Shown: positions 1 to 42,521 of the stretch, one piece after another
Numbering within the stretch: position 1 is the stretch's first letter
Layout: each line of letters opens with the position of its first letter
The notes under the pieces: generated by a model
What the model saw: the letters and a program-made list of their open reading frames with translations, nothing else
Database searches by the model: none
Told to the model about the DNA's origin: nothing
Source of the DNA: a virus
IMG/VR virus record: IMGVR_UViG_3300021170_000272
Location: 1-42,521 of that record
Direction: 5' to 3' (one strand)
Length of the DNA: 42,521 bases
Program-made: the position numbers and the translations under genes

Positions 1-1
1 A

Positions 2-397
2 TGCAGGCTCAAGCAGGACTCCGTGGGCAGAGGATGGATGGAGCACCAATTCAAGAATTGCGCCACGGAGGAGGAGGCGAGGAAGGTGCTGGAGGAATTG
101 AGGCGTGGGCTTCCCCCTAAGCTGCATATTTTAGACCGGGAGTTCATGAAGGCCAAGGGAATGCCTGTTGTAGGCAGCGTGATCGGGAAATACAGCGACC
201 ATTTGCCGCCAGAGCCGCCGCTGCCAGCCGGGAGCTATTACGCATACCAAGCGAACCCCAACGCCGACTTTTGGTCGATATGCCAGATTTTGAAAAAGGG
301 CCGGGGCTGGCGGGAGCAGGGGTTCGGCACTTACAACACCAAGGAAGAAGCCCAGAAGATGTTCCTGAAGCTCGTGGCAATCGGGCACGTAAAGTGA
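2..397 (+). CDS. Hypothetical protein with two similar halves, 5' end cut by window edge
   Basis: No family recognised. The frame is open to the left edge, so the gene probably begins outside the window; an in-frame GTG at 23 is the only start codon seen near the edge. The protein contains an internal duplication. A segment reading RGW-x-E...ATEEEARKVLEEL near the beginning is echoed near the end by RGW-x-E...NTKEEAQKMFLKL, with a Cys a few residues before each RGW. This suggests two copies of a small alpha/beta module of about 45 residues, possibly with more upstream. It is convergent with the minus-strand membrane gene, with only 3 bp between their stop codons. Function unknown; I infer a small accessory phage protein. 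Confidence 0.6.
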   Translation, partial: CRLKQDSVGRGWMEHQFKNCATEEEARKVLEELRRGLPPKLHILDREFMKAKGMPVVGSVIGKYSDHLPPEPPLPAGSYYAYQANPNADFWSICQILKKGRGWREQGFGTYNTKEEAQKMFLKLVAIGHVK

Positions 398-400
398 GGG

Positions 401-844
401 CTAGTCGCTGTCCTGCGTGAAGGCGTTCCTGAGCATGCGCCAGAACACGTAGATAATTGCGGGGCTGATGTTCCCGAGCGCCATCAAGTAGACGCTGGCT
501 TCCCCGTAGATGTCGTGGTATCCGCAGTAAGGCAAGCTGAGGAAGCCGCCGAGCAACGAGCCCAGCCAGCCGAGGCACGAACGCACATTGGTCCCGTCGT
601 CGTCCCGCCCCGTGCGCTCGTTGCGCCCCATTTCCAGCCACCGTGTGACGGCGGCGAACCAAATGCAAAACCCGAACGGCCCCAGCACGCCGATAACGAC
701 CTTGAAGAACGTGTAGTCGGGCGGGTTCCAAGGATTGTCCCGCATGTATTCGAGATGCGCCCCGTAGACCATCCACAGGAGGATGAACGGGTAGAAGGCG
801 AGGAACAGCGTGATGAAGAACAGGCGGCTCAGGATATAGCTCAT
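401..844 (-). CDS. Small multi-pass membrane protein
   Basis: A 147-residue protein of unknown function. The N-terminus (MSYILSRLFFITLFLAFYPF) is strongly hydrophobic, and further hydrophobic stretches lie near residues 46-68, 92-106 and 116-135. That gives three or four predicted transmembrane segments, with a charged loop RNERTGRDDDG in the middle. The start codon overlaps the upstream gene's stop as ATGA, so it is translationally coupled and is the last gene of the minus-strand operon. It could alter the host membrane, for example in superinfection exclusion or lysis control, but nothing in the sequence decides this. Confidence 0.6.
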   Translation of the reverse strand: MSYILSRLFFITLFLAFYPFILLWMVYGAHLEYMRDNPWNPPDYTFFKVVIGVLGPFGFCIWFAAVTRWLEMGRNERTGRDDDGTNVRSCLGWLGSLLGGFLSLPYCGYHDIYGEASVYLMALGNISPAIIYVFWRMLRNAFTQDSD

Positions 845-1026
845 TGGGCAGCGTCCTTGCGGATTGTCCGGCGTTCATCCAGAGGACGCCATTCGCCGCA
901 GCAGGGACAGCGAAGCGGCGGATGCTGGTAGATAGTGAGGCGGAACTGCGGAGCCTCGGGGCATAGCCAAACGGCATAGCCGCCCCGAGGGGATTCGCAA
1001 TCGACGACGGTGTGGCAGTCCGGCAT
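841..1026 (-). CDS. Small cysteine-rich zinc-ribbon-like protein
   Basis: A 61-residue protein. The ATG at 1026 shares its A with the upstream gene's TAA stop (TAATG), the coupling used repeatedly in this phage. I prefer this start to longer in-frame ones. Cys and His residues occur in the N-terminal part (PDCHTVVDCE), mid-chain (LCPEAP) and in a CPCC knuckle followed by GEWRPLDERR. This suggests a structural metal site. No family recognised and the role is unknown. Confidence 0.55.
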   Translation of the reverse strand: MPDCHTVVDCESPRGGYAVWLCPEAPQFRLTIYQHPPLRCPCCGEWRPLDERRTIRKDAAQ

Positions 1027-1271
1027 TAGGACTTCGCCGCCGCCTTCACGGCCTTCGGGGACTTGTTGCCGTGCCATCTTTTGAGGCCAGCTTGGCGCAA
1101 TTTTTCGCGGGTCTCGGCGGACATGCGGCGGCGGGGCTTGGACGCAACGGGACCGCTGAGGACTGCGATTGCATTCTTGAGCCTCGTGACACGCTGGGCG
1201 GCGGGATGCGCAGCCAACTGAGTCTCGGCGGCTTGAAGCTCCAAACGAAGGGTACGTAGGGCGTTTGTCAT
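1026..1271 (-). CDS. Small basic protein with C-terminal RRRMSAETREKLRQAGLKRW motif
   Basis: An 81-residue, very basic protein. The N-terminal half looks like an amphipathic helix (LRTLRLELQAAETQLAAH). The C-terminal half carries an Arg/Lys-rich motif, RRRMSAETREKLRQ, of the kind often found as a DNA- or RNA-binding tail in small phage and bacterial proteins. The start at 1271 is chosen because a strong AAGGAGG lies at 1284-1278, 6 nt upstream. The frame stays open upstream to a TTG at 1544; that possible extension is described separately. A nucleic-acid-binding role is inferred from composition only. Confidence 0.55.
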   Translation of the reverse strand: MTNALRTLRLELQAAETQLAAHPAAQRVTRLKNAIAVLSGPVASKPRRRMSAETREKLRQAGLKRWHGNKSPKAVKAAAKS

Positions 1272-1524
1272 GTAATGCCTCCTTGGTCCGGAGAGTAACG
1301 CGGCAGGAGGCGTCGGGCCCAGTAGGACTTTGGGGCCAATTTTGGATAGGACTAATCCACGCGCATGCCGCTTCCACCTGCCTGTTTTATTCAGGCTCCC
1401 GCCCCGCAGCTTTACCCAGCCCCGTGCTTCACGCCAGCAGCCCACGGAGACAAGATATTGGTTCCATGTGATGCCGCACCGCCTGCAACGGGGATTGACG
1501 CCCCGGCGGTGCGGGCACCGCTCC
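1272..1524 (-). other. Gap with open frame: possible N-terminal extension or extra small gene
   Basis: These 253 bp between two minus-strand genes are open in the frame of the 81-residue basic protein, back to a TTG at 1544. The translated stretch contains CPH...CRRCG-I-TW, which resembles a small zinc knuckle, followed by a very basic segment. No stop separates it from the downstream protein. The perfect ribosome binding site just before ATG 1271 argues that the downstream protein is at least also made separately. It may be an overlapping or fused small gene; I cannot decide. Confidence 0.3.
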
Positions 1525-1737
1525 CTAAGCGTGGCGGGCTTCAATGTCCAGCCCCTCGTCCAAGATGCAGACGTTCAGGGTGACGACACTGATGCTGCGG
1601 GCATTGCTCTTGATGCATTCGAGGTACGCCCGCTCGGCGTCCGACCACACGCCCAAGACGATGCTCGGGCCAAGCGGCTCGTGCGCCTGCACGACGTAGA
1701 GCTTCATGTCGGGGTAGAGGAAGAACCGCTTGTTCAT
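1525..1737 (-). CDS. Hypothetical protein, 70 residues
   Basis: No family recognised. The start ATG at 1737 overlaps the stop of the LuxR-type gene in an ATGA arrangement, so the two are translationally coupled and probably cotranscribed. Sequence features are alternating beta-like segments (KRFFLYPDMKLYVVQAHE, SIVLGVWSD, SVVTLNVCILDE) around one helix (AERAYLECIKSN). This suggests a compact alpha/beta fold. It might be a partner of the DNA-binding protein encoded just before it, but that rests only on position. Confidence 0.5.
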   Translation of the reverse strand: MNKRFFLYPDMKLYVVQAHEPLGPSIVLGVWSDAERAYLECIKSNARSISVVTLNVCILDEGLDIEARHA

Positions 1738-2033
1738 GCCCCCACCATGCTTTTGCTCGGCACCGTGACAACGAGCGTGCGCTTCGTCGGATCGACGTAC
1801 TGCAACTCGTGGTGGAGCCCGGCTTTTGCGCACCAGACAATCAAGTCGTAGCGGCAGTTGATGCCGAGCTTGAAGTAAATGTTGTGGGCGTGGGTCTCGA
1901 CTGTCTTGGTGCTGAGGAACAACGTGAAGGCAATGCTCTTGATGCAGCCTCCGTGGGCGAGAAGCACTGCTATTTCTTCCTCTCGCTTCGTGAGGCTGAG
2001 CCTAATGGGCCTGCAAAACTTGTTGATGTTCAC
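1734..2033 (-). CDS. LuxR/NarL-type helix-turn-helix DNA-binding protein lacking a receiver
   Basis: A 99-residue transcription factor consisting essentially of one LuxR C-terminal-like (GerE) domain at about residues 14-70. It has the typical LTKREEEIAVLLAHG first helix, the IKSIAFTLFLSTKTVETHAHNIYFKLG scaffold and recognition helices, and a following short helix. Family members bind DNA as dimers and are normally fused to a receiver or sensor domain; none is present here. AGGAG lies about 12 nt upstream of ATG 2033. It heads a minus-strand operon ending at 401. A receiver-only protein is encoded near the other end of the window, so a split two-part regulator is possible (inference). Confidence 0.8.
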   Translation of the reverse strand: MNINKFCRPIRLSLTKREEEIAVLLAHGGCIKSIAFTLFLSTKTVETHAHNIYFKLGINCRYDLIVWCAKAGLHHELQYVDPTKRTLVVTVPSKSMVGA

Positions 2034-2152
2034 CGGGGTCTCCTGTTCAGGGCTTGGGGACAGGGAAGCCGGATTTGATTTAACAGCCTTGTTACTTTCT
2101 GAGGCTAACGCGGGGCCGGGGGGCCTCCGTCAAGCAAAAAAGCCCGAGGCAT

Positions 2153-2203
2153 AAAAAACGGGGCAGCGTTTGGACCGCTTCGTTGGAATGCGGTAGCTGC
2201 CCC
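2153..2203 (-). terminator. Rho-independent terminator, minus strand
   Basis: On the minus strand, GGGGCAGC (2203-2196) pairs with GCTGCCCC (2167-2160). An inner stem, ACCGC/GCGGT, lies at 2194-2190 and 2178-2174. The hairpin is followed by six T residues (2158-2153). It lies just after the stop of the 2324-2632 gene and would end the upstream minus-strand operon. Confidence 0.8.
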
Positions 2204-2323
2204 GGTGTTCGGTTTTACGTTGTTACCAATGCTTTAGGTATGCAGGAAACTGCCGTGGAGTTTTCGCTGCGGGAAGTGCGCATGCCCGGCCTTGCGGTTG
2301 CGGGCGCTCCACGGCTTCCTCGG

Positions 2324-2632
2324 TTAAGGCGTTATAAATCTCGGATCGTCGATCCCGAAAACTTCCGCGCTTGCCTTGCTGTGCAGGGCATACCATCGGC
2401 CGTCGATCCTGACGGCAGCGGCACCGTCCTCCAGCGAGTTCAGGCGGTTGTATGTAGAGTCCTTATTGAAGCGCATGCGGGCTTGGATTTCGGGCGGCAG
2501 GGAGCCGGGATGCCTCACGAGGTCGAGCCACAGCGCATGGCGGTCCCATCCCTGCGGGCTCCGGCTGCGCAATTGCGCCTCCCGGTTATACGCCCTCATC
2601 TGTTCGATTGTCATGCTGCGGTACTTTCCCAT
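2324..2632 (-). CDS. Hypothetical protein, possible winged-helix domain
   Basis: A 102-residue protein. ATG 2632 shares its A with the preceding TAA stop, hence the choice over a longer in-frame start. The N-terminus (GKYRSMTIEQMRAYNREAQLRSRS) is a charged helix. The central part (WLDLVRHPGSLPPEIQARM...TYNRLNSLEDGAAAVRIDGRWYAL) reads like helix-helix-helix-wing, as in winged-helix DNA-binding proteins. It is the last gene before the minus-strand terminator. Function is inferred from shape only and no specific family was recognised. Confidence 0.5.
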   Translation of the reverse strand: MGKYRSMTIEQMRAYNREAQLRSRSPQGWDRHALWLDLVRHPGSLPPEIQARMRFNKDSTYNRLNSLEDGAAAVRIDGRWYALHSKASAEVFGIDDPRFITP

Positions 2633-2841
2633 TATCCCTGCCCCCACAACTTGCTGCACTTCATGATCTGGCGGACTTGGTCCTCCCGCCATTCGTAGGT
2701 GAATATGGCGCAGTCGCCGTCCTCGTAGAGCTTGCTGACGGCGTCCAGCGCACGCTTTGTCTGGATGGGATTTAGGGCCTTAAGCTTGGGGGCCGCTTTT
2801 TTCTGGATAGGCTGACGCCGGGGATTGGATTTCTTGCGCAT
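2632..2841 (-). CDS. Small basic hypothetical protein
   Basis: A 69-residue protein. ATG 2841 overlaps the previous gene's stop as TAATG. The N-terminal 30 residues are highly basic and lysine-rich (RKKSNPRRQPIQKKAAPKLK). The C-terminal part (TKRALDAVSKLYEDGDCAIFTYEWREDQVRQIMKC) looks like two helices around a short strand. It sits between two winged-helix-like genes in one operon. No family recognised; a nucleic-acid- or protein-binding adaptor is conceivable. Confidence 0.5.
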   Translation of the reverse strand: MRKKSNPRRQPIQKKAAPKLKALNPIQTKRALDAVSKLYEDGDCAIFTYEWREDQVRQIMKCSKLWGQG

Positions 2842-3212
2842 TAGAAGTACCTCGTGAGCAGCTTCACTACGTGGCAGCCGCCACGGAGTTCGCCCGTCTT
2901 GCGGCATACGTCCATGCCGCAAAGTTCCGTGAGCCGGGGCGCAAATTGGTTGCGGTTAGGCAGTCCCAGTATCTCGGCGATCTCATGGCTCGTGAGGCCC
3001 ATGGGATGCTGGCGCAATAGATCGACCAGCGTCGTGTACATCTGCTGGCGGCCGAGCTTAGCTTTCTCGAATGCCAATACGGATGCCAAGGCGTTCCCGT
3101 GCTTCGCTGCGCAGATGTCGTCGGGCAGCGGATGCCGCTTGGCGGCTTTTCCCCTGCCGGGGGCCGTCGCATCTTCAAAAATTGTTTCTGTTGCAGTATT
3201 TGGTTCCATCAT
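2841..3212 (-). CDS. Putative winged helix-turn-helix regulator
   Basis: A 123-residue protein. The start is placed at the first of two tandem ATG codons (3212, 3209) because AAGGAG lies at 3223-3218. The C-terminal 65 residues (TLVDLLRQHPMGLTSHEIAEILGLPNRNQFAPRLTEL...TRYF) have the helix, turn, recognition-helix and wing pattern of phage wHTH regulators that switch gene expression. The N-terminus is polar and probably disordered. Heading a three-gene minus-strand operon next to the divergent control region, it could regulate early transcription. That is inference. Confidence 0.55.
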   Translation of the reverse strand: MMEPNTATETIFEDATAPGRGKAAKRHPLPDDICAAKHGNALASVLAFEKAKLGRQQMYTTLVDLLRQHPMGLTSHEIAEILGLPNRNQFAPRLTELCGMDVCRKTGELRGGCHVVKLLTRYF

Positions 3213-3224
3213 CGTTGCTCCTTG

Positions 3225-3251
3225 GCCCCGGCTCGTAACCGGGGCTTTTTT
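3225..3251 (+). terminator. Terminator-like hairpin facing the plus strand
   Basis: GCCCCGG (3225-3231) and CCGGGGC (3239-3245) form a 7 bp stem with a 7 nt loop, followed by TTTTTT. It has the form of a Rho-independent terminator for plus-strand transcription, although no plus-strand gene lies immediately upstream. On the minus strand it falls in the leader just before the 2841-3212 gene, where it might protect or attenuate the mRNA. Confidence 0.55.
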
Positions 3252-3357
3252 ATTTCCAAATTTGCGGCTGCGGTTGCCATCCACGTAACGGGTTATCCCC
3301 GCAGCCTGTGATCGCACCAAGCGCCCATGGAGCGCCCCCGCTTAGGTGCCATATGCC

Positions 3358-3516
3358 TTAGAAATATTCGAACTTCAGCGCCCGAAGCTCTACCAATGAT
3401 TCGAGTAGCGACTCCATGACGCCCTTGCTGACGACGCAGTCCCGTTGATCCCTTTCGGCATCGAGCAACTCCTGCCTCGCCGTTTCCTCCACCCAAGCCA
3501 TCTCCCGGCGGCCCAT
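3358..3516 (-). CDS. Small helical hypothetical protein
   Basis: A 52-residue acidic, largely helical protein (MGRREMAWVEETARQELLDAERDQ...). ATG 3516 overlaps the previous gene's TAA (TAATG), which sets the start. It is the second gene of a two-gene minus-strand unit that begins at 3689. No family recognised. Confidence 0.45.
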   Translation of the reverse strand: MGRREMAWVEETARQELLDAERDQRDCVVSKGVMESLLESLVELRALKFEYF

Positions 3517-3689
3517 TAGAGCGACCCCGTTTCTTCGAACAGCTTCGTCCAGTAGGCCTTCCAGTCGCTCATTGCCGGGTAGGCGAGGCTTACGGCCGGC
3601 TGGTGCTGGGGCATCGCCATGCGCCTCGGCGACTCCCGTTCGTCTATCTCGCACTGCAATCCTTCTATCCATTCCTTTGTTGCGCTCAT
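3516..3689 (-). CDS. Small hypothetical protein
   Basis: A 57-residue protein. The start at 3689 is supported by AAGGAGA at 3703-3697, 7 nt upstream; longer in-frame readings upstream lack a binding site and pass through the control region. The sequence is polar with a short aromatic C-terminal helix (AMSDWKAYWTKLFEETG). It is the first gene transcribed leftward from the divergent region, so it is probably an early product. Function unknown. Confidence 0.5.
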   Translation of the reverse strand: MSATKEWIEGLQCEIDERESPRRMAMPQHQPAVSLAYPAMSDWKAYWTKLFEETGSL

Positions 3690-3971
3690 CGTCGGGTCTC
3701 CTTGTTTGGGAAGCCTTACTAAAGCTTCCTCACCTAAGGGTTCGGAATTGGGCCTTTTGCGGGAGTTATCAAACTCGCGGAATCTTTCATGCGAAGGTCG
3801 AGGGCAGATGTCAGTGAACGGGAAAATCTGACTTTCAAACGTAGGGTGTCGGGTCATTGCAAGATGACTTCGGGGCGGTTGCCTATCTCGCCGCCCCACT
3901 CTTTTACTCCGGCAGGGATGGCGGCCTCGACAACCGTGACAGTTAAAGAGAGCAAGACTGAGAGATAGGAA
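3690..3971. promoter_or_regulatory. Divergent intergenic control region with candidate operator
   Basis: These 282 bp separate the leftward small-gene operon from the rightward replication operon. An inverted repeat GAGTT-ATCA-AACTC lies at 3763-3776 in a local AT-rich patch and is a candidate repressor site. A second inverted repeat, GGGGCGG (3872-3878) with CCGCCCC (3891-3897), lies nearer the initiator gene. A weak promoter-like TTGCCT/TTTTAC pair with a 17 bp spacer spans about 3879-3907. No strong consensus promoter is visible, so expression may need a phage- or host-specific factor. Confidence 0.45.
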
Positions 3972-5048
3972 ATGACAAAAGAAGAAACGAAAGCATTGGT
4001 TGAGCGCGTGCGCAAGGCCAAGAACCGGGAAGTGATGTCGGAGTTCATCCGCATCGGGCAGTCGGACTTATATGATTGGCAGGAAACCCGCCGTGCGGTG
4101 CTGAAGGAGATCGCCTTCCTTCAGGTCAACGACGAACGGACCAAGGTGCCCGAAGGCAGCCCATATAAGGGCGACTACGTGGGCTGGTGCTACGCCAGCC
4201 AGAAGTTCATAGCATGCCGCGTGGGCTGCGGGGAACGCTGGGTCAGGGATTGCGTAGGGGTCTTCGAGCAGGACGGCGTCATCGAGACCCGCAGTTGGGT
4301 TGACCATCTGGGCTACCCGCACAAGGAATACCACGTGAAGGAAGACGTGGTGACGGCGCACCAGCGCCCCAAGGATTACCTCGAAGAAGGCCGCAACCGG
4401 CCGCAGCGCGGCGGCAACAAGAAAGCCAACGCCGGGTCGTTCAAGAAGGGCAACAAGGCTCGGAGCCATAGGAACAGTCAGCCGTTGCCACAGGAACAGT
4501 CAGCCGATAGCCATAGGAACGGTCAGGCGAATGCCATAGGAACTGTCAGCCGTGAGCCACAGGAACACCCAGCCGTTAGCGATACGGCTGACAGTTCCGT
4601 GAAGCCCGTTGTATTTCAGCCCGTAGCTCCGGTCGCTTCGCTCCCTGCGCATTCAGCGGGTTTCGTTTCTAGCGAGTCCAGTACAGCACGAGTAGAAGCT
4701 AGTGCCGCCGTGCGGCGGGACGGGCAAGGCTCTGCGGGTTGCTCGTCTAGTTCAAAAACTGAAAAACCCATGGGGTCTGTTGCCCAAGAGCGTAAGCCCC
4801 TGCCCAATAGGCTCTGCTACCCAGAAGCCTTCAAGGACTGGAAGCCCGGCATGCGGGTGCCCAAGTGCAAACGCTGCTCTGCCAACCTGCACCCCAACGA
4901 GAACCACGTCTGCGAAGGCTACGTGCCCCAGCTTCCGGCCCGCGACCCCGAGCTACGTGAAGCCCAGCACGACTCCATGCGACAGGAGATCAATGGCCGC
5001 CGCCAAGCGCGGCGTCAAGAGCTTGAGGTTCAGGACATGGAATTTTAG
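3972..5048 (+). CDS. Replication initiator protein candidate (lambda O-like layout)
   Basis: A 358-residue protein. The N-terminal third has a helix-turn-helix/wing-like region (about residues 70-125, YVGWCYASQKFIACRVGCGERWVRDCVGVFEQDGVIETR...YHV), comparable to phage replication proteins that bind the origin. A low-complexity middle (about 145-290, rich in Ser, Gln, His and Asn) follows. A C-terminal Cys/His cluster (CKRCSANLHPNENHVC) is likely to bind zinc. The middle is encoded by repeated DNA: five direct iterons and one inverted copy that change reading frame from copy to copy. The DNA is therefore the conserved element, exactly as when an origin lies inside an initiator gene. It is the first gene of the rightward operon. 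No ATPase or polymerase motif is present. The initiator role is inferred from HTH plus iterons. Confidence 0.65.
   Translation: MTKEETKALVERVRKAKNREVMSEFIRIGQSDLYDWQETRRAVLKEIAFLQVNDERTKVPEGSPYKGDYVGWCYASQKFIACRVGCGERWVRDCVGVFEQDGVIETRSWVDHLGYPHKEYHVKEDVVTAHQRPKDYLEEGRNRPQRGGNKKANAGSFKKGNKARSHRNSQPLPQEQSADSHRNGQANAIGTVSREPQEHPAVSDTADSSVKPVVFQPVAPVASLPAHSAGFVSSESSTARVEASAAVRRDGQGSAGCSSSSKTEKPMGSVAQERKPLPNRLCYPEAFKDWKPGMRVPKCKRCSANLHPNENHVCEGYVPQLPARDPELREAQHDSMRQEINGRRQARRQELEVQDMEF
4465..4599. repeat. Iteron array, candidate replication origin
   Basis: Five direct copies of a 20 bp repeat with consensus GCCAYAGGAACNGTCAGCCG begin at 4465, 4487, 4510, 4533 and 4556, i.e. spaced 22, 23, 23 and 23 bp (about two helical turns). 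A sixth, inverted copy (CGGCTGACAGTTCCG) lies at 4585-4599. The third copy ends GGCG and the fifth has ACCC for NGTC; the rest match closely. Spacing not divisible by three means each copy is read in a shifted frame, so selection appears to act on DNA. The arrangement resembles iteron origins of plasmids and lambdoid phages. Confidence 0.85.
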
Positions 5049-5309
5049 TCCTGACCCGAGGATAGACCGAAACCCTCATGCCATGCTCATCGCTCGCATT
5101 GCGAGCGTTACGCCCGTAAGGGCGAAAAGGAGCCGCTGGGTTAGCGGTCGTCAACCAATGCAACCACAAACACCAAAACAAACAACAACGGCCAACGGGA
5201 GGGAGCCCCGGCTCCCTCGTCCATCATTGCGAGGCATAGGCCTATGCCAACGCCGAAGTTTCCCGACTACCGGGTATCTAATTAGGAAGGCTTTCTAAGG
5301 CTAACGAAC
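5049..5309 (+). other. Hairpin-rich non-coding region with an A/C-only tract
   Basis: No convincing gene. Perfect inverted repeats follow one another: CGCTCGC-ATT-GCGAGCG (5091-5107), CGCCC-GTAA-GGGCG (5111-5124), CCGCT-GGGTT-AGCGG (5133-5147), GAGGGAGCC-CC-GGCTCCCTC (5199-5218) and the 16 bp palindrome GGCATAGGCCTATGCC (5233-5248). Between the third and fourth lies a strongly strand-biased tract (about 5160-5189) made only of A and C. It could be part of the replication region (for example a single-strand initiation or primase-loading site) or a structured leader RNA of the downstream operon. Confidence 0.5.
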
Positions 5310-5522
5310 ATGAGCGTATTGGACATACAACTGGAAGACGCCCGGCAGGCATTGCGGGCGAGCAAGAAGGGGCTGACAGTCAGCGGCCTCGGCAAGAAGA
5401 CGGGCATGCCCTACCACACGGCCTTCAAGGTCGTGCAGATGCTCCGGGTAGCGGGCGAGATCGAAGCCGCAGGATTCGTACCCACTGGCACGCATCAGGC
5501 GCAGGCATGGAGGCTGAAGTAA
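5310..5522 (+). CDS. Small winged-helix-like DNA-binding protein
   Basis: A 70-residue protein, essentially one predicted winged helix: helix (LEDARQALRASKKGLTVSGL), turn and recognition helix (KKTGMPYHTAFKVVQMLRVAGEIEAAG), then a short beta wing ending WRLK. This matches the shape of small MarR- or ArsR-like single domains seen in phage early regions. Its stop overlaps the next start (TAATG). It probably regulates transcription or assists replication; the specific family is not recognised. Confidence 0.6.
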   Translation: MSVLDIQLEDARQALRASKKGLTVSGLGKKTGMPYHTAFKVVQMLRVAGEIEAAGFVPTGTHQAQAWRLK

Positions 5523-5872
5523 TGCCGCCGCTAAAGCAAACGTTGGCCCCGGCGACGATCAAGCAGTACCGATGCCGCCTGCGGAGCGCCATCGCCGCTG
5601 GGCATGCGCAGCAGGCGGAATGGCTCACGAAAAGGCTTGGCCCGCATGCCGAGAACCTCGGACTCCGACGACCGAAGGGCGGCCCGCTCAAGCCCGTCAC
5701 AATCAAGAATTACAGCCAGCAATTGTGCAGCAGCCGCATCGCGCTGGAATTGATCGAAGGGGGCCACATGGAGCAATACCGCGAAAGCTGGCTGACCCCG
5801 GAATACGAAAGCGGGCTTAGGCAGGACATCGCGAGGCTCGAAGCCCGGCTGGCAGCACAGGAGAACGAATAA
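5522..5872 (+). CDS. Hypothetical protein, 116 residues
   Basis: ATG 5522 is preferred to ATG 5507 because GGAGG at 5508-5512 lies 9 nt upstream and the start overlaps the previous stop (TAATG). The protein has two similar TIKxYxxxL-type segments (APATIKQYRCRLRSAI and PVTIKNYSQQLCSSRI), which suggests an internal repeat of a helical unit. A C-terminal coiled-coil-like helix (LRQDIARLEARLAAQENE) follows. No family recognised; the arginine-rich helices could contact nucleic acid. Confidence 0.5.
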   Translation: MPPLKQTLAPATIKQYRCRLRSAIAAGHAQQAEWLTKRLGPHAENLGLRRPKGGPLKPVTIKNYSQQLCSSRIALELIEGGHMEQYRESWLTPEYESGLRQDIARLEARLAAQENE

Positions 5873-6216
5873 TGCCCGAACGCAACGAAGTGAACGAGGC
5901 ATGCGACCGGGTGGTGGACGCAAGCAACAGGATCATCAGATGCAAGCTGCACCCTAAAGCCGACCTGTGCTACACGGAGTTCTCCAGCGGCCCTTATGCT
6001 GGCACCGTATCATGCGCCGACTGCGCGCTGGGGCGCACCCCGAGTCGCCGATCTACAGATAGCGGACTTAAGCTCCGCATCACCGATGAGCGGCTTGGTG
6101 AAATAGCCCAGAGCGTCTACAACCTCATCGAGCACGGCAATCCCTATGACCCCACACGTTCATGGAACGAAGCAGTAGCGATCCTCCGCAAATTGCTGGA
6201 GGGAGCCCGTGGGTAA
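5872..6216 (+). CDS. Hypothetical protein with Cys/His cluster
   Basis: A 114-residue protein starting on a TAATG overlap with the previous gene, with AGGAG 9 nt upstream. The N-terminal half contains C-x-LH...LC...C-x-x-C (CKLHPKADLCY, SCADC), which could be a zinc site. The C-terminal half is a helical segment (ITDERLGEIAQSVYNLIEHG...NEAVAILRKLLEG). No family recognised. Its end overlaps the next gene by 8 bp. Confidence 0.5.
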   Translation: MPERNEVNEACDRVVDASNRIIRCKLHPKADLCYTEFSSGPYAGTVSCADCALGRTPSRRSTDSGLKLRITDERLGEIAQSVYNLIEHGNPYDPTRSWNEAVAILRKLLEGARG

Positions 6217-6502
6217 ATTCAGAACATTCGAGCAGCGTGTTGAAGCCATGGACGAATACATTTCGTTCAAGGTGAACAACTACTGGCTCATCGACAAAGA
6301 GAAGAAGGAGTTCCTAACCGACCGTCTGGCTCACATGTGCTTGTTTGACCTTGCGCACTCCTGCTACTTCGCCGGATACCACGCCTCAAAACAGGAAATG
6401 AAGCTGCCTACGCAAAAGGATTACGTGTTCCTGCCTGATGCTCCGGGTCGCGCAGGTTCCAGCGGGAAATGGGTTCTCAGGGACAATTGGGACAAGGGTT
6501 AG
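6209..6502 (+). CDS. Hypothetical protein, 97 residues
   Basis: A GTG start at 6209 is chosen because a strong GGAGG lies at 6199-6203, while the gene overlaps the end of the previous one by 8 bp. The sequence is mainly helical with many aromatic residues (MDEYISFKVNNYWLIDKEKKEF, HMCLFDLAHSCYFAGYHASKQ). No family recognised. It belongs to the chain of closely packed early genes. Confidence 0.5.
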   Translation: MGKFRTFEQRVEAMDEYISFKVNNYWLIDKEKKEFLTDRLAHMCLFDLAHSCYFAGYHASKQEMKLPTQKDYVFLPDAPGRAGSSGKWVLRDNWDKG

Positions 6503-6519
6503 GCTTCACGGGCCTACGA

Positions 6520-6545
6520 ATGCCTCGGCCCTTTGAGCGAGGCAT
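6520..6545 (+). other. Intercistronic hairpin
   Basis: ATGCCTCG (6520-6527) and CGAGGCAT (6538-6545) form an 8 bp stem with a 10 nt loop in the 69 bp gap between two early genes. No T tract follows, so it is more likely an mRNA processing or stability element than a terminator. Confidence 0.4.
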
Positions 6546-6571
6546 GCATCTAAATAGCAGAGGCATACGAC

Positions 6572-6724
6572 ATGACGATCATCGAAACAATCAAGAGCCT
6601 GTTCCTGCTTGCTGCGCTCATTATGCTGCTGGTGGAAGGCACGAAGCTTACGATATGGCTGCTTAAGGATTTGTTCACTCCCATGACCGAGGCAGAACGC
6701 CAGAGGGAAGAGGCAGGCTACTAA
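6572..6724 (+). CDS. Single-pass small membrane protein
   Basis: A 50-residue ORF. Residues about 8-22 (KSLFLLAALIMLLVEG) form one hydrophobic transmembrane helix. A second hydrophobic patch (LTIWLLKDLF) and a charged C-terminus (EAERQREEAGY) follow. The stop overlaps the next start (TAATG), which supports it as a real coupled gene. Role unknown; small membrane proteins of early phage operons often target host processes. Confidence 0.5.
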   Translation: MTIIETIKSLFLLAALIMLLVEGTKLTIWLLKDLFTPMTEAERQREEAGY

Positions 6725-6987
6725 TGATCCGACAGGTAGAAGTAGCTAAGAGGAGCCTGCAAGGATTGCCCGCAGGAGACCAGCTATACCACTTCGTCGC
6801 GGACAGCACGACTAAGCCCGGAGAGAAGTATTACGTGGCCGTGCACTACATCTACGACGGCTTGGCTGGCGGCATCAGGTCAACCTGCCAATGCTGGGAT
6901 GCCTTCAGCCGCTTCCCGCAGGACCGTTGCAAGCACCAAATCGAAGCCATCGAGTTCATGCTCCAAGAGATGGCAGTCCCTAAGTGA
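6724..6987 (+). CDS. SWIM-type zinc-finger protein
   Basis: An 87-residue protein starting on a TAATG overlap. After an N-terminal beta-rich stretch (QLYHFVAD...EKYYVAVHYIYDG) it has STCQCWDAFSRFPQDRCKHQ, matching the SWIM zinc-finger pattern CxC-x(n)-CxH at about residues 54-71. SWIM domains bind DNA or proteins and normally occur in larger proteins (transposases, helicases, MEKK-like proteins). Here it is almost the whole protein. Role in the phage unknown. Confidence 0.6.
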   Translation: MIRQVEVAKRSLQGLPAGDQLYHFVADSTTKPGEKYYVAVHYIYDGLAGGIRSTCQCWDAFSRFPQDRCKHQIEAIEFMLQEMAVPK

Positions 6988-6993
6988 GGAAAC

Positions 6994-7605
6994 ATGCTGG
7001 ACAAACTAGCTAAGCTGCTGCACCAAAACGAAGGCAACATCGAGCGGGCTCGCGGAGCCGAACGTGTCGTCCACAGCAATCATCGGCCGTGGGAATCGCT
7101 GACCGAGGACGAGAAGGCTCCCTACCGGGCGCAAGCCATCGAGGCACTGGGCACGCCGGACAATTACCGCCTGCCTCTTGATTCCGCCACGCTGGAGCGC
7201 ATCCTCCTGCTTGCGGGCACGCAGCGCCTCACCTACACGCCGCCCAACGCATGCTACTGGAGCCTGCCCGTGAGCGTGGACAGCCCCAACACCATTCCCT
7301 GCGGCTACCAGCTATCGGAAGCCGACCGCGCAAACAAAATCCGCAACTGCCCGAAATGCGACGGCGACCTCGTGCCCAAGCTCCGGGTGCCCGTCTACGA
7401 CAATCCCAAGAAGGCGTTCCTCACATACGACATCGACCGGATGCCCCAGCACCTCATGCCCGTGCAAAGCGTGCTCGACCTTAAGGCGCTGAGCGAGATC
7501 GTGACTACGTATCTGGACGGCAAGCAAAGCCTGCCTCCGTTGGAGCAGCGGGCCGTCGGGCAATACAAGCCCAAGGCATTGCGAAAGAAAAAGAGGGTGA
7601 ACTAG
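6994..7605 (+). CDS. Hypothetical protein with zinc-ribbon motif
   Basis: A 203-residue protein. The N-terminal WESLTEDEKAPYRAQAIEAL segment resembles short motifs seen in many phage proteins of unknown role. A Cys pair region (CGYQL...RNCPKCDGDLVPKLRV, about residues 103-130) looks like a zinc ribbon. The C-terminus is lysine-rich (KPKALRKKKRVN). GAGGAAAC precedes the ATG. It lies 6 bp after the SWIM gene and overlaps the next GTG start by one base. No catalytic motif recognised. Confidence 0.5.
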   Translation: MLDKLAKLLHQNEGNIERARGAERVVHSNHRPWESLTEDEKAPYRAQAIEALGTPDNYRLPLDSATLERILLLAGTQRLTYTPPNACYWSLPVSVDSPNTIPCGYQLSEADRANKIRNCPKCDGDLVPKLRVPVYDNPKKAFLTYDIDRMPQHLMPVQSVLDLKALSEIVTTYLDGKQSLPPLEQRAVGQYKPKALRKKKRVN

Positions 7606-7754
7606 TGAGCACCATCGCCGCAATAATTCTCATCACGGCGGTCACCATATTCGGCTTGACCCTTGTCCCTTACTGGATGGGCATGACCGTTGGATTGGTG
7701 AAGAAGTATTTCTGTGCGGGCTATCGCTTCGCCCAGAGCAAGAGACCGAGCTAA
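7605..7754 (+). CDS. Small membrane protein
   Basis: A 49-residue ORF. GTG 7605 shares a base with the preceding TAG stop. The first 33 residues are hydrophobic (TIAAIILITAVTIFGLTLVPYW...TVGLV) and could form one or two transmembrane helices, followed by a basic tail (KKYFCAGYRFAQSKRPS). Coupling to the upstream gene and the amphipathic layout support it. It could belong to a lysis or exclusion function, but that is unproven. Confidence 0.45.
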   Translation: MSTIAAIILITAVTIFGLTLVPYWMGMTVGLVKKYFCAGYRFAQSKRPS

Positions 7755-7770
7755 GTTTTCCCGCCTCGAT

Positions 7771-7803
7771 CAAACCCCCCACTCCCTCCCCGATGCCTGT
7801 ATT
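7771..7803 (+). repeat. Left arm of perfect 33 bp inverted repeat
   Basis: This pyrimidine-rich 33 bp sequence (beginning CAAACCCCCCACTCCC, ending GATGCCTGTATT) is the exact reverse complement of 9205-9237, 1.4 kb away. It covers the ATG at 7793 of the following gene and the place where a ribosome binding site should lie; no purine-rich site is present. The two arms bracket three genes. Confidence 0.9.
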
Positions 7804-8272
7804 TGAACTACGGGCTTCTCCTGTAGGCGACACATTCGCCCCGGAGGCTCCTTTGCACCCCGAAGTCCGCACCACGCTCGACAACCACGAAGCACAATTA
7901 TCAGAACTAAGCAACGAAATCCGCGCCACGGAAGACCGCGTCAAGGCGCATATCGACACGGAGACCCGTGGCTGGTTTGCGCAAGTGCTGGAGGGCATTG
8001 CCAGCCTGCGCGGCGCATTCGTAGACCGCCAGTCGGAGTTCGACGCACGGCTCGCCCAGCTTGAAGCCAAGCTCGACCATATCGACCGCTTTGGCTCGAA
8101 GTCGGGCCTCAGCACGTCCGAGGCATTGGGCAAGTTCATCACCGCAGTGCTCGAAGGCCGCATCCAGCGGCTTGAGGCGTTGGTGCAACAGTTGGAGTCC
8201 AACCTCCAGCCCGTCGATTTGCCCACTGGCATAAGTACGGCGTGCAATGCCCCGGAGCCCGAGGCGCAGTAA
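7793..8272 (+). CDS. Coiled-coil protein, unknown function
   Basis: A 159-residue protein dominated by heptad-like helices (LDNHEAQLSELSNEIRATEDRVKAHI, FDARLAQLEAKLDHIDRF, RIQRLEALVQQLESNL), so probably an oligomeric coiled coil. The first ATG lies inside the 33 bp inverted repeat and lacks a ribosome binding site. An in-frame TTG at 7853, with GGAGG at 7842-7846, is an alternative start giving a protein 20 residues shorter. It precedes the putative small terminase. Function unknown. Confidence 0.55.
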   Translation: MPVFELRASPVGDTFAPEAPLHPEVRTTLDNHEAQLSELSNEIRATEDRVKAHIDTETRGWFAQVLEGIASLRGAFVDRQSEFDARLAQLEAKLDHIDRFGSKSGLSTSEALGKFITAVLEGRIQRLEALVQQLESNLQPVDLPTGISTACNAPEPEAQ

Positions 8273-8709
8273 TGAGCGACGAGATAAAGAAGCCCGGCCC
8301 CCTGAGCACCGAGCAGGCCCGCGCCGCACAAGCCAAGGGCGTCATGCCCCGCGCCCACAAGCTCCGCCAGATGGCGCTGTTCCGCGAGCTACTGGAAGCC
8401 CCCGATGGCGAGATTGCGTCCGGGGAGCCCAACCGCACCCGGCTGGAATCCATATTCGCCATGGCGTGGAAGGTCTTGGTCACGAGCAAATCGAGCCGCT
8501 TCAAATTGAAAGCCGCCGATTTCCTGCTGAAGCACTCCTATGGCGAGGCTCCGCCCCTTAACATGGACGAGTTGCAGGGCAGGGTGCAGGTGATCAACAT
8601 CGCATTGCCCGAACTCCCTAGCGGCACACGCGTGGGCATTGCGCTCCAGACGCCTGACAAGCCGCTGCGCCCCGAGTTCGACGATGAGCCCCAATCCCAA
8701 GACATGTAA
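8272..8709 (+). CDS. Putative terminase small subunit
   Basis: A 145-residue protein; the ATG at 8272 overlaps the previous stop (TAATG). The mostly helical sequence (TEQARAAQAKGVMPRAHKLRQMALFRELLEAP, RTRLESIFAMAWKVLVTSKSSRFKLKAADFLLKHSYGEAPP) resembles in length and layout the small packaging or DNA-recognition proteins encoded just ahead of large terminases. A short beta segment (VQVINIALPEL) follows, as in oligomerisation regions. The call rests on position and general shape, because no unmistakable motif is visible; a different DNA-binding protein is possible. Confidence 0.45.
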   Translation: MSDEIKKPGPLSTEQARAAQAKGVMPRAHKLRQMALFRELLEAPDGEIASGEPNRTRLESIFAMAWKVLVTSKSSRFKLKAADFLLKHSYGEAPPLNMDELQGRVQVINIALPELPSGTRVGIALQTPDKPLRPEFDDEPQSQDM

Positions 8710-8956
8710 GAACGGCTGCGGCATGGCTCCCCGGCGCATTGCACGCGGGTATAAGAAGGCAGGCGGGGACCAGTCCCGTGGAGAGTTCTGCTCCATACGC
8801 TGCGCCAAGTCCTATGCCACCAAGGCGCGGCGCAAGGAGATCAGCGCCCGTGTGTCCCAAACAATGCTCGCCCGCCGCAAGAAGGGGCTGGCCGTCGGCG
8901 TGTACAAGGGACGAACCCCCACGTTCGGGGAATGGCTGCCCCGTATCAAAGCCTGA
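8684..8956 (+). CDS. Small basic zinc-finger-like protein
   Basis: A 90-residue protein overlapping the end of the preceding gene by 26 bp. The pattern C-x3-C...C-x3-C (TCKNGCGM...FCSIRCAKSY, about residues 7-43) suggests a four-cysteine zinc site, reminiscent of HNH-type or MYM-like fingers but without the catalytic His-Asn-His. The rest is very basic (KARRKEISARVSQTMLARRKKG), consistent with nucleic-acid binding. It is the last gene before the non-coding stretch upstream of the large terminase, so a link to packaging is conceivable. Confidence 0.5.
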   Translation: MSPNPKTCKNGCGMAPRRIARGYKKAGGDQSRGEFCSIRCAKSYATKARRKEISARVSQTMLARRKKGLAVGVYKGRTPTFGEWLPRIKA

Positions 8957-9204
8957 GGGCAATGCGCCCATAACACAGGACGCCGGGCGACGAGGCATGG
9001 CCACGCCATGCGCCCCGAACACGCAGGCGCAATGCACGCCAGACCCCGAGGCATTGCGCCACAGGGCACATAACGGAAGATCGCCTGTCCTGCGGGCTGT
9101 GGACGCTGGCACTGGGCACTATACGACGTAGCATGGCGTAGCCATGCACCCCGAGGCGCAGCCGCCGAAGGCGGCGAGCACGCCCGCCCGCAGGGCGGGC
9201 GACC

Positions 9205-9237
9205 AATACAGGCATCGGGGAGGGAGTGGGGGGTTTG
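9205..9237 (-). repeat. Right arm of perfect 33 bp inverted repeat
   Basis: Exact reverse complement of 7771-7803. On the plus strand it is purine-rich with G runs (GGGG, GGG, GGGGGG), so it might also form a G-quadruplex. In a transcript spanning both arms, the 33 bases could pair and loop out three genes while covering the 7793 start codon. Confidence 0.9.
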
Positions 9238-9403
9238 GCTGATAGTCGGGCACATGCCTCGGGCTCCGTGCCTCGGGCGCACCGCAAGGTGCGGCGGCAA
9301 CTAGGGTCTCTTTTTGGCTAAAACCGGCCCCCTATGACCCAATTTCGGCCGGGCACGGTTCGCGGCGGGGCGATGAGCCTCAATTTTTTATTTTCCGGGC
9401 ATA

Positions 9404-9437
9404 ACCTGACTTCGGGTCTCTCTGGTAGGAGACTCAG
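9404..9437 (+). promoter_or_regulatory. Terminase leader: hairpin over the ribosome binding site
   Basis: The start region GGAGACTCAGAT (9428-9439) is one of five exact copies in the window. CTGA (9407-9410) can pair with TCAG (9434-9437), and GTCTC (9416-9420) with GAGAC (9429-9433), which would bury the ribosome binding site. The upstream words AACCTGACTTC recur before the 25762 gene. Confidence 0.55.
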
Positions 9438-11129
9438 ATGGAAAACCCCTTTTCCGACCTCACGCCGCGCCCGGACTACCTGTCCGAAGATGGAACCCTC
9501 GACATCCTGAAGAAGTGGGAATGGAATCCCAAGCAGCTTGACCTCTACAACCTCTCCGTTCGCCAGATTTTAGCTGTAGGGGGCGTGCGATCCGGCAAGA
9601 CCGCTGGAGCGGAACAAGTCGGCATCCAGAAAATCCTGCTTCGCTACCCCAAGTCCAACGGCCTGATCCTCCGACGCACCTACAAGGAACTCAAGTCCGG
9701 CCCCATCGAAGACTTCCGCGAGCATGTGCCTCAGGAGCTTTACACCCTCAAGGAGTCCGACCTCACTGCCCATTTCGTTAACGGCTCGAAGCTCGTGTTC
9801 GGGCATTGCAAAACGGGCAAGGACCGCGACATCGAGCAGTACCTTGGCACTGCTTATCCCTTCATCCTCGTGGACGAATGCTCCCAGTTTTCCGCCGATG
9901 CTTGGACCACTTTGTTTTCCCGCAACACCGTCAATCCCGAATGCGAGCCCGACCGCACCCAGCCTTGCGGGGGCTGCGGCAATCCCCAGCAGTGCGGCTA
10001 CCCCTGCCTCCCTGATCCCATCTTCATGGGAGCCACCAACCCCTTCGGCCCCTTCTGGGACTACTACCACAGCCAGTTTGTTTTGAAAGAGCCTTACTTC
10101 CGGCCGGATGGCGCGAAGCGCGACCGCAACGGCAGGTATTGGATCGTGCAGGACGGCATCGATCCCCAACTTATCTTCGATCCCAACGATTACGGCTACG
10201 TGCACAGCACGGTTCTCGACAACCCACATGCCTTGAAGCGCGACCCCGGCTTGATCTCCCGCCTCAACATGCTTCCTAAAGGAAAGCGGGACAAATTTTT
10301 GCTCGGCTTGATGGACAAGGCGAGCGGCGTCTACTTCGAGTGCTGGGAGCAATCCACCGACGTCATCGACACCCGCCTCGATCCCGAGGCAATCATCTGG
10401 CAGCACTGGCAGCCCGTGTGGGGCGGCTGGGACTGGGCTATCGGCACGCACTGGAATACCTGCTACTTCTTCACCAAAGCGTTGGTCCGCAACTCCATCG
10501 GCGGGGAATACAGGCTCAAGACTATTTGCTTCCGGGAATACGTGACGCAGGGCAAGACCGACAGGGAGATGAGTGCTTGGATAGCGCAAACCCTGAAGTG
10601 GCCGGACACCGGGGAACTGATCCGCACCATCCATGCGATTTATTTTTCGCACGAAAAATTCGACCGCCAAGTCGGCGAGCACACTCCGGCCGACATGCTG
10701 AGCCAAGAGCTTATGGTCGTGGGCCTGCCCGGCGTGAGCCCCGCAGCCTCGAAGCCCGGCTCCCGCATTGCCCGTGCCTCGCTTATGTACCAGATGCTTG
10801 CCCACCGGGAACTCGTGATCCTCGACACCTGCACGGAGATCATCCGCGCTATTCCCAACCTCATGCGCAATCCCGACATTCTCGACGATGTTTTCAAGCC
10901 CAAGGGCGCGAACAAGGCTGACGACTGCTACGACGGATTTTCCTACGGCCTGTTCGGCTACTTCAATCCCGAGGAGAAGCCCGAGGAAATCAAGATGAGG
11001 GAAAAGCTTGCCTCGATGGACAGCTTCAACCGCCACCTTGAGATGTGGAAGCGGACCATGGACAGGAAAGCCGTGGACGAGATGCCGGAGCACCGGCCGT
11101 ATTGGCAGGACCGCAAAGAGGAGAAATAG
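9438..11129 (+). CDS. terL: Terminase large subunit (packaging ATPase/nuclease)
   Basis: A 563-residue DNA-packaging motor protein. The ATPase domain has a Walker A motif GGVRSGKT (residues 48-55), Walker B ILVDE (143-147) and motif III GATNP (198-202). The C-terminal RNase H-like nuclease part includes WGGWDWAIGT with Asp332, and a distal KADDCYDGFSYGL segment expected to supply further acidic residues. Five cysteines lie between Walker B and motif III (C169, C177, C180, C186, C190), which is unusual and may form a zinc-binding insertion. The start follows the shared GGAGACTCAGATG element. It leads the late, structural gene block and acts with the portal encoded after it. Confidence 0.95.
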   Translation: MENPFSDLTPRPDYLSEDGTLDILKKWEWNPKQLDLYNLSVRQILAVGGVRSGKTAGAEQVGIQKILLRYPKSNGLILRRTYKELKSGPIEDFREHVPQELYTLKESDLTAHFVNGSKLVFGHCKTGKDRDIEQYLGTAYPFILVDECSQFSADAWTTLFSRNTVNPECEPDRTQPCGGCGNPQQCGYPCLPDPIFMGATNPFGPFWDYYHSQFVLKEPYFRPDGAKRDRNGRYWIVQDGIDPQLIFDPNDYGYVHSTVLDNPHALKRDPGLISRLNMLPKGKRDKFLLGLMDKASGVYFECWEQSTDVIDTRLDPEAIIWQHWQPVWGGWDWAIGTHWNTCYFFTKALVRNSIGGEYRLKTICFREYVTQGKTDREMSAWIAQTLKWPDTGELIRTIHAIYFSHEKFDRQVGEHTPADMLSQELMVVGLPGVSPAASKPGSRIARASLMYQMLAHRELVILDTCTEIIRAIPNLMRNPDILDDVFKPKGANKADDCYDGFSYGLFGYFNPEEKPEEIKMREKLASMDSFNRHLEMWKRTMDRKAVDEMPEHRPYWQDRKEEK

Positions 11130-11130
11130 C

Positions 11131-11550
11131 ATGGCTGGATTTTGGAGAAGGCTGGTTCACGGCGAGTGCGACGTGCGCACCGAGGCATTGAAGCAGAGCA
11201 CGGACACGGCGAGGCAGTGGCACGAGCAGCGCCTCGCGGAAATCATGTCGCTCGCTTCTGAGCGTCTGGCGGACAAGGAACGCATGATCAGCGATCGCGA
11301 CAAGCTTCTTGCCTCGTTGCGAGAGGAGCTTGCTCAGGCACGGGGCAAGATCGATTTGATGGAAACCGTCATGATGCCGCTGAGTTCCCGTGCAGGCGGA
11401 GCCTACGTGGAGGCATTGGGCGGACGGGAGGCTGAAAAACCCGATTTCGCTTCCTTAGATGACGGCGTTAGCTCGTGGAAAAGATACGTGGGCGACCACA
11501 TGGACAAAGTCGATGCCGAGCCCGAGCCAGAGCCCGCCGACGCCGAGTAA
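11131..11550 (+). CDS. Coiled-coil protein between terminase and portal
   Basis: A 139-residue protein starting one base after the terminase stop. Residues about 18-80 are a long helix with coiled-coil character (TEALKQSTDTARQWHEQRLAEIMSLASERLADKERMISDRDKLLASLREELAQARGKID, here broken by no proline). The C-terminus is acidic (EPEPEPADAE). No family recognised. The position between terminase and portal suggests a head-assembly or packaging accessory role. Confidence 0.55.
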   Translation: MAGFWRRLVHGECDVRTEALKQSTDTARQWHEQRLAEIMSLASERLADKERMISDRDKLLASLREELAQARGKIDLMETVMMPLSSRAGGAYVEALGGREAEKPDFASLDDGVSSWKRYVGDHMDKVDAEPEPEPADAE

Positions 11551-11566
11551 CCGACTGAGGAACTGA

Positions 11567-14173
11567 ATGGCAACCTACGCAGAAGACACACGGGGCAACG
11601 AAGAAGACACCCTTCACGATATTTCCGAAGAGCCCAACGAAAACGCGGAAACAGAGAACGACGAGGACGCCGAAGGCCAGCCCGAAGCCGAGGCTGAGGA
11701 CTACGTTGCGAAATACGAGCTAGGGTGCTACGCGCCGTGGGATTGGTCTGCGGAACAAATTTATTTGTCGGACGACCTTGAGGAAGATGTTCGCGGTGCC
11801 CTCGTAGGCTTGACACTGATCGCCGCCCGCAGCGACCAAGCAGCACGCAGGTTCGAAGTCGAGCAGGCATGGGAAGCGGAGATGTTCTTCCGTGGCTACC
11901 AGCACTTGCTCCCTCGCCGTGGCGGCGGCTTCCAGTTGCCGGGCGAAGACACTAAATGGGGGCCGATGGCGCAGCTTAACCGCCAAGCGGTCTACAACAC
12001 TAACATCTACTCGAAGACTGGCGACATCCTGATCTCCGCAATCTGCCGCGAGCTTCCGAAGGTCCAGTTCTTCCCCATCTGCCCGGACTCCAACCCCGAC
12101 GTCACCATGGCGGAGACGGCCAACAAATACAAATGGGTCTATTCGAAAAATAACAACCTCAAGGACATCCAGCGCGACATCGCCCACAAGTTTTGCACTC
12201 AGGACCGGGTAGTGCTTTACACCCGGCATGTCCTCGATGCCACGGAATACGGCTTTCAGGACGATCCGGAGCCCGCTTCCCCCGAAACCGCCGAGGCAAT
12301 GCCCGAGGATGACGCGAACCAAGTAGTCCAACGAATTTCCGAGTTGCTGGGAGGGGAAAAGAAAGAAGCCCGCCGGCCGAAGGGCATGGAGATCACGTCC
12401 GTGTTCGACAAGCTCGGCAGCAAGGTGCTGGTCAGCGCAAAGAACCAATCCAAAATGCCGTGGCTCCAGCTTTACGAAGAGGACGACTGTGCCTCGGCCC
12501 GTGCAAGCTTTCCGTTTATCAGCGAAAAAATCCGTCCCGGAGGCACGGGCACCGGGGAAGTCGAGCTTGACCGCATCGCCCGCATCAACACCGACCTAGC
12601 GTTGCAGGGAGCCTATGTAACGGGCGACTCCTACAACCGCGACGTGACGATCCAGCGCACATGGATGCGCCCCAAGTTTTTCTGGGACCAGAGCGTCAGG
12701 AGCGAGATCAGGGAGAAGCTGCTGGAACGGTTCCCCAAGGGCTGCCTCGTTGTCAGGGTCGGCCCGGAGTTCGCTTTCTGCCGCAACGAGTCCCTCGACG
12801 ACAAGGTGAAGGTATTGCACGCATTGCCCGGCAAGGGCCAGAACCGCAGGGCATTGCTGACGCCGTGCATCAGCGTGCAGAAGCGGCTCAACGACTGGAT
12901 GGACCTGATGGGCGACTTCTTCGTCCGCACGGTGCCCAAGCGTTTCTACGACCAGAACACATTCGCCGTCGAGAAGATGAAGGAAACCAACAACGTCCCC
13001 GGAGGCGCAATCCCGTTCATCCGCCGCCCCGGCACTCCCGTGAGCGAGCTTATCCATCTTGAGCCCACGCCTCAGGCGCAGCCGCAGATGGGGGAGTTCA
13101 TTAAGTGGTTCGAGTCCGACCTTAACAATGATTTGTCCGGTGCTCTCTCCACTATTTTCGGCGGAGCCACAGACATCAACACCGCGCAAGGCGCTGCGAT
13201 CCAGAGGGACCAAGCATTGGGACGTCTGGGCGTGCCTTGGAATGCGATTCAGGAAGGCTTTGCCGAATCTCACCGCCAAGCCGTGAAGGCAGCAGCAGAG
13301 GCACGCAAGCAGAACATCGACGAGATGGTTGACGGGCATGGCCGCATCACGATCCAAGTGGCGGACATGAACGGCAATGTTGCCTGCTACCCCGAATACG
13401 ACGCAAATTTTCCCGAGTCTTACAGCCAGCGTGAATCCCGCTTCTACGAACTGTGGAAGTCCGCTCCCGAGAACCCGCTTTCCATGGAGCTTCTCAAGAG
13501 CGCGAAGAACCGCAAGATTGCCAAGGATGCCCTGCGCTTCTCCGACCTAGAAATCGTGGGAGCCGCCGAATACGAGAAGCAGGAAGGCGAGTTCGAAATC
13601 CTGCTGAAGACCGGGCCCGTGCCCAATCCCGATGTCGTCAAAATCCAGACGCTCATCAAGCAGACAACCGATGGCATGGCTCAGGAAATTGCCACAGGTG
13701 CTCACAACCCGCAGGAAGTCCAGCAAGCCGCCCCGATGCTCGACCAACTGGAGCAGCATGCGGAATCCCTGCCTCAGGAAGTCAGCACCGTGCCCGTGGC
13801 TCAGGACAAGAGCGAAGACCACGTCATCGAAGCCCAAGCCTGCTACGACTGGATGAACAGCAGCGAAGGCCGCCGCTACAAGCACGGAAGCGAACAGGAG
13901 CGGGCCGCATACCAGAACGTCTACGTGCATTGGCAGGAGCACACCGCCATGGCGGAAAAGCTCGCCGACGATTCGCAGGCGCTCAAGAGCACCGGGGAAA
14001 GCATCTCCGTGCCTCTGGACAAAATGCCCCCGAACGTCGCAATTCAGGCGCTCGCCAAGATCGGCATCACCGCCACTCCGGAAGATTTCGAGCAGAAGGA
14101 CGAGGCGGACACCAAGAAGACCGTAACGGAGCGTACCGCCCCGCATGTAATCCGCAAGCTGACGAGGAGCTAA
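11567..14173 (+). CDS. Portal protein
   Basis: An 868-residue protein following the terminase, in the place and size range of large podovirus portals. It forms the dodecameric ring through which DNA enters and leaves the head. The N-terminal 60 residues are very acidic and probably disordered. The central region includes segments typical of portals (DILISAICRELPKVQFFP near residue 160, LNNDLSGALSTIFGGATDINTAQGAAIQRDQALGRL near 520-560, then a long helix). An acidic and Gln-rich C-terminal part (about 690-800) follows, as in portals with long barrel extensions. GAGGAACTGAATG marks the start. The call rests on gene order plus these segments. Confidence 0.8.
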   Translation: MATYAEDTRGNEEDTLHDISEEPNENAETENDEDAEGQPEAEAEDYVAKYELGCYAPWDWSAEQIYLSDDLEEDVRGALVGLTLIAARSDQAARRFEVEQAWEAEMFFRGYQHLLPRRGGGFQLPGEDTKWGPMAQLNRQAVYNTNIYSKTGDILISAICRELPKVQFFPICPDSNPDVTMAETANKYKWVYSKNNNLKDIQRDIAHKFCTQDRVVLYTRHVLDATEYGFQDDPEPASPETAEAMPEDDANQVVQRISELLGGEKKEARRPKGMEITSVFDKLGSKVLVSAKNQSKMPWLQLYEEDDCASARASFPFISEKIRPGGTGTGEVELDRIARINTDLALQGAYVTGDSYNRDVTIQRTWMRPKFFWDQSVRSEIREKLLERFPKGCLVVRVGPEFAFCRNESLDDKVKVLHALPGKGQNRRALLTPCISVQKRLNDWMDLMGDFFVRTVPKRFYDQNTFAVEKMKETNNVPGGAIPFIRRPGTPVSELIHLEPTPQAQPQMGEFIKWFESDLNNDLSGALSTIFGGATDINTAQGAAIQRDQALGRLGVPWNAIQEGFAESHRQAVKAAAEARKQNIDEMVDGHGRITIQVADMNGNVACYPEYDANFPESYSQRESRFYELWKSAPENPLSMELLKSAKNRKIAKDALRFSDLEIVGAAEYEKQEGEFEILLKTGPVPNPDVVKIQTLIKQTTDGMAQEIATGAHNPQEVQQAAPMLDQLEQHAESLPQEVSTVPVAQDKSEDHVIEAQACYDWMNSSEGRRYKHGSEQERAAYQNVYVHWQEHTAMAEKLADDSQALKSTGESISVPLDKMPPNVAIQALAKIGITATPEDFEQKDEADTKKTVTERTAPHVIRKLTRS

Positions 14174-14175
14174 CC

Positions 14176-14796
14176 ATGGCAAAGGAACTTATTGCCTTGC
14201 TCGCCCGCCACGGCGAGATTCCCGCCAACGACCCGAAGCAAGGCATATTCCGGGGCTGGATGGACGAAGCGTTGGATGACACGGGCGTGAAGGAAGCCAA
14301 GTTTGCCGCCCAGAAACTAACCAAGTATCCCATCAAGCGGATCGTCAGCAGCCCCATGAAGCGGGCACTGATGACCGCCGAAATATTTTCCAAAGAACTG
14401 GACCTGAAGATCGAGCAGGAAGCCGCCCTCATGCCTTTCCACACGGGATTCCTCACCGGGGAGAACAAGGACGAGTTCGAGGACGTCTACCAATTTTTCA
14501 TGGACAACCCCGAGATCGCCATACCGAGAGGCGAGTCCCTAGATAATGTGCATGACCGCGTCGGCGGGTATTTCGATTCAGCTTTGAAGCAATCGGAGAA
14601 GAAGCTCACCCTGTTCGTGGCCCATAGCAGCACAGCCGTATGCCTCAAGAACCTGCTGGGAGGCAAGGTAAGCCTCTATCCCGGCACCGACGAAGTAGCC
14701 CCTCCGGGCAGCGTCGTAGGCATCTATGCGGACGGCGACGGCTACGAGATGGAAGTCCTGATCCAGCAAGGCAAGCCTGCAAATTACGGCTCATAA
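14176..14796 (+). CDS. Histidine phosphatase (phosphoglycerate-mutase-like)
   Basis: A 206-residue member of the histidine phosphatase superfamily, whose enzymes transfer phosphate through a phospho-histidine. The signature ARHGE is at residues 10-14 (nucleophile His12), SSPMKRA at 58-64 supplies the conserved Arg63, the acid/base Glu lies in PRGESLDN (Glu120), and the second catalytic His is in FVAHSS (His150). All catalytic positions look intact, so it should be active. Substrate unknown. It starts 3 bp after the portal stop and precedes the scaffold candidate, an odd place for a metabolic enzyme. It may act during assembly or be a passenger gene. Confidence 0.85.
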   Translation: MAKELIALLARHGEIPANDPKQGIFRGWMDEALDDTGVKEAKFAAQKLTKYPIKRIVSSPMKRALMTAEIFSKELDLKIEQEAALMPFHTGFLTGENKDEFEDVYQFFMDNPEIAIPRGESLDNVHDRVGGYFDSALKQSEKKLTLFVAHSSTAVCLKNLLGGKVSLYPGTDEVAPPGSVVGIYADGDGYEMEVLIQQGKPANYGS

Positions 14797-14807
14797 AAAT
14801 CCAACTA

Positions 14808-14853
14808 CTGACTCCTGTTAGTAGACGGGCAGCTTTGCCCGTAGGAGACTCAG
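14808..14853 (+). promoter_or_regulatory. Structured leader of the scaffold gene
   Basis: A hairpin ACGGGCA-GCTT-TGCCCGT (14825-14842) directly precedes GGAGACTCAGATG. CTGA (14808-14811) and CTCC (14812-14815) can pair with TCAG (14850-14853) and GGAG (14844-14847), sequestering the ribosome binding site. A further hairpin, CTACTGAC-TCCT-GTTAGTAG (14805-14824), competes with it. The opening words match the sequence after the GroEL stop. Confidence 0.55.
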
Positions 14854-16275
14854 ATGCCAGAAGACTTTTCCATGCTTGATCCGGATTCCGTTTTGTCCGC
14901 CGATCCCGAAGAACCCCTAGTAGAAAATACCGACGACCTCGATGCCGATGCTGGTGGTACGGATAACGAAGACGTGTCCCATGAAGACACCGATGCTGCG
15001 GATAAGCCTAAGGGCGACGACGTCGAAGGCAAAGAGGGCGATGACAAGTCCGACGATAAGTCGGATGACAAAGAGGGCGATAAAGAAGGCAAAGGCCGCA
15101 AGGGCGACGATGACATCGACCTTCGCAAGACCAGCAAAGAAATTTACAACGCCCTCACCAAGTTCCGCGACGCCTCCCCGGAGAACGCCCCGCTCGCCAA
15201 GGTATTGCGCCAAGCCATCGGCCATGACCTTGCCTATCAGGAATCCTACAAGACCCCGCAGGAAGCCCGCATTGCCCGTGCGCAGATGGACGCATTGGGA
15301 GGTCCGGAGGGCATCGCCAGCACTCAGGAAGTCCTTGCAGACATCGAAGCCACCGACGCAATGCTGGACTCCAGCGACGCGAAAGTGCTGGACAAGTTCG
15401 GCGAGAAGCACAAGGCAGGCATCGTCGGGCTTGCACCCCATTATCTTGAGAAGCTCAAGGGCTGGGACGAAAAAGCCTACAAGACCGCCATCCTGCCGCA
15501 CCTCGTTGACAATCTTGCCAGCGCAGGCTTCGAGGGCGTGCTCAGCGCATTGATCGACGCTGTAAAGGATGAAGGCAGCCCCGATGTGAAGACGATCAAG
15601 CAGATCGTCGGAAACCTCCAGTCATGGTTCGGCAACCAGAAACAACAGGCAGACGGAGTCCGCAACAGCCTCACTAACCCCAAATCTGCTGCATTGGACG
15701 ACCGGGAAAAGAAGCTCAACGAGCGCGACGAGCAGGCTTTCCACGGCGAATGGAAGCAGTCCGTGCGCGAGCACAGCAGCACTGCCATCTGGAAGGAAAT
15801 GCAGCCTTACGTCAAGAATTTCAACGACAACCAGAAGCGTGATTTCGCTCAGGGCGTGATCGACGAAATCCAGCGCAGGCTCAACGCCGACAAAGTTTAC
15901 AACAAGCAGAAGGATGCTTTGCTCAACTCCAAGACCCGCAGCAAGGAGCGCATCGTCGCTTTCCAGAATGCAAAGCTCGATTCCGTAGTCGCCGAGGCGG
16001 CGAAGACAATTTTCGCCAACCGCTATGGCGGCAAGGCTCCTGTGAAGTCCGCAGCAGCCGACAAGTCAGGCAAGGGCGCAGGCAAAGGCTCGGATGCCCC
16101 GGCAACAGGATTGGGCAGCATGAACAGCCCCATCTTCGTCAAGGACAAACCTGCCCGCAATGATCGTGATGCCACCAAAGACCCCGAGGCTCTGTATGAG
16201 ATCGCTGGCAAGGCTTTCATGAAAGCTGGCCCGTATAAGGGCAAGTGGGTCACATGGCGGGCACCCAAGAAGTAA
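14854..16275 (+). CDS. Scaffold-like protein (capsid assembly)
   Basis: A 473-residue protein placed between portal and capsid, where scaffolding proteins are encoded. The N-terminal 95 residues are extremely acidic and low in complexity (runs such as GDDKSDDKSDDKEGDKEGKG). The body is helical and charged (SKEIYNALTKFRDASPENAPLAKVL, LDDREKKLNERDEQAFHGEWKQSVREH, SKERIVAFQNAKLDSVVAEAA). The C-terminus is basic (KGKWVTWRAPKK), as in scaffolds that bind the coat protein. No protease motif seen. The shared GGAGACTCAGATG start element precedes it. The scaffold call is inferred from position and composition. Confidence 0.6.
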   Translation: MPEDFSMLDPDSVLSADPEEPLVENTDDLDADAGGTDNEDVSHEDTDAADKPKGDDVEGKEGDDKSDDKSDDKEGDKEGKGRKGDDDIDLRKTSKEIYNALTKFRDASPENAPLAKVLRQAIGHDLAYQESYKTPQEARIARAQMDALGGPEGIASTQEVLADIEATDAMLDSSDAKVLDKFGEKHKAGIVGLAPHYLEKLKGWDEKAYKTAILPHLVDNLASAGFEGVLSALIDAVKDEGSPDVKTIKQIVGNLQSWFGNQKQQADGVRNSLTNPKSAALDDREKKLNERDEQAFHGEWKQSVREHSSTAIWKEMQPYVKNFNDNQKRDFAQGVIDEIQRRLNADKVYNKQKDALLNSKTRSKERIVAFQNAKLDSVVAEAAKTIFANRYGGKAPVKSAAADKSGKGAGKGSDAPATGLGSMNSPIFVKDKPARNDRDATKDPEALYEIAGKAFMKAGPYKGKWVTWRAPKK

Positions 16276-16286
16276 CCGAGGACATT

Positions 16287-16760
16287 ATGAATCCCAAAAT
16301 ACCGCAGAATTTTTCAAGTAGTGGTCCGATGGAGCTTACCCCTGAGGAGCTTGCAAAGGTGCCTGATGCCTTGGGCACCGCTAAGAAAATCGAACTCTAC
16401 CGGAACATGAAGGCTGTCGCCAAGGACATCACCTATCTGTCGCAGGAAGTCGCCGGGCTCCGAGCATCGTTGCAAGACTTGGTCAATCAGGATAACGAGA
16501 GCTTCGCCCAGTTTACCGAAGCGCATAACGGAGTCACGGACCTCGTCCAGACTCTTCGCCTCCATCTTTGGTTCTTGCTTGAAAAAGTGGGAGCCATCGG
16601 TGCCGACGGCCTGCCTACCGAAGAGTTCAAGGCGTGGGAAGCTTCCAAGGTCGAAGAGATAAACCGTCTGAAGGAAGAAGCCAAGGCGCGGGGCGAATGG
16701 ACGGAGCCCGAGGCTCAGCAGCCCACTGTCCAAGCACCACCGGATACGAACGTCAATTAA
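16287..16760 (+). CDS. Helical hypothetical protein next to the chaperonin
   Basis: A 157-residue protein. ATG 16287 with GAGGAC upstream is chosen over a longer in-frame reading that overlaps the scaffold gene. Residues about 35-130 form a long amphipathic helix pattern (AKKIELYRNMKAVAKDITYLSQEVAGLRASLQDLV..., then SKVEEINRLKEEAKARGEW). The C-terminus is Pro/Gln-rich. Possibly a minor head or assembly protein; no family recognised. Confidence 0.5.
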   Translation: MNPKIPQNFSSSGPMELTPEELAKVPDALGTAKKIELYRNMKAVAKDITYLSQEVAGLRASLQDLVNQDNESFAQFTEAHNGVTDLVQTLRLHLWFLLEKVGAIGADGLPTEEFKAWEASKVEEINRLKEEAKARGEWTEPEAQQPTVQAPPDTNVN

Positions 16761-16795
16761 CGAGATTCGACCGATAAATTTTGGAGACGCAGAAC

Positions 16796-18403
16796 ATGAA
16801 CGGCAAATTTCCGTCCTTCGCAAAGCGCATCAACCATGGCGCAGACTCACGTGAATCCATCCTAAAAGGCGTCAACATCCTCGCGGACCTCGTGGAATCC
16901 ACGCTCGGGCCGGGAGGCAGGTTCATCTGCATCCACCGCCCGATGTCCAAGCCATTCCTCACCAAGGACGGCGTGACAGTGGCACGGGAAGTGTTCCTAC
17001 AGGACGAGTTCGAGGACGCTGGAGCCCAAATGGTGAAAGACGTTGCGTCCAAAACCTGCAACGAGGCAGGCGACGGCACTACTACTGCCACCTTGCTCGC
17101 CCGCACTATCTATTCCGAAGGCTTGAAAGCCACAAGGGCCGGAGCCAACCCCGTGATCCTGAAAAAGGGCATGGATTTTGCTGTCTCGCACGCATTGGTC
17201 GCCCTGAAAAACCTATCCCACCAAGTCACCGACGAGGAAGTAGTCAAGATCGCCACGATCAGCGCAAACGGCGACGGGTTCATCGGCGGATTGGTCAGCA
17301 AGGCCGTGCTGAAGGTCGGCACTGACGGCGTCGTAGTAGTAGGCAAGTCCCATTCCTCGGAGACCAAGCTCGAAATGGTCGATGGCTGCCGATTCTGGCA
17401 AGGCTGGATCAACCCGTACTTCATCACCAACGCGGAGAGGCAGGAAGCCCTGTTGGACAACCCCTACATCTTGATTTTTGACAAGAAGCTGGTCGCTTTG
17501 CAGCCCATGCTTCCGTTTTTCGAGAAAATCGCCAAGCAAAAGCGGTCGGTCCTCATCATTGCGGAAAATATCGAGGGCGAGGCTCTCTCCATCCTTGTCA
17601 ACAACCGACAGGCGTTGCAAACCGTGCCCGTGAAGGCACCGGGATACGCCGTTGACCGCAGTACGCAGCTTGAAGACATTGCCATCCTAACGGGGGCGAC
17701 GGTAATCACCGATGCGTTGGGCTTGAGGCTCGAAGAGATCGGTTTTGAGCACCTCGGCAACGCCACGAGCGTCACTGTGGGCAAAGAGTTCACCACGATC
17801 ATCGAGGGCGCTGGCTCGCCCGCAAAAATCCAAGCCCGCATCTCCGAGCTTCGTTCCGCCGTGGACATGGAGCAGGACCAAGGGACCAAGGAGAAGCTTC
17901 AGGACAGGCTCAGCAAGATGAGCGGCGGTCTCGCCATCATCAGGGTGGGCGGTGCCTCGGAGCTTGAGGTAGAGGAACGCTGCTACCGGGTGGAAGACGC
18001 CATGCACGCTACCCGCGCCGCAATCGAGGAAGGAATCGTGCCGGGCGGGGGAGTTGCCCTGCTTAGGGTGGCACTCACGCTGGAACCCAAGGAATTGTGG
18101 GAAGGGAAGCACAAGGATTTCATGGCCGGATTGCGCATCGTGCAGGATGCCATGCTAATGCCCATCCAAAAAATTGCTTCTAATGCGGGATTTGATCCGC
18201 TGGAAGTGTTGTCCAAGGTTAGGTCTTTTACCGCCCACCCCAATTCAGGCTTCAATGCCCTAACCGGGGAATACGGCGATCTGAAGGATCAGGGCATCAT
18301 CGATCCTGCCAAGGTGGTCCGCAGTGCCTTGAGCAATGCAGAATCCATCGCATCCCTCATGCTGGTGACCGAAGGCATGATCGTGCATCCCATGGGCGAA
18401 TAA
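16796..18403 (+). CDS. groEL: GroEL-type chaperonin (phage-encoded Hsp60)
   Basis: A 535-residue group I chaperonin that folds proteins in an ATP-driven double ring. Family motifs are clear: TLGPGG, KDGVTVAREV, EAGDGTTTATLLAR (ATP and magnesium site, with the catalytic-type Asp of GDGTTT) and the C-terminal equatorial signature VEDAMHATRAAIEEGIVPGGGVALL. The C-terminal Gly-Gly-Met tail usual in bacterial GroEL is missing; the protein ends MIVHPMGE. GGAGAC lies 10 nt upstream of ATG 16796, so the longer TTG start at 16781 is rejected. It is encoded directly before the major capsid gene, with a GroES homologue just after, implying a dedicated capsid-folding machine. Confidence 0.95.
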   Translation: MNGKFPSFAKRINHGADSRESILKGVNILADLVESTLGPGGRFICIHRPMSKPFLTKDGVTVAREVFLQDEFEDAGAQMVKDVASKTCNEAGDGTTTATLLARTIYSEGLKATRAGANPVILKKGMDFAVSHALVALKNLSHQVTDEEVVKIATISANGDGFIGGLVSKAVLKVGTDGVVVVGKSHSSETKLEMVDGCRFWQGWINPYFITNAERQEALLDNPYILIFDKKLVALQPMLPFFEKIAKQKRSVLIIAENIEGEALSILVNNRQALQTVPVKAPGYAVDRSTQLEDIAILTGATVITDALGLRLEEIGFEHLGNATSVTVGKEFTTIIEGAGSPAKIQARISELRSAVDMEQDQGTKEKLQDRLSKMSGGLAIIRVGGASELEVEERCYRVEDAMHATRAAIEEGIVPGGGVALLRVALTLEPKELWEGKHKDFMAGLRIVQDAMLMPIQKIASNAGFDPLEVLSKVRSFTAHPNSGFNALTGEYGDLKDQGIIDPAKVVRSALSNAESIASLMLVTEGMIVHPMGE

Positions 18404-18593
18404 AAATTCCAACTACGTAGTGCCCTTAGTAGAAGCTGCCATAGGGTCGTCCGCAAATGACGATATAAACTAAGAACCCTCCAAAAAGCTTCCAACCTCA
18501 GCCCAAGGCATATCGGGCAAGCGACTCAGACCGACTCAGACGATCAGCGTCCGCATTTTGGTGGCTGAAATTCAATCTTTTGAGGTTACACCT
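18404..18593 (+). promoter_or_regulatory. Long leader of the major capsid gene with tandem GACTCAGAC repeats
   Basis: A 190 bp non-coding leader. It opens with words shared with the scaffold leader (CCAACTAC...TTAGTAGA), including the palindrome ACTACGTAGT. Near its end stand two exact tandem CGACTCAGAC copies (18522-18531 and 18532-18541) followed by GATCAG. The repeats share their core with the GGAGACTCAGAT element of other late genes and are spaced one helical turn apart, suggesting a binding site or a late promoter element. Confidence 0.5.
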
Positions 18594-19928
18594 ATGGCTG
18601 CATTGCTTGAAGCATCAGTCGAGGCTATCGAAGTCGAAGCGTTTGCGAAAGAAATTCCAGACCTTATCGGCCATTTCGAGACTGCCTACAATCTTTTCAA
18701 GGACAACGCAACAGTTGTTCCTATCTCTTACCAAACCCTTGCAGGCGGCACGTCTCGCGGCTCGTTCCGTGTTCCGTTCCGTGTGCAGGGAGGCGCACCG
18801 CCCGTTCAGGCTTCCGGCGACCGTTCCTCAATGGGACCGGGCTCCGGGTCGAACTGGCAGGGCTTCGTGCTCTCTCCGGTCTTCCTCTTCAACGTATGCG
18901 AAATCAGCTACCTTGCGAAGAAGGCTACCGAGGGCAAGAACCGTGCTCTGTTCTCCGTGCAGGCTGCGGAACTCAAGAACACCCTCAAGACCTTCCTTAA
19001 CGGCCTCGAAGGACAGTTCAACTCGGATGGCTCTGGCCAGATCGACCAGATTCCTTCGACGGCAACCGTCTCCTCTTCGTCCGGCTCCGGCGCACAGACC
19101 AGCTTTATCTCTGGTTTGAACACCGTCGCAGGGTTCGTTGACCAACAGGTCATCAGCGTGTTCCCGTCCATCGGCGGCACGACCCGTGGTACCGCGACCA
19201 TCTCCTACGTGGACGTGGTCACGCAGACCCTCTTCTTCTCCACCGTGCTTCCGAGCACGGGCGGAGCCACCGCAATCAACGACTATCTAATGGTCAATGG
19301 CTCCAGCGGTGCGGCGGGTTCTTCCATCATGGGCATCCGCGCATGGCATGTGAACGGCAACACCGGAACCTTGGCAGGCATCAACCGCGCCAACTTCCCC
19401 AGCCGTATCAGCACGCCGACCATCAACCTTAACGGCGGCGCAATAACCCCCGGCATCGGGCTTCGTGCTCAAGTGCTGTTGGGTCGTGCGCTCGGGCCGG
19501 ATGCGGACTCCATCAAGGAATCCGTGTGGTACGGCCCCGCTGAGCAGGCTTACGCTGTCGGACAGTTGTTCTTCAACGTGAACCAAGCTCTACAGCGTCC
19601 GGGCGACTCTAACGACAAGCCTCTGGACATGAGCCGCAAGATGTTCCAAGAGCAGTTCGCTGGCCGCAAATACCACACTTCGTGGACTGCGCAGCCCAAC
19701 CGTGTTGACCTCCTTCACCTGCCGTCTTGGTATCTCGGCGAGCTTGTCTCCCCCGAGCTATACAACTTCGGCGATGCTGGCACGGTCGTCCCGGTTCCTG
19801 ACACCAGCACCTCGACGGGCACGTATTACACCAGCTTCATGTTCGCCTACAATGCGAGCTTGAACTTGGCATGCAGCGCCCCCCGTTTGGGCCTCTACAT
19901 CGGATCGGCTGCTGTTCCGAGCGTCTAA
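18594..19928 (+). CDS. Major capsid protein
   Basis: A 444-residue protein in the canonical capsid position, probably of the HK97 fold and forming the shell. It contains an N-arm-like helix (MAALLEASVEAIEVEAFAKEIPDL), a Gly/Ser-rich loop region (ASGDRSSMGPGSGSNWQGF), many beta segments and a conserved-looking C-terminal part (SWYLGELVSPELYNFGDAG...APRLGLYIGS). ATG 18594 is preferred because GAGG lies 9 nt upstream; an in-frame GTG at 18558 lacks a binding site and would add 12 residues. A strong terminator follows, as expected for the most highly expressed virion gene. The call rests on context and size; no unique motif is visible. Confidence 0.8.
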   Translation: MAALLEASVEAIEVEAFAKEIPDLIGHFETAYNLFKDNATVVPISYQTLAGGTSRGSFRVPFRVQGGAPPVQASGDRSSMGPGSGSNWQGFVLSPVFLFNVCEISYLAKKATEGKNRALFSVQAAELKNTLKTFLNGLEGQFNSDGSGQIDQIPSTATVSSSSGSGAQTSFISGLNTVAGFVDQQVISVFPSIGGTTRGTATISYVDVVTQTLFFSTVLPSTGGATAINDYLMVNGSSGAAGSSIMGIRAWHVNGNTGTLAGINRANFPSRISTPTINLNGGAITPGIGLRAQVLLGRALGPDADSIKESVWYGPAEQAYAVGQLFFNVNQALQRPGDSNDKPLDMSRKMFQEQFAGRKYHTSWTAQPNRVDLLHLPSWYLGELVSPELYNFGDAGTVVPVPDTSTSTGTYYTSFMFAYNASLNLACSAPRLGLYIGSAAVPSV

Positions 19929-19951
19929 TCCAGCCCGATCAAAACCTAACC

Positions 19952-19991
19952 GCCCCGGCAACCCGCATGGCTGCCGGGGCTTTTTGTTTTT
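19952..19991 (+). terminator. Rho-independent terminator after the capsid gene
   Basis: GCCCCGGCA (19952-19960) pairs perfectly with TGCCGGGGC (19972-19980), with an 11 nt loop, followed by TTTTTGTTTTT. It is a textbook terminator on the plus strand and likely separates capsid transcription from the GroES gene. Confidence 0.9.
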
Positions 19992-20012
19992 GGACTATGG
20001 CATTCATTCACA

Positions 20013-20037
20013 GGGGCTCATGCCCCCGGAGACTCAG
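20013..20037 (+). promoter_or_regulatory. Leader hairpin of the GroES gene
   Basis: GGGGC-TCAT-GCCCC (20013-20026) lies one base upstream of GGAG (20028-20031) in the shared GGAGACTCAGATG start element, the same hairpin-then-motif order as before the scaffold gene. Confidence 0.5.
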
Positions 20038-20406
20038 ATGAACTCAGATACCGTCTTTATTGACCGCCGCACGTCCGTTGCGGAGGCATCCCCAGAACCA
20101 GACCAGAAGCAATACGAGCCTTTCCAGCCTCTCTTCGACCGCGTCGTCGTGCGCAGGATCAAGGAAGCTCCCAAGGACCACAGCTTCGCCATTCCCGAAA
20201 AATACCGCCAGCAAACCAACAAGGGCGAAGTCGTCTACGTGGGCACAGGCATGTATCTCGGCGGGGCGTGGCACCCCATTCCCCTGAAGCCCGGCGACAT
20301 CGTGTTGTTCGGCGAGTATGGGGCGGAGAAGTTTTTCATGGACGGCGAGGAGCTTGAGAGCATCTTCGTCGGCGACATCCGCGCCGTCAAGCGGCTGAAG
20401 GCCTAG
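20038..20406 (+). CDS. groES: GroES-type co-chaperonin (phage-encoded Hsp10)
   Basis: A 122-residue co-chaperonin that caps the GroEL ring. The core matches the Hsp10 family: FQPLFDRVVVRRI at about 28-40 (cf. LHDRV-type openings), a polar mobile-loop region, TNKGEVVYVGTG, LKPGDIVLFGEYGAEKF and the final EELESIFVGDIRAV. It is longer than typical bacterial GroES (about 97) because of a 25-residue N-terminal extension. The mobile loop (KDHSFAIPEKYRQQ) lacks the usual Gly-Gly-hydrophobic tripeptide, suggesting altered GroEL contact matched to the phage GroEL. The start is set by the GGAGACTCAGATG element; the longer upstream reading is rejected. Confidence 0.9.
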   Translation: MNSDTVFIDRRTSVAEASPEPDQKQYEPFQPLFDRVVVRRIKEAPKDHSFAIPEKYRQQTNKGEVVYVGTGMYLGGAWHPIPLKPGDIVLFGEYGAEKFFMDGEELESIFVGDIRAVKRLKA

Positions 20407-20408
20407 CC

Positions 20409-21125
20409 GTGAGTTGGCATCTGACATCGGTCGAACGCAGGCGTTGCCCCGAGTTGTATCAGGAGCAGCTTACCCGTGCTGGCGGCTTGAACCGCAACCG
20501 TGAGCCCAACTTCAAATTCGCTTGGGGGCAGACAGAGACATTCCGGGCCGGAGGCACATGGGCGGGCGACGACTTTCCCAGCTACACAGGCTACAGGGAT
20601 TTGCTTCTGGGCATGGGCGATCCCAGTTGGATGATCCTCCAGTGGCACCGCCCGGAGGAATACGGCACTCCGGAGTCCTACTACGTCAACAATCATGACG
20701 ACCAAAGCGGCTTGCAGACCATGGGCGAGTATCCGTATCGAGGCAGATACGAAATTCTGTTCAACCTGATCCACCGGGAGATGGCGAACGGGGCGTTGAA
20801 AATTTATCGCATGGAACTCAACCCCATGCTGATCGACCGGATCATTCCGTTGGTCGTGAGCGCAAAGGAAATCTCCATCGAGAAGGACATGGCCGCCCGC
20901 ATCGCCAACCGCGAACGCGAGGAGCAGGAATCGGAAAACAAGATCGAGGCGATTGTGAAGAACGCCCATCCCGCCTTCGATGGCGGAAAAATAAGTTTTG
21001 CTCGTCAGGGCGTGAGGAACTCCCTGATCGACAAGAAAATGCTTGAGCTTGCCCGTAGCTGGTCCCAGACGATGGGCGGCATGAAGAAGTCAGGCACAGG
21101 GATGATCCAAGGGGGCAGTTTTTAA
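20409..21125 (+). CDS. Hypothetical virion-region protein
   Basis: A 238-residue protein with GTG start at 20409, 3 nt after the GroES stop. AAGG lies 7 nt upstream. The N-terminal half is rich in aromatic residues and glycine (FKFAWGQTETFRAGGTWAGDDFPSYTGYRD, DPSWMILQWHRPEEYGTPESYYV). The C-terminal half is helical and charged (IEKDMAARIANREREEQESENKIEAIV). No family recognised. Its place between capsid and neck genes suggests a head-completion or minor capsid role. Confidence 0.5.
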   Translation: MSWHLTSVERRRCPELYQEQLTRAGGLNRNREPNFKFAWGQTETFRAGGTWAGDDFPSYTGYRDLLLGMGDPSWMILQWHRPEEYGTPESYYVNNHDDQSGLQTMGEYPYRGRYEILFNLIHREMANGALKIYRMELNPMLIDRIIPLVVSAKEISIEKDMAARIANREREEQESENKIEAIVKNAHPAFDGGKISFARQGVRNSLIDKKMLELARSWSQTMGGMKKSGTGMIQGGSF

Positions 21126-21157
21126 GCTACCCAGTCCAATAGTGAGGAGACTCAGAT

Positions 21158-22051
21158 ATGTCAGACGCAACATCGAAGGTAACCAATCCTTCAAACCACG
21201 TCCGTAGCCGTGCTATGGCGGAAAACGAAAACTCTCAGTTGGTCGATTACAACCTTGACCCGCAGATGATTCGCCAGCCGGATTATTTCGTTTACATTTT
21301 TTCGGTGAGCGAGCGCGACTTCGATGTCAGCCGTCCGGGCTTGAACATCAGCAAGGTGACGCTGAAAGGTTGCCCGGAAGCAAAATTCGACAAGGCGGCT
21401 TATTCGCTTTGCATGAAGGTGCCCCATCCCTATCCCCTGCCTTACGTGGACCAGACCAACGGCCAAATCAGGCTGGAGACGGCATACGGCGAGCGCGCCG
21501 CAATGGACATCCTCAACCCCAACCAGAAGACCCTGACGATGGATGCGTATATCGATCCGAAGGTCAACATCGGAGTGGGGGACGACCTGATCGCACGCGG
21601 GCTGTTCTTGGTGAAGGACGAGCAATGCACGTTCCGCACCGAAGAGCAGGCACTCCCCGATGGCAAGAAGCACAAGGTCAAGCTTCCGGTCCCGCCCGCT
21701 GCCGCAGTAGCGAAGGCAGTCGAGCGCAAGGAAAAGTATTACAACGATTTGATCGACAAGGCTACAGCACTTGAGCACAGCAATCCCGCGGAACTGCGGG
21801 ATAGCATCACGCAGAACCCCGACTACCATCTTGCGGCCGAATATTTCGACCTTGAGACCAGTTGGCACAAGAAGCATTTGAAGAAGGCAGCCCCGGTGGT
21901 ATGCCGGAACTGCGGCTTGGAAAAGACCCGTGGAGCAGCGTTCCACTTCCTGCCCAACGGCAGGCCGTGCGTAGAGGATTGGGATGCGGCAATCGAATCG
22001 GGCGCAGTGACGGAAGCAGAGCGTCCGGCGAAAAAGGGCGGCAAGGCTTAA
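21158..22051 (+). CDS. Hypothetical virion-region protein with C-terminal zinc knuckle
   Basis: A 297-residue protein. GGAGACTCAGAT lies directly before it, but here the ATG is shifted 2 nt downstream of the usual position. N-terminal two thirds are beta-rich and proline-rich (DYFVYIFSVSERDFDVSRPG, KVPHPYPLPYVDQTNGQIRLETAYGERAAMDIL). Near the C-terminus a VCRNCGLEK...C pattern suggests a zinc knuckle. No family recognised. Expressed with the head/neck block; a role in head completion is inferred only from position. Confidence 0.5.
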   Translation: MSDATSKVTNPSNHVRSRAMAENENSQLVDYNLDPQMIRQPDYFVYIFSVSERDFDVSRPGLNISKVTLKGCPEAKFDKAAYSLCMKVPHPYPLPYVDQTNGQIRLETAYGERAAMDILNPNQKTLTMDAYIDPKVNIGVGDDLIARGLFLVKDEQCTFRTEEQALPDGKKHKVKLPVPPAAAVAKAVERKEKYYNDLIDKATALEHSNPAELRDSITQNPDYHLAAEYFDLETSWHKKHLKKAAPVVCRNCGLEKTRGAAFHFLPNGRPCVEDWDAAIESGAVTEAERPAKKGGKA

Positions 22052-22143
22052 CGATCTTCCAAGGTGATGGGTAGCGACCTAATAGGTCGTTCATCTGAGT
22101 CCGATTGAAAAGTTGCGACTCTAGCCTTGGTTGTTTTTCCTAA

Positions 22144-22190
22144 CGGAGACTCAGATCGGCGTGGAAACACGCCTCGGGTCTCCGTTTTTA
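22144..22190 (+). terminator. Rho-independent terminator containing the late-leader 12-mer
   Basis: CGGAGAC (22144-22150) pairs with GTCTCCG (22178-22184), and GGCGTG (22158-22163) with CACGCC (22168-22173), loop GAAA, then TTTTTATTTT. The 5' arm is an exact copy of GGAGACTCAGAT, here without a start codon. Upstream, ATCTGAGTC (22093-22101) is the inverse of GACTCAGAT (22148-22156) and could pair with it as an antiterminator. Confidence 0.85.
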
Positions 22191-22203
22191 TTTTGGAGAG
22201 CGC

Positions 22204-23025
22204 ATGAGCGGCGAAGCAGTAATCAACGATCCGGGATTTCCGAACCTAAACGTGCTGACCACATTGTGGCGCAGCTTGGTGGGAGACCCCAACGGCGAAA
22301 TCATACAGGACGGCGAGGCTACGATCTGCCAGCCAATATTGAACTCCGCCCTGCGGAAGCTCTACCGGGAAATCCGGGGCATCAGCGGCCCGGAGCTTAT
22401 CCGCGACAACGTGATCTTCCTGAACCTGCCTCCGATGAACTCGCCTTCGTTCGGCATCGGAGTGCCGGACCCCACAGTGCAAGTGGGTCTGACTTATACG
22501 GGCTGGTATGACGGCAGCCAGTTCAACGGCAATTTTTTGCTTCCCGCCGACTGCCTCCGCGTGCTCGAAGTATGGCAGCGGACGTCCAATGGCGGAAACA
22601 TGAGCTTCAGCAGGATCGACGAGGCTGCCGATGGCTTGAACCCCGGCAAGCAGTCCTCCAGCCTCGGCCAATTCGAATGGCGTCAGAACGCGCTGTGGTT
22701 CAACGGCAGCACCGTGAACATGGACATCAGGGTTCGCTACCTGATGAAGGCCAACACCTTCTTCGGCGTGACGGGAGCGCAGTATCCCAACACCCTTGTG
22801 CCTATCCAAGACTGCGAGGACGCCGTGGCTTACTACTGCGCATACCTCTACGACCTTGGCAACGTGGGCACCAGCCCCATTGCGCTGGAAGAATCAAAGA
22901 AGCTTGCCGAGGACGCTATGTTCGACCTGAAAAACGAAATCGTGCGAAGCATGCAGGGCACCGATTACCACCGCCAGCCATACGGCAACTCCTATGACGG
23001 CGGCGGCAGGATTCTAGGACAGTAA
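22204..23025 (+). CDS. Head-to-tail adaptor (gp11/tail-tubular-A-like)
   Basis: A 273-residue protein resembling podovirus adaptors that join portal and nozzle. The N-terminal helix region (NLNVLTTLWRSLVGDPNGEIIQD, ICQPILNSALRKLYREI) is followed by a beta core. Hallmarks of the family are FLLPADCLRVLEVWQR (about residues 117-132) and W-x5-FNG...IRVRYLMKA, where the loaded chain reads as short beta strands. A C-terminal helix (CEDAVAYYCAYLYDLGN) follows. GGAGAG precedes the ATG. It lies immediately after a terminator and before the spike and nozzle genes. The exact family assignment is from pattern and gene order. Confidence 0.65.
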   Translation: MSGEAVINDPGFPNLNVLTTLWRSLVGDPNGEIIQDGEATICQPILNSALRKLYREIRGISGPELIRDNVIFLNLPPMNSPSFGIGVPDPTVQVGLTYTGWYDGSQFNGNFLLPADCLRVLEVWQRTSNGGNMSFSRIDEAADGLNPGKQSSSLGQFEWRQNALWFNGSTVNMDIRVRYLMKANTFFGVTGAQYPNTLVPIQDCEDAVAYYCAYLYDLGNVGTSPIALEESKKLAEDAMFDLKNEIVRSMQGTDYHRQPYGNSYDGGGRILGQ

Positions 23026-23034
23026 GGAAAACAC

Positions 23035-25692
23035 ATGAGCACTTTGTACCGCGACGACAGAATAGTAAGAGACCCCAGCGGGCGTTCCATCCCGAACGCG
23101 CAAATCTACTGGTGCCTCCAGCCAGCCGTCAGCACAACGAATCCCCCGTCTCCGCTCGCTTCGCTCTTCACCGACAGCACCGGAGTAACTCCGCTGTCCA
23201 ACCCTCAGGTCACCGATGGGTTCGGGCATGCTGCTGCCTATCTTGCGAATGGCATCTACACGGTCGTCTACGTGTGGAACGGGCAAATCCAGCAGGTATT
23301 CCCCGACCAGCTTGTGGGCTTTGCTTCGCCCACATCCGGCGGCCCGATCCTCAACGTCAAGGACTTCGGCGTAGGAGTGGGTCAGGCACACGGCATCAGG
23401 CTCGGAGCCTCGATCAGCAGCGGCAGCGCAATCCTCACCATTGCCTCGAACGGCCCGTGGCTCTTCGCAGCCTCCGACGTCAACTCCCTTGTCAAAGTGC
23501 CGGGCGCAGGTCCGGGCGGGATGGACATCAACGGGGCTGTCATCACGAGCTTCATCAGCACCACGCAGGTCACCATCAGCATTCCCGCTTCCACGACCGT
23601 CACGAGCACGACCGCCTGCTGGTATGTGACGGGGCAGGATGTTATCGACCGCACGGCATTGAACGCAGCCAATGCTGCGGCTGGCCCGTTGGGTGCCCAG
23701 ATCACCGCTGGCCCGGGCTTCTTCCTTTACGACATCACCCCGACGTGGAACGTCAACGTATCGGGCTTCACCGGGGCAGGCGTCAGGGCCACCCTGTGGA
23801 TCGCCAGCAACAACAATGCAGGCAGCTTTTACAGCCTCACGAATCCTGTGAAGTGGCAGCAGATCGGCGGGTTCAGCCAAGGCTTCAGCGTCTATCTGCC
23901 GGGCTACCAGCCCTGCGCAACGGTCACGGCTTACAGCATCACGTCGAACGTAGGAACCTTCACGGTCGGCAACGCCATCACCCTGCCCGTGGGTCAGCAA
24001 GTCCTGCTCCAGCTTTTCCAAGCTGACGGCACTTTGGCCGCCCGTGGAGCAGTCAACAACGTTTTCGTCACGGTCCTGACTTCTTCGTCTACGCAGTTCA
24101 CTGCAAACATCACTGCGCCGAATATCTCGGTCGCCACTGAAATTGGCATCGCCACGCCGGACGTAGACGGCTTCAAGATCGGCAGCGGCTTGTGGTTCGG
24201 CATCATGGAAGAGGTCGAAATCTACAACCCCGCAGGAAACGGAGTCCAGCTTCTCGTTCCCGTGCTCGACAGCCTGCACCGCGTCTGGGTGCACAATGCA
24301 GGCGGCTTCGGGTTCAACATCATCAACACTCCGGGCAACAACAGCGGCAGCACCACGGGCTCCTACGACAACCTCTATGCCACGGGCTGCTATGCGCCGG
24401 GCTTCTACGGCAACAACCTCCACTCCACCACCATCAAGAATTGCGCCATGGAAAGCTGCGGCGGATGCTTTGTGTTTGACGGCTGCTGGTCCATGAGCGT
24501 CCTCAGCCCGCACTGCGAGCAAACCATTTTCCGCAACGCCAACATACCGGGCAAGTTCATCGACGTCCGCTCGGGCCGGGGCATCATCTTCTCTTCACCT
24601 TGGCTGATTTTGGACTCTGGCGGCAATGCTGCCAGCACTCCGGTCGATTTCAACCAGCTTGGGACATCGACGTTGGTTTGCACGTCCCACCAATGGCTCG
24701 GAGGCTACATCAACATTGCCAACGGCACGACGGCACCGACCGTCCTGTTCAACTTTGCCGCAGGCACGACCTTCATCAAGGTGGAGGAGCCCTACATCAT
24801 CAACACCGGAGGCTTGACCTTCAGCAACGCAGGCACCAACAACAGCCTCGTATATCAGGGCAACGAATTGCTGCAAGGCCCGGTCAGCGGCAAATACACG
24901 GGCACGAGCGGCCGCTCAATCGTCTTGGATTCGAACAACGGCGTCACCGTCACCACCAATCCGAGCAACGCAGTGAAGCTCGTGACTTCCGTGCCGGCCG
25001 TAGTCGGCGGAGCCAACCAAGGCTCTCCGCAGATTCAATACGTAGCGTCTTTCGACAACGGCACCACGCCGACGCAGGACTTGGTCGTGACGCAGTCCGT
25101 GCCCGGAACAGGGCCGAACCCCGTGATCTCCCTCGACGATACGCATTCGTCGGGTTCTCCCACGGGCTTCCAGCGCACCATCAATGGCTGGCGTTACGCC
25201 GATGGCTCCGGCCGCATCGCGCCCAACCGCACGATCACGGGTAATGGCGACACTGCCTTTAACGCAACTGGCGTGAACGTTCTGGGGACAGCCAACAACG
25301 ACCTGCTGACGGTGTTCACGATCAACCCTCTGTCCGTCAACGTGGGAGTGCTGACGGGGGTGAACGTATACGGATTGTATGGGCACCTGAGCACCGCGAC
25401 CTACACGGGAACTCCGGCGATCACGGCCGAAGTGGTGGCACAGGGCAACGTCAACGTAGGCACGCTCAATTATGGTTTCTACGAGCCGGGCGGCAATCCC
25501 AACTTCCTCGGCGGAGGCTTGATCGTGGCAGGCAATGCCCCGACTGTAGCTGCCAACCAAATCGGCATCGGCAAAGGCACGGCAACAACCGCTACGGCAG
25601 GAACCAACGGCGCTGTGCCCGCTCAGGTAGCGGGATATTGGATTCTCAATTTTGGCGGCGTGATCGGCAAGGTTCCCTTCTTCAACAACTAA
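23035..25692 (+). CDS. Tail spike / receptor-binding protein, beta-helix type
   Basis: An 885-residue protein. The N-terminal head-binding part (RDPSGRSIPNAQIYWCLQP...LASLFTDSTGVTPLSNPQVTDGFGHAAAYLANGIYTVVYVWNG) is a form common in tail spikes. From about residue 105 (ILNVKDFGVGVG) a pectate-lyase-like right-handed beta-helix is likely, with repeated short strands (NNLHSTTIKNCAMESCGGCFVFDGCWSMSVLSPHCEQ near 460-490). The C-terminal 200 residues are Gly/Thr/Asn-rich. It should bind or degrade surface polysaccharide. One segment (near residues 300-380) shares a module with the nozzle and the 35892 protein. No active-site residues can be assigned. Confidence 0.75.
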   Translation: MSTLYRDDRIVRDPSGRSIPNAQIYWCLQPAVSTTNPPSPLASLFTDSTGVTPLSNPQVTDGFGHAAAYLANGIYTVVYVWNGQIQQVFPDQLVGFASPTSGGPILNVKDFGVGVGQAHGIRLGASISSGSAILTIASNGPWLFAASDVNSLVKVPGAGPGGMDINGAVITSFISTTQVTISIPASTTVTSTTACWYVTGQDVIDRTALNAANAAAGPLGAQITAGPGFFLYDITPTWNVNVSGFTGAGVRATLWIASNNNAGSFYSLTNPVKWQQIGGFSQGFSVYLPGYQPCATVTAYSITSNVGTFTVGNAITLPVGQQVLLQLFQADGTLAARGAVNNVFVTVLTSSSTQFTANITAPNISVATEIGIATPDVDGFKIGSGLWFGIMEEVEIYNPAGNGVQLLVPVLDSLHRVWVHNAGGFGFNIINTPGNNSGSTTGSYDNLYATGCYAPGFYGNNLHSTTIKNCAMESCGGCFVFDGCWSMSVLSPHCEQTIFRNANIPGKFIDVRSGRGIIFSSPWLILDSGGNAASTPVDFNQLGTSTLVCTSHQWLGGYINIANGTTAPTVLFNFAAGTTFIKVEEPYIINTGGLTFSNAGTNNSLVYQGNELLQGPVSGKYTGTSGRSIVLDSNNGVTVTTNPSNAVKLVTSVPAVVGGANQGSPQIQYVASFDNGTTPTQDLVVTQSVPGTGPNPVISLDDTHSSGSPTGFQRTINGWRYADGSGRIAPNRTITGNGDTAFNATGVNVLGTANNDLLTVFTINPLSVNVGVLTGVNVYGLYGHLSTATYTGTPAITAEVVAQGNVNVGTLNYGFYEPGGNPNFLGGGLIVAGNAPTVAANQIGIGKGTATTATAGTNGAVPAQVAGYWILNFGGVIGKVPFFNN

Positions 25693-25706
25693 GCCTCCTC
25701 CAAGAA

Positions 25707-25761
25707 AACCTGACTTCCTGACTCTCTTTTGAGGGACCACGTCCCGTCAGGAGAGTCACCC
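25707..25761 (+). promoter_or_regulatory. Leader hairpin sequestering the 25762 ribosome binding site
   Basis: TGACTCTC (25719-25726) pairs with GAGAGTCA (25751-25758), and within the loop GGGAC-CAC-GTCCC (25733-25745) forms a second stem. AGGAGA lies in the outer stem, so the site would be hidden. The first words, AACCTGACTTC, match the terminase leader. Confidence 0.6.
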
Positions 25762-26178
25762 ATGAGTCTTGCAATTTCACTTGGCGCACAAGCCATCAGC
25801 GGAAGCACGGCGGTAGCGAATGTCGGCTGGGACGGTCTGGACGAGAGCCAGAAGGTCATCAACGTCTACGGAGTATTCACTGCCTCGGGCAGCTACACGC
25901 TTGGCGGGGACACGCTGGACTTCACCAAGGTCACCAACCCCATCATCCCCAGCAGCTACGTGCCGCTCCAAGTTTATATCCAGTCGCAAAACCCCAGCGG
26001 CGTCAGCGGCTACCTCTATTCGTGGCGTCCGGGCACCACCCTTGCCAACGGCAAGATGCAGGTGTTCACAAGCGGCGCATCGGGCAGCCCCCATTCCGAA
26101 CTCGCAGCAGGAGCCTATCCCGTTGGCGTAACCGGAGACGCAATCGTCTTCAGCGCAGTTTTTGTCCGGCTCGCCTAA
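25762..26178 (+). CDS. Small beta-rich virion protein
   Basis: A 138-residue protein between spike and nozzle. It is made almost wholly of beta-prone segments (GSYTLGGDTLDFTKV, VPLQVYIQSQNPSG, YLYSWRPGTTLANGKMQVFTSGA, DAIVFSAVFVRLA), as in small head-decoration or tail-accessory proteins. The similarity to such proteins is in general style; no family is certain. The ATG at 25762 is supported by AGGAGA at 25749-25754 and by the leader hairpin. Confidence 0.55.
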   Translation: MSLAISLGAQAISGSTAVANVGWDGLDESQKVINVYGVFTASGSYTLGGDTLDFTKVTNPIIPSSYVPLQVYIQSQNPSGVSGYLYSWRPGTTLANGKMQVFTSGASGSPHSELAAGAYPVGVTGDAIVFSAVFVRLA

Positions 26179-26230
26179 GCAGCCGGATCGTAATCGTTCT
26201 TTCGTAGCCGAGAATTATGCGGGGAACTAG

Positions 26231-29200
26231 ATGTCTCACACACTTGTAGGTCGCAACGCCGTCACCACCGATACGCTCGGAGGATTGTTTCTTCTAGCCG
26301 CCCCCCAAGACCTTCCTGAAGGGGCGTCCCCGATGAACTGGGACGTCGATTTCAACAAAGTGGGCCAAGTCGTCACGCGCCCCGGCAAACAATCCGTGTA
26401 TTCCTATGGAGGCTCGTCCCTCGGCCCCGTCACAGGCGGGCTTGCCTTCGACCTTGCAACTGGCGGCAATGCTTGGACGAATCCCAGTTCCATCCTCGCC
26501 AATGGCTCTACCTATGCCTCGATCAGCATCGCAAGCAGCGGCACTGCAACTCTTGCCCCAGCCTTGGGCACTACCAGCGGCAACGGCACAGCATGGACGA
26601 ACCCCGGCAACATCAACCAAACAGGTCCGTCGAATTTCGCCACAGTCTCATTGACCATTCCCCTGAACCCCGTTCCTCCGGGACCGGGGCCGGGCGGCAA
26701 CGTATCTTCGGTCTCGCCTACTTATGGCTACCGGGGCACCAACGTCACCGTCACGGGGACGGGCTTCGGAACCACGCAAGGCACGAGCTATGTGAGCTTC
26801 GCGGGAGTCGCGGCTCCCGTCGTTAGTTGGAGCAGCACGTCGATTGCCTGCACGGTGCCTTTCGGAGCCACGACGGGCATCAATCTTGTCCAAGTCATTG
26901 TAGGCGGGCAGTCGGGCAGCGGAGCCAACTACAACGTCATCGATACCCCGACCGGGGGCGGAGGAGGCGGCGGAGGCGGAGCTTGCTTCAGCGGCAATGT
27001 GAGGATCGAGACAAGGCAGGGATACCGGGCATTCAATCTTCTTCCCCCCACCGTCGAAATCCGGAACCAGACTGGCGTCCACACTGCGGACCTGATCACG
27101 CACGAACATTGGTCCGGCACGATGCTGGACATGGGCGGGGACAATCTCGTCACGCTCGACCACTGCGTAAAAATTGGGAACGAGTGGGTGCCAGCAGGTC
27201 TGGCTTTTCCAGATGCTCCCCGCGTCCAAGTCCATGACATCACGGTCTACAACCTTCACGTCATCACGCAGGAAGAAGCCGACCGCCATTACATCCTTGA
27301 AAACGGAGTAGTGGCCCACAACATCCTAAAAGCTTCCCTCGACCCAGTGGACTCGCAGCAGCTTATCGGATCGGGATTCACGTTCAGCATTCCCAATGGA
27401 GCCACAGTAGTGGGGCTGAGTGTCAGCTTCAATGCCTTGGCGAACGGCACGGGCTTCCCTTCCATCCAAGCCCAATTCATCCAGAACGGAGTCCCGGTCG
27501 GGACCACGCATTCGCAGAACGTCACCACGTCGAACGGATTTTACACATTGGGCTCCGCTACGGACTTGTGGGGAGCCAACTGGACCAGCAGCCTCGTGAA
27601 CGGCAGCGCGCTGACGGTCGCATTGACGGCTGTGTGCACGGGCAACTATCCGGCGAGCAACAATTTCAGCCTCAACAGCGCGACGGTCACCGTGTATTAC
27701 ACGGCGGCGAGCTTCGGCGATCCGCTGCAAGTGACGGAGTTCGGGTTCTCGTTGCCCAGCACTTCCACGGTGCATGGAATCCAGATCGCCCTCAGCGGCT
27801 ACACCGCGAGCACAGCGGCTTCCCTCAACGTCCAGCTTTTGCGCAACGGCCTGCCCGTGGGGTCGATCAAGAACGTCGTCATGCCTGCGGCACAGGGCAC
27901 CATCACGCTCGGAAGCTCCGCCGACTTGTGGGGATTCAACTGGCAATATAGCGACCTGAACAACACAGCGTGGGGCGTGCAGATCAAGCCCGTTGGCTCG
28001 GCGAGCCAGTTCCTCAATTTCATCACCGCCACTATCTTCCAGCCGATCTCCGTGGCTACCAGCCTTTACGCAAAATCCTGCCGCTTCAACAACGGCAACA
28101 TCAACACCCTGATGTGCGATGCCAACGGCACCATCTGGAACGAGAACGTCACCTCGAACCCCGGCGTGCTGAACTCCTTGTTCCAAGCCTTGGTGCCCGG
28201 CACCTACATGAAGAGCAGCACGGCGTTCAACCGCGAATACATGTGCTTCAGCAACGAACTCGGAGGCACGGATGTGCCGAGGCAGTGGGACGGGCTCCTG
28301 AACTTGGACCGCATCACGCAGGTGCCTCCCGGCGCACCGCCGAACTTCTCCGCTTCGCTTGGCGCGGGCAGCAACGCATCTATCACGAATTTCAGCATCA
28401 CCAGCAATATCGTCAGCTTCGTCGCCAACAACAACTTCACCGCAGGCGAGATCGTCAGCATTAGCGGGCTCACCACGGGCACCTACCTGAACGGGCAGAC
28501 CTTCAGCGTGCTGGGCACCGGGCTCACCGCCACAGGATTCCAAGTTGCATTCGTGCATGCGAACGTCGGAGCCACGGCGGACGCGGGCACGGCCACGCCG
28601 CAATACGGCTACCCGTTGTCCAGCATCACGCAGAGCGGTGCCAACCCATTGGGGCAGTGGCACCAGCTATTGTGGTCGGATGCTCCGGGCTCAAAGAGCG
28701 CAGGGCAGGTCATCACTATCTACTATGCGCGCAGCGACACGAACCCGCAGCCCGACACGACCTTGGTCAATGCCTTCAACAGCGGGCAGCCAGTCTACAT
28801 CTACGTGACGGGAGCGGCCTTCGGCAACGGAGTGCAGCTTGTAACAAGCGTTGGAAGCGCGGTGCCTCCGGGTGCGCAGTATCCCCGCTGGTACCTCACT
28901 TTCGGCGCACCCACGGCGAACTACCAATACACAGGCTCCAATCCCGGCATTCCCGGCACCTACCAGATCACCGCAGCCACGGTGACGGTTGCCACGCCTA
29001 TTCCCAACGCAGCGCCCGGCGACCAAGTGGTCATCAGCGGCTCCACGCCCACGGGCTGGAACGCCACATGGTCGGTGACGCAGAACACGAAGTCCGGCGT
29101 CTACACCATCACTCAGACCAGTATCAGCAGCAACACCGCCACCTACAATTGGACGCTGGTCAGCGGAGCCGCCCCCGTGGCAGGGCAGCTTGTCACGATC

Positions 29201-31852
29201 ACAGGCACGCTCAATGGCGGAGGAGTATTCAACGTCACGGACGCCGTGATCGCAACTGCGACTGGAACCACCAGCGGCACCTTCACCATCACGAACATGA
29301 CGGTAGGCACAGTGCCGAGCCAAAGCGAGAGCGGCACCGCCAACAGCAGCGGCACGGTGTTTGTCATCGATCCGGGCTTCAAGTTCCTCGGCACCACCAC
29401 GAACCCGATCTTTGGCAACTCGACAAGCGGCACCATCACAGTAGCGGGCAGCACGTCCCAGTTCCCCATCACGCCGGGCACCAAGCAAGGCGTATGCCTG
29501 TTCGTCACGAGGAACGGAGCCATCACCGGGGCGTCCGTATTTTTCACCTTCACTGTCGGCCTGACTGCCAACTACATTTACGCAAACCAAATCCCCATCG
29601 GGCCGCCCAACACCATCAAGCGCATCATCGCCTTCACGGAGAGCGGGCAGAACGGGATCGCGGGGCAGTTCTTCTACTACATCGGCAATCCCGTGCCGTC
29701 GATTTTGAACAACCAGCAGGTGACCTTCAGCAGCACGGTCATCACCGACAACACCACTACGACCGCAAAGTTCACCTTCAGCGATGCGGTGCTCGTCAAT
29801 GCCACGGAGATCGACATTCCGTCGCAGGACTACTTCAACAACATCGAGCTTGGAAGCGCGGCTTGGAACATCCCCTATGCCAGCCGCATGTTCTACGGCT
29901 TGGTGCAGAACAAGGTCTACAACTTCAACAATATGAGCTTCGACGGCGGCTACCTGCCGAACCCCGTCACCAACACCCTTACCCCGTTGGGCTGGACTCT
30001 CGATGCCTCGTCGAACCCCGGCGCAGGCAATCCCTCGACTATCACGAGCTTCCAGATCGCCAGCAATGTCGTCACCGTGCAGGCTTCCAATGCCTTCGTG
30101 GCGGGGCAGCAAATCACCATCACGGGGTTGACCACGGGCACTTACTTGAACGACCTGACCTTCACGGTGCTGGCTGCCGGGCTTTCGGCGACCCAGTTCG
30201 CGGTAGCGTTTGCGCACGCCAACGTGGTCAGCACCGCCGACAGCGGCAGCGCGATCCCATTGCAGCAGCAAGGCACATTGCTGGTGTCGCCTGTGTTCGG
30301 CAACAGCTACTACATCAAGAACACCACGGCTGCCACGCAATCCCTGTTCGGCATGATCACGCAGCCCGCCTATCAGGACGCATACGGAGTGCCGATCATC
30401 CGGCCGAACGTGCTTTACAGCGTCCGCGTGACCTGCCGCTGCCCCAGCGGAAAGACGCAGGGCAACCTGCTCGTTGACCTGACGGACTTCGACCCGAAGA
30501 CCGGATACGGCATCACCTACGGCAAGTTCACGGCGAACTTCTCCTCCATGACCAGCAACATGGCGATCTTCACGGGCGCGTTGCTCACGACTCCGTTCAG
30601 CGGGCAGGTGAGCAGCCAGTTGGTGCTGAGGGTCGCGGCGCAGAACATCGTGCACTACGGAGACCTTGAGATCGACCGCATCGAGGTCTATCCGACGCTC
30701 CAGCCCCTCGGCTTTCCCACTACTCCCGTGGGGATCATCGGCAGCTACGCGGGCTTCCCCGAGCAGATCGACATCAACAGCGGGGTGATCGACCTGACGG
30801 ACAACAACATCCAGCAATGCTACGGCGGGGCGGTGATCAACAACATCCTCTACCTGCTGAAAGAAAATTCGATGCACAGCACAAAGGACACGCCGAACGC
30901 GGAGCCCGGAAATTGGGACGTATCCGAAGTGAGCGACGAGGCGGGAGCCTGCGGCATACACGCCTACGACCGTGGGGAACAGTATCTCGTCACCGCTTGC
31001 CGCAACGGGCTCTATGCCTTCAACGGCGGGCAGCCCCGCAAGATCAGCCCCGAAATCCAGCCCATGTGGGAAGCCATTAACTGGGCCTACGGCTTCACCA
31101 TCTGGGTGAAGAACGACGTGATCAACAAGCGCATCCTCGTGGGCGTGCCGATGGCCACTGGTCCGGGCACCGCTTCCTTCCAATGGCTGCCGAAGGCTAT
31201 TCCCAATGCCAACCCGACTTCGCCGAACGTGATCCTTGTGTGCAACTACACGGGGTTGGATTCGTTCGATGCTCTCGTGAACGAGCCGGGCGTGCACGTG
31301 ACGATGTTCGGAGCATTGGCGGATTTGGAAATGCGCCGCAAGTGGACGGTGTGGACCATCTCCTCGCCTTATGCGGATTTCATCTACAGGCAGGACGGGC
31401 TGAGCCGCCCGCTGTTCCTTTGCAACGGAAACGGGAACGGCAAGGTATACCAGCTTTCCTTTTCGCAGCTATCGGACGACGGCGTCGTGCCGATCAACGG
31501 GCTCTACGTGACCTATGGGCACGTCAACGCCGCCAAGGCGAAAGAAAATCCGCTGTTGGGCTTCACGCAGAAGCGTTGGGTGAAGTTGCAGCTTACTGCC
31601 GGGGGATCGGGAAGCCTCAAGATCACCCTGCTGCGGGAATCGCTTGGCGACCCCAAGCCTTGGGTCGTGCTGAAGCAGCCTTCGCTCACTGCACTGACCA
31701 CGGACTATGTGCGCAACTTGAATCTCCGGTCGAACCGCGTCTTTGTGCAATTTGAAACCCTTGGGCTCGGAGCCGCCATGCAGGTTTCCAAACTCATTCT
31801 TGTGGGCAACAGCGACAGCCACAGCCCCATGCCGATAAAGCCGGGGGTCTAA
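26231..31852 (+). CDS. Tail nozzle protein (gp10/tail-tubular-B-like) with inserted Hint and Ig-like domains
   Basis: A 1873-residue protein. The opening (LGGLFLLAAPQDLPEGASPMNWDVDFNKVGQVVTRPGKQSVY) and the C-terminal region (NNIQQCYGGAVINNILYLLKENSMHSTKD...VSDEAGACGIHAYDRGEQYLVTACRNGLYAFNGGQPRKIS) match the nozzle proteins that extend the podovirus tail, with their beta-propeller-like repeats. It is over twice the usual length of about 800. Added parts are an IPT/TIG-type Ig domain (about residues 156-237), a run of nine glycines, a Hint domain (252-364), two tandem copies of a beta-sandwich (about 375-500 and 500-610), and further Ig-like modules. The IPT-Hint block interrupts the first beta-sandwich. 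It follows the spike and precedes the internal proteins. Confidence 0.75.
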   Translation: MSHTLVGRNAVTTDTLGGLFLLAAPQDLPEGASPMNWDVDFNKVGQVVTRPGKQSVYSYGGSSLGPVTGGLAFDLATGGNAWTNPSSILANGSTYASISIASSGTATLAPALGTTSGNGTAWTNPGNINQTGPSNFATVSLTIPLNPVPPGPGPGGNVSSVSPTYGYRGTNVTVTGTGFGTTQGTSYVSFAGVAAPVVSWSSTSIACTVPFGATTGINLVQVIVGGQSGSGANYNVIDTPTGGGGGGGGGACFSGNVRIETRQGYRAFNLLPPTVEIRNQTGVHTADLITHEHWSGTMLDMGGDNLVTLDHCVKIGNEWVPAGLAFPDAPRVQVHDITVYNLHVITQEEADRHYILENGVVAHNILKASLDPVDSQQLIGSGFTFSIPNGATVVGLSVSFNALANGTGFPSIQAQFIQNGVPVGTTHSQNVTTSNGFYTLGSATDLWGANWTSSLVNGSALTVALTAVCTGNYPASNNFSLNSATVTVYYTAASFGDPLQVTEFGFSLPSTSTVHGIQIALSGYTASTAASLNVQLLRNGLPVGSIKNVVMPAAQGTITLGSSADLWGFNWQYSDLNNTAWGVQIKPVGSASQFLNFITATIFQPISVATSLYAKSCRFNNGNINTLMCDANGTIWNENVTSNPGVLNSLFQALVPGTYMKSSTAFNREYMCFSNELGGTDVPRQWDGLLNLDRITQVPPGAPPNFSASLGAGSNASITNFSITSNIVSFVANNNFTAGEIVSISGLTTGTYLNGQTFSVLGTGLTATGFQVAFVHANVGATADAGTATPQYGYPLSSITQSGANPLGQWHQLLWSDAPGSKSAGQVITIYYARSDTNPQPDTTLVNAFNSGQPVYIYVTGAAFGNGVQLVTSVGSAVPPGAQYPRWYLTFGAPTANYQYTGSNPGIPGTYQITAATVTVATPIPNAAPGDQVVISGSTPTGWNATWSVTQNTKSGVYTITQTSISSNTATYNWTLVSGAAPVAGQLVTITGTLNGGGVFNVTDAVIATATGTTSGTFTITNMTVGTVPSQSESGTANSSGTVFVIDPGFKFLGTTTNPIFGNSTSGTITVAGSTSQFPITPGTKQGVCLFVTRNGAITGASVFFTFTVGLTANYIYANQIPIGPPNTIKRIIAFTESGQNGIAGQFFYYIGNPVPSILNNQQVTFSSTVITDNTTTTAKFTFSDAVLVNATEIDIPSQDYFNNIELGSAAWNIPYASRMFYGLVQNKVYNFNNMSFDGGYLPNPVTNTLTPLGWTLDASSNPGAGNPSTITSFQIASNVVTVQASNAFVAGQQITITGLTTGTYLNDLTFTVLAAGLSATQFAVAFAHANVVSTADSGSAIPLQQQGTLLVSPVFGNSYYIKNTTAATQSLFGMITQPAYQDAYGVPIIRPNVLYSVRVTCRCPSGKTQGNLLVDLTDFDPKTGYGITYGKFTANFSSMTSNMAIFTGALLTTPFSGQVSSQLVLRVAAQNIVHYGDLEIDRIEVYPTLQPLGFPTTPVGIIGSYAGFPEQIDINSGVIDLTDNNIQQCYGGAVINNILYLLKENSMHSTKDTPNAEPGNWDVSEVSDEAGACGIHAYDRGEQYLVTACRNGLYAFNGGQPRKISPEIQPMWEAINWAYGFTIWVKNDVINKRILVGVPMATGPGTASFQWLPKAIPNANPTSPNVILVCNYTGLDSFDALVNEPGVHVTMFGALADLEMRRKWTVWTISSPYADFIYRQDGLSRPLFLCNGNGNGKVYQLSFSQLSDDGVVPINGLYVTYGHVNAAKAKENPLLGFTQKRWVKLQLTAGGSGSLKITLLRESLGDPKPWVVLKQPSLTALTTDYVRNLNLRSNRVFVQFETLGLGAAMQVSKLILVGNSDSHSPMPIKPGV
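26984..27322 (+). other. Hint (intein-like) domain inside the nozzle protein
   Basis: Codons 252-364 of the nozzle gene. It starts with Cys252 in CFSGNVRIETRQGYRAF (splicing block A form), has LVTLDHCVKIGNEWVPAG (block B, with the conserved T-x-x-H), VYNLHV (block F) and ends VVAHN (His363-Asn364). The next residue is Ile, not Cys/Ser/Thr. At 113 residues it is a minimal domain without homing endonuclease. This fits the bacterial intein-like group, which cleaves or splices itself; the absence of a +1 nucleophile favours cleavage or an alternative reaction. Nine Gly residues precede it. Confidence 0.85.
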
Positions 31853-31854
31853 CC

Positions 31855-32469
31855 ATGGCGCAAAACAACCAGCTTGACGGAGGCGCATGGCTGAACGAGG
31901 TAGGACAGAAACAGCCCCGCCTCGCCGCCTTGCTCCAGAAAATGATCGACCACGTGAACAACGGCTTCAAGGCATTGGCGGCCACCGGGGGCGGCGAGAT
32001 CGGTCCTCCGGCTCCTCCCGCCAGCGTCACGGTAAGTGCTGCCGCAACTGGCGAAACGGTCCACGTGCAGATCAGCCATCCCGATCCCTTTCTCCAAAAG
32101 GGGGCACAGTATTTCACCCACGTGGGGGTGAACGACCCGAACTTCGTCCAGCCCCTCACCATCGACCACGGGGCGAGCAGGACTCCGCATCCCTTCACGC
32201 TGCCCACCATGGACAGCGGCGGAGCCACGGTCAAATACTATTTCCGCAGCTTCGCCCAATACCACGGCTCCGCAAGGTCTCCCTACACCTATTGGGGCAC
32301 GGAACAATCCCCCACTGCCGTAACCCTCAACGGCTCCACCAAGCACACATTGCTGCCATCCACAGGCAGCGGGACGGGCGACAACTCAGGCAGGCAGCCA
32401 GCAGGCTTGGGAGACACGCTCGTGAGGGCTCCGGGGAACAAGCCGAAGCGGACCTTGGGGAGCGTTTAA
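31855..32469 (+). CDS. Tail-associated structural protein
   Basis: A 204-residue protein starting 2 bp after the nozzle stop. The N-terminal helix (WLNEVGQKQPRLAALLQKMIDHVNNGFKAL) resembles short oligomerisation or anchoring helices. The rest is a fibronectin-like beta domain (ASVTVSAAATGETVHVQISHPDP...ATVKYYFRSFAQYHGSARSPYTYWG) and a Gly/Ser-rich tail. No family recognised with certainty; a minor tail component is likely from context. Confidence 0.55.
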   Translation: MAQNNQLDGGAWLNEVGQKQPRLAALLQKMIDHVNNGFKALAATGGGEIGPPAPPASVTVSAAATGETVHVQISHPDPFLQKGAQYFTHVGVNDPNFVQPLTIDHGASRTPHPFTLPTMDSGGATVKYYFRSFAQYHGSARSPYTYWGTEQSPTAVTLNGSTKHTLLPSTGSGTGDNSGRQPAGLGDTLVRAPGNKPKRTLGSV

Positions 32470-32470
32470 C

Positions 32471-32923
32471 GTGATACGGGAATCATTGGTAGGAGCGGCG
32501 GTGCTGAGGGACTATCGGGCGGAAGATTTCGAGGCTGTCCGTGCCATCCATGAGTCCACCGGGATCGACTACGCCTTTCCTGACCTTGAAGATTCGAGAT
32601 TTTTTGTCCGCAAGGTTCTGGAGGTAGATGGAGTTGTTGTAGCGGCTGGAGTTCTGCGGGTAAGTGCCGAGGCATATCTTTGGCTTCGGCGAGACGACTG
32701 GGGCGACAAGGACGAAAAGTTGCTCGCTATAGAGGCTCTGCAAAGAGCAGGTTTTGAAGAGGCACGGCAGAAGGGAATTTTGGAAGTGGTTTGCTGGGTG
32801 CCGAAATGGATTGAAAGATTTTTTGGGAAGCATCTGAAAGCCCTCGGTTGGTCACGAGATCGAGAGGACTGGGTGACTTGGAGCAGGGATACCGATGGAC
32901 TATCTGGCGGGACACAAAAATGA
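32471..32923 (+). CDS. GNAT-family acetyltransferase-like protein
   Basis: A 150-residue protein with the GNAT layout: LRDYRAEDFEAVRAIHESTG (first strand and helix), VVVAAGVLRVSAEAYLWL (beta3-beta4), LLAIEALQRAGFEEARQKGILEVVCWVP (helix alpha3 and following strand) and FFGKHLKALGWSRDREDWVTWSRD (C-terminal beta-hairpin). GNAT enzymes transfer acetyl from acetyl-CoA to amines. The acetyl-CoA loop (usual Q/R-x-x-G-x-G/A) is not clearly preserved, so catalysis is uncertain. GTG 32471 has GGGGAG upstream. Its place among virion genes suggests modification of a host target or a structural role. Confidence 0.65.
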   Translation: MIRESLVGAAVLRDYRAEDFEAVRAIHESTGIDYAFPDLEDSRFFVRKVLEVDGVVVAAGVLRVSAEAYLWLRRDDWGDKDEKLLAIEALQRAGFEEARQKGILEVVCWVPKWIERFFGKHLKALGWSRDREDWVTWSRDTDGLSGGTQK

Positions 32924-33600
32924 AAATTTATAAGAAGCTTGTTCTACAGATGACCGACACCATCGGTGAGTATGTCCGAGTTTACGAAGACTCCTACGAT
33001 CACGATGGCCCGGTCATGCTTTGCGACCGCGCCGCACAGAAGTCAGCCAAACAAGCGGCAGCTACCGCAGCCTCCCGTGCGTCTACGTTGGGGCAAGAAG
33101 CTCAGGGCGAACTCAAGCCTCTGGAGCAATTCGACATTCAAAATTTGACCAACCCGCAGGGATTCGGGCAGCGAGGCGTCATGGAAATGCTGACTGCCGC
33201 CGAAGCTGGAACTGGCGGCGGGGCGGGAGACCTCGTCACGCAAACGGAGCGCGGCGCGGCTGCACGACACAACCTTGGCGGAGGCAGCAGTGCGATGGAA
33301 GATGAAATTTCCCGCAACCGCCTCAAGGCATTGGCTTCGACGTCCGAAGGCATCGCAGGGCAGGACGTCCAGCTTAAGGAAAAGCAGCGCGAGGGAGCGG
33401 CAGCCGACCTCGGGAATCTCTACGGGATCAACACCAAGGGCATGCTCGACTCCATGGACATCCAGAACAAGAACATCAACACGCAGGTCGAGGCAGGCAA
33501 GAGCGGATGGTTCCAGAATTTGATGCAAGGGATCGCAGTCGTAACTGGCGCGGGTAAAGCCGCCTTCGGCAAGCCGGGCGGAGCGGGGTTCGCAACATAA
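32920..33600 (+). CDS. Internal virion / ejection protein candidate (small)
   Basis: A 226-residue protein. ATG 32920 overlaps the acetyltransferase stop (ATGA). After a short N-terminal strand-rich part, it is helical and rich in Ala, Gln and Gly (AQKSAKQAAATAASRASTLGQEAQGELKPLEQF, RNRLKALASTSEGIAGQDVQLKEKQREGAAADLGNLYG). The C-terminus (VTGAGKAAFGKPGGAGFAT) is small-residue-rich. This style, and the position just before a much larger helical protein, resembles internal core proteins ejected with podovirus DNA. The identity is inferred. Confidence 0.5.
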   Translation: MKIYKKLVLQMTDTIGEYVRVYEDSYDHDGPVMLCDRAAQKSAKQAAATAASRASTLGQEAQGELKPLEQFDIQNLTNPQGFGQRGVMEMLTAAEAGTGGGAGDLVTQTERGAAARHNLGGGSSAMEDEISRNRLKALASTSEGIAGQDVQLKEKQREGAAADLGNLYGINTKGMLDSMDIQNKNINTQVEAGKSGWFQNLMQGIAVVTGAGKAAFGKPGGAGFAT

Positions 33601-35726
33601 TGGCCGTCTTCTCACCAATCGCTGGTCCGCAGATGTTGGGGCAGCCCACGAACCCGGCATTCATCATGCCCACGGACGACGTTGATCCGGAAGAGGCCCT
33701 GAAGAAGCTGCGCCAAGCAGCGACAATCAGCCCCATCATGAGCGCGGCTACGCCGCAGCCCGGTGCGCTCGGCACAATTGGCGAGAAGCCAGCGACCGAC
33801 ATGAAGCCCATCGTGCCAGCGGAGACTTCCGACAAGGCACCCGCCGACGAGAAATCCGGCAAGGAAAAGTTCCACGAGCATCTTCAGGATTTGAAGGACG
33901 ACGAACGCCGCCTCGAATACATGCAACATCAGGGCATGATCACCCCCGGCCAATACGTTGAGCATCGTGGTGCGCTGGAAAAAGAAAAGCAGGACTACCT
34001 TCAGGAGCACCCGTGGGGATCGTCCGAGTCCGCCCATCCGGGGGTTTTCGGAAAGATCGGCCATGTGCTCGGCAAGATTGGCAACATAGCGGGCGACATT
34101 CTTGCTCCGACCGTCATGGCAGACATTCCCGGTTCAGACATGAACCGCGCCATGCAGAAGCAAGGTGCGTTGGGGCAGATCAACCTCGGCTCAGAAATCA
34201 TGAGTCGTGAGGCTGCTGCACGCAAGCCCACCGACCACATGGAATTGGAACAGTTGAAGAACGGTGCTGGCGAGCCCCTGACCACCACTGAAGGCTATCC
34301 TGTTTCACGGGACAAGTTCACGGGCAAGGAGTTCGTCACCACTCCGAAGGGAGACGTTCCCTTGGCTGAATACATGGGCGCAGCCTCCCAGAATGCCTCG
34401 CAGGCGGCTCCAGCGGCTCCTACAGCGGGTCAAGCTCCCGCCCCCGTTGCCATGGCTCCGTTGGCATCTTCGAATGCCCCAGCAGGTGCGTTCGGCACTA
34501 TCCCCGGCGCAGCACCCGCAGCGGGCGGAAGCTCGACACCTACGGCGGCTCCGAGCACTCCCACACCCTCCGCATTGAGCCCGATTCCGGGCACAGCCCC
34601 GGCGCAACAAGGCGGCGCATTGGGTGCCATTCCGACTCCGGCGAAGGGGTTCGCTCCAGCGGCTCCGAAGCCTAAAGTTGGCAGCGAGGAAGAACAGTTC
34701 GTCAACCAATACCTGAAGGAAAACAAGCTGGACGACACGGCGGATAACCGCCTGACTGCCCGTCAAGCTTACAAGGAAGGCCCGGCTGTAGGCGACAAGG
34801 AAGCACAGAAATACAACAACCAAATCAAGAATGCCCTCAAGGGGACGAAGGTCGATGCCTCGGCATACAGCGTCGGCCCGAAGGATACCCTGTCGCAAGC
34901 CAAAGAGAGCCTCACGGCTGCCCAGAAGGCTGCTGCCGAGGATCGTGCGCAGAAATCCGCCGAGCGGGTCGCAGGGGCTCCCGAGGCTGCTCAGGCACGC
35001 AAGGACGCCCACACCATGGGCTATGCCATGGATGAAACGGGGCAACTCAAATACATGAGTAAAGCCGATGCCGACGCAATTCACAGCACGTTCGAAGAGA
35101 TGAAATCAGGCGAAGTCAACAAGGACCGCCAAGCACTGCGCCAGCTTAACGACGTACAGAAGAACACATCTATGTATACGAAGGCGGCGAAGGATTATCA
35201 GAATGCGAATCTGTCGGCTGTTACCCGTGCGGACGACCAAGCTCGTATTCACGACATCCTGAACAAGGCCGGAATAGCGGACTTCAAGCTAAAAGGTCTC
35301 ATTGATGTGGACCTGCCGCTTATCAGCGCCCTTTCAGAAGGTCTTAGTCGTGAATCAAAATCCGATGCCTATCTCGGACTCTCTCCGCAGGGCAAGGCTC
35401 TGGTTGATGGGTACATCCGCACGATGGCATCCATCCCCGCTTACCAGAAGGCTCTCACCGGAATTGGACGCACGAACAAAGAAATGCTCGACTTGGAATT
35501 GCAAAACATCGCAAATCCGAGCATGGACCCTCGTGATATTTCACGGAAACAGGCAGAGTTCCAAGAGAACATCGACCGTGCTACGGAAGGATTTCCGACC
35601 AACTTGCCGGGTCTTAAGACTCCTAAGCAAGTCCGCGAGGAGACGGAACGTCCGGCTCAGTCAAATGAGCCTGTAAATCCGTTCGGGAATTTTGACACTA
35701 GCAAGCTGAGGAACAAGAAGTTCTAA
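33600..35726 (+). CDS. Large internal virion protein candidate
   Basis: A 708-residue protein beginning on a TAATG overlap with the previous gene. Helical N-terminal part (KFHEHLQDLKDDERRLEYMQHQGM). Then a long low-complexity Ala/Pro/Thr/Gly region (about residues 260-360, including the repeated AP(S)TP-type runs) and a helical C-terminal third (LTAAQKAAAEDRAQKSAERVAGAPEAAQARKDAH..., ISRKQAEFQENIDRATEGF). No lytic transglycosylase motif recognised. It may be a DNA-ejection or tail-core protein. A second reading frame opens at its 3' end (see next entry). Confidence 0.5.
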   Translation: MAVFSPIAGPQMLGQPTNPAFIMPTDDVDPEEALKKLRQAATISPIMSAATPQPGALGTIGEKPATDMKPIVPAETSDKAPADEKSGKEKFHEHLQDLKDDERRLEYMQHQGMITPGQYVEHRGALEKEKQDYLQEHPWGSSESAHPGVFGKIGHVLGKIGNIAGDILAPTVMADIPGSDMNRAMQKQGALGQINLGSEIMSREAAARKPTDHMELEQLKNGAGEPLTTTEGYPVSRDKFTGKEFVTTPKGDVPLAEYMGAASQNASQAAPAAPTAGQAPAPVAMAPLASSNAPAGAFGTIPGAAPAAGGSSTPTAAPSTPTPSALSPIPGTAPAQQGGALGAIPTPAKGFAPAAPKPKVGSEEEQFVNQYLKENKLDDTADNRLTARQAYKEGPAVGDKEAQKYNNQIKNALKGTKVDASAYSVGPKDTLSQAKESLTAAQKAAAEDRAQKSAERVAGAPEAAQARKDAHTMGYAMDETGQLKYMSKADADAIHSTFEEMKSGEVNKDRQALRQLNDVQKNTSMYTKAAKDYQNANLSAVTRADDQARIHDILNKAGIADFKLKGLIDVDLPLISALSEGLSRESKSDAYLGLSPQGKALVDGYIRTMASIPAYQKALTGIGRTNKEMLDLELQNIANPSMDPRDISRKQAEFQENIDRATEGFPTNLPGLKTPKQVREETERPAQSNEPVNPFGNFDTSKLRNKKF

Positions 35727-35891
35727 CGGCAGCGGAGCCAGTAGATGAAGAAAAACAGCGGATTCAGAATGAAGAGCAGGAGCGCAACGGCTGGGTTCAT
35801 CTTTCTCATGGAGAGCCTCTATGCCTTAGATACTGGAAGCTGGGGAAATGGTTCAGAAACGCACTAGCCGACCCCTTATTAGGAGACAACA
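35702..35891 (+). other. Unassigned gap with plausible -1 frame coding
   Basis: Between two virion genes, the frame -1 to the upstream gene stays open from 35702 and reads like a protein: QAEEQEVLTAAEPVDEEKQR, then NGWVHLSHGEPLCLRYWKLG and KWFRNALADPLLGDNN. No ATG, GTG or TTG starts it, so it would need a -1 frameshift near AAG AAG TTC TAA, or it is a relic. A competing 40-codon ORF starts at ATG 35745 after AGCGGAG and ends at 35867 (MKKNSGFRMKSRSATAGFIF...). Neither reading is secure. Confidence 0.35.
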
Positions 35892-36581
35892 ATGCCAGCC
35901 TATTTGACACAACCAGCGAGCGCAGCGAACCGCAGGCTGCTCGTCCCCGGACGGCCGGAATACGTATTCGGAAGCCGCGACGGCAAGTCGAGCGACACGC
36001 TGTCCTACGTCACCAATGCCAGCCTGACGACCAACGTCGCCACGCTGACCCTCAAGCTCGCCGCAGGAAACGTGCCTATCGTCGGCCAGCTTCTCACCAT
36101 GCTGAACTGCTCGGACTCGACCTTCAATGTAACGGGCGCAGCCATCACCGCAGTGGCGGGGTTCAACACCGGAGACAACTCCACGGGCACCGTGAGCTTT
36201 GCGCTCACCCACGCCAACGTGGGTTCCGAAGCGGTAAGCGGCTACGTATTTATGCCTGTGCCGGAGATCGCCGAGGCACTTGTCAACGGAGCCTCGATCC
36301 AAGTAAGCGTGCCGTTCAACGATCCCCGGATCGACCAGAGCCGCACGATCACCGCCCAGATGCAGTATCCGAGCATCCCCACCACCTGCACCACGACCTT
36401 GCAGACATCGGACGATGACATCAACTATTTCGACGTGGGCACCGTAGCGAGCGTCAGCGGAGGCGTGGTCACCGGGGGATTATTGCAAGCCCAGAATTTG
36501 TCGTCCCGCTACTACCGCCTGAACCACAGCAACGTCACTGGTGGAACGAGCCCGACGTGCGTCGGCAAGATCAGCGCCTAA
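35892..36581 (+). CDS. Virion protein with shared beta module
   Basis: A 229-residue protein with AGGAG-ACAACA-ATG start. The N-terminus (MPAYLTQPASAANRRLLVPGRPEYVFGSRDG) leads into a beta module (ASLTTNVATLTLKLAAGNVPIVGQLLTM...FALTHANVGSEAVSGYVF) that recurs in the nozzle and tail spike. The C-terminal domain (IQVSVPFNDPRIDQSRTITAQMQYPSIPTTCTTTLQTSDDDINYFDVG...SSRYYRLNHSNVTGG) looks like a carbohydrate-binding or jelly-roll beta domain. Probably a fibre or decoration component. Confidence 0.6.
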   Translation: MPAYLTQPASAANRRLLVPGRPEYVFGSRDGKSSDTLSYVTNASLTTNVATLTLKLAAGNVPIVGQLLTMLNCSDSTFNVTGAAITAVAGFNTGDNSTGTVSFALTHANVGSEAVSGYVFMPVPEIAEALVNGASIQVSVPFNDPRIDQSRTITAQMQYPSIPTTCTTTLQTSDDDINYFDVGTVASVSGGVVTGGLLQAQNLSSRYYRLNHSNVTGGTSPTCVGKISA

Positions 36582-36590
36582 GGAACCTAG

Positions 36591-37544
36591 ATGGCACAGC
36601 AAACCTCATTCCAATACGCAAGCGTGCTCGCATTTCCGACGCAGGTCGCACCTACCAGCGTTCCTGCCGGGCAGGTCTACGTCTACTACGACGGCACCAA
36701 ATTTCATGCCATTGACTCGACGCTTTCGGATGTGATCATCGCTGGCAGCGGCGGTGCGGTAACTTCGGTTTTCGGCCGCACGGGAGCCGTAGCAGCTACG
36801 AGCGGAGATTATTCCGTGGCTCAGGTCACGGGGGCGGCTCCGCTGGCATCGCCTACCTTCACAGGCACCGTCAGTGCTGCCGCAATCACTGCCTCGGGCT
36901 TGATAACCGCCAGCGCCAAATTGGGCGTGAACGCAACCCCGACAGCTACGCAAGACGTATCCATTACGAGCCTTGCGAACGGCAACGACATCGTCCGCAT
37001 TATGCGAAACACGGACACCGCGCCCACAGGCAATGCGATCCGCGTCCAGAAAGCTGACGGAGTCACCGACTTATTTGTGGTCGATAAAAATGGAATCCTC
37101 ACGAAAATCGCTGGCTTCACCACGGCAGGCAATGGCATTGCCATTATCGATGGGCTTCCAGCACCAGCGACGTTTAGTGCCGCTGCTGGCGTGACGAACC
37201 TTCTGGCGGCAGCCTCCAATCCCTCTGGCGGCGGACGTTTTCTTATCACATATCACGTTCAACTCACGGTCCCGGCAACCACGTCGTCCACGCTCGGCGG
37301 AACCAACGGGTTCCAAGTTTCCTACACCTCGCTGGACGGCTCGGTAGCCATTGCGAACATCAAGCCCACGTACACCATGCAGGCAGCCAGCTTGTCGGCC
37401 AACACCACGTCAACATTTTTCAGCGGCGATATTACGGTCGCTGCTGCGGGAGGCACGGCCATCACTTATATCTGCGACTACACCAGCGCGGGTGCCACGC
37501 CGATGTCGTATGTGGTTCGCACAAGCTGCCAGTTCATCGGATAA
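36591..37544 (+). CDS. Tail fibre-like protein
   Basis: A 317-residue protein. It contains the phrase VTSVFGRTGAVAATSGDYSVAQVT and AAPLASPTFTGTVS (about residues 55-95), widespread in phage tail fibres and collar fibres. A short-repeat shaft region (TASGLITASAKLGVNATPTATQDVSI) and a C-terminal domain with GGTNGFQVSYTSLDG and AITYICDYTSAGATPMSYVVRTSCQFIG follow; this is probably the trimeric receptor or interaction tip. AAGGAA precedes the ATG. No chaperone or peptidase tail is seen. Confidence 0.75.
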   Translation: MAQQTSFQYASVLAFPTQVAPTSVPAGQVYVYYDGTKFHAIDSTLSDVIIAGSGGAVTSVFGRTGAVAATSGDYSVAQVTGAAPLASPTFTGTVSAAAITASGLITASAKLGVNATPTATQDVSITSLANGNDIVRIMRNTDTAPTGNAIRVQKADGVTDLFVVDKNGILTKIAGFTTAGNGIAIIDGLPAPATFSAAAGVTNLLAAASNPSGGGRFLITYHVQLTVPATTSSTLGGTNGFQVSYTSLDGSVAIANIKPTYTMQAASLSANTTSTFFSGDITVAAAGGTAITYICDYTSAGATPMSYVVRTSCQFIG

Positions 37545-37546
37545 TT

Positions 37547-37810
37547 ATGATCGACCCCAAATCCATTCCATCACCTTACGTCTACCCATTGCTCGGGCTC
37601 CTGCTCACCGCTTCCACAGTGGGACTGACGTTCCTCGGCAAATGGCTCGTGAAGCTCGTCCTCAACGCCAACCATGCCTTCACGAACTGCCTGCCGACGA
37701 TCCAGAAGAACACCGAGCAGACAAACAAAATTCTGACCGAATACGTCGCCTACATGAAGGGCCGGCACGACGCCAAAGTGGAAGACGGCGTAGGTTCTGA
37801 CCCGAAGTAA
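37547..37810 (+). CDS. Small membrane protein, holin candidate
   Basis: An 87-residue protein. One clear transmembrane helix (about residues 12-33, PLLGLLLTASTVGLTFLGKWLV, possibly with a helical extension) is followed by a soluble C-terminal helix (NHAFTNCLPTIQKNTEQTNKILTEYVAYMKG) and a charged tail. It lies at the end of the late block, where holins or spanins often occur, but no endolysin is recognised beside it. Holin is therefore only a candidate identity. Confidence 0.45.
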   Translation: MIDPKSIPSPYVYPLLGLLLTASTVGLTFLGKWLVKLVLNANHAFTNCLPTIQKNTEQTNKILTEYVAYMKGRHDAKVEDGVGSDPK

Positions 37811-37850
37811 CCCAAAATCCACAGGGGCGAAACAAGGGCGAAATTAGTGC

Positions 37851-37900
37851 TTGCACCGCTGGGAATAGTTGCTATCATCCCCGATAGCAACTATTCCCAG
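37851..37900 (+). promoter_or_regulatory. Promoter overlapped by a perfect 18 bp inverted repeat (operator)
   Basis: CTGGGAATAGTTGCTATC (37859-37876) and its exact reverse complement (37883-37900) are separated by ATCCCC. A sigma-70-like promoter, TTGCAC (37851-37856) and TATCAT (37873-37878) with 16 bp between, is covered at its -10 by the repeat, so a bound dimer would block transcription of the methyltransferase and endonuclease. The methyltransferase's own ribbon-helix-helix domain is the obvious candidate for the binder. No T tract follows, so it is not a terminator. Confidence 0.8.
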
Positions 37901-37916
37901 TGGAGCGTGTTCCGGA

Positions 37917-39128
37917 ATGCCGAAACAACTGCTCGTTCGCAACGTCCCCGAGAACGTGCACCAGTGGATCGACAGCCAGCGCCAACAGCACCAGATGTCC
38001 CAGCAGGAGTTCGTGCTTTCCGTCCTGCAAAAGGCATCGACGCCAGACCAGATACTCCCGCTTCCCTTCGAACAGATTCGCCGAGCCGATCCGGCTCCGG
38101 CCGAACTGCCTTTCACTTTCATCGATCTCTTTGCGGGGATCGGGGGCTTCCGGATCGCGCTCGAAGGAATCGGCGGCAACTGCGCGTTCTCGTCCGAGTG
38201 GGACAAATACAGCCAGAAGACCTACAAGGCGTGGTTCGGCGACATTCCGCAGGGCGACATCCGCAAGATCAAGCCAGCGGAAATTCCGGACCACGACATA
38301 CTGGCGGCAGGCTTTCCCTGCCAGCCGTTCTCCATCGCCGGGGTCTCGAAGAAGAAGAGCCTCGGCCGTGCGCATGGGTTCAAATGCGCCACGCAGGGCA
38401 CGCTGTTCTTCAACATAGCCTCCATCCTCGAAGCGAAGCGGCCGCCCGTGGCATTGCTTGAGAACGTGAAAAACTTAAAGGGCCATGACAAGGGCAGGAC
38501 GTGGGAGACGATCAAGGAAACTCTCGAAGACCTCGGCTATGTGGTCTTCCACCGGATCATCGACGCAGCGCCGTGGGTTCCCCAACATCGTGAGCGGGTC
38601 TACATCGTGTGCTTCGACAAGCGGGTGTTCGGCGAGGCTCCGCCGTTCCGTTTTCCCGAGCGTCCCAAGACAGCGCCCAAGGTCCGGGACATACTGGAGC
38701 CCGAGCCTGACAGCCGCTACACGCTCTCCTCGCATCTGTGGAATTACTTGGTCGAATACGCGAAGAAGCACAAGGAGGCCGGCAACGGATTCGGCTACGG
38801 CTTGGCCGATCTCGACGGCGTCAGCAGGACGCTGAGCGCCCGCTACTTCAAGGACGGCTCGGAGATTCTCATCCCGCAGCCAAGGAAGAGCCCCCGCCGC
38901 CTGACCCCGAGGGAATGCGCCCGGCTCATGGGCTTCGACGATGCCCTGCCAATCGTCGTGAGCGACACGCAGGCATACAGGCAGTTCGGCAACGCCGTGG
39001 TGCCCAAAGTCGCCACTGCGGTAGCAATGGAGATCATCAAGGTATTCCGCTGGCAGCTTGTCCAGAAGCCCAACGGCTGCCTGCTCAAGTCGGCTCCAAA
39101 GCCTCAAGCGTTCGCCGCAGCGGGATAA
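37917..39128 (+). CDS. DNA cytosine-5 methyltransferase (EcoRII/Dcm-like) with N-terminal ribbon-helix-helix domain
   Basis: A 403-residue C5-methyltransferase that methylates the inner or outer cytosine of its site using S-adenosylmethionine. Catalytic motifs are complete: I FIDLFAGIGG (68-77), IV GFPCQPFS with Cys135, VI LLENVKN (181-187), VIII QHRERVYIV and X FGNAVVPKV. The target-recognition region (HKEAGNGFGYGL, SRTLSARYFKDGSEILIP) looks like that of Dcm and M.EcoRII, predicting CCWGG. Residues 1-40 (MPKQLLVRNVPENVHQWIDSQRQQ...EFVLSVLQKA) read as a ribbon-helix-helix DNA-binding domain, an uncommon fusion. ATG 37917 follows GGAG at 37902-37905. The endonuclease starts 4 bp later. Confidence 0.92.
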   Translation: MPKQLLVRNVPENVHQWIDSQRQQHQMSQQEFVLSVLQKASTPDQILPLPFEQIRRADPAPAELPFTFIDLFAGIGGFRIALEGIGGNCAFSSEWDKYSQKTYKAWFGDIPQGDIRKIKPAEIPDHDILAAGFPCQPFSIAGVSKKKSLGRAHGFKCATQGTLFFNIASILEAKRPPVALLENVKNLKGHDKGRTWETIKETLEDLGYVVFHRIIDAAPWVPQHRERVYIVCFDKRVFGEAPPFRFPERPKTAPKVRDILEPEPDSRYTLSSHLWNYLVEYAKKHKEAGNGFGYGLADLDGVSRTLSARYFKDGSEILIPQPRKSPRRLTPRECARLMGFDDALPIVVSDTQAYRQFGNAVVPKVATAVAMEIIKVFRWQLVQKPNGCLLKSAPKPQAFAAAG

Positions 39129-39132
39129 GCCC

Positions 39133-40302
39133 ATGCCCTCGCCTATCTGCGAACTCGCAATTGCGGAAGCCCTGCGCGTCGGCAACGCGCTCCTGAAGTT
39201 CATCTCGCCCAACGATGCCGGGATCACCGGGGGGCACCAATGCGGCTTCTACCTGCCGAAGGCTGTCAGGGAAATGTATGCCCCGTTCGGCCCGGACAAG
39301 GGTCGGAACTACGAATCCCAAGTCGAAGTTCGTTGGCAGGAAGACCAGCTAGTCACAAATTCCCGCGTGAAGTGGTATGGCAAGGGCACCCGCAGCGAGT
39401 ATCGGCTGACCCGGTTCGGCAAAGGCTTCCCCTTCCTCACGCCCGAATCGGTCGGCGACATGCTTGTCCTCATTCCGTATGACCACCAAAGGTTCAAAGC
39501 CTATGTGCTCGACAATGACGAGGACATCGAGGAAATCCAAGCAGCATTGGGCGTCGATGTCACCGGGTTCTGGGGAGCCTACGAGGGAGGCAAGCCTCGG
39601 ATCGAAACCGAAAGCGAATGCTTGGAGCGGCGGTTCCGCGAGTTCATCAAGGACTTAGATGATTTTCCGACCGGGCTCGCATTCTCCGAGGAGACCGTCG
39701 AGGCCCTGAAGGAATGCGTCGAGCAGTTCGAGAAGCTGAACGCGGACAAGACCATCGTCAGGTGCGTGGATACGGAGTACAAGCTGTTTCGGCTGGCGGA
39801 GCGCCAGATTTGCCAGCCTGAAATCCTGAGGGTGTTCAAGGACGTGGACGACTTCCTCAAAACAGCGTCGAGCATCATGAACCGACGCAAGTCCCGTGCC
39901 GGGCGGTCGCTCGAAAACCACTTCGAGTATTTGCTGAAGCGGGCGGAGATTCCATATGCTGTCCGTCCGCCCGAGGTTGACGGAGAACCGGACATCGTCA
40001 TACCGAGCGTGGACGCATACAACGACGCACGCTATCCGACGAACAAGCTCTTCATGGTCGGCGTAAAGAGGACATGCAAAGACCGATGGCGTCAGGTGCT
40101 CAAGGAGGCGAAGCGGGTCAAGCAAAAGCACATCATGACGATCCAGCAGGGCATCTCGAAGAAGCAGTTGAACGACATGAAGGGCGACGGGGTGCAGCTA
40201 ATCGTCCCCCTTGAGTTCCACAAGCAGTATCCGCCAAACTCGGACATGAAGCTGCTTCAAGTAGGAGAGTTCGTCGATCTCGTGAGGAAGCGGCTGGCGT
40301 GA
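39133..40302 (+). CDS. EcoRII-type restriction endonuclease
   Basis: A 389-residue type II enzyme (EcoRII itself is about 400) that cleaves unmethylated CCWGG. The N-terminal half (to about 170; YRLTRFGKGFPFLTPESVGDMLVLIP) fits the effector DNA-binding domain of EcoRII. The C-terminal half carries the catalytic PD-(E/D)xK core: RSLENHFEYLL (Glu261), GEPDIVIP (Asp287), and VGVKRTCKDRWRQVLKEAKR (Lys312), the last being the most characteristic segment of this family. It lies between the methyltransferase and the Vsr gene, forming one operon. Two-site activation is known for EcoRII and expected here, but unproven. Reading frame and catalytic residues look intact. Confidence 0.9.
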   Translation: MPSPICELAIAEALRVGNALLKFISPNDAGITGGHQCGFYLPKAVREMYAPFGPDKGRNYESQVEVRWQEDQLVTNSRVKWYGKGTRSEYRLTRFGKGFPFLTPESVGDMLVLIPYDHQRFKAYVLDNDEDIEEIQAALGVDVTGFWGAYEGGKPRIETESECLERRFREFIKDLDDFPTGLAFSEETVEALKECVEQFEKLNADKTIVRCVDTEYKLFRLAERQICQPEILRVFKDVDDFLKTASSIMNRRKSRAGRSLENHFEYLLKRAEIPYAVRPPEVDGEPDIVIPSVDAYNDARYPTNKLFMVGVKRTCKDRWRQVLKEAKRVKQKHIMTIQQGISKKQLNDMKGDGVQLIVPLEFHKQYPPNSDMKLLQVGEFVDLVRKRLA

Positions 40303-40305
40303 AAC

Positions 40306-40713
40306 GTGGACGTTCTCACACCCGAGCAGCGAAGCAGGTGCATGGCTGCCATCAAAGGCAGGGATACGAAGCCCGAGATCGCCGTCCGCTCGATGCTCGA
40401 CGCATTGAAGGTGAAGTACGAACTTCACCGGGCCGACCTGCCGGGCAAGCCTGACATCGTCCTTCCTCGCCGAAAGAAGATCATCTTCGTCCACGGGTGC
40501 TTCTGGCACGTGCATGCCTGCCGCTACGGTCGGGTCAAGCCAGCGTCGAACGCTTCGTTCTGGAGCGATAAGCGAGGCAAGAACAAGCTGCGGGACGCGA
40601 GGAACCGGGTGGCTCTGCGCAGGGATGGCTGGACGCTGCTGACTGTGTGGGAGTGCTGGACTAAGAAGCCGAAGAAGCTGACCGAAAAACTGGCGAGCTT
40701 TCTCTCGGCTTAG
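40306..40713 (+). CDS. vsr: Very short patch repair endonuclease (Vsr)
   Basis: A 135-residue DNA mismatch nickase. Vsr cuts 5' of the T in T:G mismatches left when 5-methylcytosine in Dcm-type sites deaminates, thus repairing C-to-T mutation. Family signature: LTPEQRSRCMAAIKGRDTKPEIAVRSML, LPGKPDIVLPRRKKIIFVHGCFWHVHAC (catalytic Asp and zinc/metal ligands), W-S-DK...RNRVALRRDGWTLLTVWECW. It begins 4 bp after the endonuclease stop with GTG. Its presence indicates that the neighbouring methyltransferase makes 5-methylcytosine in a Dcm-type context. Its stop overlaps that of the convergent gene. Confidence 0.93.
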   Translation: MDVLTPEQRSRCMAAIKGRDTKPEIAVRSMLDALKVKYELHRADLPGKPDIVLPRRKKIIFVHGCFWHVHACRYGRVKPASNASFWSDKRGKNKLRDARNRVALRRDGWTLLTVWECWTKKPKKLTEKLASFLSA

Positions 40714-41054
40714 GTGAATCGACCAGCCTCTCGGGCACGAACGGAATCCTCGGTTACTGTGAGACTGCGCGTTAGGTCGCCCCAGATGTAGGAAGCCTCA
40801 TCCGTCCCGACCTCGGCTATGTGAAGGAAGTTCGGGGACACCGCCCACCTCAGCCTACCGCTCGCGTCGATTGCGCAGATTCTACTTCCAACGTTTGATG
40901 CCGTGGAGTATTCGCGGTACATGCGATCCGTCGCGGATTTCGCCGCCGCTATCACTCCATCCTCCGAGCCGTCGTGGGGTTCAATCACCCTGCCGAGTTT
41001 GAAACCATCACGGTCTCGCACGTCCCTGACAACCACATTCGTGAGCTTCGGCAT
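40710..41054 (-). CDS. Hypothetical protein
   Basis: A 114-residue protein encoded opposite to the restriction cassette; its stop overlaps the Vsr stop by 4 bp. A beta-rich pattern (LTNVVVRDVRDRDGFKLGRVIE, ASGRLRWAVSPNFLHIAEVGTDEASYIWGDLTRSLTV) suggests a compact barrel or SH3-like fold. GGAAGGAG lies about 12 nt upstream. No family recognised. Confidence 0.45.
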   Translation of the reverse strand: MPKLTNVVVRDVRDRDGFKLGRVIEPHDGSEDGVIAAAKSATDRMYREYSTASNVGSRICAIDASGRLRWAVSPNFLHIAEVGTDEASYIWGDLTRSLTVTEDSVRAREAGRFT

Positions 41055-41060
41055 CGTGTG

Positions 41061-41282
41061 CTATCGCTCCTTCCTATCCAAGTGTTCGGGCATGAAGGGG
41101 AACGCCGCCCGGAAGATCGCGACGAACCAAGGTCGCGGTAGCAGGAAGCTCACCATCGCAACAACCATCCAAACGGTGCAGATGCACTCGAAGAGGTTCG
41201 GCGGTGAAGGCGGCGGGCTGTCAGGGATCGGATAGGGGAATTGGCGGAACGCACACAGCGCAAGTAGAATCGTCCAAGCCAT
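41061..41282 (-). CDS. Small membrane or secreted protein
   Basis: A 73-residue protein with a hydrophobic N-terminus (MAWTILLALCAFRQF, signal-like), a proline-rich linker (PYPIPDSPPPSPP) and a second hydrophobic helix (CTVWMVVAMVSFLLPRPWFVAIFRAAF). GAGGAG lies directly upstream of ATG 41282. It ends 6 bp before the next minus-strand gene's start. Function unknown. Confidence 0.45.
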   Translation of the reverse strand: MAWTILLALCAFRQFPYPIPDSPPPSPPNLFECICTVWMVVAMVSFLLPRPWFVAIFRAAFPFMPEHLDRKER

Positions 41283-41298
41283 AGGCTCCTCGTCTACG

Positions 41299-41349
41299 CG
41301 AGAGTCTCGTGGTCAGGAACGTGTTCGGTCTGAACACCGGGCACGTTCC
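41299..41349. other. Alternative-pairing hairpins between two minus-strand genes
   Basis: In the 101 bp gap, CGAGA-G-TCTCG (41299-41309), GTGTTC/GAACAC (41321-41326 and 41332-41337) and GGAACGTG/CACGTTCC (41316-41323 and 41342-41349) can form. The last two share bases 41321-41323 and so exclude each other, an arrangement seen in attenuators. No T tract follows on either strand. Confidence 0.35.
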
Positions 41350-41383
41350 GCTCGATCACTCTGCCGCGTACTTCACCGAGTTG

Positions 41384-41755
41384 TCAATAGCGCAGAAGAT
41401 GCTGGAGCGGAGCCGGGGAACTGTCGATCAGCTTCGCCAGTTGGCGGAATTTGTAGGGCTTGCGGAGCAGCGGCACGCCGATAGGCGGCTTCAAATCTTT
41501 CTCTGCTGTTTGCAGGACGAACTGTTGAAGCGGATCGATGCTGCGGATCGCAGCGATGAGATCGAGCCCGTTGCGGATGACGACCTGCGGGACGATCCGA
41601 TAGTCCGTGATGACGATCTCTGGTCTGTAGAACTCCCACGAACGCAGACCCTCATCGCCTCCGCTGGCGCAGCGGACGTCGTGGCCATGCTCATTCAAGC
41701 TGTTCTCCAGCCAACTGCTTTGCAGGAGGTCGTCCTCGACGATCAGGATTTTCAT
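41384..41755 (-). CDS. Single-domain response regulator receiver
   Basis: A 123-residue phospho-receiver (CheY-like). It has the acidic pocket IVEDD (residues 4-8), the phosphorylatable Asp in VITDYRI, the Thr switch in FVLQTAEKD and the conserved Lys in LLRKPY, so it could be phosphorylated by a histidine kinase. No output domain is present. ATG 41755 with GGAG 6 nt upstream is chosen; this start lies 65 bp inside the upstream gene. It is unusual in phage genomes. The LuxR-type domain near the left end could be its missing output half (inference). Confidence 0.85.
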   Translation of the reverse strand: MKILIVEDDLLQSSWLENSLNEHGHDVRCASGGDEGLRSWEFYRPEIVITDYRIVPQVVIRNGLDLIAAIRSIDPLQQFVLQTAEKDLKPPIGVPLLRKPYKFRQLAKLIDSSPAPLQHLLRY

Positions 41756-42032
41756 CGGTGGCTCCAAAAAATTCGTTCAGGCAGTCCGCAATTTGCTTCG
41801 AGAACAGGAGCATGGGGCACTTGTGGTAGATGCACTGCATGTTGCGGAACACGATCTCGTTCACTTCCGTGTGGGTGATCCGAGGGATGCCTGCCTCTTC
41901 GTTGCCCAATGCCAATATCTTCTGCGCAAGCTCCCTCAGCCCCTTGGTGTCCAAGTCCGGGCGCAGCACCAAAGCGCAATGCAGGCTCGCCGCCTTCTTC
42001 CATCTCCTGAGGCTTACGGTCTCCTTGCCCAT
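41691..42032 (-). CDS. Hypothetical helical protein
   Basis: A 113-residue protein (SLRRWKKAASLHCALVLRPDLDTKGLRELAQKILALGNEE..., EVNEIVFRNMQCIYHKCPMLLFSKQIADCLNEFFG). Mostly alpha-helical; Cys/His residues in CIYHKC could bind metal. Its last 20 residues overlap the start of the receiver gene in another frame and look like forced coding (ENPDRRGRPPAKQLAGEQLE). The ribosome binding site is weak. It might be the receiver's partner, but no family recognised. Confidence 0.45.
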   Translation of the reverse strand: MGKETVSLRRWKKAASLHCALVLRPDLDTKGLRELAQKILALGNEEAGIPRITHTEVNEIVFRNMQCIYHKCPMLLFSKQIADCLNEFFGATDENPDRRGRPPAKQLAGEQLE

Positions 42033-42080
42033 GGGCGGAGCCTAGCGCGGGGGAAGTACCGAGGCCAATGGGCCGAGGGA

Positions 42081-42272
42081 CTAGGAGTTAAGCAGGCGAA
42101 GAACGTGAACGGGGATGGGAAGCTCCCACACGCCGCCCTCGGTCCGGATGTAGCCGAGCTTCTTCATGTTCGCCGGGGTCATGGGGACGCCAGCTTTCTC
42201 GGCGGCGTCGGCCCGGGCGATCAGCTTCTTGGCTGCGATTACCTGCTTGGCGATCTTGGTTTGTTTTGCCAT
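42081..42272 (-). CDS. Small basic hypothetical protein
   Basis: A 63-residue protein: a lysine/alanine-rich amphipathic helix (KIAKQVIAAKKLIARADAAEKAG) followed by TPANMKKLGYIRTEGGVWELP. The second part has a turn-and-strand look of a small DNA- or protein-binding unit. No strong ribosome binding site is seen before ATG 42272. It is downstream of the tRNA-like fragment on the same strand. Confidence 0.4.
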   Translation of the reverse strand: MAKQTKIAKQVIAAKKLIARADAAEKAGVPMTPANMKKLGYIRTEGGVWELPIPVHVLRLLNS

Positions 42273-42394
42273 GCCTATAGTCCGTAGTTGGGAACAGCTT
42301 GGGTTCAGCTAGAGGGCAGCCGAGGCAGGGCGTTTATGGGCTATGCGCAGCCTTTGCAACAAGTTAGCTTGCTGGTAGGCACCCAATAAAACGA
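42273..42394. other. Non-coding stretch next to the tRNA-Ala fragment
   Basis: No gene or strong signal was seen in these 122 bp. On the minus strand they follow the broken tRNA directly and contain no sequence able to complete its anticodon stem, T-arm or acceptor stem. Confidence 0.4.
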
Positions 42395-42434
42395 GCTTGC
42401 AAAGCAGGTGCTCTCCCAACTGAGCTACACGCCC
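42395..42434 (-). tRNA. 5' half of a tRNA-Ala (anticodon TGC), truncated
   Basis: Read on the minus strand, nucleotides 1-40 of a tRNA are present: acceptor strand GGGCGTG, TA, D-stem GCTC with GAGC, anticodon stem CCTGC and loop TTTGCAA with anticodon TGC (42401-42399), then GC of the 3' stem. From position 41 the sequence changes (TCGTTTTATT) and no T-arm or matching acceptor strand (CACGCCC) follows within the next 120 bases. The fragment is therefore not a functional tRNA by itself. The break at the anticodon stem-loop is a common integration crossover point, so an attachment-site remnant is likely (inference). Confidence 0.75.
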
Positions 42435-42488
42435 ATCCTGATCAACTCAAAACAGCTGGTAAGTTCATAATACATCGATCACTTACGC

Positions 42489-42514
42489 TGGGTCCATTTG
42501 AGTCCACTGAGTCC
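42489..42514 (-). repeat. Short tandem GGACTCA repeats at the right edge
   Basis: On the minus strand: GGACTCA (42514-42508), GGACTCA (42505-42499) and GGACCCA (42495-42489), spaced 9-10 bp, just upstream of the tRNA fragment. They share the core GACTCA with the late-gene leader elements and with the tandem repeats before the capsid gene. Confidence 0.6.
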
Positions 42515-42521
42515 ATAATCG

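What the first reader, a model, noticed from the sequence alone, without database searches (positions are those of the whole stretch)
8957..9204. Array of 3-nt-loop hairpins upstream of the large terminase
Five perfect hairpins (two near-identical GCATGGC-N3-GCCATGC copies, GGCGCAATGC/GCATTGCGCC, GCCGCC-GAA-GGCGGC, CGCCCGCCC-GCA-GGGCGGGCG) stand in about 210 bp with no gene, right before the packaging ATPase. The repeated design is unlike the surrounding coding DNA and could be a packaging start site, a REP-like element, or a structured RNA with a packaging role.
Basis: partly seen in the sequence, partly recalled or inferred. Interest (0 to 1): 0.7.

Follow-up and report, generated by a model that had tools for sequence, protein, structure and literature searches.

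The report
Hairpin-rich spacer before phage terminase
A stretch of about 480 non-coding bases in front of a phage's DNA-packaging gene really does carry a cluster of unusually stable small hairpins, one of which, with a short sequence box, is shared with the only close relative found; it is probably a control element for that gene cluster, and a role in packaging is possible but untested.

Summary
The hairpins are real and far denser than chance: 8957-9437 (481 bp, non-coding) holds perfect hairpins at 8995, 9131, 9161, 9181 and 9278, plus a 10-bp stem with a 15-nt loop at 9026-9060. Four have C(GNA)G or C(GNRA)G caps on the + strand, a type nearly absent elsewhere in the genome. The only close relative found (G001, 45.7 kb, TerL 58%) keeps, in the same order upstream of terL, one of these hairpins (20/23 identical with its tail, one compensatory pair) and a box, TAGGGTCTCTTTnnGGCTA; most other hairpins are specific to the window. 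The box is conserved as sequence, not as structure. The strict motif shows no dispersed REP-like copies in 2.9 million viral contigs or 85,000 genomes, and no N4-type virion RNA polymerase was recognised. Most likely: a cis-acting, + strand control leader at the terS/terL junction. A pac site remains possible; nothing tested here shows packaging. By-catch: ~48%-identical terminase relatives carry a strongly covarying hairpin inside the first terS codons, absent here.

The parts
8957..9437 (.). non-coding spacer between the zinc-finger ORF / terS-like gene and terL, 65% GC (genome 59%)
   Evidence: negative codon scores in all six frames; ORF limits
8995..9018 (+). hairpin module 1: GCATGGC-CAC-GCCATGC plus tail GCCCCGA (24-nt near-copy of module 3; the three loop bases and the first tail base differ)
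9026..9060 (+). 10-bp stem GGCGCAATGC/GCATTGCGCC with 15-nt loop; contains GCAATGCACGCC (9029-9040), identical to the 3' arm and tail of the G001 hairpin
9131..9154 (+). hairpin module 3: GCATGGC-GTA-GCCATGC plus tail ACCCCGA; the module conserved in G001 (CATTGCGTAGCAATGCACGCCGA), one compensatory pair
   Evidence: 20/23 identical, score 14 against a maximum of 13 in 150 randomised spacers
9161..9175 (+). hairpin GCCGCC-GAA-GGCGGC, C(GNA)G cap, not found in G001
9181..9201 (+). hairpin CGCCCGCCC-GCA-GGGCGGGCG, C(GNA)G cap, not found in G001
9205..9237 (+). 33-nt sequence, purine-rich over most of its length, that is a perfect inverted copy of 7771-7803
7771..7803 (-). partner of the 33-bp inverted repeat, at the start of ORF 7793-8272
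9278..9293 (+). hairpin CGCACC-GCAA-GGTGCG, C(GNRA)G cap
9301..9396 (+). conserved box: core TAGGGTCTCTTTTTGGCTA (9302-9320), then CCCCC, GCGGGGCG and a T-run; shared with G001 5471-5560 (minus strand)
   Evidence: exact core pattern hits only G001 in all viral contigs; single copy in both genomes
9428..9437 (+). initiation box GGAGACTCAG directly before the terL ATG, shared by several late genes
8275..8709 (+). gene upstream of terL, taken as terS-like by position; very weak sequence likeness to the G001 gene at the same place
8684..8956 (+). 90-aa ORF with Cys motifs (weak FCS zinc-finger match, below cut-off), between terS-like gene and spacer
9438..11129 (+). terminase large subunit
   Evidence: phrog_979; Terminase_3

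Best explanation
The spacer is a cis-acting control region at the terS/terL junction. Shown: non-coding, hairpin-rich, strand-asymmetric caps, and a conserved two-part core (GTA-loop hairpin with tail; sequence box 9302-9320) in the same order in the one close relative. Inferred: it acts mainly in + strand RNA, as an intercistronic leader of the late (packaging and structural) operon. The sequence box would be a recognition or promoter-like site for late transcription; the hairpins, expanded from one module in G001 to two or three here, would insulate and stabilise the terL message and set its expression relative to terS.
For: Hairpin excess and fold z of -3.3 and -4.3. Caps C(GNA)G or C(GNRA)G on the + strand in 4 of 6 spacer hairpins against 1 of 35 elsewhere, Fisher 0.0007; that one other (22158-22173) also lies in the spacer before a late gene. 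The three best local matches between the two spacers are the hairpin with tail, the box, and GCAATGCACGCC. The box is single-copy in both genomes. Relatives at ~48% TerL identity keep an RNA-level hairpin in the terS 5' codons, so structure in messages of this locus has precedent in the family.
Against: Only one close relative exists in the collections, so covariation rests on one pair, and the outermost pair is broken in G001. Most hairpins are not shared. No sigma-70-like promoter was found and terminator-like sites are not above chance. More distant relatives have no spacer here.
Confidence: 0.4

Rival explanations
1. Packaging initiation site (pac or cos): TerS binds the conserved box, with hairpins or the flanking 33-bp repeats as accessory sites, and packaging starts here.
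For: Place between terS-like and terL genes; single-copy conserved box recognised by sequence rather than structure; the 33-bp inverted repeat flanks the terS-like gene; G001 has an Endonuclease VII-type HNH gene between box and terL, and HNH proteins near terminase genes are known in packaging (from general knowledge). The G001 contig closes on itself with a 127-bp overlap inside the portal gene, which fits circularly permuted DNA.
Against: No end mapping. Distant relatives have no spacer between terS and terL. Similar hairpins occur at 5049-5308. The 127-bp overlap may only be an assembler k-mer.
Confidence: 0.25
2. A REP-like or locally duplicating palindromic element with no selected role in the phage; copies arise by local duplication.
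For: Two near-identical modules and a third partial one here against one in G001; related GC-rich palindromes at 5091-5248; spacer richer in GC than the genome.
Against: No multi-copy family in any collection searched: one chance-level viral hit (L041) and one genome hit; 13 of 288 genomes of that phylum hold the bare hairpin, once or twice each. No REP-type transposase seen among the genes scanned. One module is conserved in place in G001.
Confidence: 0.2
3. Extruded DNA hairpins (as in N4 virion RNA polymerase promoters) or a replication origin.
For: In N4 the C-G closing pair and the G..A loop bases are needed for hairpin extrusion (PMC4496689); three hairpins here have exactly C(GNA)G.
Against: The only protein large enough for a virion RNA polymerase (1873 aa) matches a TIG domain and no N4 polymerase structure. 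GC-skew extremes lie near 6 kb and 38-40 kb, not here. Stem sequences and the bases around them differ between copies, unlike a promoter set.
Confidence: 0.08

Closest known systems
REP / REPIN extragenic palindromes
   Same: short GC-rich palindromes in a non-coding spacer, two near-identical copies, possible role in message stability
   Different: not dispersed, no multi-copy host family found, no associated REP transposase seen
N4-like virion RNA polymerase promoters
   Same: 3-nt-loop hairpins with C-G closing pair and G..A loop (PMC4496689)
   Different: no candidate polymerase; flanking sequence not conserved between copies; on a 42-kb non-N4-like genome
pac / cos packaging sites at terS-terL junctions
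   Same: place, single copy, sequence-conserved box
   Different: no known pac or cos sequence recognised; ends not mapped; spacer missing in more distant relatives
covarying hairpin in the terS 5' coding region of the ~48% TerL relatives (found here)
   Same: stable stem-loop at the terminase gene pair
   Different: inside terS codons with loops of 4-17 nt and no GNA cap; not detectable in the window or G001

Membership tests
REP element | many dispersed extragenic copies in a genome | tested here: not met
   two copies with tail in 42.5 kb, none dispersed; collections; the host genome itself unknown
REP element | imperfect palindrome of about 20-40 nt in extragenic DNA | tested here: met
N4-type hairpin promoter | C-G closed 3-nt loop with 5'G and 3'A | tested here: met
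   9131, 9161, 9181; criterion from PMC4496689
N4-type hairpin promoter | phage-encoded virion RNA polymerase of about 3500 aa | tested here: not met
   largest ORF 1873 aa, TIG domain, no polymerase match; PF00940 search uninformative because its controls were silent
N4-type hairpin promoter | conserved sequence from -17 to +1 around each hairpin | tested here: not met
   only modules 1 and 3 share flanks; 9161 and 9181 do not
pac/cos site | virion DNA ends or packaging series start there | not testable with these tools
   no reads available
pac/cos site | bound by the phage TerS | not testable with these tools
   needs protein
known structured RNA (Rfam) | match to a curated family above its gathering score | tested here: not met
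intrinsic terminator | GC-rich stem followed by U-run, above chance | tested here: inconclusive
   one weak site at 9367-9381, region total not above shuffles; a T-run is at the same place in G001

The most novel reading that the evidence does not exclude
The terminase locus of this phage lineage depends on a structured nucleic acid: in most relatives a covarying hairpin in the first terS codons, here and in G001 replaced by a hairpin module plus sequence box between terS and terL, acting in packaging or in setting the TerS:TerL ratio.
Probability: 0.15. Interest if true: 0.7.

Novelty: new member of a known kind. Interest (0 to 1): 0.42.

Why it matters
Most uncultured phages have no mapped packaging site or late-gene control. 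A spacer with a conserved hairpin and a sequence box next to terL gives a concrete place to test both, and the covarying hairpin found in terS of the wider family suggests that RNA structure at terminase genes may be under selection more widely.

Tried and rejected
Hidden gene in the spacer: all ORFs there, including the 8946-9287 minus ORF that starts in the 33-bp repeat, score as non-coding. Rfam families: none; two sub-threshold CRISPR-repeat matches are palindrome noise. DNA similarity in phages and plasmids: only short chance matches to the GC palindromes. L041, the sole other viral contig with hairpin+tail, carries unrelated genes whose products resemble those of P2-type phages and shares no other likeness with the window: taken as chance. 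A Victivallales hit (L053) is a single copy: chance level. Prophage or host by TerL in genomes: nothing found. A MAFFT global alignment of the two spacers placed the conserved hairpins out of register; ungapped local comparison was used instead. Box as RNA structure: no (z 0.17 and 1.63). One search failed for the relatives because alignment rows bore locus names; repeated correctly. PF00940 search tells nothing.

Full report
Setting. The window is a 42,521-bp IMG/VR phage record. It encodes TerL at 9438-11129, a gene at 8275-8709 in the terS position, GroEL at 16781-18403, and a putative major capsid protein at 18594-19928, so named from its place in the late gene order because no family matched it. 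No phage record is similar at the DNA level; TerL relatives among named phages are at about 25% identity or less.

Observation. One of the five has a 15-nt loop. The density is far above chance by shuffles and by comparison with the rest of the genome. The spacer is non-coding, 481 bp long and richer in GC than the genome.

Strand. Four of six spacer hairpin hits have a C(GNA)G or C(GNRA)G cap when read on the + strand, against 1 of 35 elsewhere in the window (Fisher 0.0007); none has it on the minus strand. Such caps stabilise both RNA and single-stranded DNA, so they point to the + strand but do not tell RNA from DNA. N4 promoter hairpins need just this cap for extrusion from DNA (PMC4496689). 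The classification was made after seeing the loops, so the P value is indicative.

Relatives. TerL scans gave 38 contigs at 44-48% identity. In the 25 loci where a terS-like ORF could be read it runs up to terL with no spacer, and no such hairpins stand before terL in any of the loci examined. One closer relative came from the capsid protein: G001, 45,722 bp, capsid 75-76% and TerL 58% identical, with a 127-bp end overlap inside the portal-like gene. Two further scans with alignments found only G001. G001 has a spacer after its terS-like gene, then an Endonuclease VII-type HNH gene, then terL.

Conserved core. Ungapped comparison of the two spacers gave as best matches: window 9132-9154 with G001 40060-40082 (CATGGCGTAGCCATGCACCCCGA / CATTGCGTAGCAATGCACGCCGA, 20 of 23; two of the three differences are a compensatory G-C to T-A change); window 9302-9320 with 40164-40182 (TAGGGTCTCTTTTTGGCTA / TAGGGTCTCTTTCCGGCTA, 17 of 19); and GCAATGCACGCC at 9029-9040. 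In 150 randomised spacers the best score was 13 and the 95th percentile 11; these three scored 14, 13 and 12. Both main elements are single-copy and in the same order (the hairpin with tail occurs twice in the window). So the window seems to hold an expanded version of a module present once in G001. The box is not unusually structured (z 0.17 and 1.63), so it is kept as sequence. In all viral contigs its exact core pattern hits only G001.

What it is not. Hairpin plus tail is not a dispersed repeat in the collections, and the bare hairpin is at most two copies per genome among 288 genomes of one phylum. No Rfam family matches. No virion RNA polymerase was recognised. The cumulative GC skew does not turn at the spacer in either genome.

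How it works. Committed reading (confidence 0.4): a control leader at the terS/terL junction, with a sequence-recognised box and + strand hairpins acting in the late message. Shown: non-coding, structured, strand-biased, core conserved in place. Inferred: transcription through it, and the roles of box and hairpins. A pac site (0.25) is the main rival; position and single-copy box favour it, the lack of the spacer in wider relatives and the second hairpin cluster at 5049-5308 weigh against it.

By-catch on the same theme. In 13 of 14 representatives of the ~48% relatives the first 90 nt of the terS-like gene hold a stem-loop stronger than expected from synonymous codon shuffling (mean z -3.09 over all 14; control stretches of the same genes -0.41 to +0.49). 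On the alignment the stem has 78% standard pairs and a covariation score of 0.389 against 0.210 +/- 0.031 shuffled and 0.17 at best when slid. The window and G001 lack it (z +0.88 and +1.30). The structure was derived from these sequences, and the rows are related, so the counts lean in its favour; the codon shuffle does not depend on the alignment.

Limits. Two genomes carry the core; the host is unknown; no reads or transcripts were available; gene names other than TerL and GroEL rest on position or weak matches.

Noticed in passing
L007:9463-9558, L011:6788-6883, L012:2076-2171, L036:9423-9518, L037:9439-9534 and others: A covarying 9-12-bp hairpin in the first codons of the terS-like gene in TerL relatives; mean synonymous-shuffle z -3.1 against about 0 in control stretches.
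   Followed up: partly
window 7771-7803 and 9205-9237: A perfect 33-bp inverted repeat flanking 1401 bp with three genes including the terS-like gene; both copies carry an inward-facing ATG. Could allow inversion, be a binding-site pair, or be an assembly product.
   Followed up: no
window 9428-9437, 14844-14853, 20028-20037, 21146-21155, 22145-22154; G001 also: A shared box GGAGACTCAG before several late genes in both genomes; distant relatives have ACTCAG at the terL and terS starts. A conserved spacer after the Shine-Dalgarno sequence is unusual.
   Followed up: partly
window 16781-18403: Phage-encoded GroEL-like chaperonin (phrog_5725); a short ORF near 20035-20406 may be its GroES, not tested.
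   Followed up: no
window 5049-5308: Second spacer with four hairpins (5091, 5111, 5199, 5233), one with a GTAA cap.
   Followed up: partly
window 37859-37900: Perfect 18-bp stem with 6-nt loop, near the low end of the cumulative GC skew; possible origin or terminator.
   Followed up: no
window 4464-4584: 23-bp tandem repeat, 5.3 copies, inside ORF 3972-5048.
   Followed up: no
L048:6930-7060: Repeats of AGAGTGCCGTGCA next to a Prim-Pol/AAA gene in G001.
   Followed up: no
L048:4974-5423: Endonuclease VII-type HNH gene between the conserved box and terL in G001, where the window has none.
   Followed up: no

Follow-up and report, generated by a model that had tools for sequence, protein, structure and literature searches.

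The window, by which we mean the whole 42,521-nucleotide stretch of DNA that was analysed, is a phage fragment whose head module encodes a group I chaperonin together with its lid, and this pair probably folds the phage's own capsid protein. The preliminary description had placed a GroEL and a GroES gene on either side of the major capsid gene, and the family matches, the GroES fold, and the order GroEL, putative HK97-fold capsid protein, GroES over positions 16796-20406 bear this out (Table 1). All three genes are intact and, with dN/dS values against the related record L002 of 0.40/1.78 for GroEL, 0.21/1.93 for the capsid gene, and 0.53/1.35 for GroES, are under purifying selection. Phage-encoded GroEL–GroES pairs are already known, and Marine et al. 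2017 is reportedly the key paper on viral chaperonins; our literature search found no paper on the present phage group. The window contained no Rfam family and no tRNA.

Table 1 Chaperonin genes and their surroundings in the window
Feature	Position	Strand	Remarks
Terminase large subunit, head-module context	9438..11129	+	Pfam Terminase_3 1.7e-05, PHROG 979 4.2e-24
Head-module protein of 868 aa, probably the portal (judged by position only)	11567..14173	+	Order after terminase conserved
473-aa protein, scaffold-like by position and composition	14854..16275	+	ORF; equivalent place in relatives
GroEL (group I chaperonin), 535 aa	16796..18403	+	Intact ATP site; lacks a GGM tail; changes in helix I and at the ring interface
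Major capsid protein, 444 aa	18594..19928	+	HK97 fold by low-confidence model; start at ATG 18594 consistent with relatives
Hairpin with T-tract resembling an intrinsic terminator, lying between the capsid gene and groES	19952..19991	+	Read directly
GroES (co-chaperonin), 122 aa	20038..20406	+	ATG 20038, ~27-residue N-terminal extension, mobile loop HSFAI
orf238, 238-aa conserved groES neighbour	20409..21125	+	Conserved order in relatives
orf297, 297-aa conserved neighbour	21158..22051	+	Conserved order in relatives

The GroEL open reading frame (16781-18403) matched Pfam Cpn60_TCP1 (4.2e-73; residues 34-535), PHROG 5725 (chaperonin groEL, 1.9e-138, nearly full length; residues 14-535), and GroEL sequences in the PDB (5.2e-157; residues 14-535), and its sequence is thus homologous to Cpn60 over the full length and all three domains. 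Translation likely starts at ATG 16796 because a GGAG precedes it. At the positions that we take to be ATP-binding or catalytic (30-33, 51, 52, 87-91, 398, 414-416, 479, and 495), the window GroEL agrees with Salmonella GroEL at 17/17, and none of the 17 is changed in any of the three phage GroELs found in this group (those of the window, L002, and L058), where 3.7-5.6 changes would be expected. With this intact site and the intact fold of the GroES model, the phage pair may well carry out ATP-driven encapsulation. A GGM-rich C-terminal tail is common, not universal, in group I chaperonins. The window protein ends in ...GMIVHPMGE without such a tail, as had been noticed before, and the tail is also missing from the GroELs of L002, L058, and two Vibrio phages, the latter two likewise stopping directly after the equatorial domain. 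Acidobacteria GroEL tails are mostly GGGMY-like rather than GGM repeats. In view of these Vibrio phage and Acidobacteria tails, the missing tail is weak evidence for the private pair of which it had been considered a sign.

In the GroES open reading frame (19984-20406), residues 47-135 matched Pfam Cpn10 (1.1e-13). A model of the 122-residue form (mean pLDDT 85.6) resembled GroES structures with a Foldseek E value of 3.9e-8, and the best 30 PDB matches were all GroES/Cpn10 chains by title; both the Cpn10 domain and its modelled fold are therefore present. The likelier start is ATG 20038, because a GGAG precedes it and the upstream TTG 19984 sits in the T-tract (19981-19991) of a terminator-like hairpin whose stem (19952-19960/19972-19980) was read directly on the + strand; a hairpin scanner reports this element on the - strand only, since the + strand loop exceeds its limit. 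The N-terminal extension described earlier is thus present, at about 27 residues rather than 44. It is a low-confidence part of the model and is absent from L055 and L056. The mobile loop is altered, as had been claimed: it reads HSFAI, with the hydrophobic tripeptide FAI present and GG replaced by HS, versus GGIII in most bacterial GroES and G at loop position 24 in 35/38 of them (38 bacterial rows, with the phage rows L051, L122, and L173 set aside and the query rows L049 and L050 uncounted).

The protein encoded between the two chaperonin genes gave nothing above noise against Pfam, PHROGs, and PDB sequences. Its low-confidence model (pLDDT 47) best matched HK97-type shells in the PDB (E 7.9e-4), and the best 20 matches were all capsid entries by title (17 phage, two capsid-forming island, and one gene transfer agent); synteny and this tentative fold together suggest that it is the capsid protein. 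Co-chaperonins of the gp31 type fold a phage capsid protein that is beyond host GroES. By gene position and by analogy with T4, the capsid protein would be the client of the chaperonin. Among the neighbouring genes, the 868-residue head-module protein had no family match in Pfam or PHROG and is 38-52% identical to its counterparts in relatives, and the 473-residue protein upstream of GroEL has an acidic, lysine-rich N-terminal third. The order capsid, GroES, orf238, orf297 recurs in most relatives reaching that far and in three Acidobacteria MAG contigs. Capsid relatives lying within genome contigs were found in Acidobacteria MAGs in 4/4 cases, with GroES adjoining the capsid gene in 3/4, and the host is probably an acidobacterium. 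The source phage came from soil.

GroES is common and GroEL rare in this phage group. GroES was present in at least 36 of 73 related records (7/22, 28/50, and the window), versus GroEL in three (1/22, 1/50, and the window); most of these records, like the window, are fragments, and the seven of at least 100 kb carry GroES in 7/7 and GroEL in 0/7. The search for GroEL covered 22 records (L002 plus 21 of 38 loci) and 50 of 69 further loci, the remainder being mostly short or repeats of tested records, and the GroES counts are lower bounds, one protein (G033, L065) having been missed by the Pfam model and found by tblastn. L002 shares the order scaffold, GroEL, capsid, GroES with the window at 42/55/75/51% identity. 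GroEL lies upstream of the capsid gene in these two and downstream of groES in L058; it therefore adjoins the capsid–GroES block in 3/3 carriers, at two different places, and the carriers belong to two separate capsid lineages. Since GroES behind the capsid gene is far commoner than GroEL, the capsid-linked GroES came first and evolved for long without a phage GroEL, presumably on that of the host. The idea that the pair arose as one unit thus did not hold.

We propose that an ancestral phage would have capped host GroEL with its own GroES specifically for the capsid protein, like T4 gp31, and that some lineages would later have gained a GroEL, apparently of Acidobacteria-like ancestry. With its own barrel, the mobile loop and the lid-binding face of the barrel may then have changed together, leaving a pair that is mainly self-compatible. 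This one phage group displays both states, GroES-only relatives presumably using host GroEL and three members that have added the barrel, and offers a natural before/after comparison of lid–barrel co-adaptation.

The three phage GroELs share 46-53% identity with the Acidobacteria proteins that they match best (about 51-52% for the window), and the median among sampled Acidobacteria is 76%. They form long branches that group together (99/98), with long-branch attraction as a risk. Recent transfer from a host chromosome, which the preliminary description had named as the observation that would count against it, was rejected on this identity and grouping; the sequences support an old divergence from host-type GroEL. 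A single clade of all ten phage GroELs was rejected (AU p 0.003), and a tree with the phages outside the Acidobacteria clade was not (p 0.375, with other phyla thinly sampled), so an Acidobacteria origin is uncertain. The 34 Acidobacteria GroEL rows comprise four loci from the capsid-relative MAGs (L134-L137) and the best 30 matches of 149 genomes searched, and are biased towards the window sequence. From the GroEL set as a whole, duplicates (L001, L041, L052, L121, and L129) and short sequences (L127 and L128) were dropped ahead of counting, and L123-L126 were excluded from trees and site counts as too distant. In viral contigs, a scan with the single GroEL protein found no relative and one with an alignment found eight, six of them distant (25-30% identity); in a DNA-level search of phages, the sole matches were GroEL genes in records labelled Salmonella. 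Several candidate phage GroELs were counted as bacterial: that of Acinetobacter phage MD-2021a by its glpD, pckG, and acrB neighbours, that of a Salmonella contig as a bacterial chromosome or bacterial-looking, and Enterococcus-labelled and faecal records as bacterial-looking by sequence only.

PMC3514286 names L234, L237, and V264 as GroES-contacting residues of GroEL. In the window protein, residue 237 is F and residue 264 is N, the latter followed directly by a two-residue gap in helix I; L002 has F264 and a seven-residue insertion in helix H; L058 keeps L234, L237, and V264 and has K at 263. The three proteins retain most groove residues. Changes on the apical face (window 3/8, expected 1.6, P 0.21; L002, P 0.20; L058, P 0.29) count against co-adaptation, because they are not above expectation for such divergent proteins. 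On the lid side, loop position 24 is S, K, and T in the GroEL carriers (G24 lost in 3/3) and G in 22/22 relatives with a long loop and no observed GroEL, and the carrier tripeptides are FAI, LGL, and LVV. The loop of L054, where GroEL likewise went unobserved, reads GGIAI. A loop change specific to GroEL carriers nevertheless found no confirmation, since G24 is likewise missing from L055, L066, and L078, and their partial records revealed no GroEL. The three bacterial GroES proteins without G24, with GSL loops, are those whose GroEL carries Y264, which is an independent sign that these sites may vary jointly. Co-variation between loop and GroEL in the phage carriers is suggestive. Of the co-evolved private pair proposed earlier, the dedicated phage pair with changes on both contact sides therefore stands, and the co-evolution is suggested only.

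At the ring interface, position 464 is E, E, and D in the three carriers and V or I in 41/41 bacteria, and the R/K at 452, kept in 40/41 bacteria, is absent from 3/3 carriers. Positions 452/461/105/434, which belong to the inter-ring pairs R452-E461 and K105-E434/D435, read Q, D, K, K in the window, M, N, D, T in L002, and C, D, E, A in L058. New residues were significantly in excess at the interface in L002 only (6/7, P 0.003), with P 0.06 in L058 and P 0.18 in the window (3/7). The K105-E434/D435 pair is weak evidence because 434 is unconserved in bacteria (G 22, E 8, D 5, and others 6 among the 41). The carrier GroES loops, besides losing G24, have F, L, and L at 25, and their length is one or two residues below that of bacterial loops. 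A conceivable, if somewhat doubtful, interpretation of these sequences is that the phage GroEL is a natural single ring still folding under a GroES lid; the ring–ring contacts would then be gone and the lid loop weakened to match, so that the lid could leave without a second ring. Mitochondrial Hsp60–Hsp10 and engineered GroEL-SR with weakened GroES combine loss of the R452-E461 contact with a changed lid loop, and the phage pair, as a putative single ring with lid, would resemble them in this. According to PMC5575113, GroEL-SR seems to work with GroES I25F and I25L. F or L at 25 was rejected as a marker of GroEL carriers, since the residue there is F, L, I, or M in GroEL-less relatives too. 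If the phage GroELs were single rings, phage evolution would repeat the combination of GroEL-SR with GroES I25F/I25L that E. coli genetics obtained by selection, as well as the separate path of mitochondria; they would join the mitochondrial and engineered types as a third class of single-ring chaperonin working with a lid; and the phage GroELs L172, L175, and L122, with the same four ring positions changed, would be further cases.

An ordinary double-ring GroEL/GroES that evolves fast, its changes being drift and host partners still usable, is possible but in our judgement doubtful. The ring and apical changes of the window lie within divergence expectation, and bacterial GroEL takes co-chaperonins of any source according to PMC3514286; the losses at 464 and 452 shared by all carriers and the ring-interface excess in L002 are harder to attribute to drift. 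It is unlikely that the phage GroES still caps host GroEL and the phage GroEL acts as a lid-independent holdase. Such holdases exist, two reports describing the EL, OBP, and AR9 chaperonins as working without a co-chaperonin (PMC7185714, PMC9598537), and both the spread of GroES without GroEL in this group and the helix I gap beside the GroES contact would fit. The retained groove residues and hydrophobic loop tripeptides argue against it, however, as does identity to Acidobacteria of 46-53%, versus about 22% of EL to GroEL.

Least probable, we think, is that the chaperonin boosts general proteostasis in the infected cell rather than folding capsids. The capsid client is deduced, and other phage GroELs lie outside the head module, for example near DNA polymerase in Immutovirus; yet GroES adjoins the capsid gene in most relatives reaching there and in Acidobacteria MAG contigs, and GroEL sits beside the capsid–GroES block in every carrier. 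Capsid folding by the phage's own chaperonin and lid remains the reading we prefer.

T4 gp31 and RB49 CocO are phage GroES proteins for the major capsid protein that use host GroEL as the barrel, as stated in PMC3012670, and the GroEL-less relatives probably work like them, whereas the window additionally encodes the barrel. Bacterial GroES (Foldseek E 3.9e-8), rather than gp31 (1g31, E 0.042), is the closer structural match of the window GroES model. EL gp146, OBP gp246, and AR9 gp228 are also phage-encoded and are reported to form, or to be found as, single rings; EL gp146 is only ~22-25% similar to GroEL (PMC7185714, PMC9598537), whereas the window encodes an unmistakable group I GroEL and a GroES besides. 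Flavobacterium phages (Immutovirus) and Bacteroides phages likewise carry a complete groES–groEL pair, but there the two genes are neighbours, and in Immutovirus outside the head module, whereas those of the window flank the capsid gene inside it. The GroEL of Vibrio phage Va1 resembles that of the window in its head/tail gene cluster, short tail, and changed ring-interface residues, but sits between the tail sheath and tail tube genes.

The genes for GroEL and GroES lie on either side of the gene for the putative major capsid protein, as stated in the preliminary description; the order is GroEL, capsid protein and GroES, and the head module is encoded on the + strand throughout. The window, a single 42,521-base virus record from IMG/VR, is a fragment, because the related locus L002, whose match starts within the probable portal gene, sits in a 45.7 kb record and relatives reach 100 to 110 kb. 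The capsid protein was not recognized at the sequence level by any library searched. Its structural model, obtained from a 15-row alignment, was poor (mean pLDDT 47.3), and every one of the best 20 PDB fold matches of this model was, judging by its title, an HK97-type shell (best E value 7.9e-4); with this caveat, we regard the protein as the major capsid protein on the basis of these matches and the gene order. Of the N-terminal extension also described for GroES, approximately 27 residues remain from the ATG start; the longest ORF would add another 18, but these are unlikely, since its TTG at 19984 lies inside the T-tract of a hairpin. Model confidence was low for the extension (block means of 55 and 65 over residues 1-20), and the GroES core was modeled confidently.

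Features of the window and of related phage loci
Locus	Feature	Position	Strand	Remarks
Window	Terminase	9438-11129	+	
Window	Probable portal protein		+	868 aa; between terminase and scaffold-like gene; identity by position
Window	Scaffold-like protein	14854-16275	+	
Window	GroEL	ATG 16796	+	535 aa; GGAG motif before start
Window	Capsid protein	ATG 18594	+	444 aa; start agrees with relatives
Window	GC-rich hairpin with T-tract	19952-19991		Between capsid gene and groES
Window	GroES	ATG 20038	+	122 aa; GGAG motif before start
Window	Two conserved proteins		+	Directly after GroES
Window	C5 DNA methylase	37869-39128	+	Pfam DNA_methylase 9.9e-84
Window	EcoRII-type restriction endonuclease	39058-40302	+	EcoRII-C 6.3e-53; EcoRII-N 3.9e-21
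L002	HNH-endonuclease-like ORF	4713-5168	+	By reading; between GroEL and capsid gene
L058	GroES	7952-8290	+	
L006	tRNA gene	11848-11922	+	

Viral relatives were collected with a terminase scan (38 loci) and a capsid scan (69 loci). The capsid scan of genome contigs gave four relatives, all in Acidobacteria MAGs, so the host of the window phage is probably an acidobacterium, with MAG binning as the weak point. A GroES-like gene adjoins the capsid gene, with the same genes after it, in three of these contigs; the fourth stops too early. GroEL was found in 3 of 73 records (1 of 22, 1 of 50 and the window) and GroES in at least 36 (7 of 22, 28 of 50 and the window); many of the records counted as lacking GroES stop short of the locus. 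All seven records of at least 100 kb (G011, G040, G042, G045, G058, G061 and G063) carry GroES, and none carries GroEL. The capsid gene has GroEL upstream of it in the window and L002, whereas in L058, the third carrier, GroEL is found downstream of groES. The capsid tree pairs the window with L002 as sisters (100/100) and places L058 apart, together with L053-L056 (93/93); GroEL is therefore present in two lineages, through either two gains or a single gain with losses. For the relatives lacking GroEL, the simplest account would be that phage GroES caps host GroEL as in T4, where, according to an excerpt of PMC3012670, gp31 caps host GroEL for gp23 folding. The three carriers would have upgraded this scheme by adding a phage barrel.

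The three phage GroELs clustered in the GroEL tree (99/98; window with L002, 100/99), in which the program flags long branches, and a single clade of these with seven other phage GroELs was rejected (AU p 0.003). They adjoin Acidobacteria rows, but an Acidobacteria clade excluding them was not rejected (p 0.375); in leave-out trees, Acidobacteria remained the nearest cellular rows while the end branches grew very long. The top identities to Acidobacteria GroEL were 51% (window), 46% (L002) and 53% (L058), against a median of 76% among Acidobacteria themselves, which rules out recent transfer from the host.

In Salmonella/E. coli numbering, the three proteins retain the original residue at each of the 17 ATP-site positions, and ATPase activity is expected from these intact positions. 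At the GroES contacts L234, L237 and V264 (named in an excerpt of PMC3514286), the window has L, F and N with a 2-residue gap after 265, L002 has L, L and F with a 7-residue insertion in helix H, and L058 has L, L and V with K at 263. Y199 is shared by all 41 bacteria and replaced by W in each of the three carriers. As a set, the lid-face changes in the carriers were within the prediction from overall divergence (P 0.20-0.29; this and the following P values are uncorrected for the number of tests). On the lid, G occupies mobile-loop position 24 in 35 of 38 bacterial GroES and in all 22 long-loop phage relatives, whose loop tip is preceded by an insertion; L053, L054 and, by alignment, L056 have G there as well. 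The co-evolution of lid and barrel suggested earlier agrees with the change of G24 in all three carriers (S in the window, K in L002, T in L058), but the residue is also changed in L055, L066 and L078 (T, K and T), partial records in which GroEL was not seen. An independent hint of such co-change, and possibly a cellular case of it, comes from the sequences of Acidobacteria L144, L155 and L158, where a GSL loop, one residue shorter, coincides with GroEL V264Y in the same three rows; these form a single lineage in the tree, so the pairing counts as one event.

At the ring interface, all 41 bacteria have V or I at position 464, where the window, L002 and L058 have E, E and D; at position 452, R or K is found in 40 of the 41 bacteria, against Q, M and C in the carriers. 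Residues never seen in bacteria occupy six of seven interface positions in L002 (uncorrected P 0.003), four in L058 (0.06) and three in the window (1.5 expected; 0.18). Because both the ring contacts and the mobile loop are changed, phage GroEL may tentatively be read as a natural single-ring chaperonin still using a GroES lid, although we consider this rather doubtful. An excerpt of PMC5575113 reports that the single-ring mutant GroEL-SR grips wild-type GroES too tightly and that several GroES variants, I25F and I25L included, appear to function with it. However, F or L at GroES 25 is also found without GroEL, and the window itself does not reach significance for its interface changes. In the comparison with the seven other phage GroELs, changes at the four SR1 positions exceeded expectation in L172, L175 and L122 (uncorrected P 0.001, 0.02 and 0.04); these positions were changed at two of four without significance in L051 (uncorrected P 0.20) and unchanged in L171, L173 and L174.

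In relatives lacking GroEL (L057, L066, L072, L080, L088 and others), the N-terminal extension of GroES is long. A motif like GGDxLARGxxSAQF recurs at its start, and many of these proteins have VxDRR further along; the window retains only FIDRR. The extension could be a docking tag. L058 GroES is approximately 11 residues shorter than that of the window in the roof region, recalling T4 gp31, in which the roof is lost.

Phages with both groEL and groES have been published in general terms (excerpt of PMC7185714, citing Marine et al. 2017) and are also known as isolates. In Immutovirus, the annotated groES-groEL pair is adjacent, and in a Bacteroides phage a GroES-like gene lies immediately upstream of GroEL. 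Soil viral GroELs are reported from a prairie metaproteome in PMC8390657, with another proposed ancestry. No description of the capsid-flanking arrangement or of a GroES-first history was found in the literature searched. The Acinetobacter phage MD-2021a record CAKLQH020000021.1 was rejected as a phage, being bacterial chromosome by the genes around groSL (glpD, pckG and acrB).

The capsid gene is in at least two pieces in many relatives (L006, L007/L072, L014/L075 and many others), and in some, endonuclease-like ORFs (HNH or LAGLIDADG by reading, not family search) lie between or just behind the pieces. These interruptions look like introns or inteins; no Rfam intron family was found in the six sources tried. 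Where L002 has its HNH-like ORF, the window has a 190-base gap. L006 also carries a tRNA gene, and the window carries a complete EcoRII-like restriction-modification pair with overlapping genes.

Follow-up and report, generated by a model that had tools for sequence, protein, structure and literature searches.

A polyglycine-Hint module inserted in a nozzle-like phage tail protein as a candidate self-processing element

The interrupted tail protein and its setting

The window, the full 42,521 nucleotides of viral record IMGVR_UViG_3300021170_000272, encodes a nozzle-like tail protein of 1873 residues that is interrupted by a TIG/IPT domain, a glycine run and a Hint domain (Table 1). Across the junction, translation of 26231-31852 reads T241-G242..G250-A251-C252FSGN...T308LDH311...H363N364-I365. 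The initial annotation had described a Hint domain preceded by nine glycines and followed by Ile. Translation gives exactly the coordinates and motifs it reported, and Ile365 does follow His-Asn; the nine glycines are present, but Ala251 stands between them and Cys252.

Table 1. Coordinates of the interrupted tail protein gene, its parts and the terminase gene in the window
Feature	Position	Strand	Residues and motifs	Basis
Tail protein gene hosting the module, nozzle-like	26231..31852	+	1873 aa	ORF and translation
N-terminal piece of the interrupted sandwich-like domain	26468..26659	+	80-143; WTNP..FATVSLTI	Matches in homologues
TIG/IPT domain	26702..26929	+	about 158-233	PF01833, E 3.9e-11
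Nine-glycine run	26954..26980	+	242-250, then Ala251	Translation
Hint domain	26984..27322	+	252-364 (113 aa); Cys252, T308-x-x-H311, His363-Asn364	Profile, fold, motifs
+1 Ile and linker leading back into the interrupted domain	27323..27346	+	365-372; ILKASLDP	Translation
Rest of the interrupted domain and tandem copy	27347..28063	+	to about 490; copy 495-611	Copies 34% identical
Terminase large subunit	9438-11129			Gene-order basis for the nozzle label

The N-terminal piece of the sandwich-like domain ends with the last strand before the insert and matches homologues L003, L085, L086, L088, L093, L106 and L074 in sequence comparison. The domain resumes from about residue 373, and residues 383-489 align with 495-611 as tandem copies (E 9e-14). 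A profile of the conserved C-terminal part of the protein retrieves 27 loci in viral contigs. The TIG-polyglycine-Hint block is missing from most of these homologues, and the flanking pieces are contiguous in L003, L085, L086, L088 and L106. Alignment occupancy is about 0.6-0.7 in the left flank and 0.77 in the right, against 0.05-0.23 inside residues 141-360. The insert occupies a variable loop, in a region missing entirely from homologues L078 and L082, and not the conserved functional host site of class 1 inteins. The proposal that an IPT-like domain, polyglycine and Hint together break up a domain repeated in tandem downstream is borne out by sequence comparison. The TIG match (residues 158-232) scores 50.4 bits, above the PF01833 cut-off; a TIG domain occurs in none of 24 related records, and a search with this part of the protein finds no kin.

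The nozzle label carried over from the initial annotation fares less well. Searches of PHROGs, Pfam and PDB sequences link the 1873-residue protein to no nozzle family, even with an 18-sequence profile, and queries from it find no match in an isolate-phage collection. We infer nozzle identity from gene order and the N-terminal motif: the terminase upstream and the conserved downstream block are suggestive of the arrangement around podovirus nozzles (T7 gp12, P22 gp10). Elsewhere in the window, a GroEL-like chaperonin gene (16781-18403; phrog_5725, E 1.9e-138) lies among the virion genes, close to a conserved 456-aa ORF (18558-19928) that may encode the capsid protein, and an ORF at 37869-39128 carries FIDLFAG, a cytosine DNA methyltransferase motif. 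Several homologues have group I introns (Rfam RF00028) at the 5' end of the nozzle-like gene or close to it (L084:1127-1338, L107:3961-4172, L089:3587-3799 and L003:4810-5023), one of them parting the first codons from the rest of the gene in L084 and L107; none in the window exceeds the RF00028 threshold.

A complete and very small Hint domain

Residues 252-364 form a genuine Hint domain, complete and very small. Alone, they match intein_Cterm (TIGR01443) at 19.7 bits (cut-off 15.6) and Vint weakly, at 15.8 bits, below its cut-off of 27; no model named BIL is among the family matches. Alignment with 22 diverse relatives (21-52% identity to the window Hint) shows C1, F2, T57, H60, H112 and N113 to be invariant; C, F and His-Asn fall partly within the search patterns, T and H within none. 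Inactive catalytic positions in relatives, which the initial annotation had named as evidence against self-processing, were thus not found among these 22. Among the 22 members, 16 match Vint, 11 PT-HINT and 11 Intein_splicing. A profile built from 21 relatives, the window excluded, scores the window protein at 113.5 bits, whereas the best of 1000 shuffles reaches 3.9, so the match is not due to chance; a profile from distant relatives alone still gives 34.2 bits against 8.4. A PDB sequence search with query A1 returned only chance matches driven by polyglycine (CCDC6, scFv linkers), and the same query finds no relative in bacterial and archaeal genomes.

AlphaFold2 run on the 22-relative alignment models the window Hint with a pLDDT of 95.7 and a pTM of 0.87; a single-sequence prediction was discarded as a poor model (pLDDT 46). 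Foldseek and VIA-align match the Hint model to inteins, bacterial intein-like (BIL) domains, Vint and Hedgehog Hint domains. The top solved structures by Z are the NpuDnaE intein (4kl5, 13.0) and a Clostridium thermocellum BIL domain (2lwy, 12.6), followed by Tetrahymena BIL2 (6y75, 12.2), further BIL matches down to 12.1, Vint (8r2c, 11.7) and Hedgehog (1at0, 11.1). At 113 residues, the window Hint is shorter than the shortest matching chains listed (125-131 aa). The hallmarks of the superfamily are in place: the beta-fold in the model, the block A Cys252 and the block B T308LDH311.

Distribution of the module and the two-gene form

The initial annotation had proposed looking for Hint domains in related genes. 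Exactly one is present in 4 of 25 related records, which may be incomplete, and none in the other 21. The four are the window, a genotype seen twice (L074) and L078. At the insertion site of the window, L074 carries the N-terminal part, 22 glycines and a Hint domain with no TIG domain. Its gene stops four residues past His-Asn (AHN-KQLK), and a second gene, which begins at AAGGGAGTAACCATG and has its own ribosome-binding site (AAGGGAG-N5-ATG), codes for the rest of the protein. The L074 stretch is identical over 17,122 bases in a second assembly, making assembly error an unlikely source of the stop. In L078, the homologue is without the sandwich-like region, and polyglycine-Hint ends the next gene, itself homologous to window 31855-32469. 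The module is therefore accessory, residing in the tail gene or an adjacent one.

Two scans place the same module in other phage tail proteins. The pattern GGGG-x-C-F-x-G-[DN] finds 68 loci, a majority of them real Hints as judged by their motifs. In a second scan, which uses the C-terminal motif alone and does not require glycines, a leader rich in glycine (at least 4 G among the last 12 residues) precedes all distinct intact cases except L111, and the protein ends 4-6 residues past His-Asn, again except in L111. Glycine-rich leaders precede the Cys in relatives of the window Hint as well, and the counterpart of the 365-372 linker is 4-6 residues followed by a stop. In relatives, A, F, I, K, L, M, N, S or V follows His-Asn. 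Among the host proteins are gpJ-type tip proteins (Phage-tail_3, FNIII-A_GpJ, phrog_31, phrog_1101) and others with carbohydrate-binding modules. The Hint of the gpJ group typified by L004 lies close to the N-terminus (VHN|AGLG); that of the window's subfamily is usually C-terminal, and the window is the one member found to have a long chain on either side. A more distant, tape-measure-like protein, L011, is also two-sided, with 748 residues before the Hint and 70 after. In phage tail proteins, the combination of a glycine-rich leader and a Hint domain recurs as a sporadic module, nearly always close to one end of the protein.

Variants of this arrangement occur. The tape-measure-like protein itself (954 aa; L011:1942-4803, minus strand) carries Gly14-T-Hint near its C-terminus. 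A tandem pair of Hints, the first without a glycine arm, ends a 989-aa protein on a 463-kb contig (L111:117-3083, minus strand). Structural-looking proteins in L018, L035, L044 and L059 end in a G-rich arm, C-C-F and a Hint without His-Asn; their ends (NGVLVY or NGVLTY) have the appearance of a type-B-like variant. L008, a gpJ-type allele, has lost the block B His (TPNN instead of TPNH) and is a possible natural inactive form. One candidate relative, L002, shares just a 19-residue chance match. The idea that Lys-rich tails after His-Asn merely encode the ribosome-binding site of the next gene is not valid as a general rule, the site lying after the stop in several cases.

Across 31 pairs, a median dN/dS of 0.09 indicates purifying selection on Hints of the N-terminal gpJ-type group, distinct from the window's subfamily; the window's own subfamily offers no close pairs for such an estimate. 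Sporadic occurrence, with a Hint in 4 of 25 related records and the block missing from most homologues, might reflect a decayed, inactive Hint that is tolerated in a loop and processes nothing. This reading appears highly improbable: every catalytic position is preserved, with the nearest relatives about 50% identical, the frame is open, the predicted fold is good, and the gpJ-type group is under selection.

The glycine arm bears on a second alternative, modelled on Hedgehog: a nucleophile such as an amine, supplied by an adjacent virion protein or by the host surface, would capture the thioester that terminates the arm, and the tail tip would become covalently cross-linked or anchored. Consistent with such attachment, nearly every Hint found has the arm, also in the search that does not require glycines, the hosts are mostly tail or adhesion proteins, of gpJ type or with carbohydrate-binding modules, and the usual place of the module in the window's subfamily is the end of the protein, the position of the Hint in Hedgehog. 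Yet a conserved His-Asn is a sign of Asn cyclisation, a step Hedgehog autoprocessing does without; moreover, no acceptor is known, and the arms may be mere flexible spacers. We consider attachment unlikely in the window protein. We think it distinctly unlikely, too, that phages in general use polyglycine-Hint as a tail-tip device in which a thioester, self-activating and carried on a flexible glycine arm, covalently joins the tip protein to another virion protein or the host cell during assembly or adsorption.

Predicted processing and comparison with known systems

We favour, with modest confidence, an accessory self-processing module of the type-A BIL kind, by which the nozzle-like tail protein would cleave itself into two chains with the Hint removed. 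In the proposed sequence of events, the Hint has entered a loop of the sandwich-like domain together with the TIG domain. Cys252 would attack the Ala251 carbonyl in an N-S acyl shift aided by T308-x-x-H311, and water or another nucleophile would resolve the resulting thioester. Asn364 would cyclise with the assistance of His363, freeing Ile365. We infer the reactivity of the Hint and this order of bond breaks. The products would be an N-terminal part (residues 1-251, ending in TIG-Gly9-Ala), a C-terminal part (residues 365-1873) and the released Hint, the two parts probably being held together by the domain they share.

The initial annotation had left the choice between self-cleavage and splicing open. 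Class 1 inteins require Cys, Ser or Thr at +1 for transesterification, and canonical splicing is excluded because the window has Ile365 there. Cleavage is the main activity of BIL domains that lack a +1 nucleophile (PMC7664689; PMC4031507), and those of type A, with His-Asn and no such nucleophile, can also ligate, at a low level, by way of the freed amine (PMC4031507; PMC7664689; PMC7765530). Self-cleavage of a type-A BIL-like Hint is accordingly favoured here, there being no +1 nucleophile and a split gene at the same site in L074. No start site for the C-terminal part is evident by eye within the window gene, so two chains could arise from it only by cleavage. The L074 form shows that a relative tolerates two chains at this point and does not demonstrate cutting of the window protein; its break at the exact site nonetheless suggests that the Hint cuts the window protein in two. 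Cleavage of a two-sided chain has no close parallel, the relatives having one short side.

A non-canonical route back to one chain would have the freed Ile365 amine attack the Ala251 thioester, removing the Hint alone and leaving TIG and Gly9 as a loop. Type-A BIL domains can do this at low level (PMC4031507), and the site falls within a loop of a domain that homologues have uninterrupted. In BIL domains, however, cleavage products are the main ones (PMC4031507; PMC7664689), Ile at +1 is not a nucleophile, most relatives have just 4-6 residues after His-Asn, and splicing in cis is impossible in the two-gene L074. Such aminolysis is very unlikely in the window.

A natural experiment on whether such domains cut is provided by a single protein that occurs uninterrupted, as one long chain carrying the module, and as two genes along with the module. 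If active, the module would offer a host-independent route to maturing a virion part and would rank with the smallest natural Hint domains available to protein engineering. No description of Hint domains as recurrent phage tail protein modules was found in the literature consulted; the phage Hints described there are inteins of replication and packaging enzymes.

Those inteins share the Hint fold with the window domain. Hint matches in informatively annotated phage records lie in terminase-, helicase-, RNR- or polymerase-type genes (PMC3556154). Phage inteins occupy conserved enzyme sites, often with a +1 Cys, Ser or Thr and a homing endonuclease, whereas the window module has neither and lies in a tail protein. 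Vint (PF14623) and PT-HINT (PF07591) are the best Pfam relatives of the set, although the window Hint falls below the Vint cut-off and stands in a different protein context. The Hedgehog autoprocessing domain shares the fold and, with most of the window's subfamily, the C-terminal position, but the window Hint and its relatives keep His-Asn. Hog domains have a C-terminal sterol-recognition region after the Hint; the window Hint and its relatives have none, and in the window the interrupted tail domain resumes directly behind the Hint. BIL2 of the Tetrahymena BUBL1 locus is the best Foldseek match (E 3.5e-5), yet it comes from a eukaryotic locus and is just 14-16% identical to the window Hint. 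Type-A BIL domains share with the window Hint the fold, the N-terminal Cys, TxxH, the C-terminal His-Asn and the lack of a +1 nucleophile, as well as sporadic occurrence outside conserved enzymes (PMC7765530; PMC4031507). The window Hint differs in size (113 aa against 138 in 2lwy) and in its place in phage tail proteins, behind a glycine-rich arm; by anatomy, it fits the type-A BIL kind.
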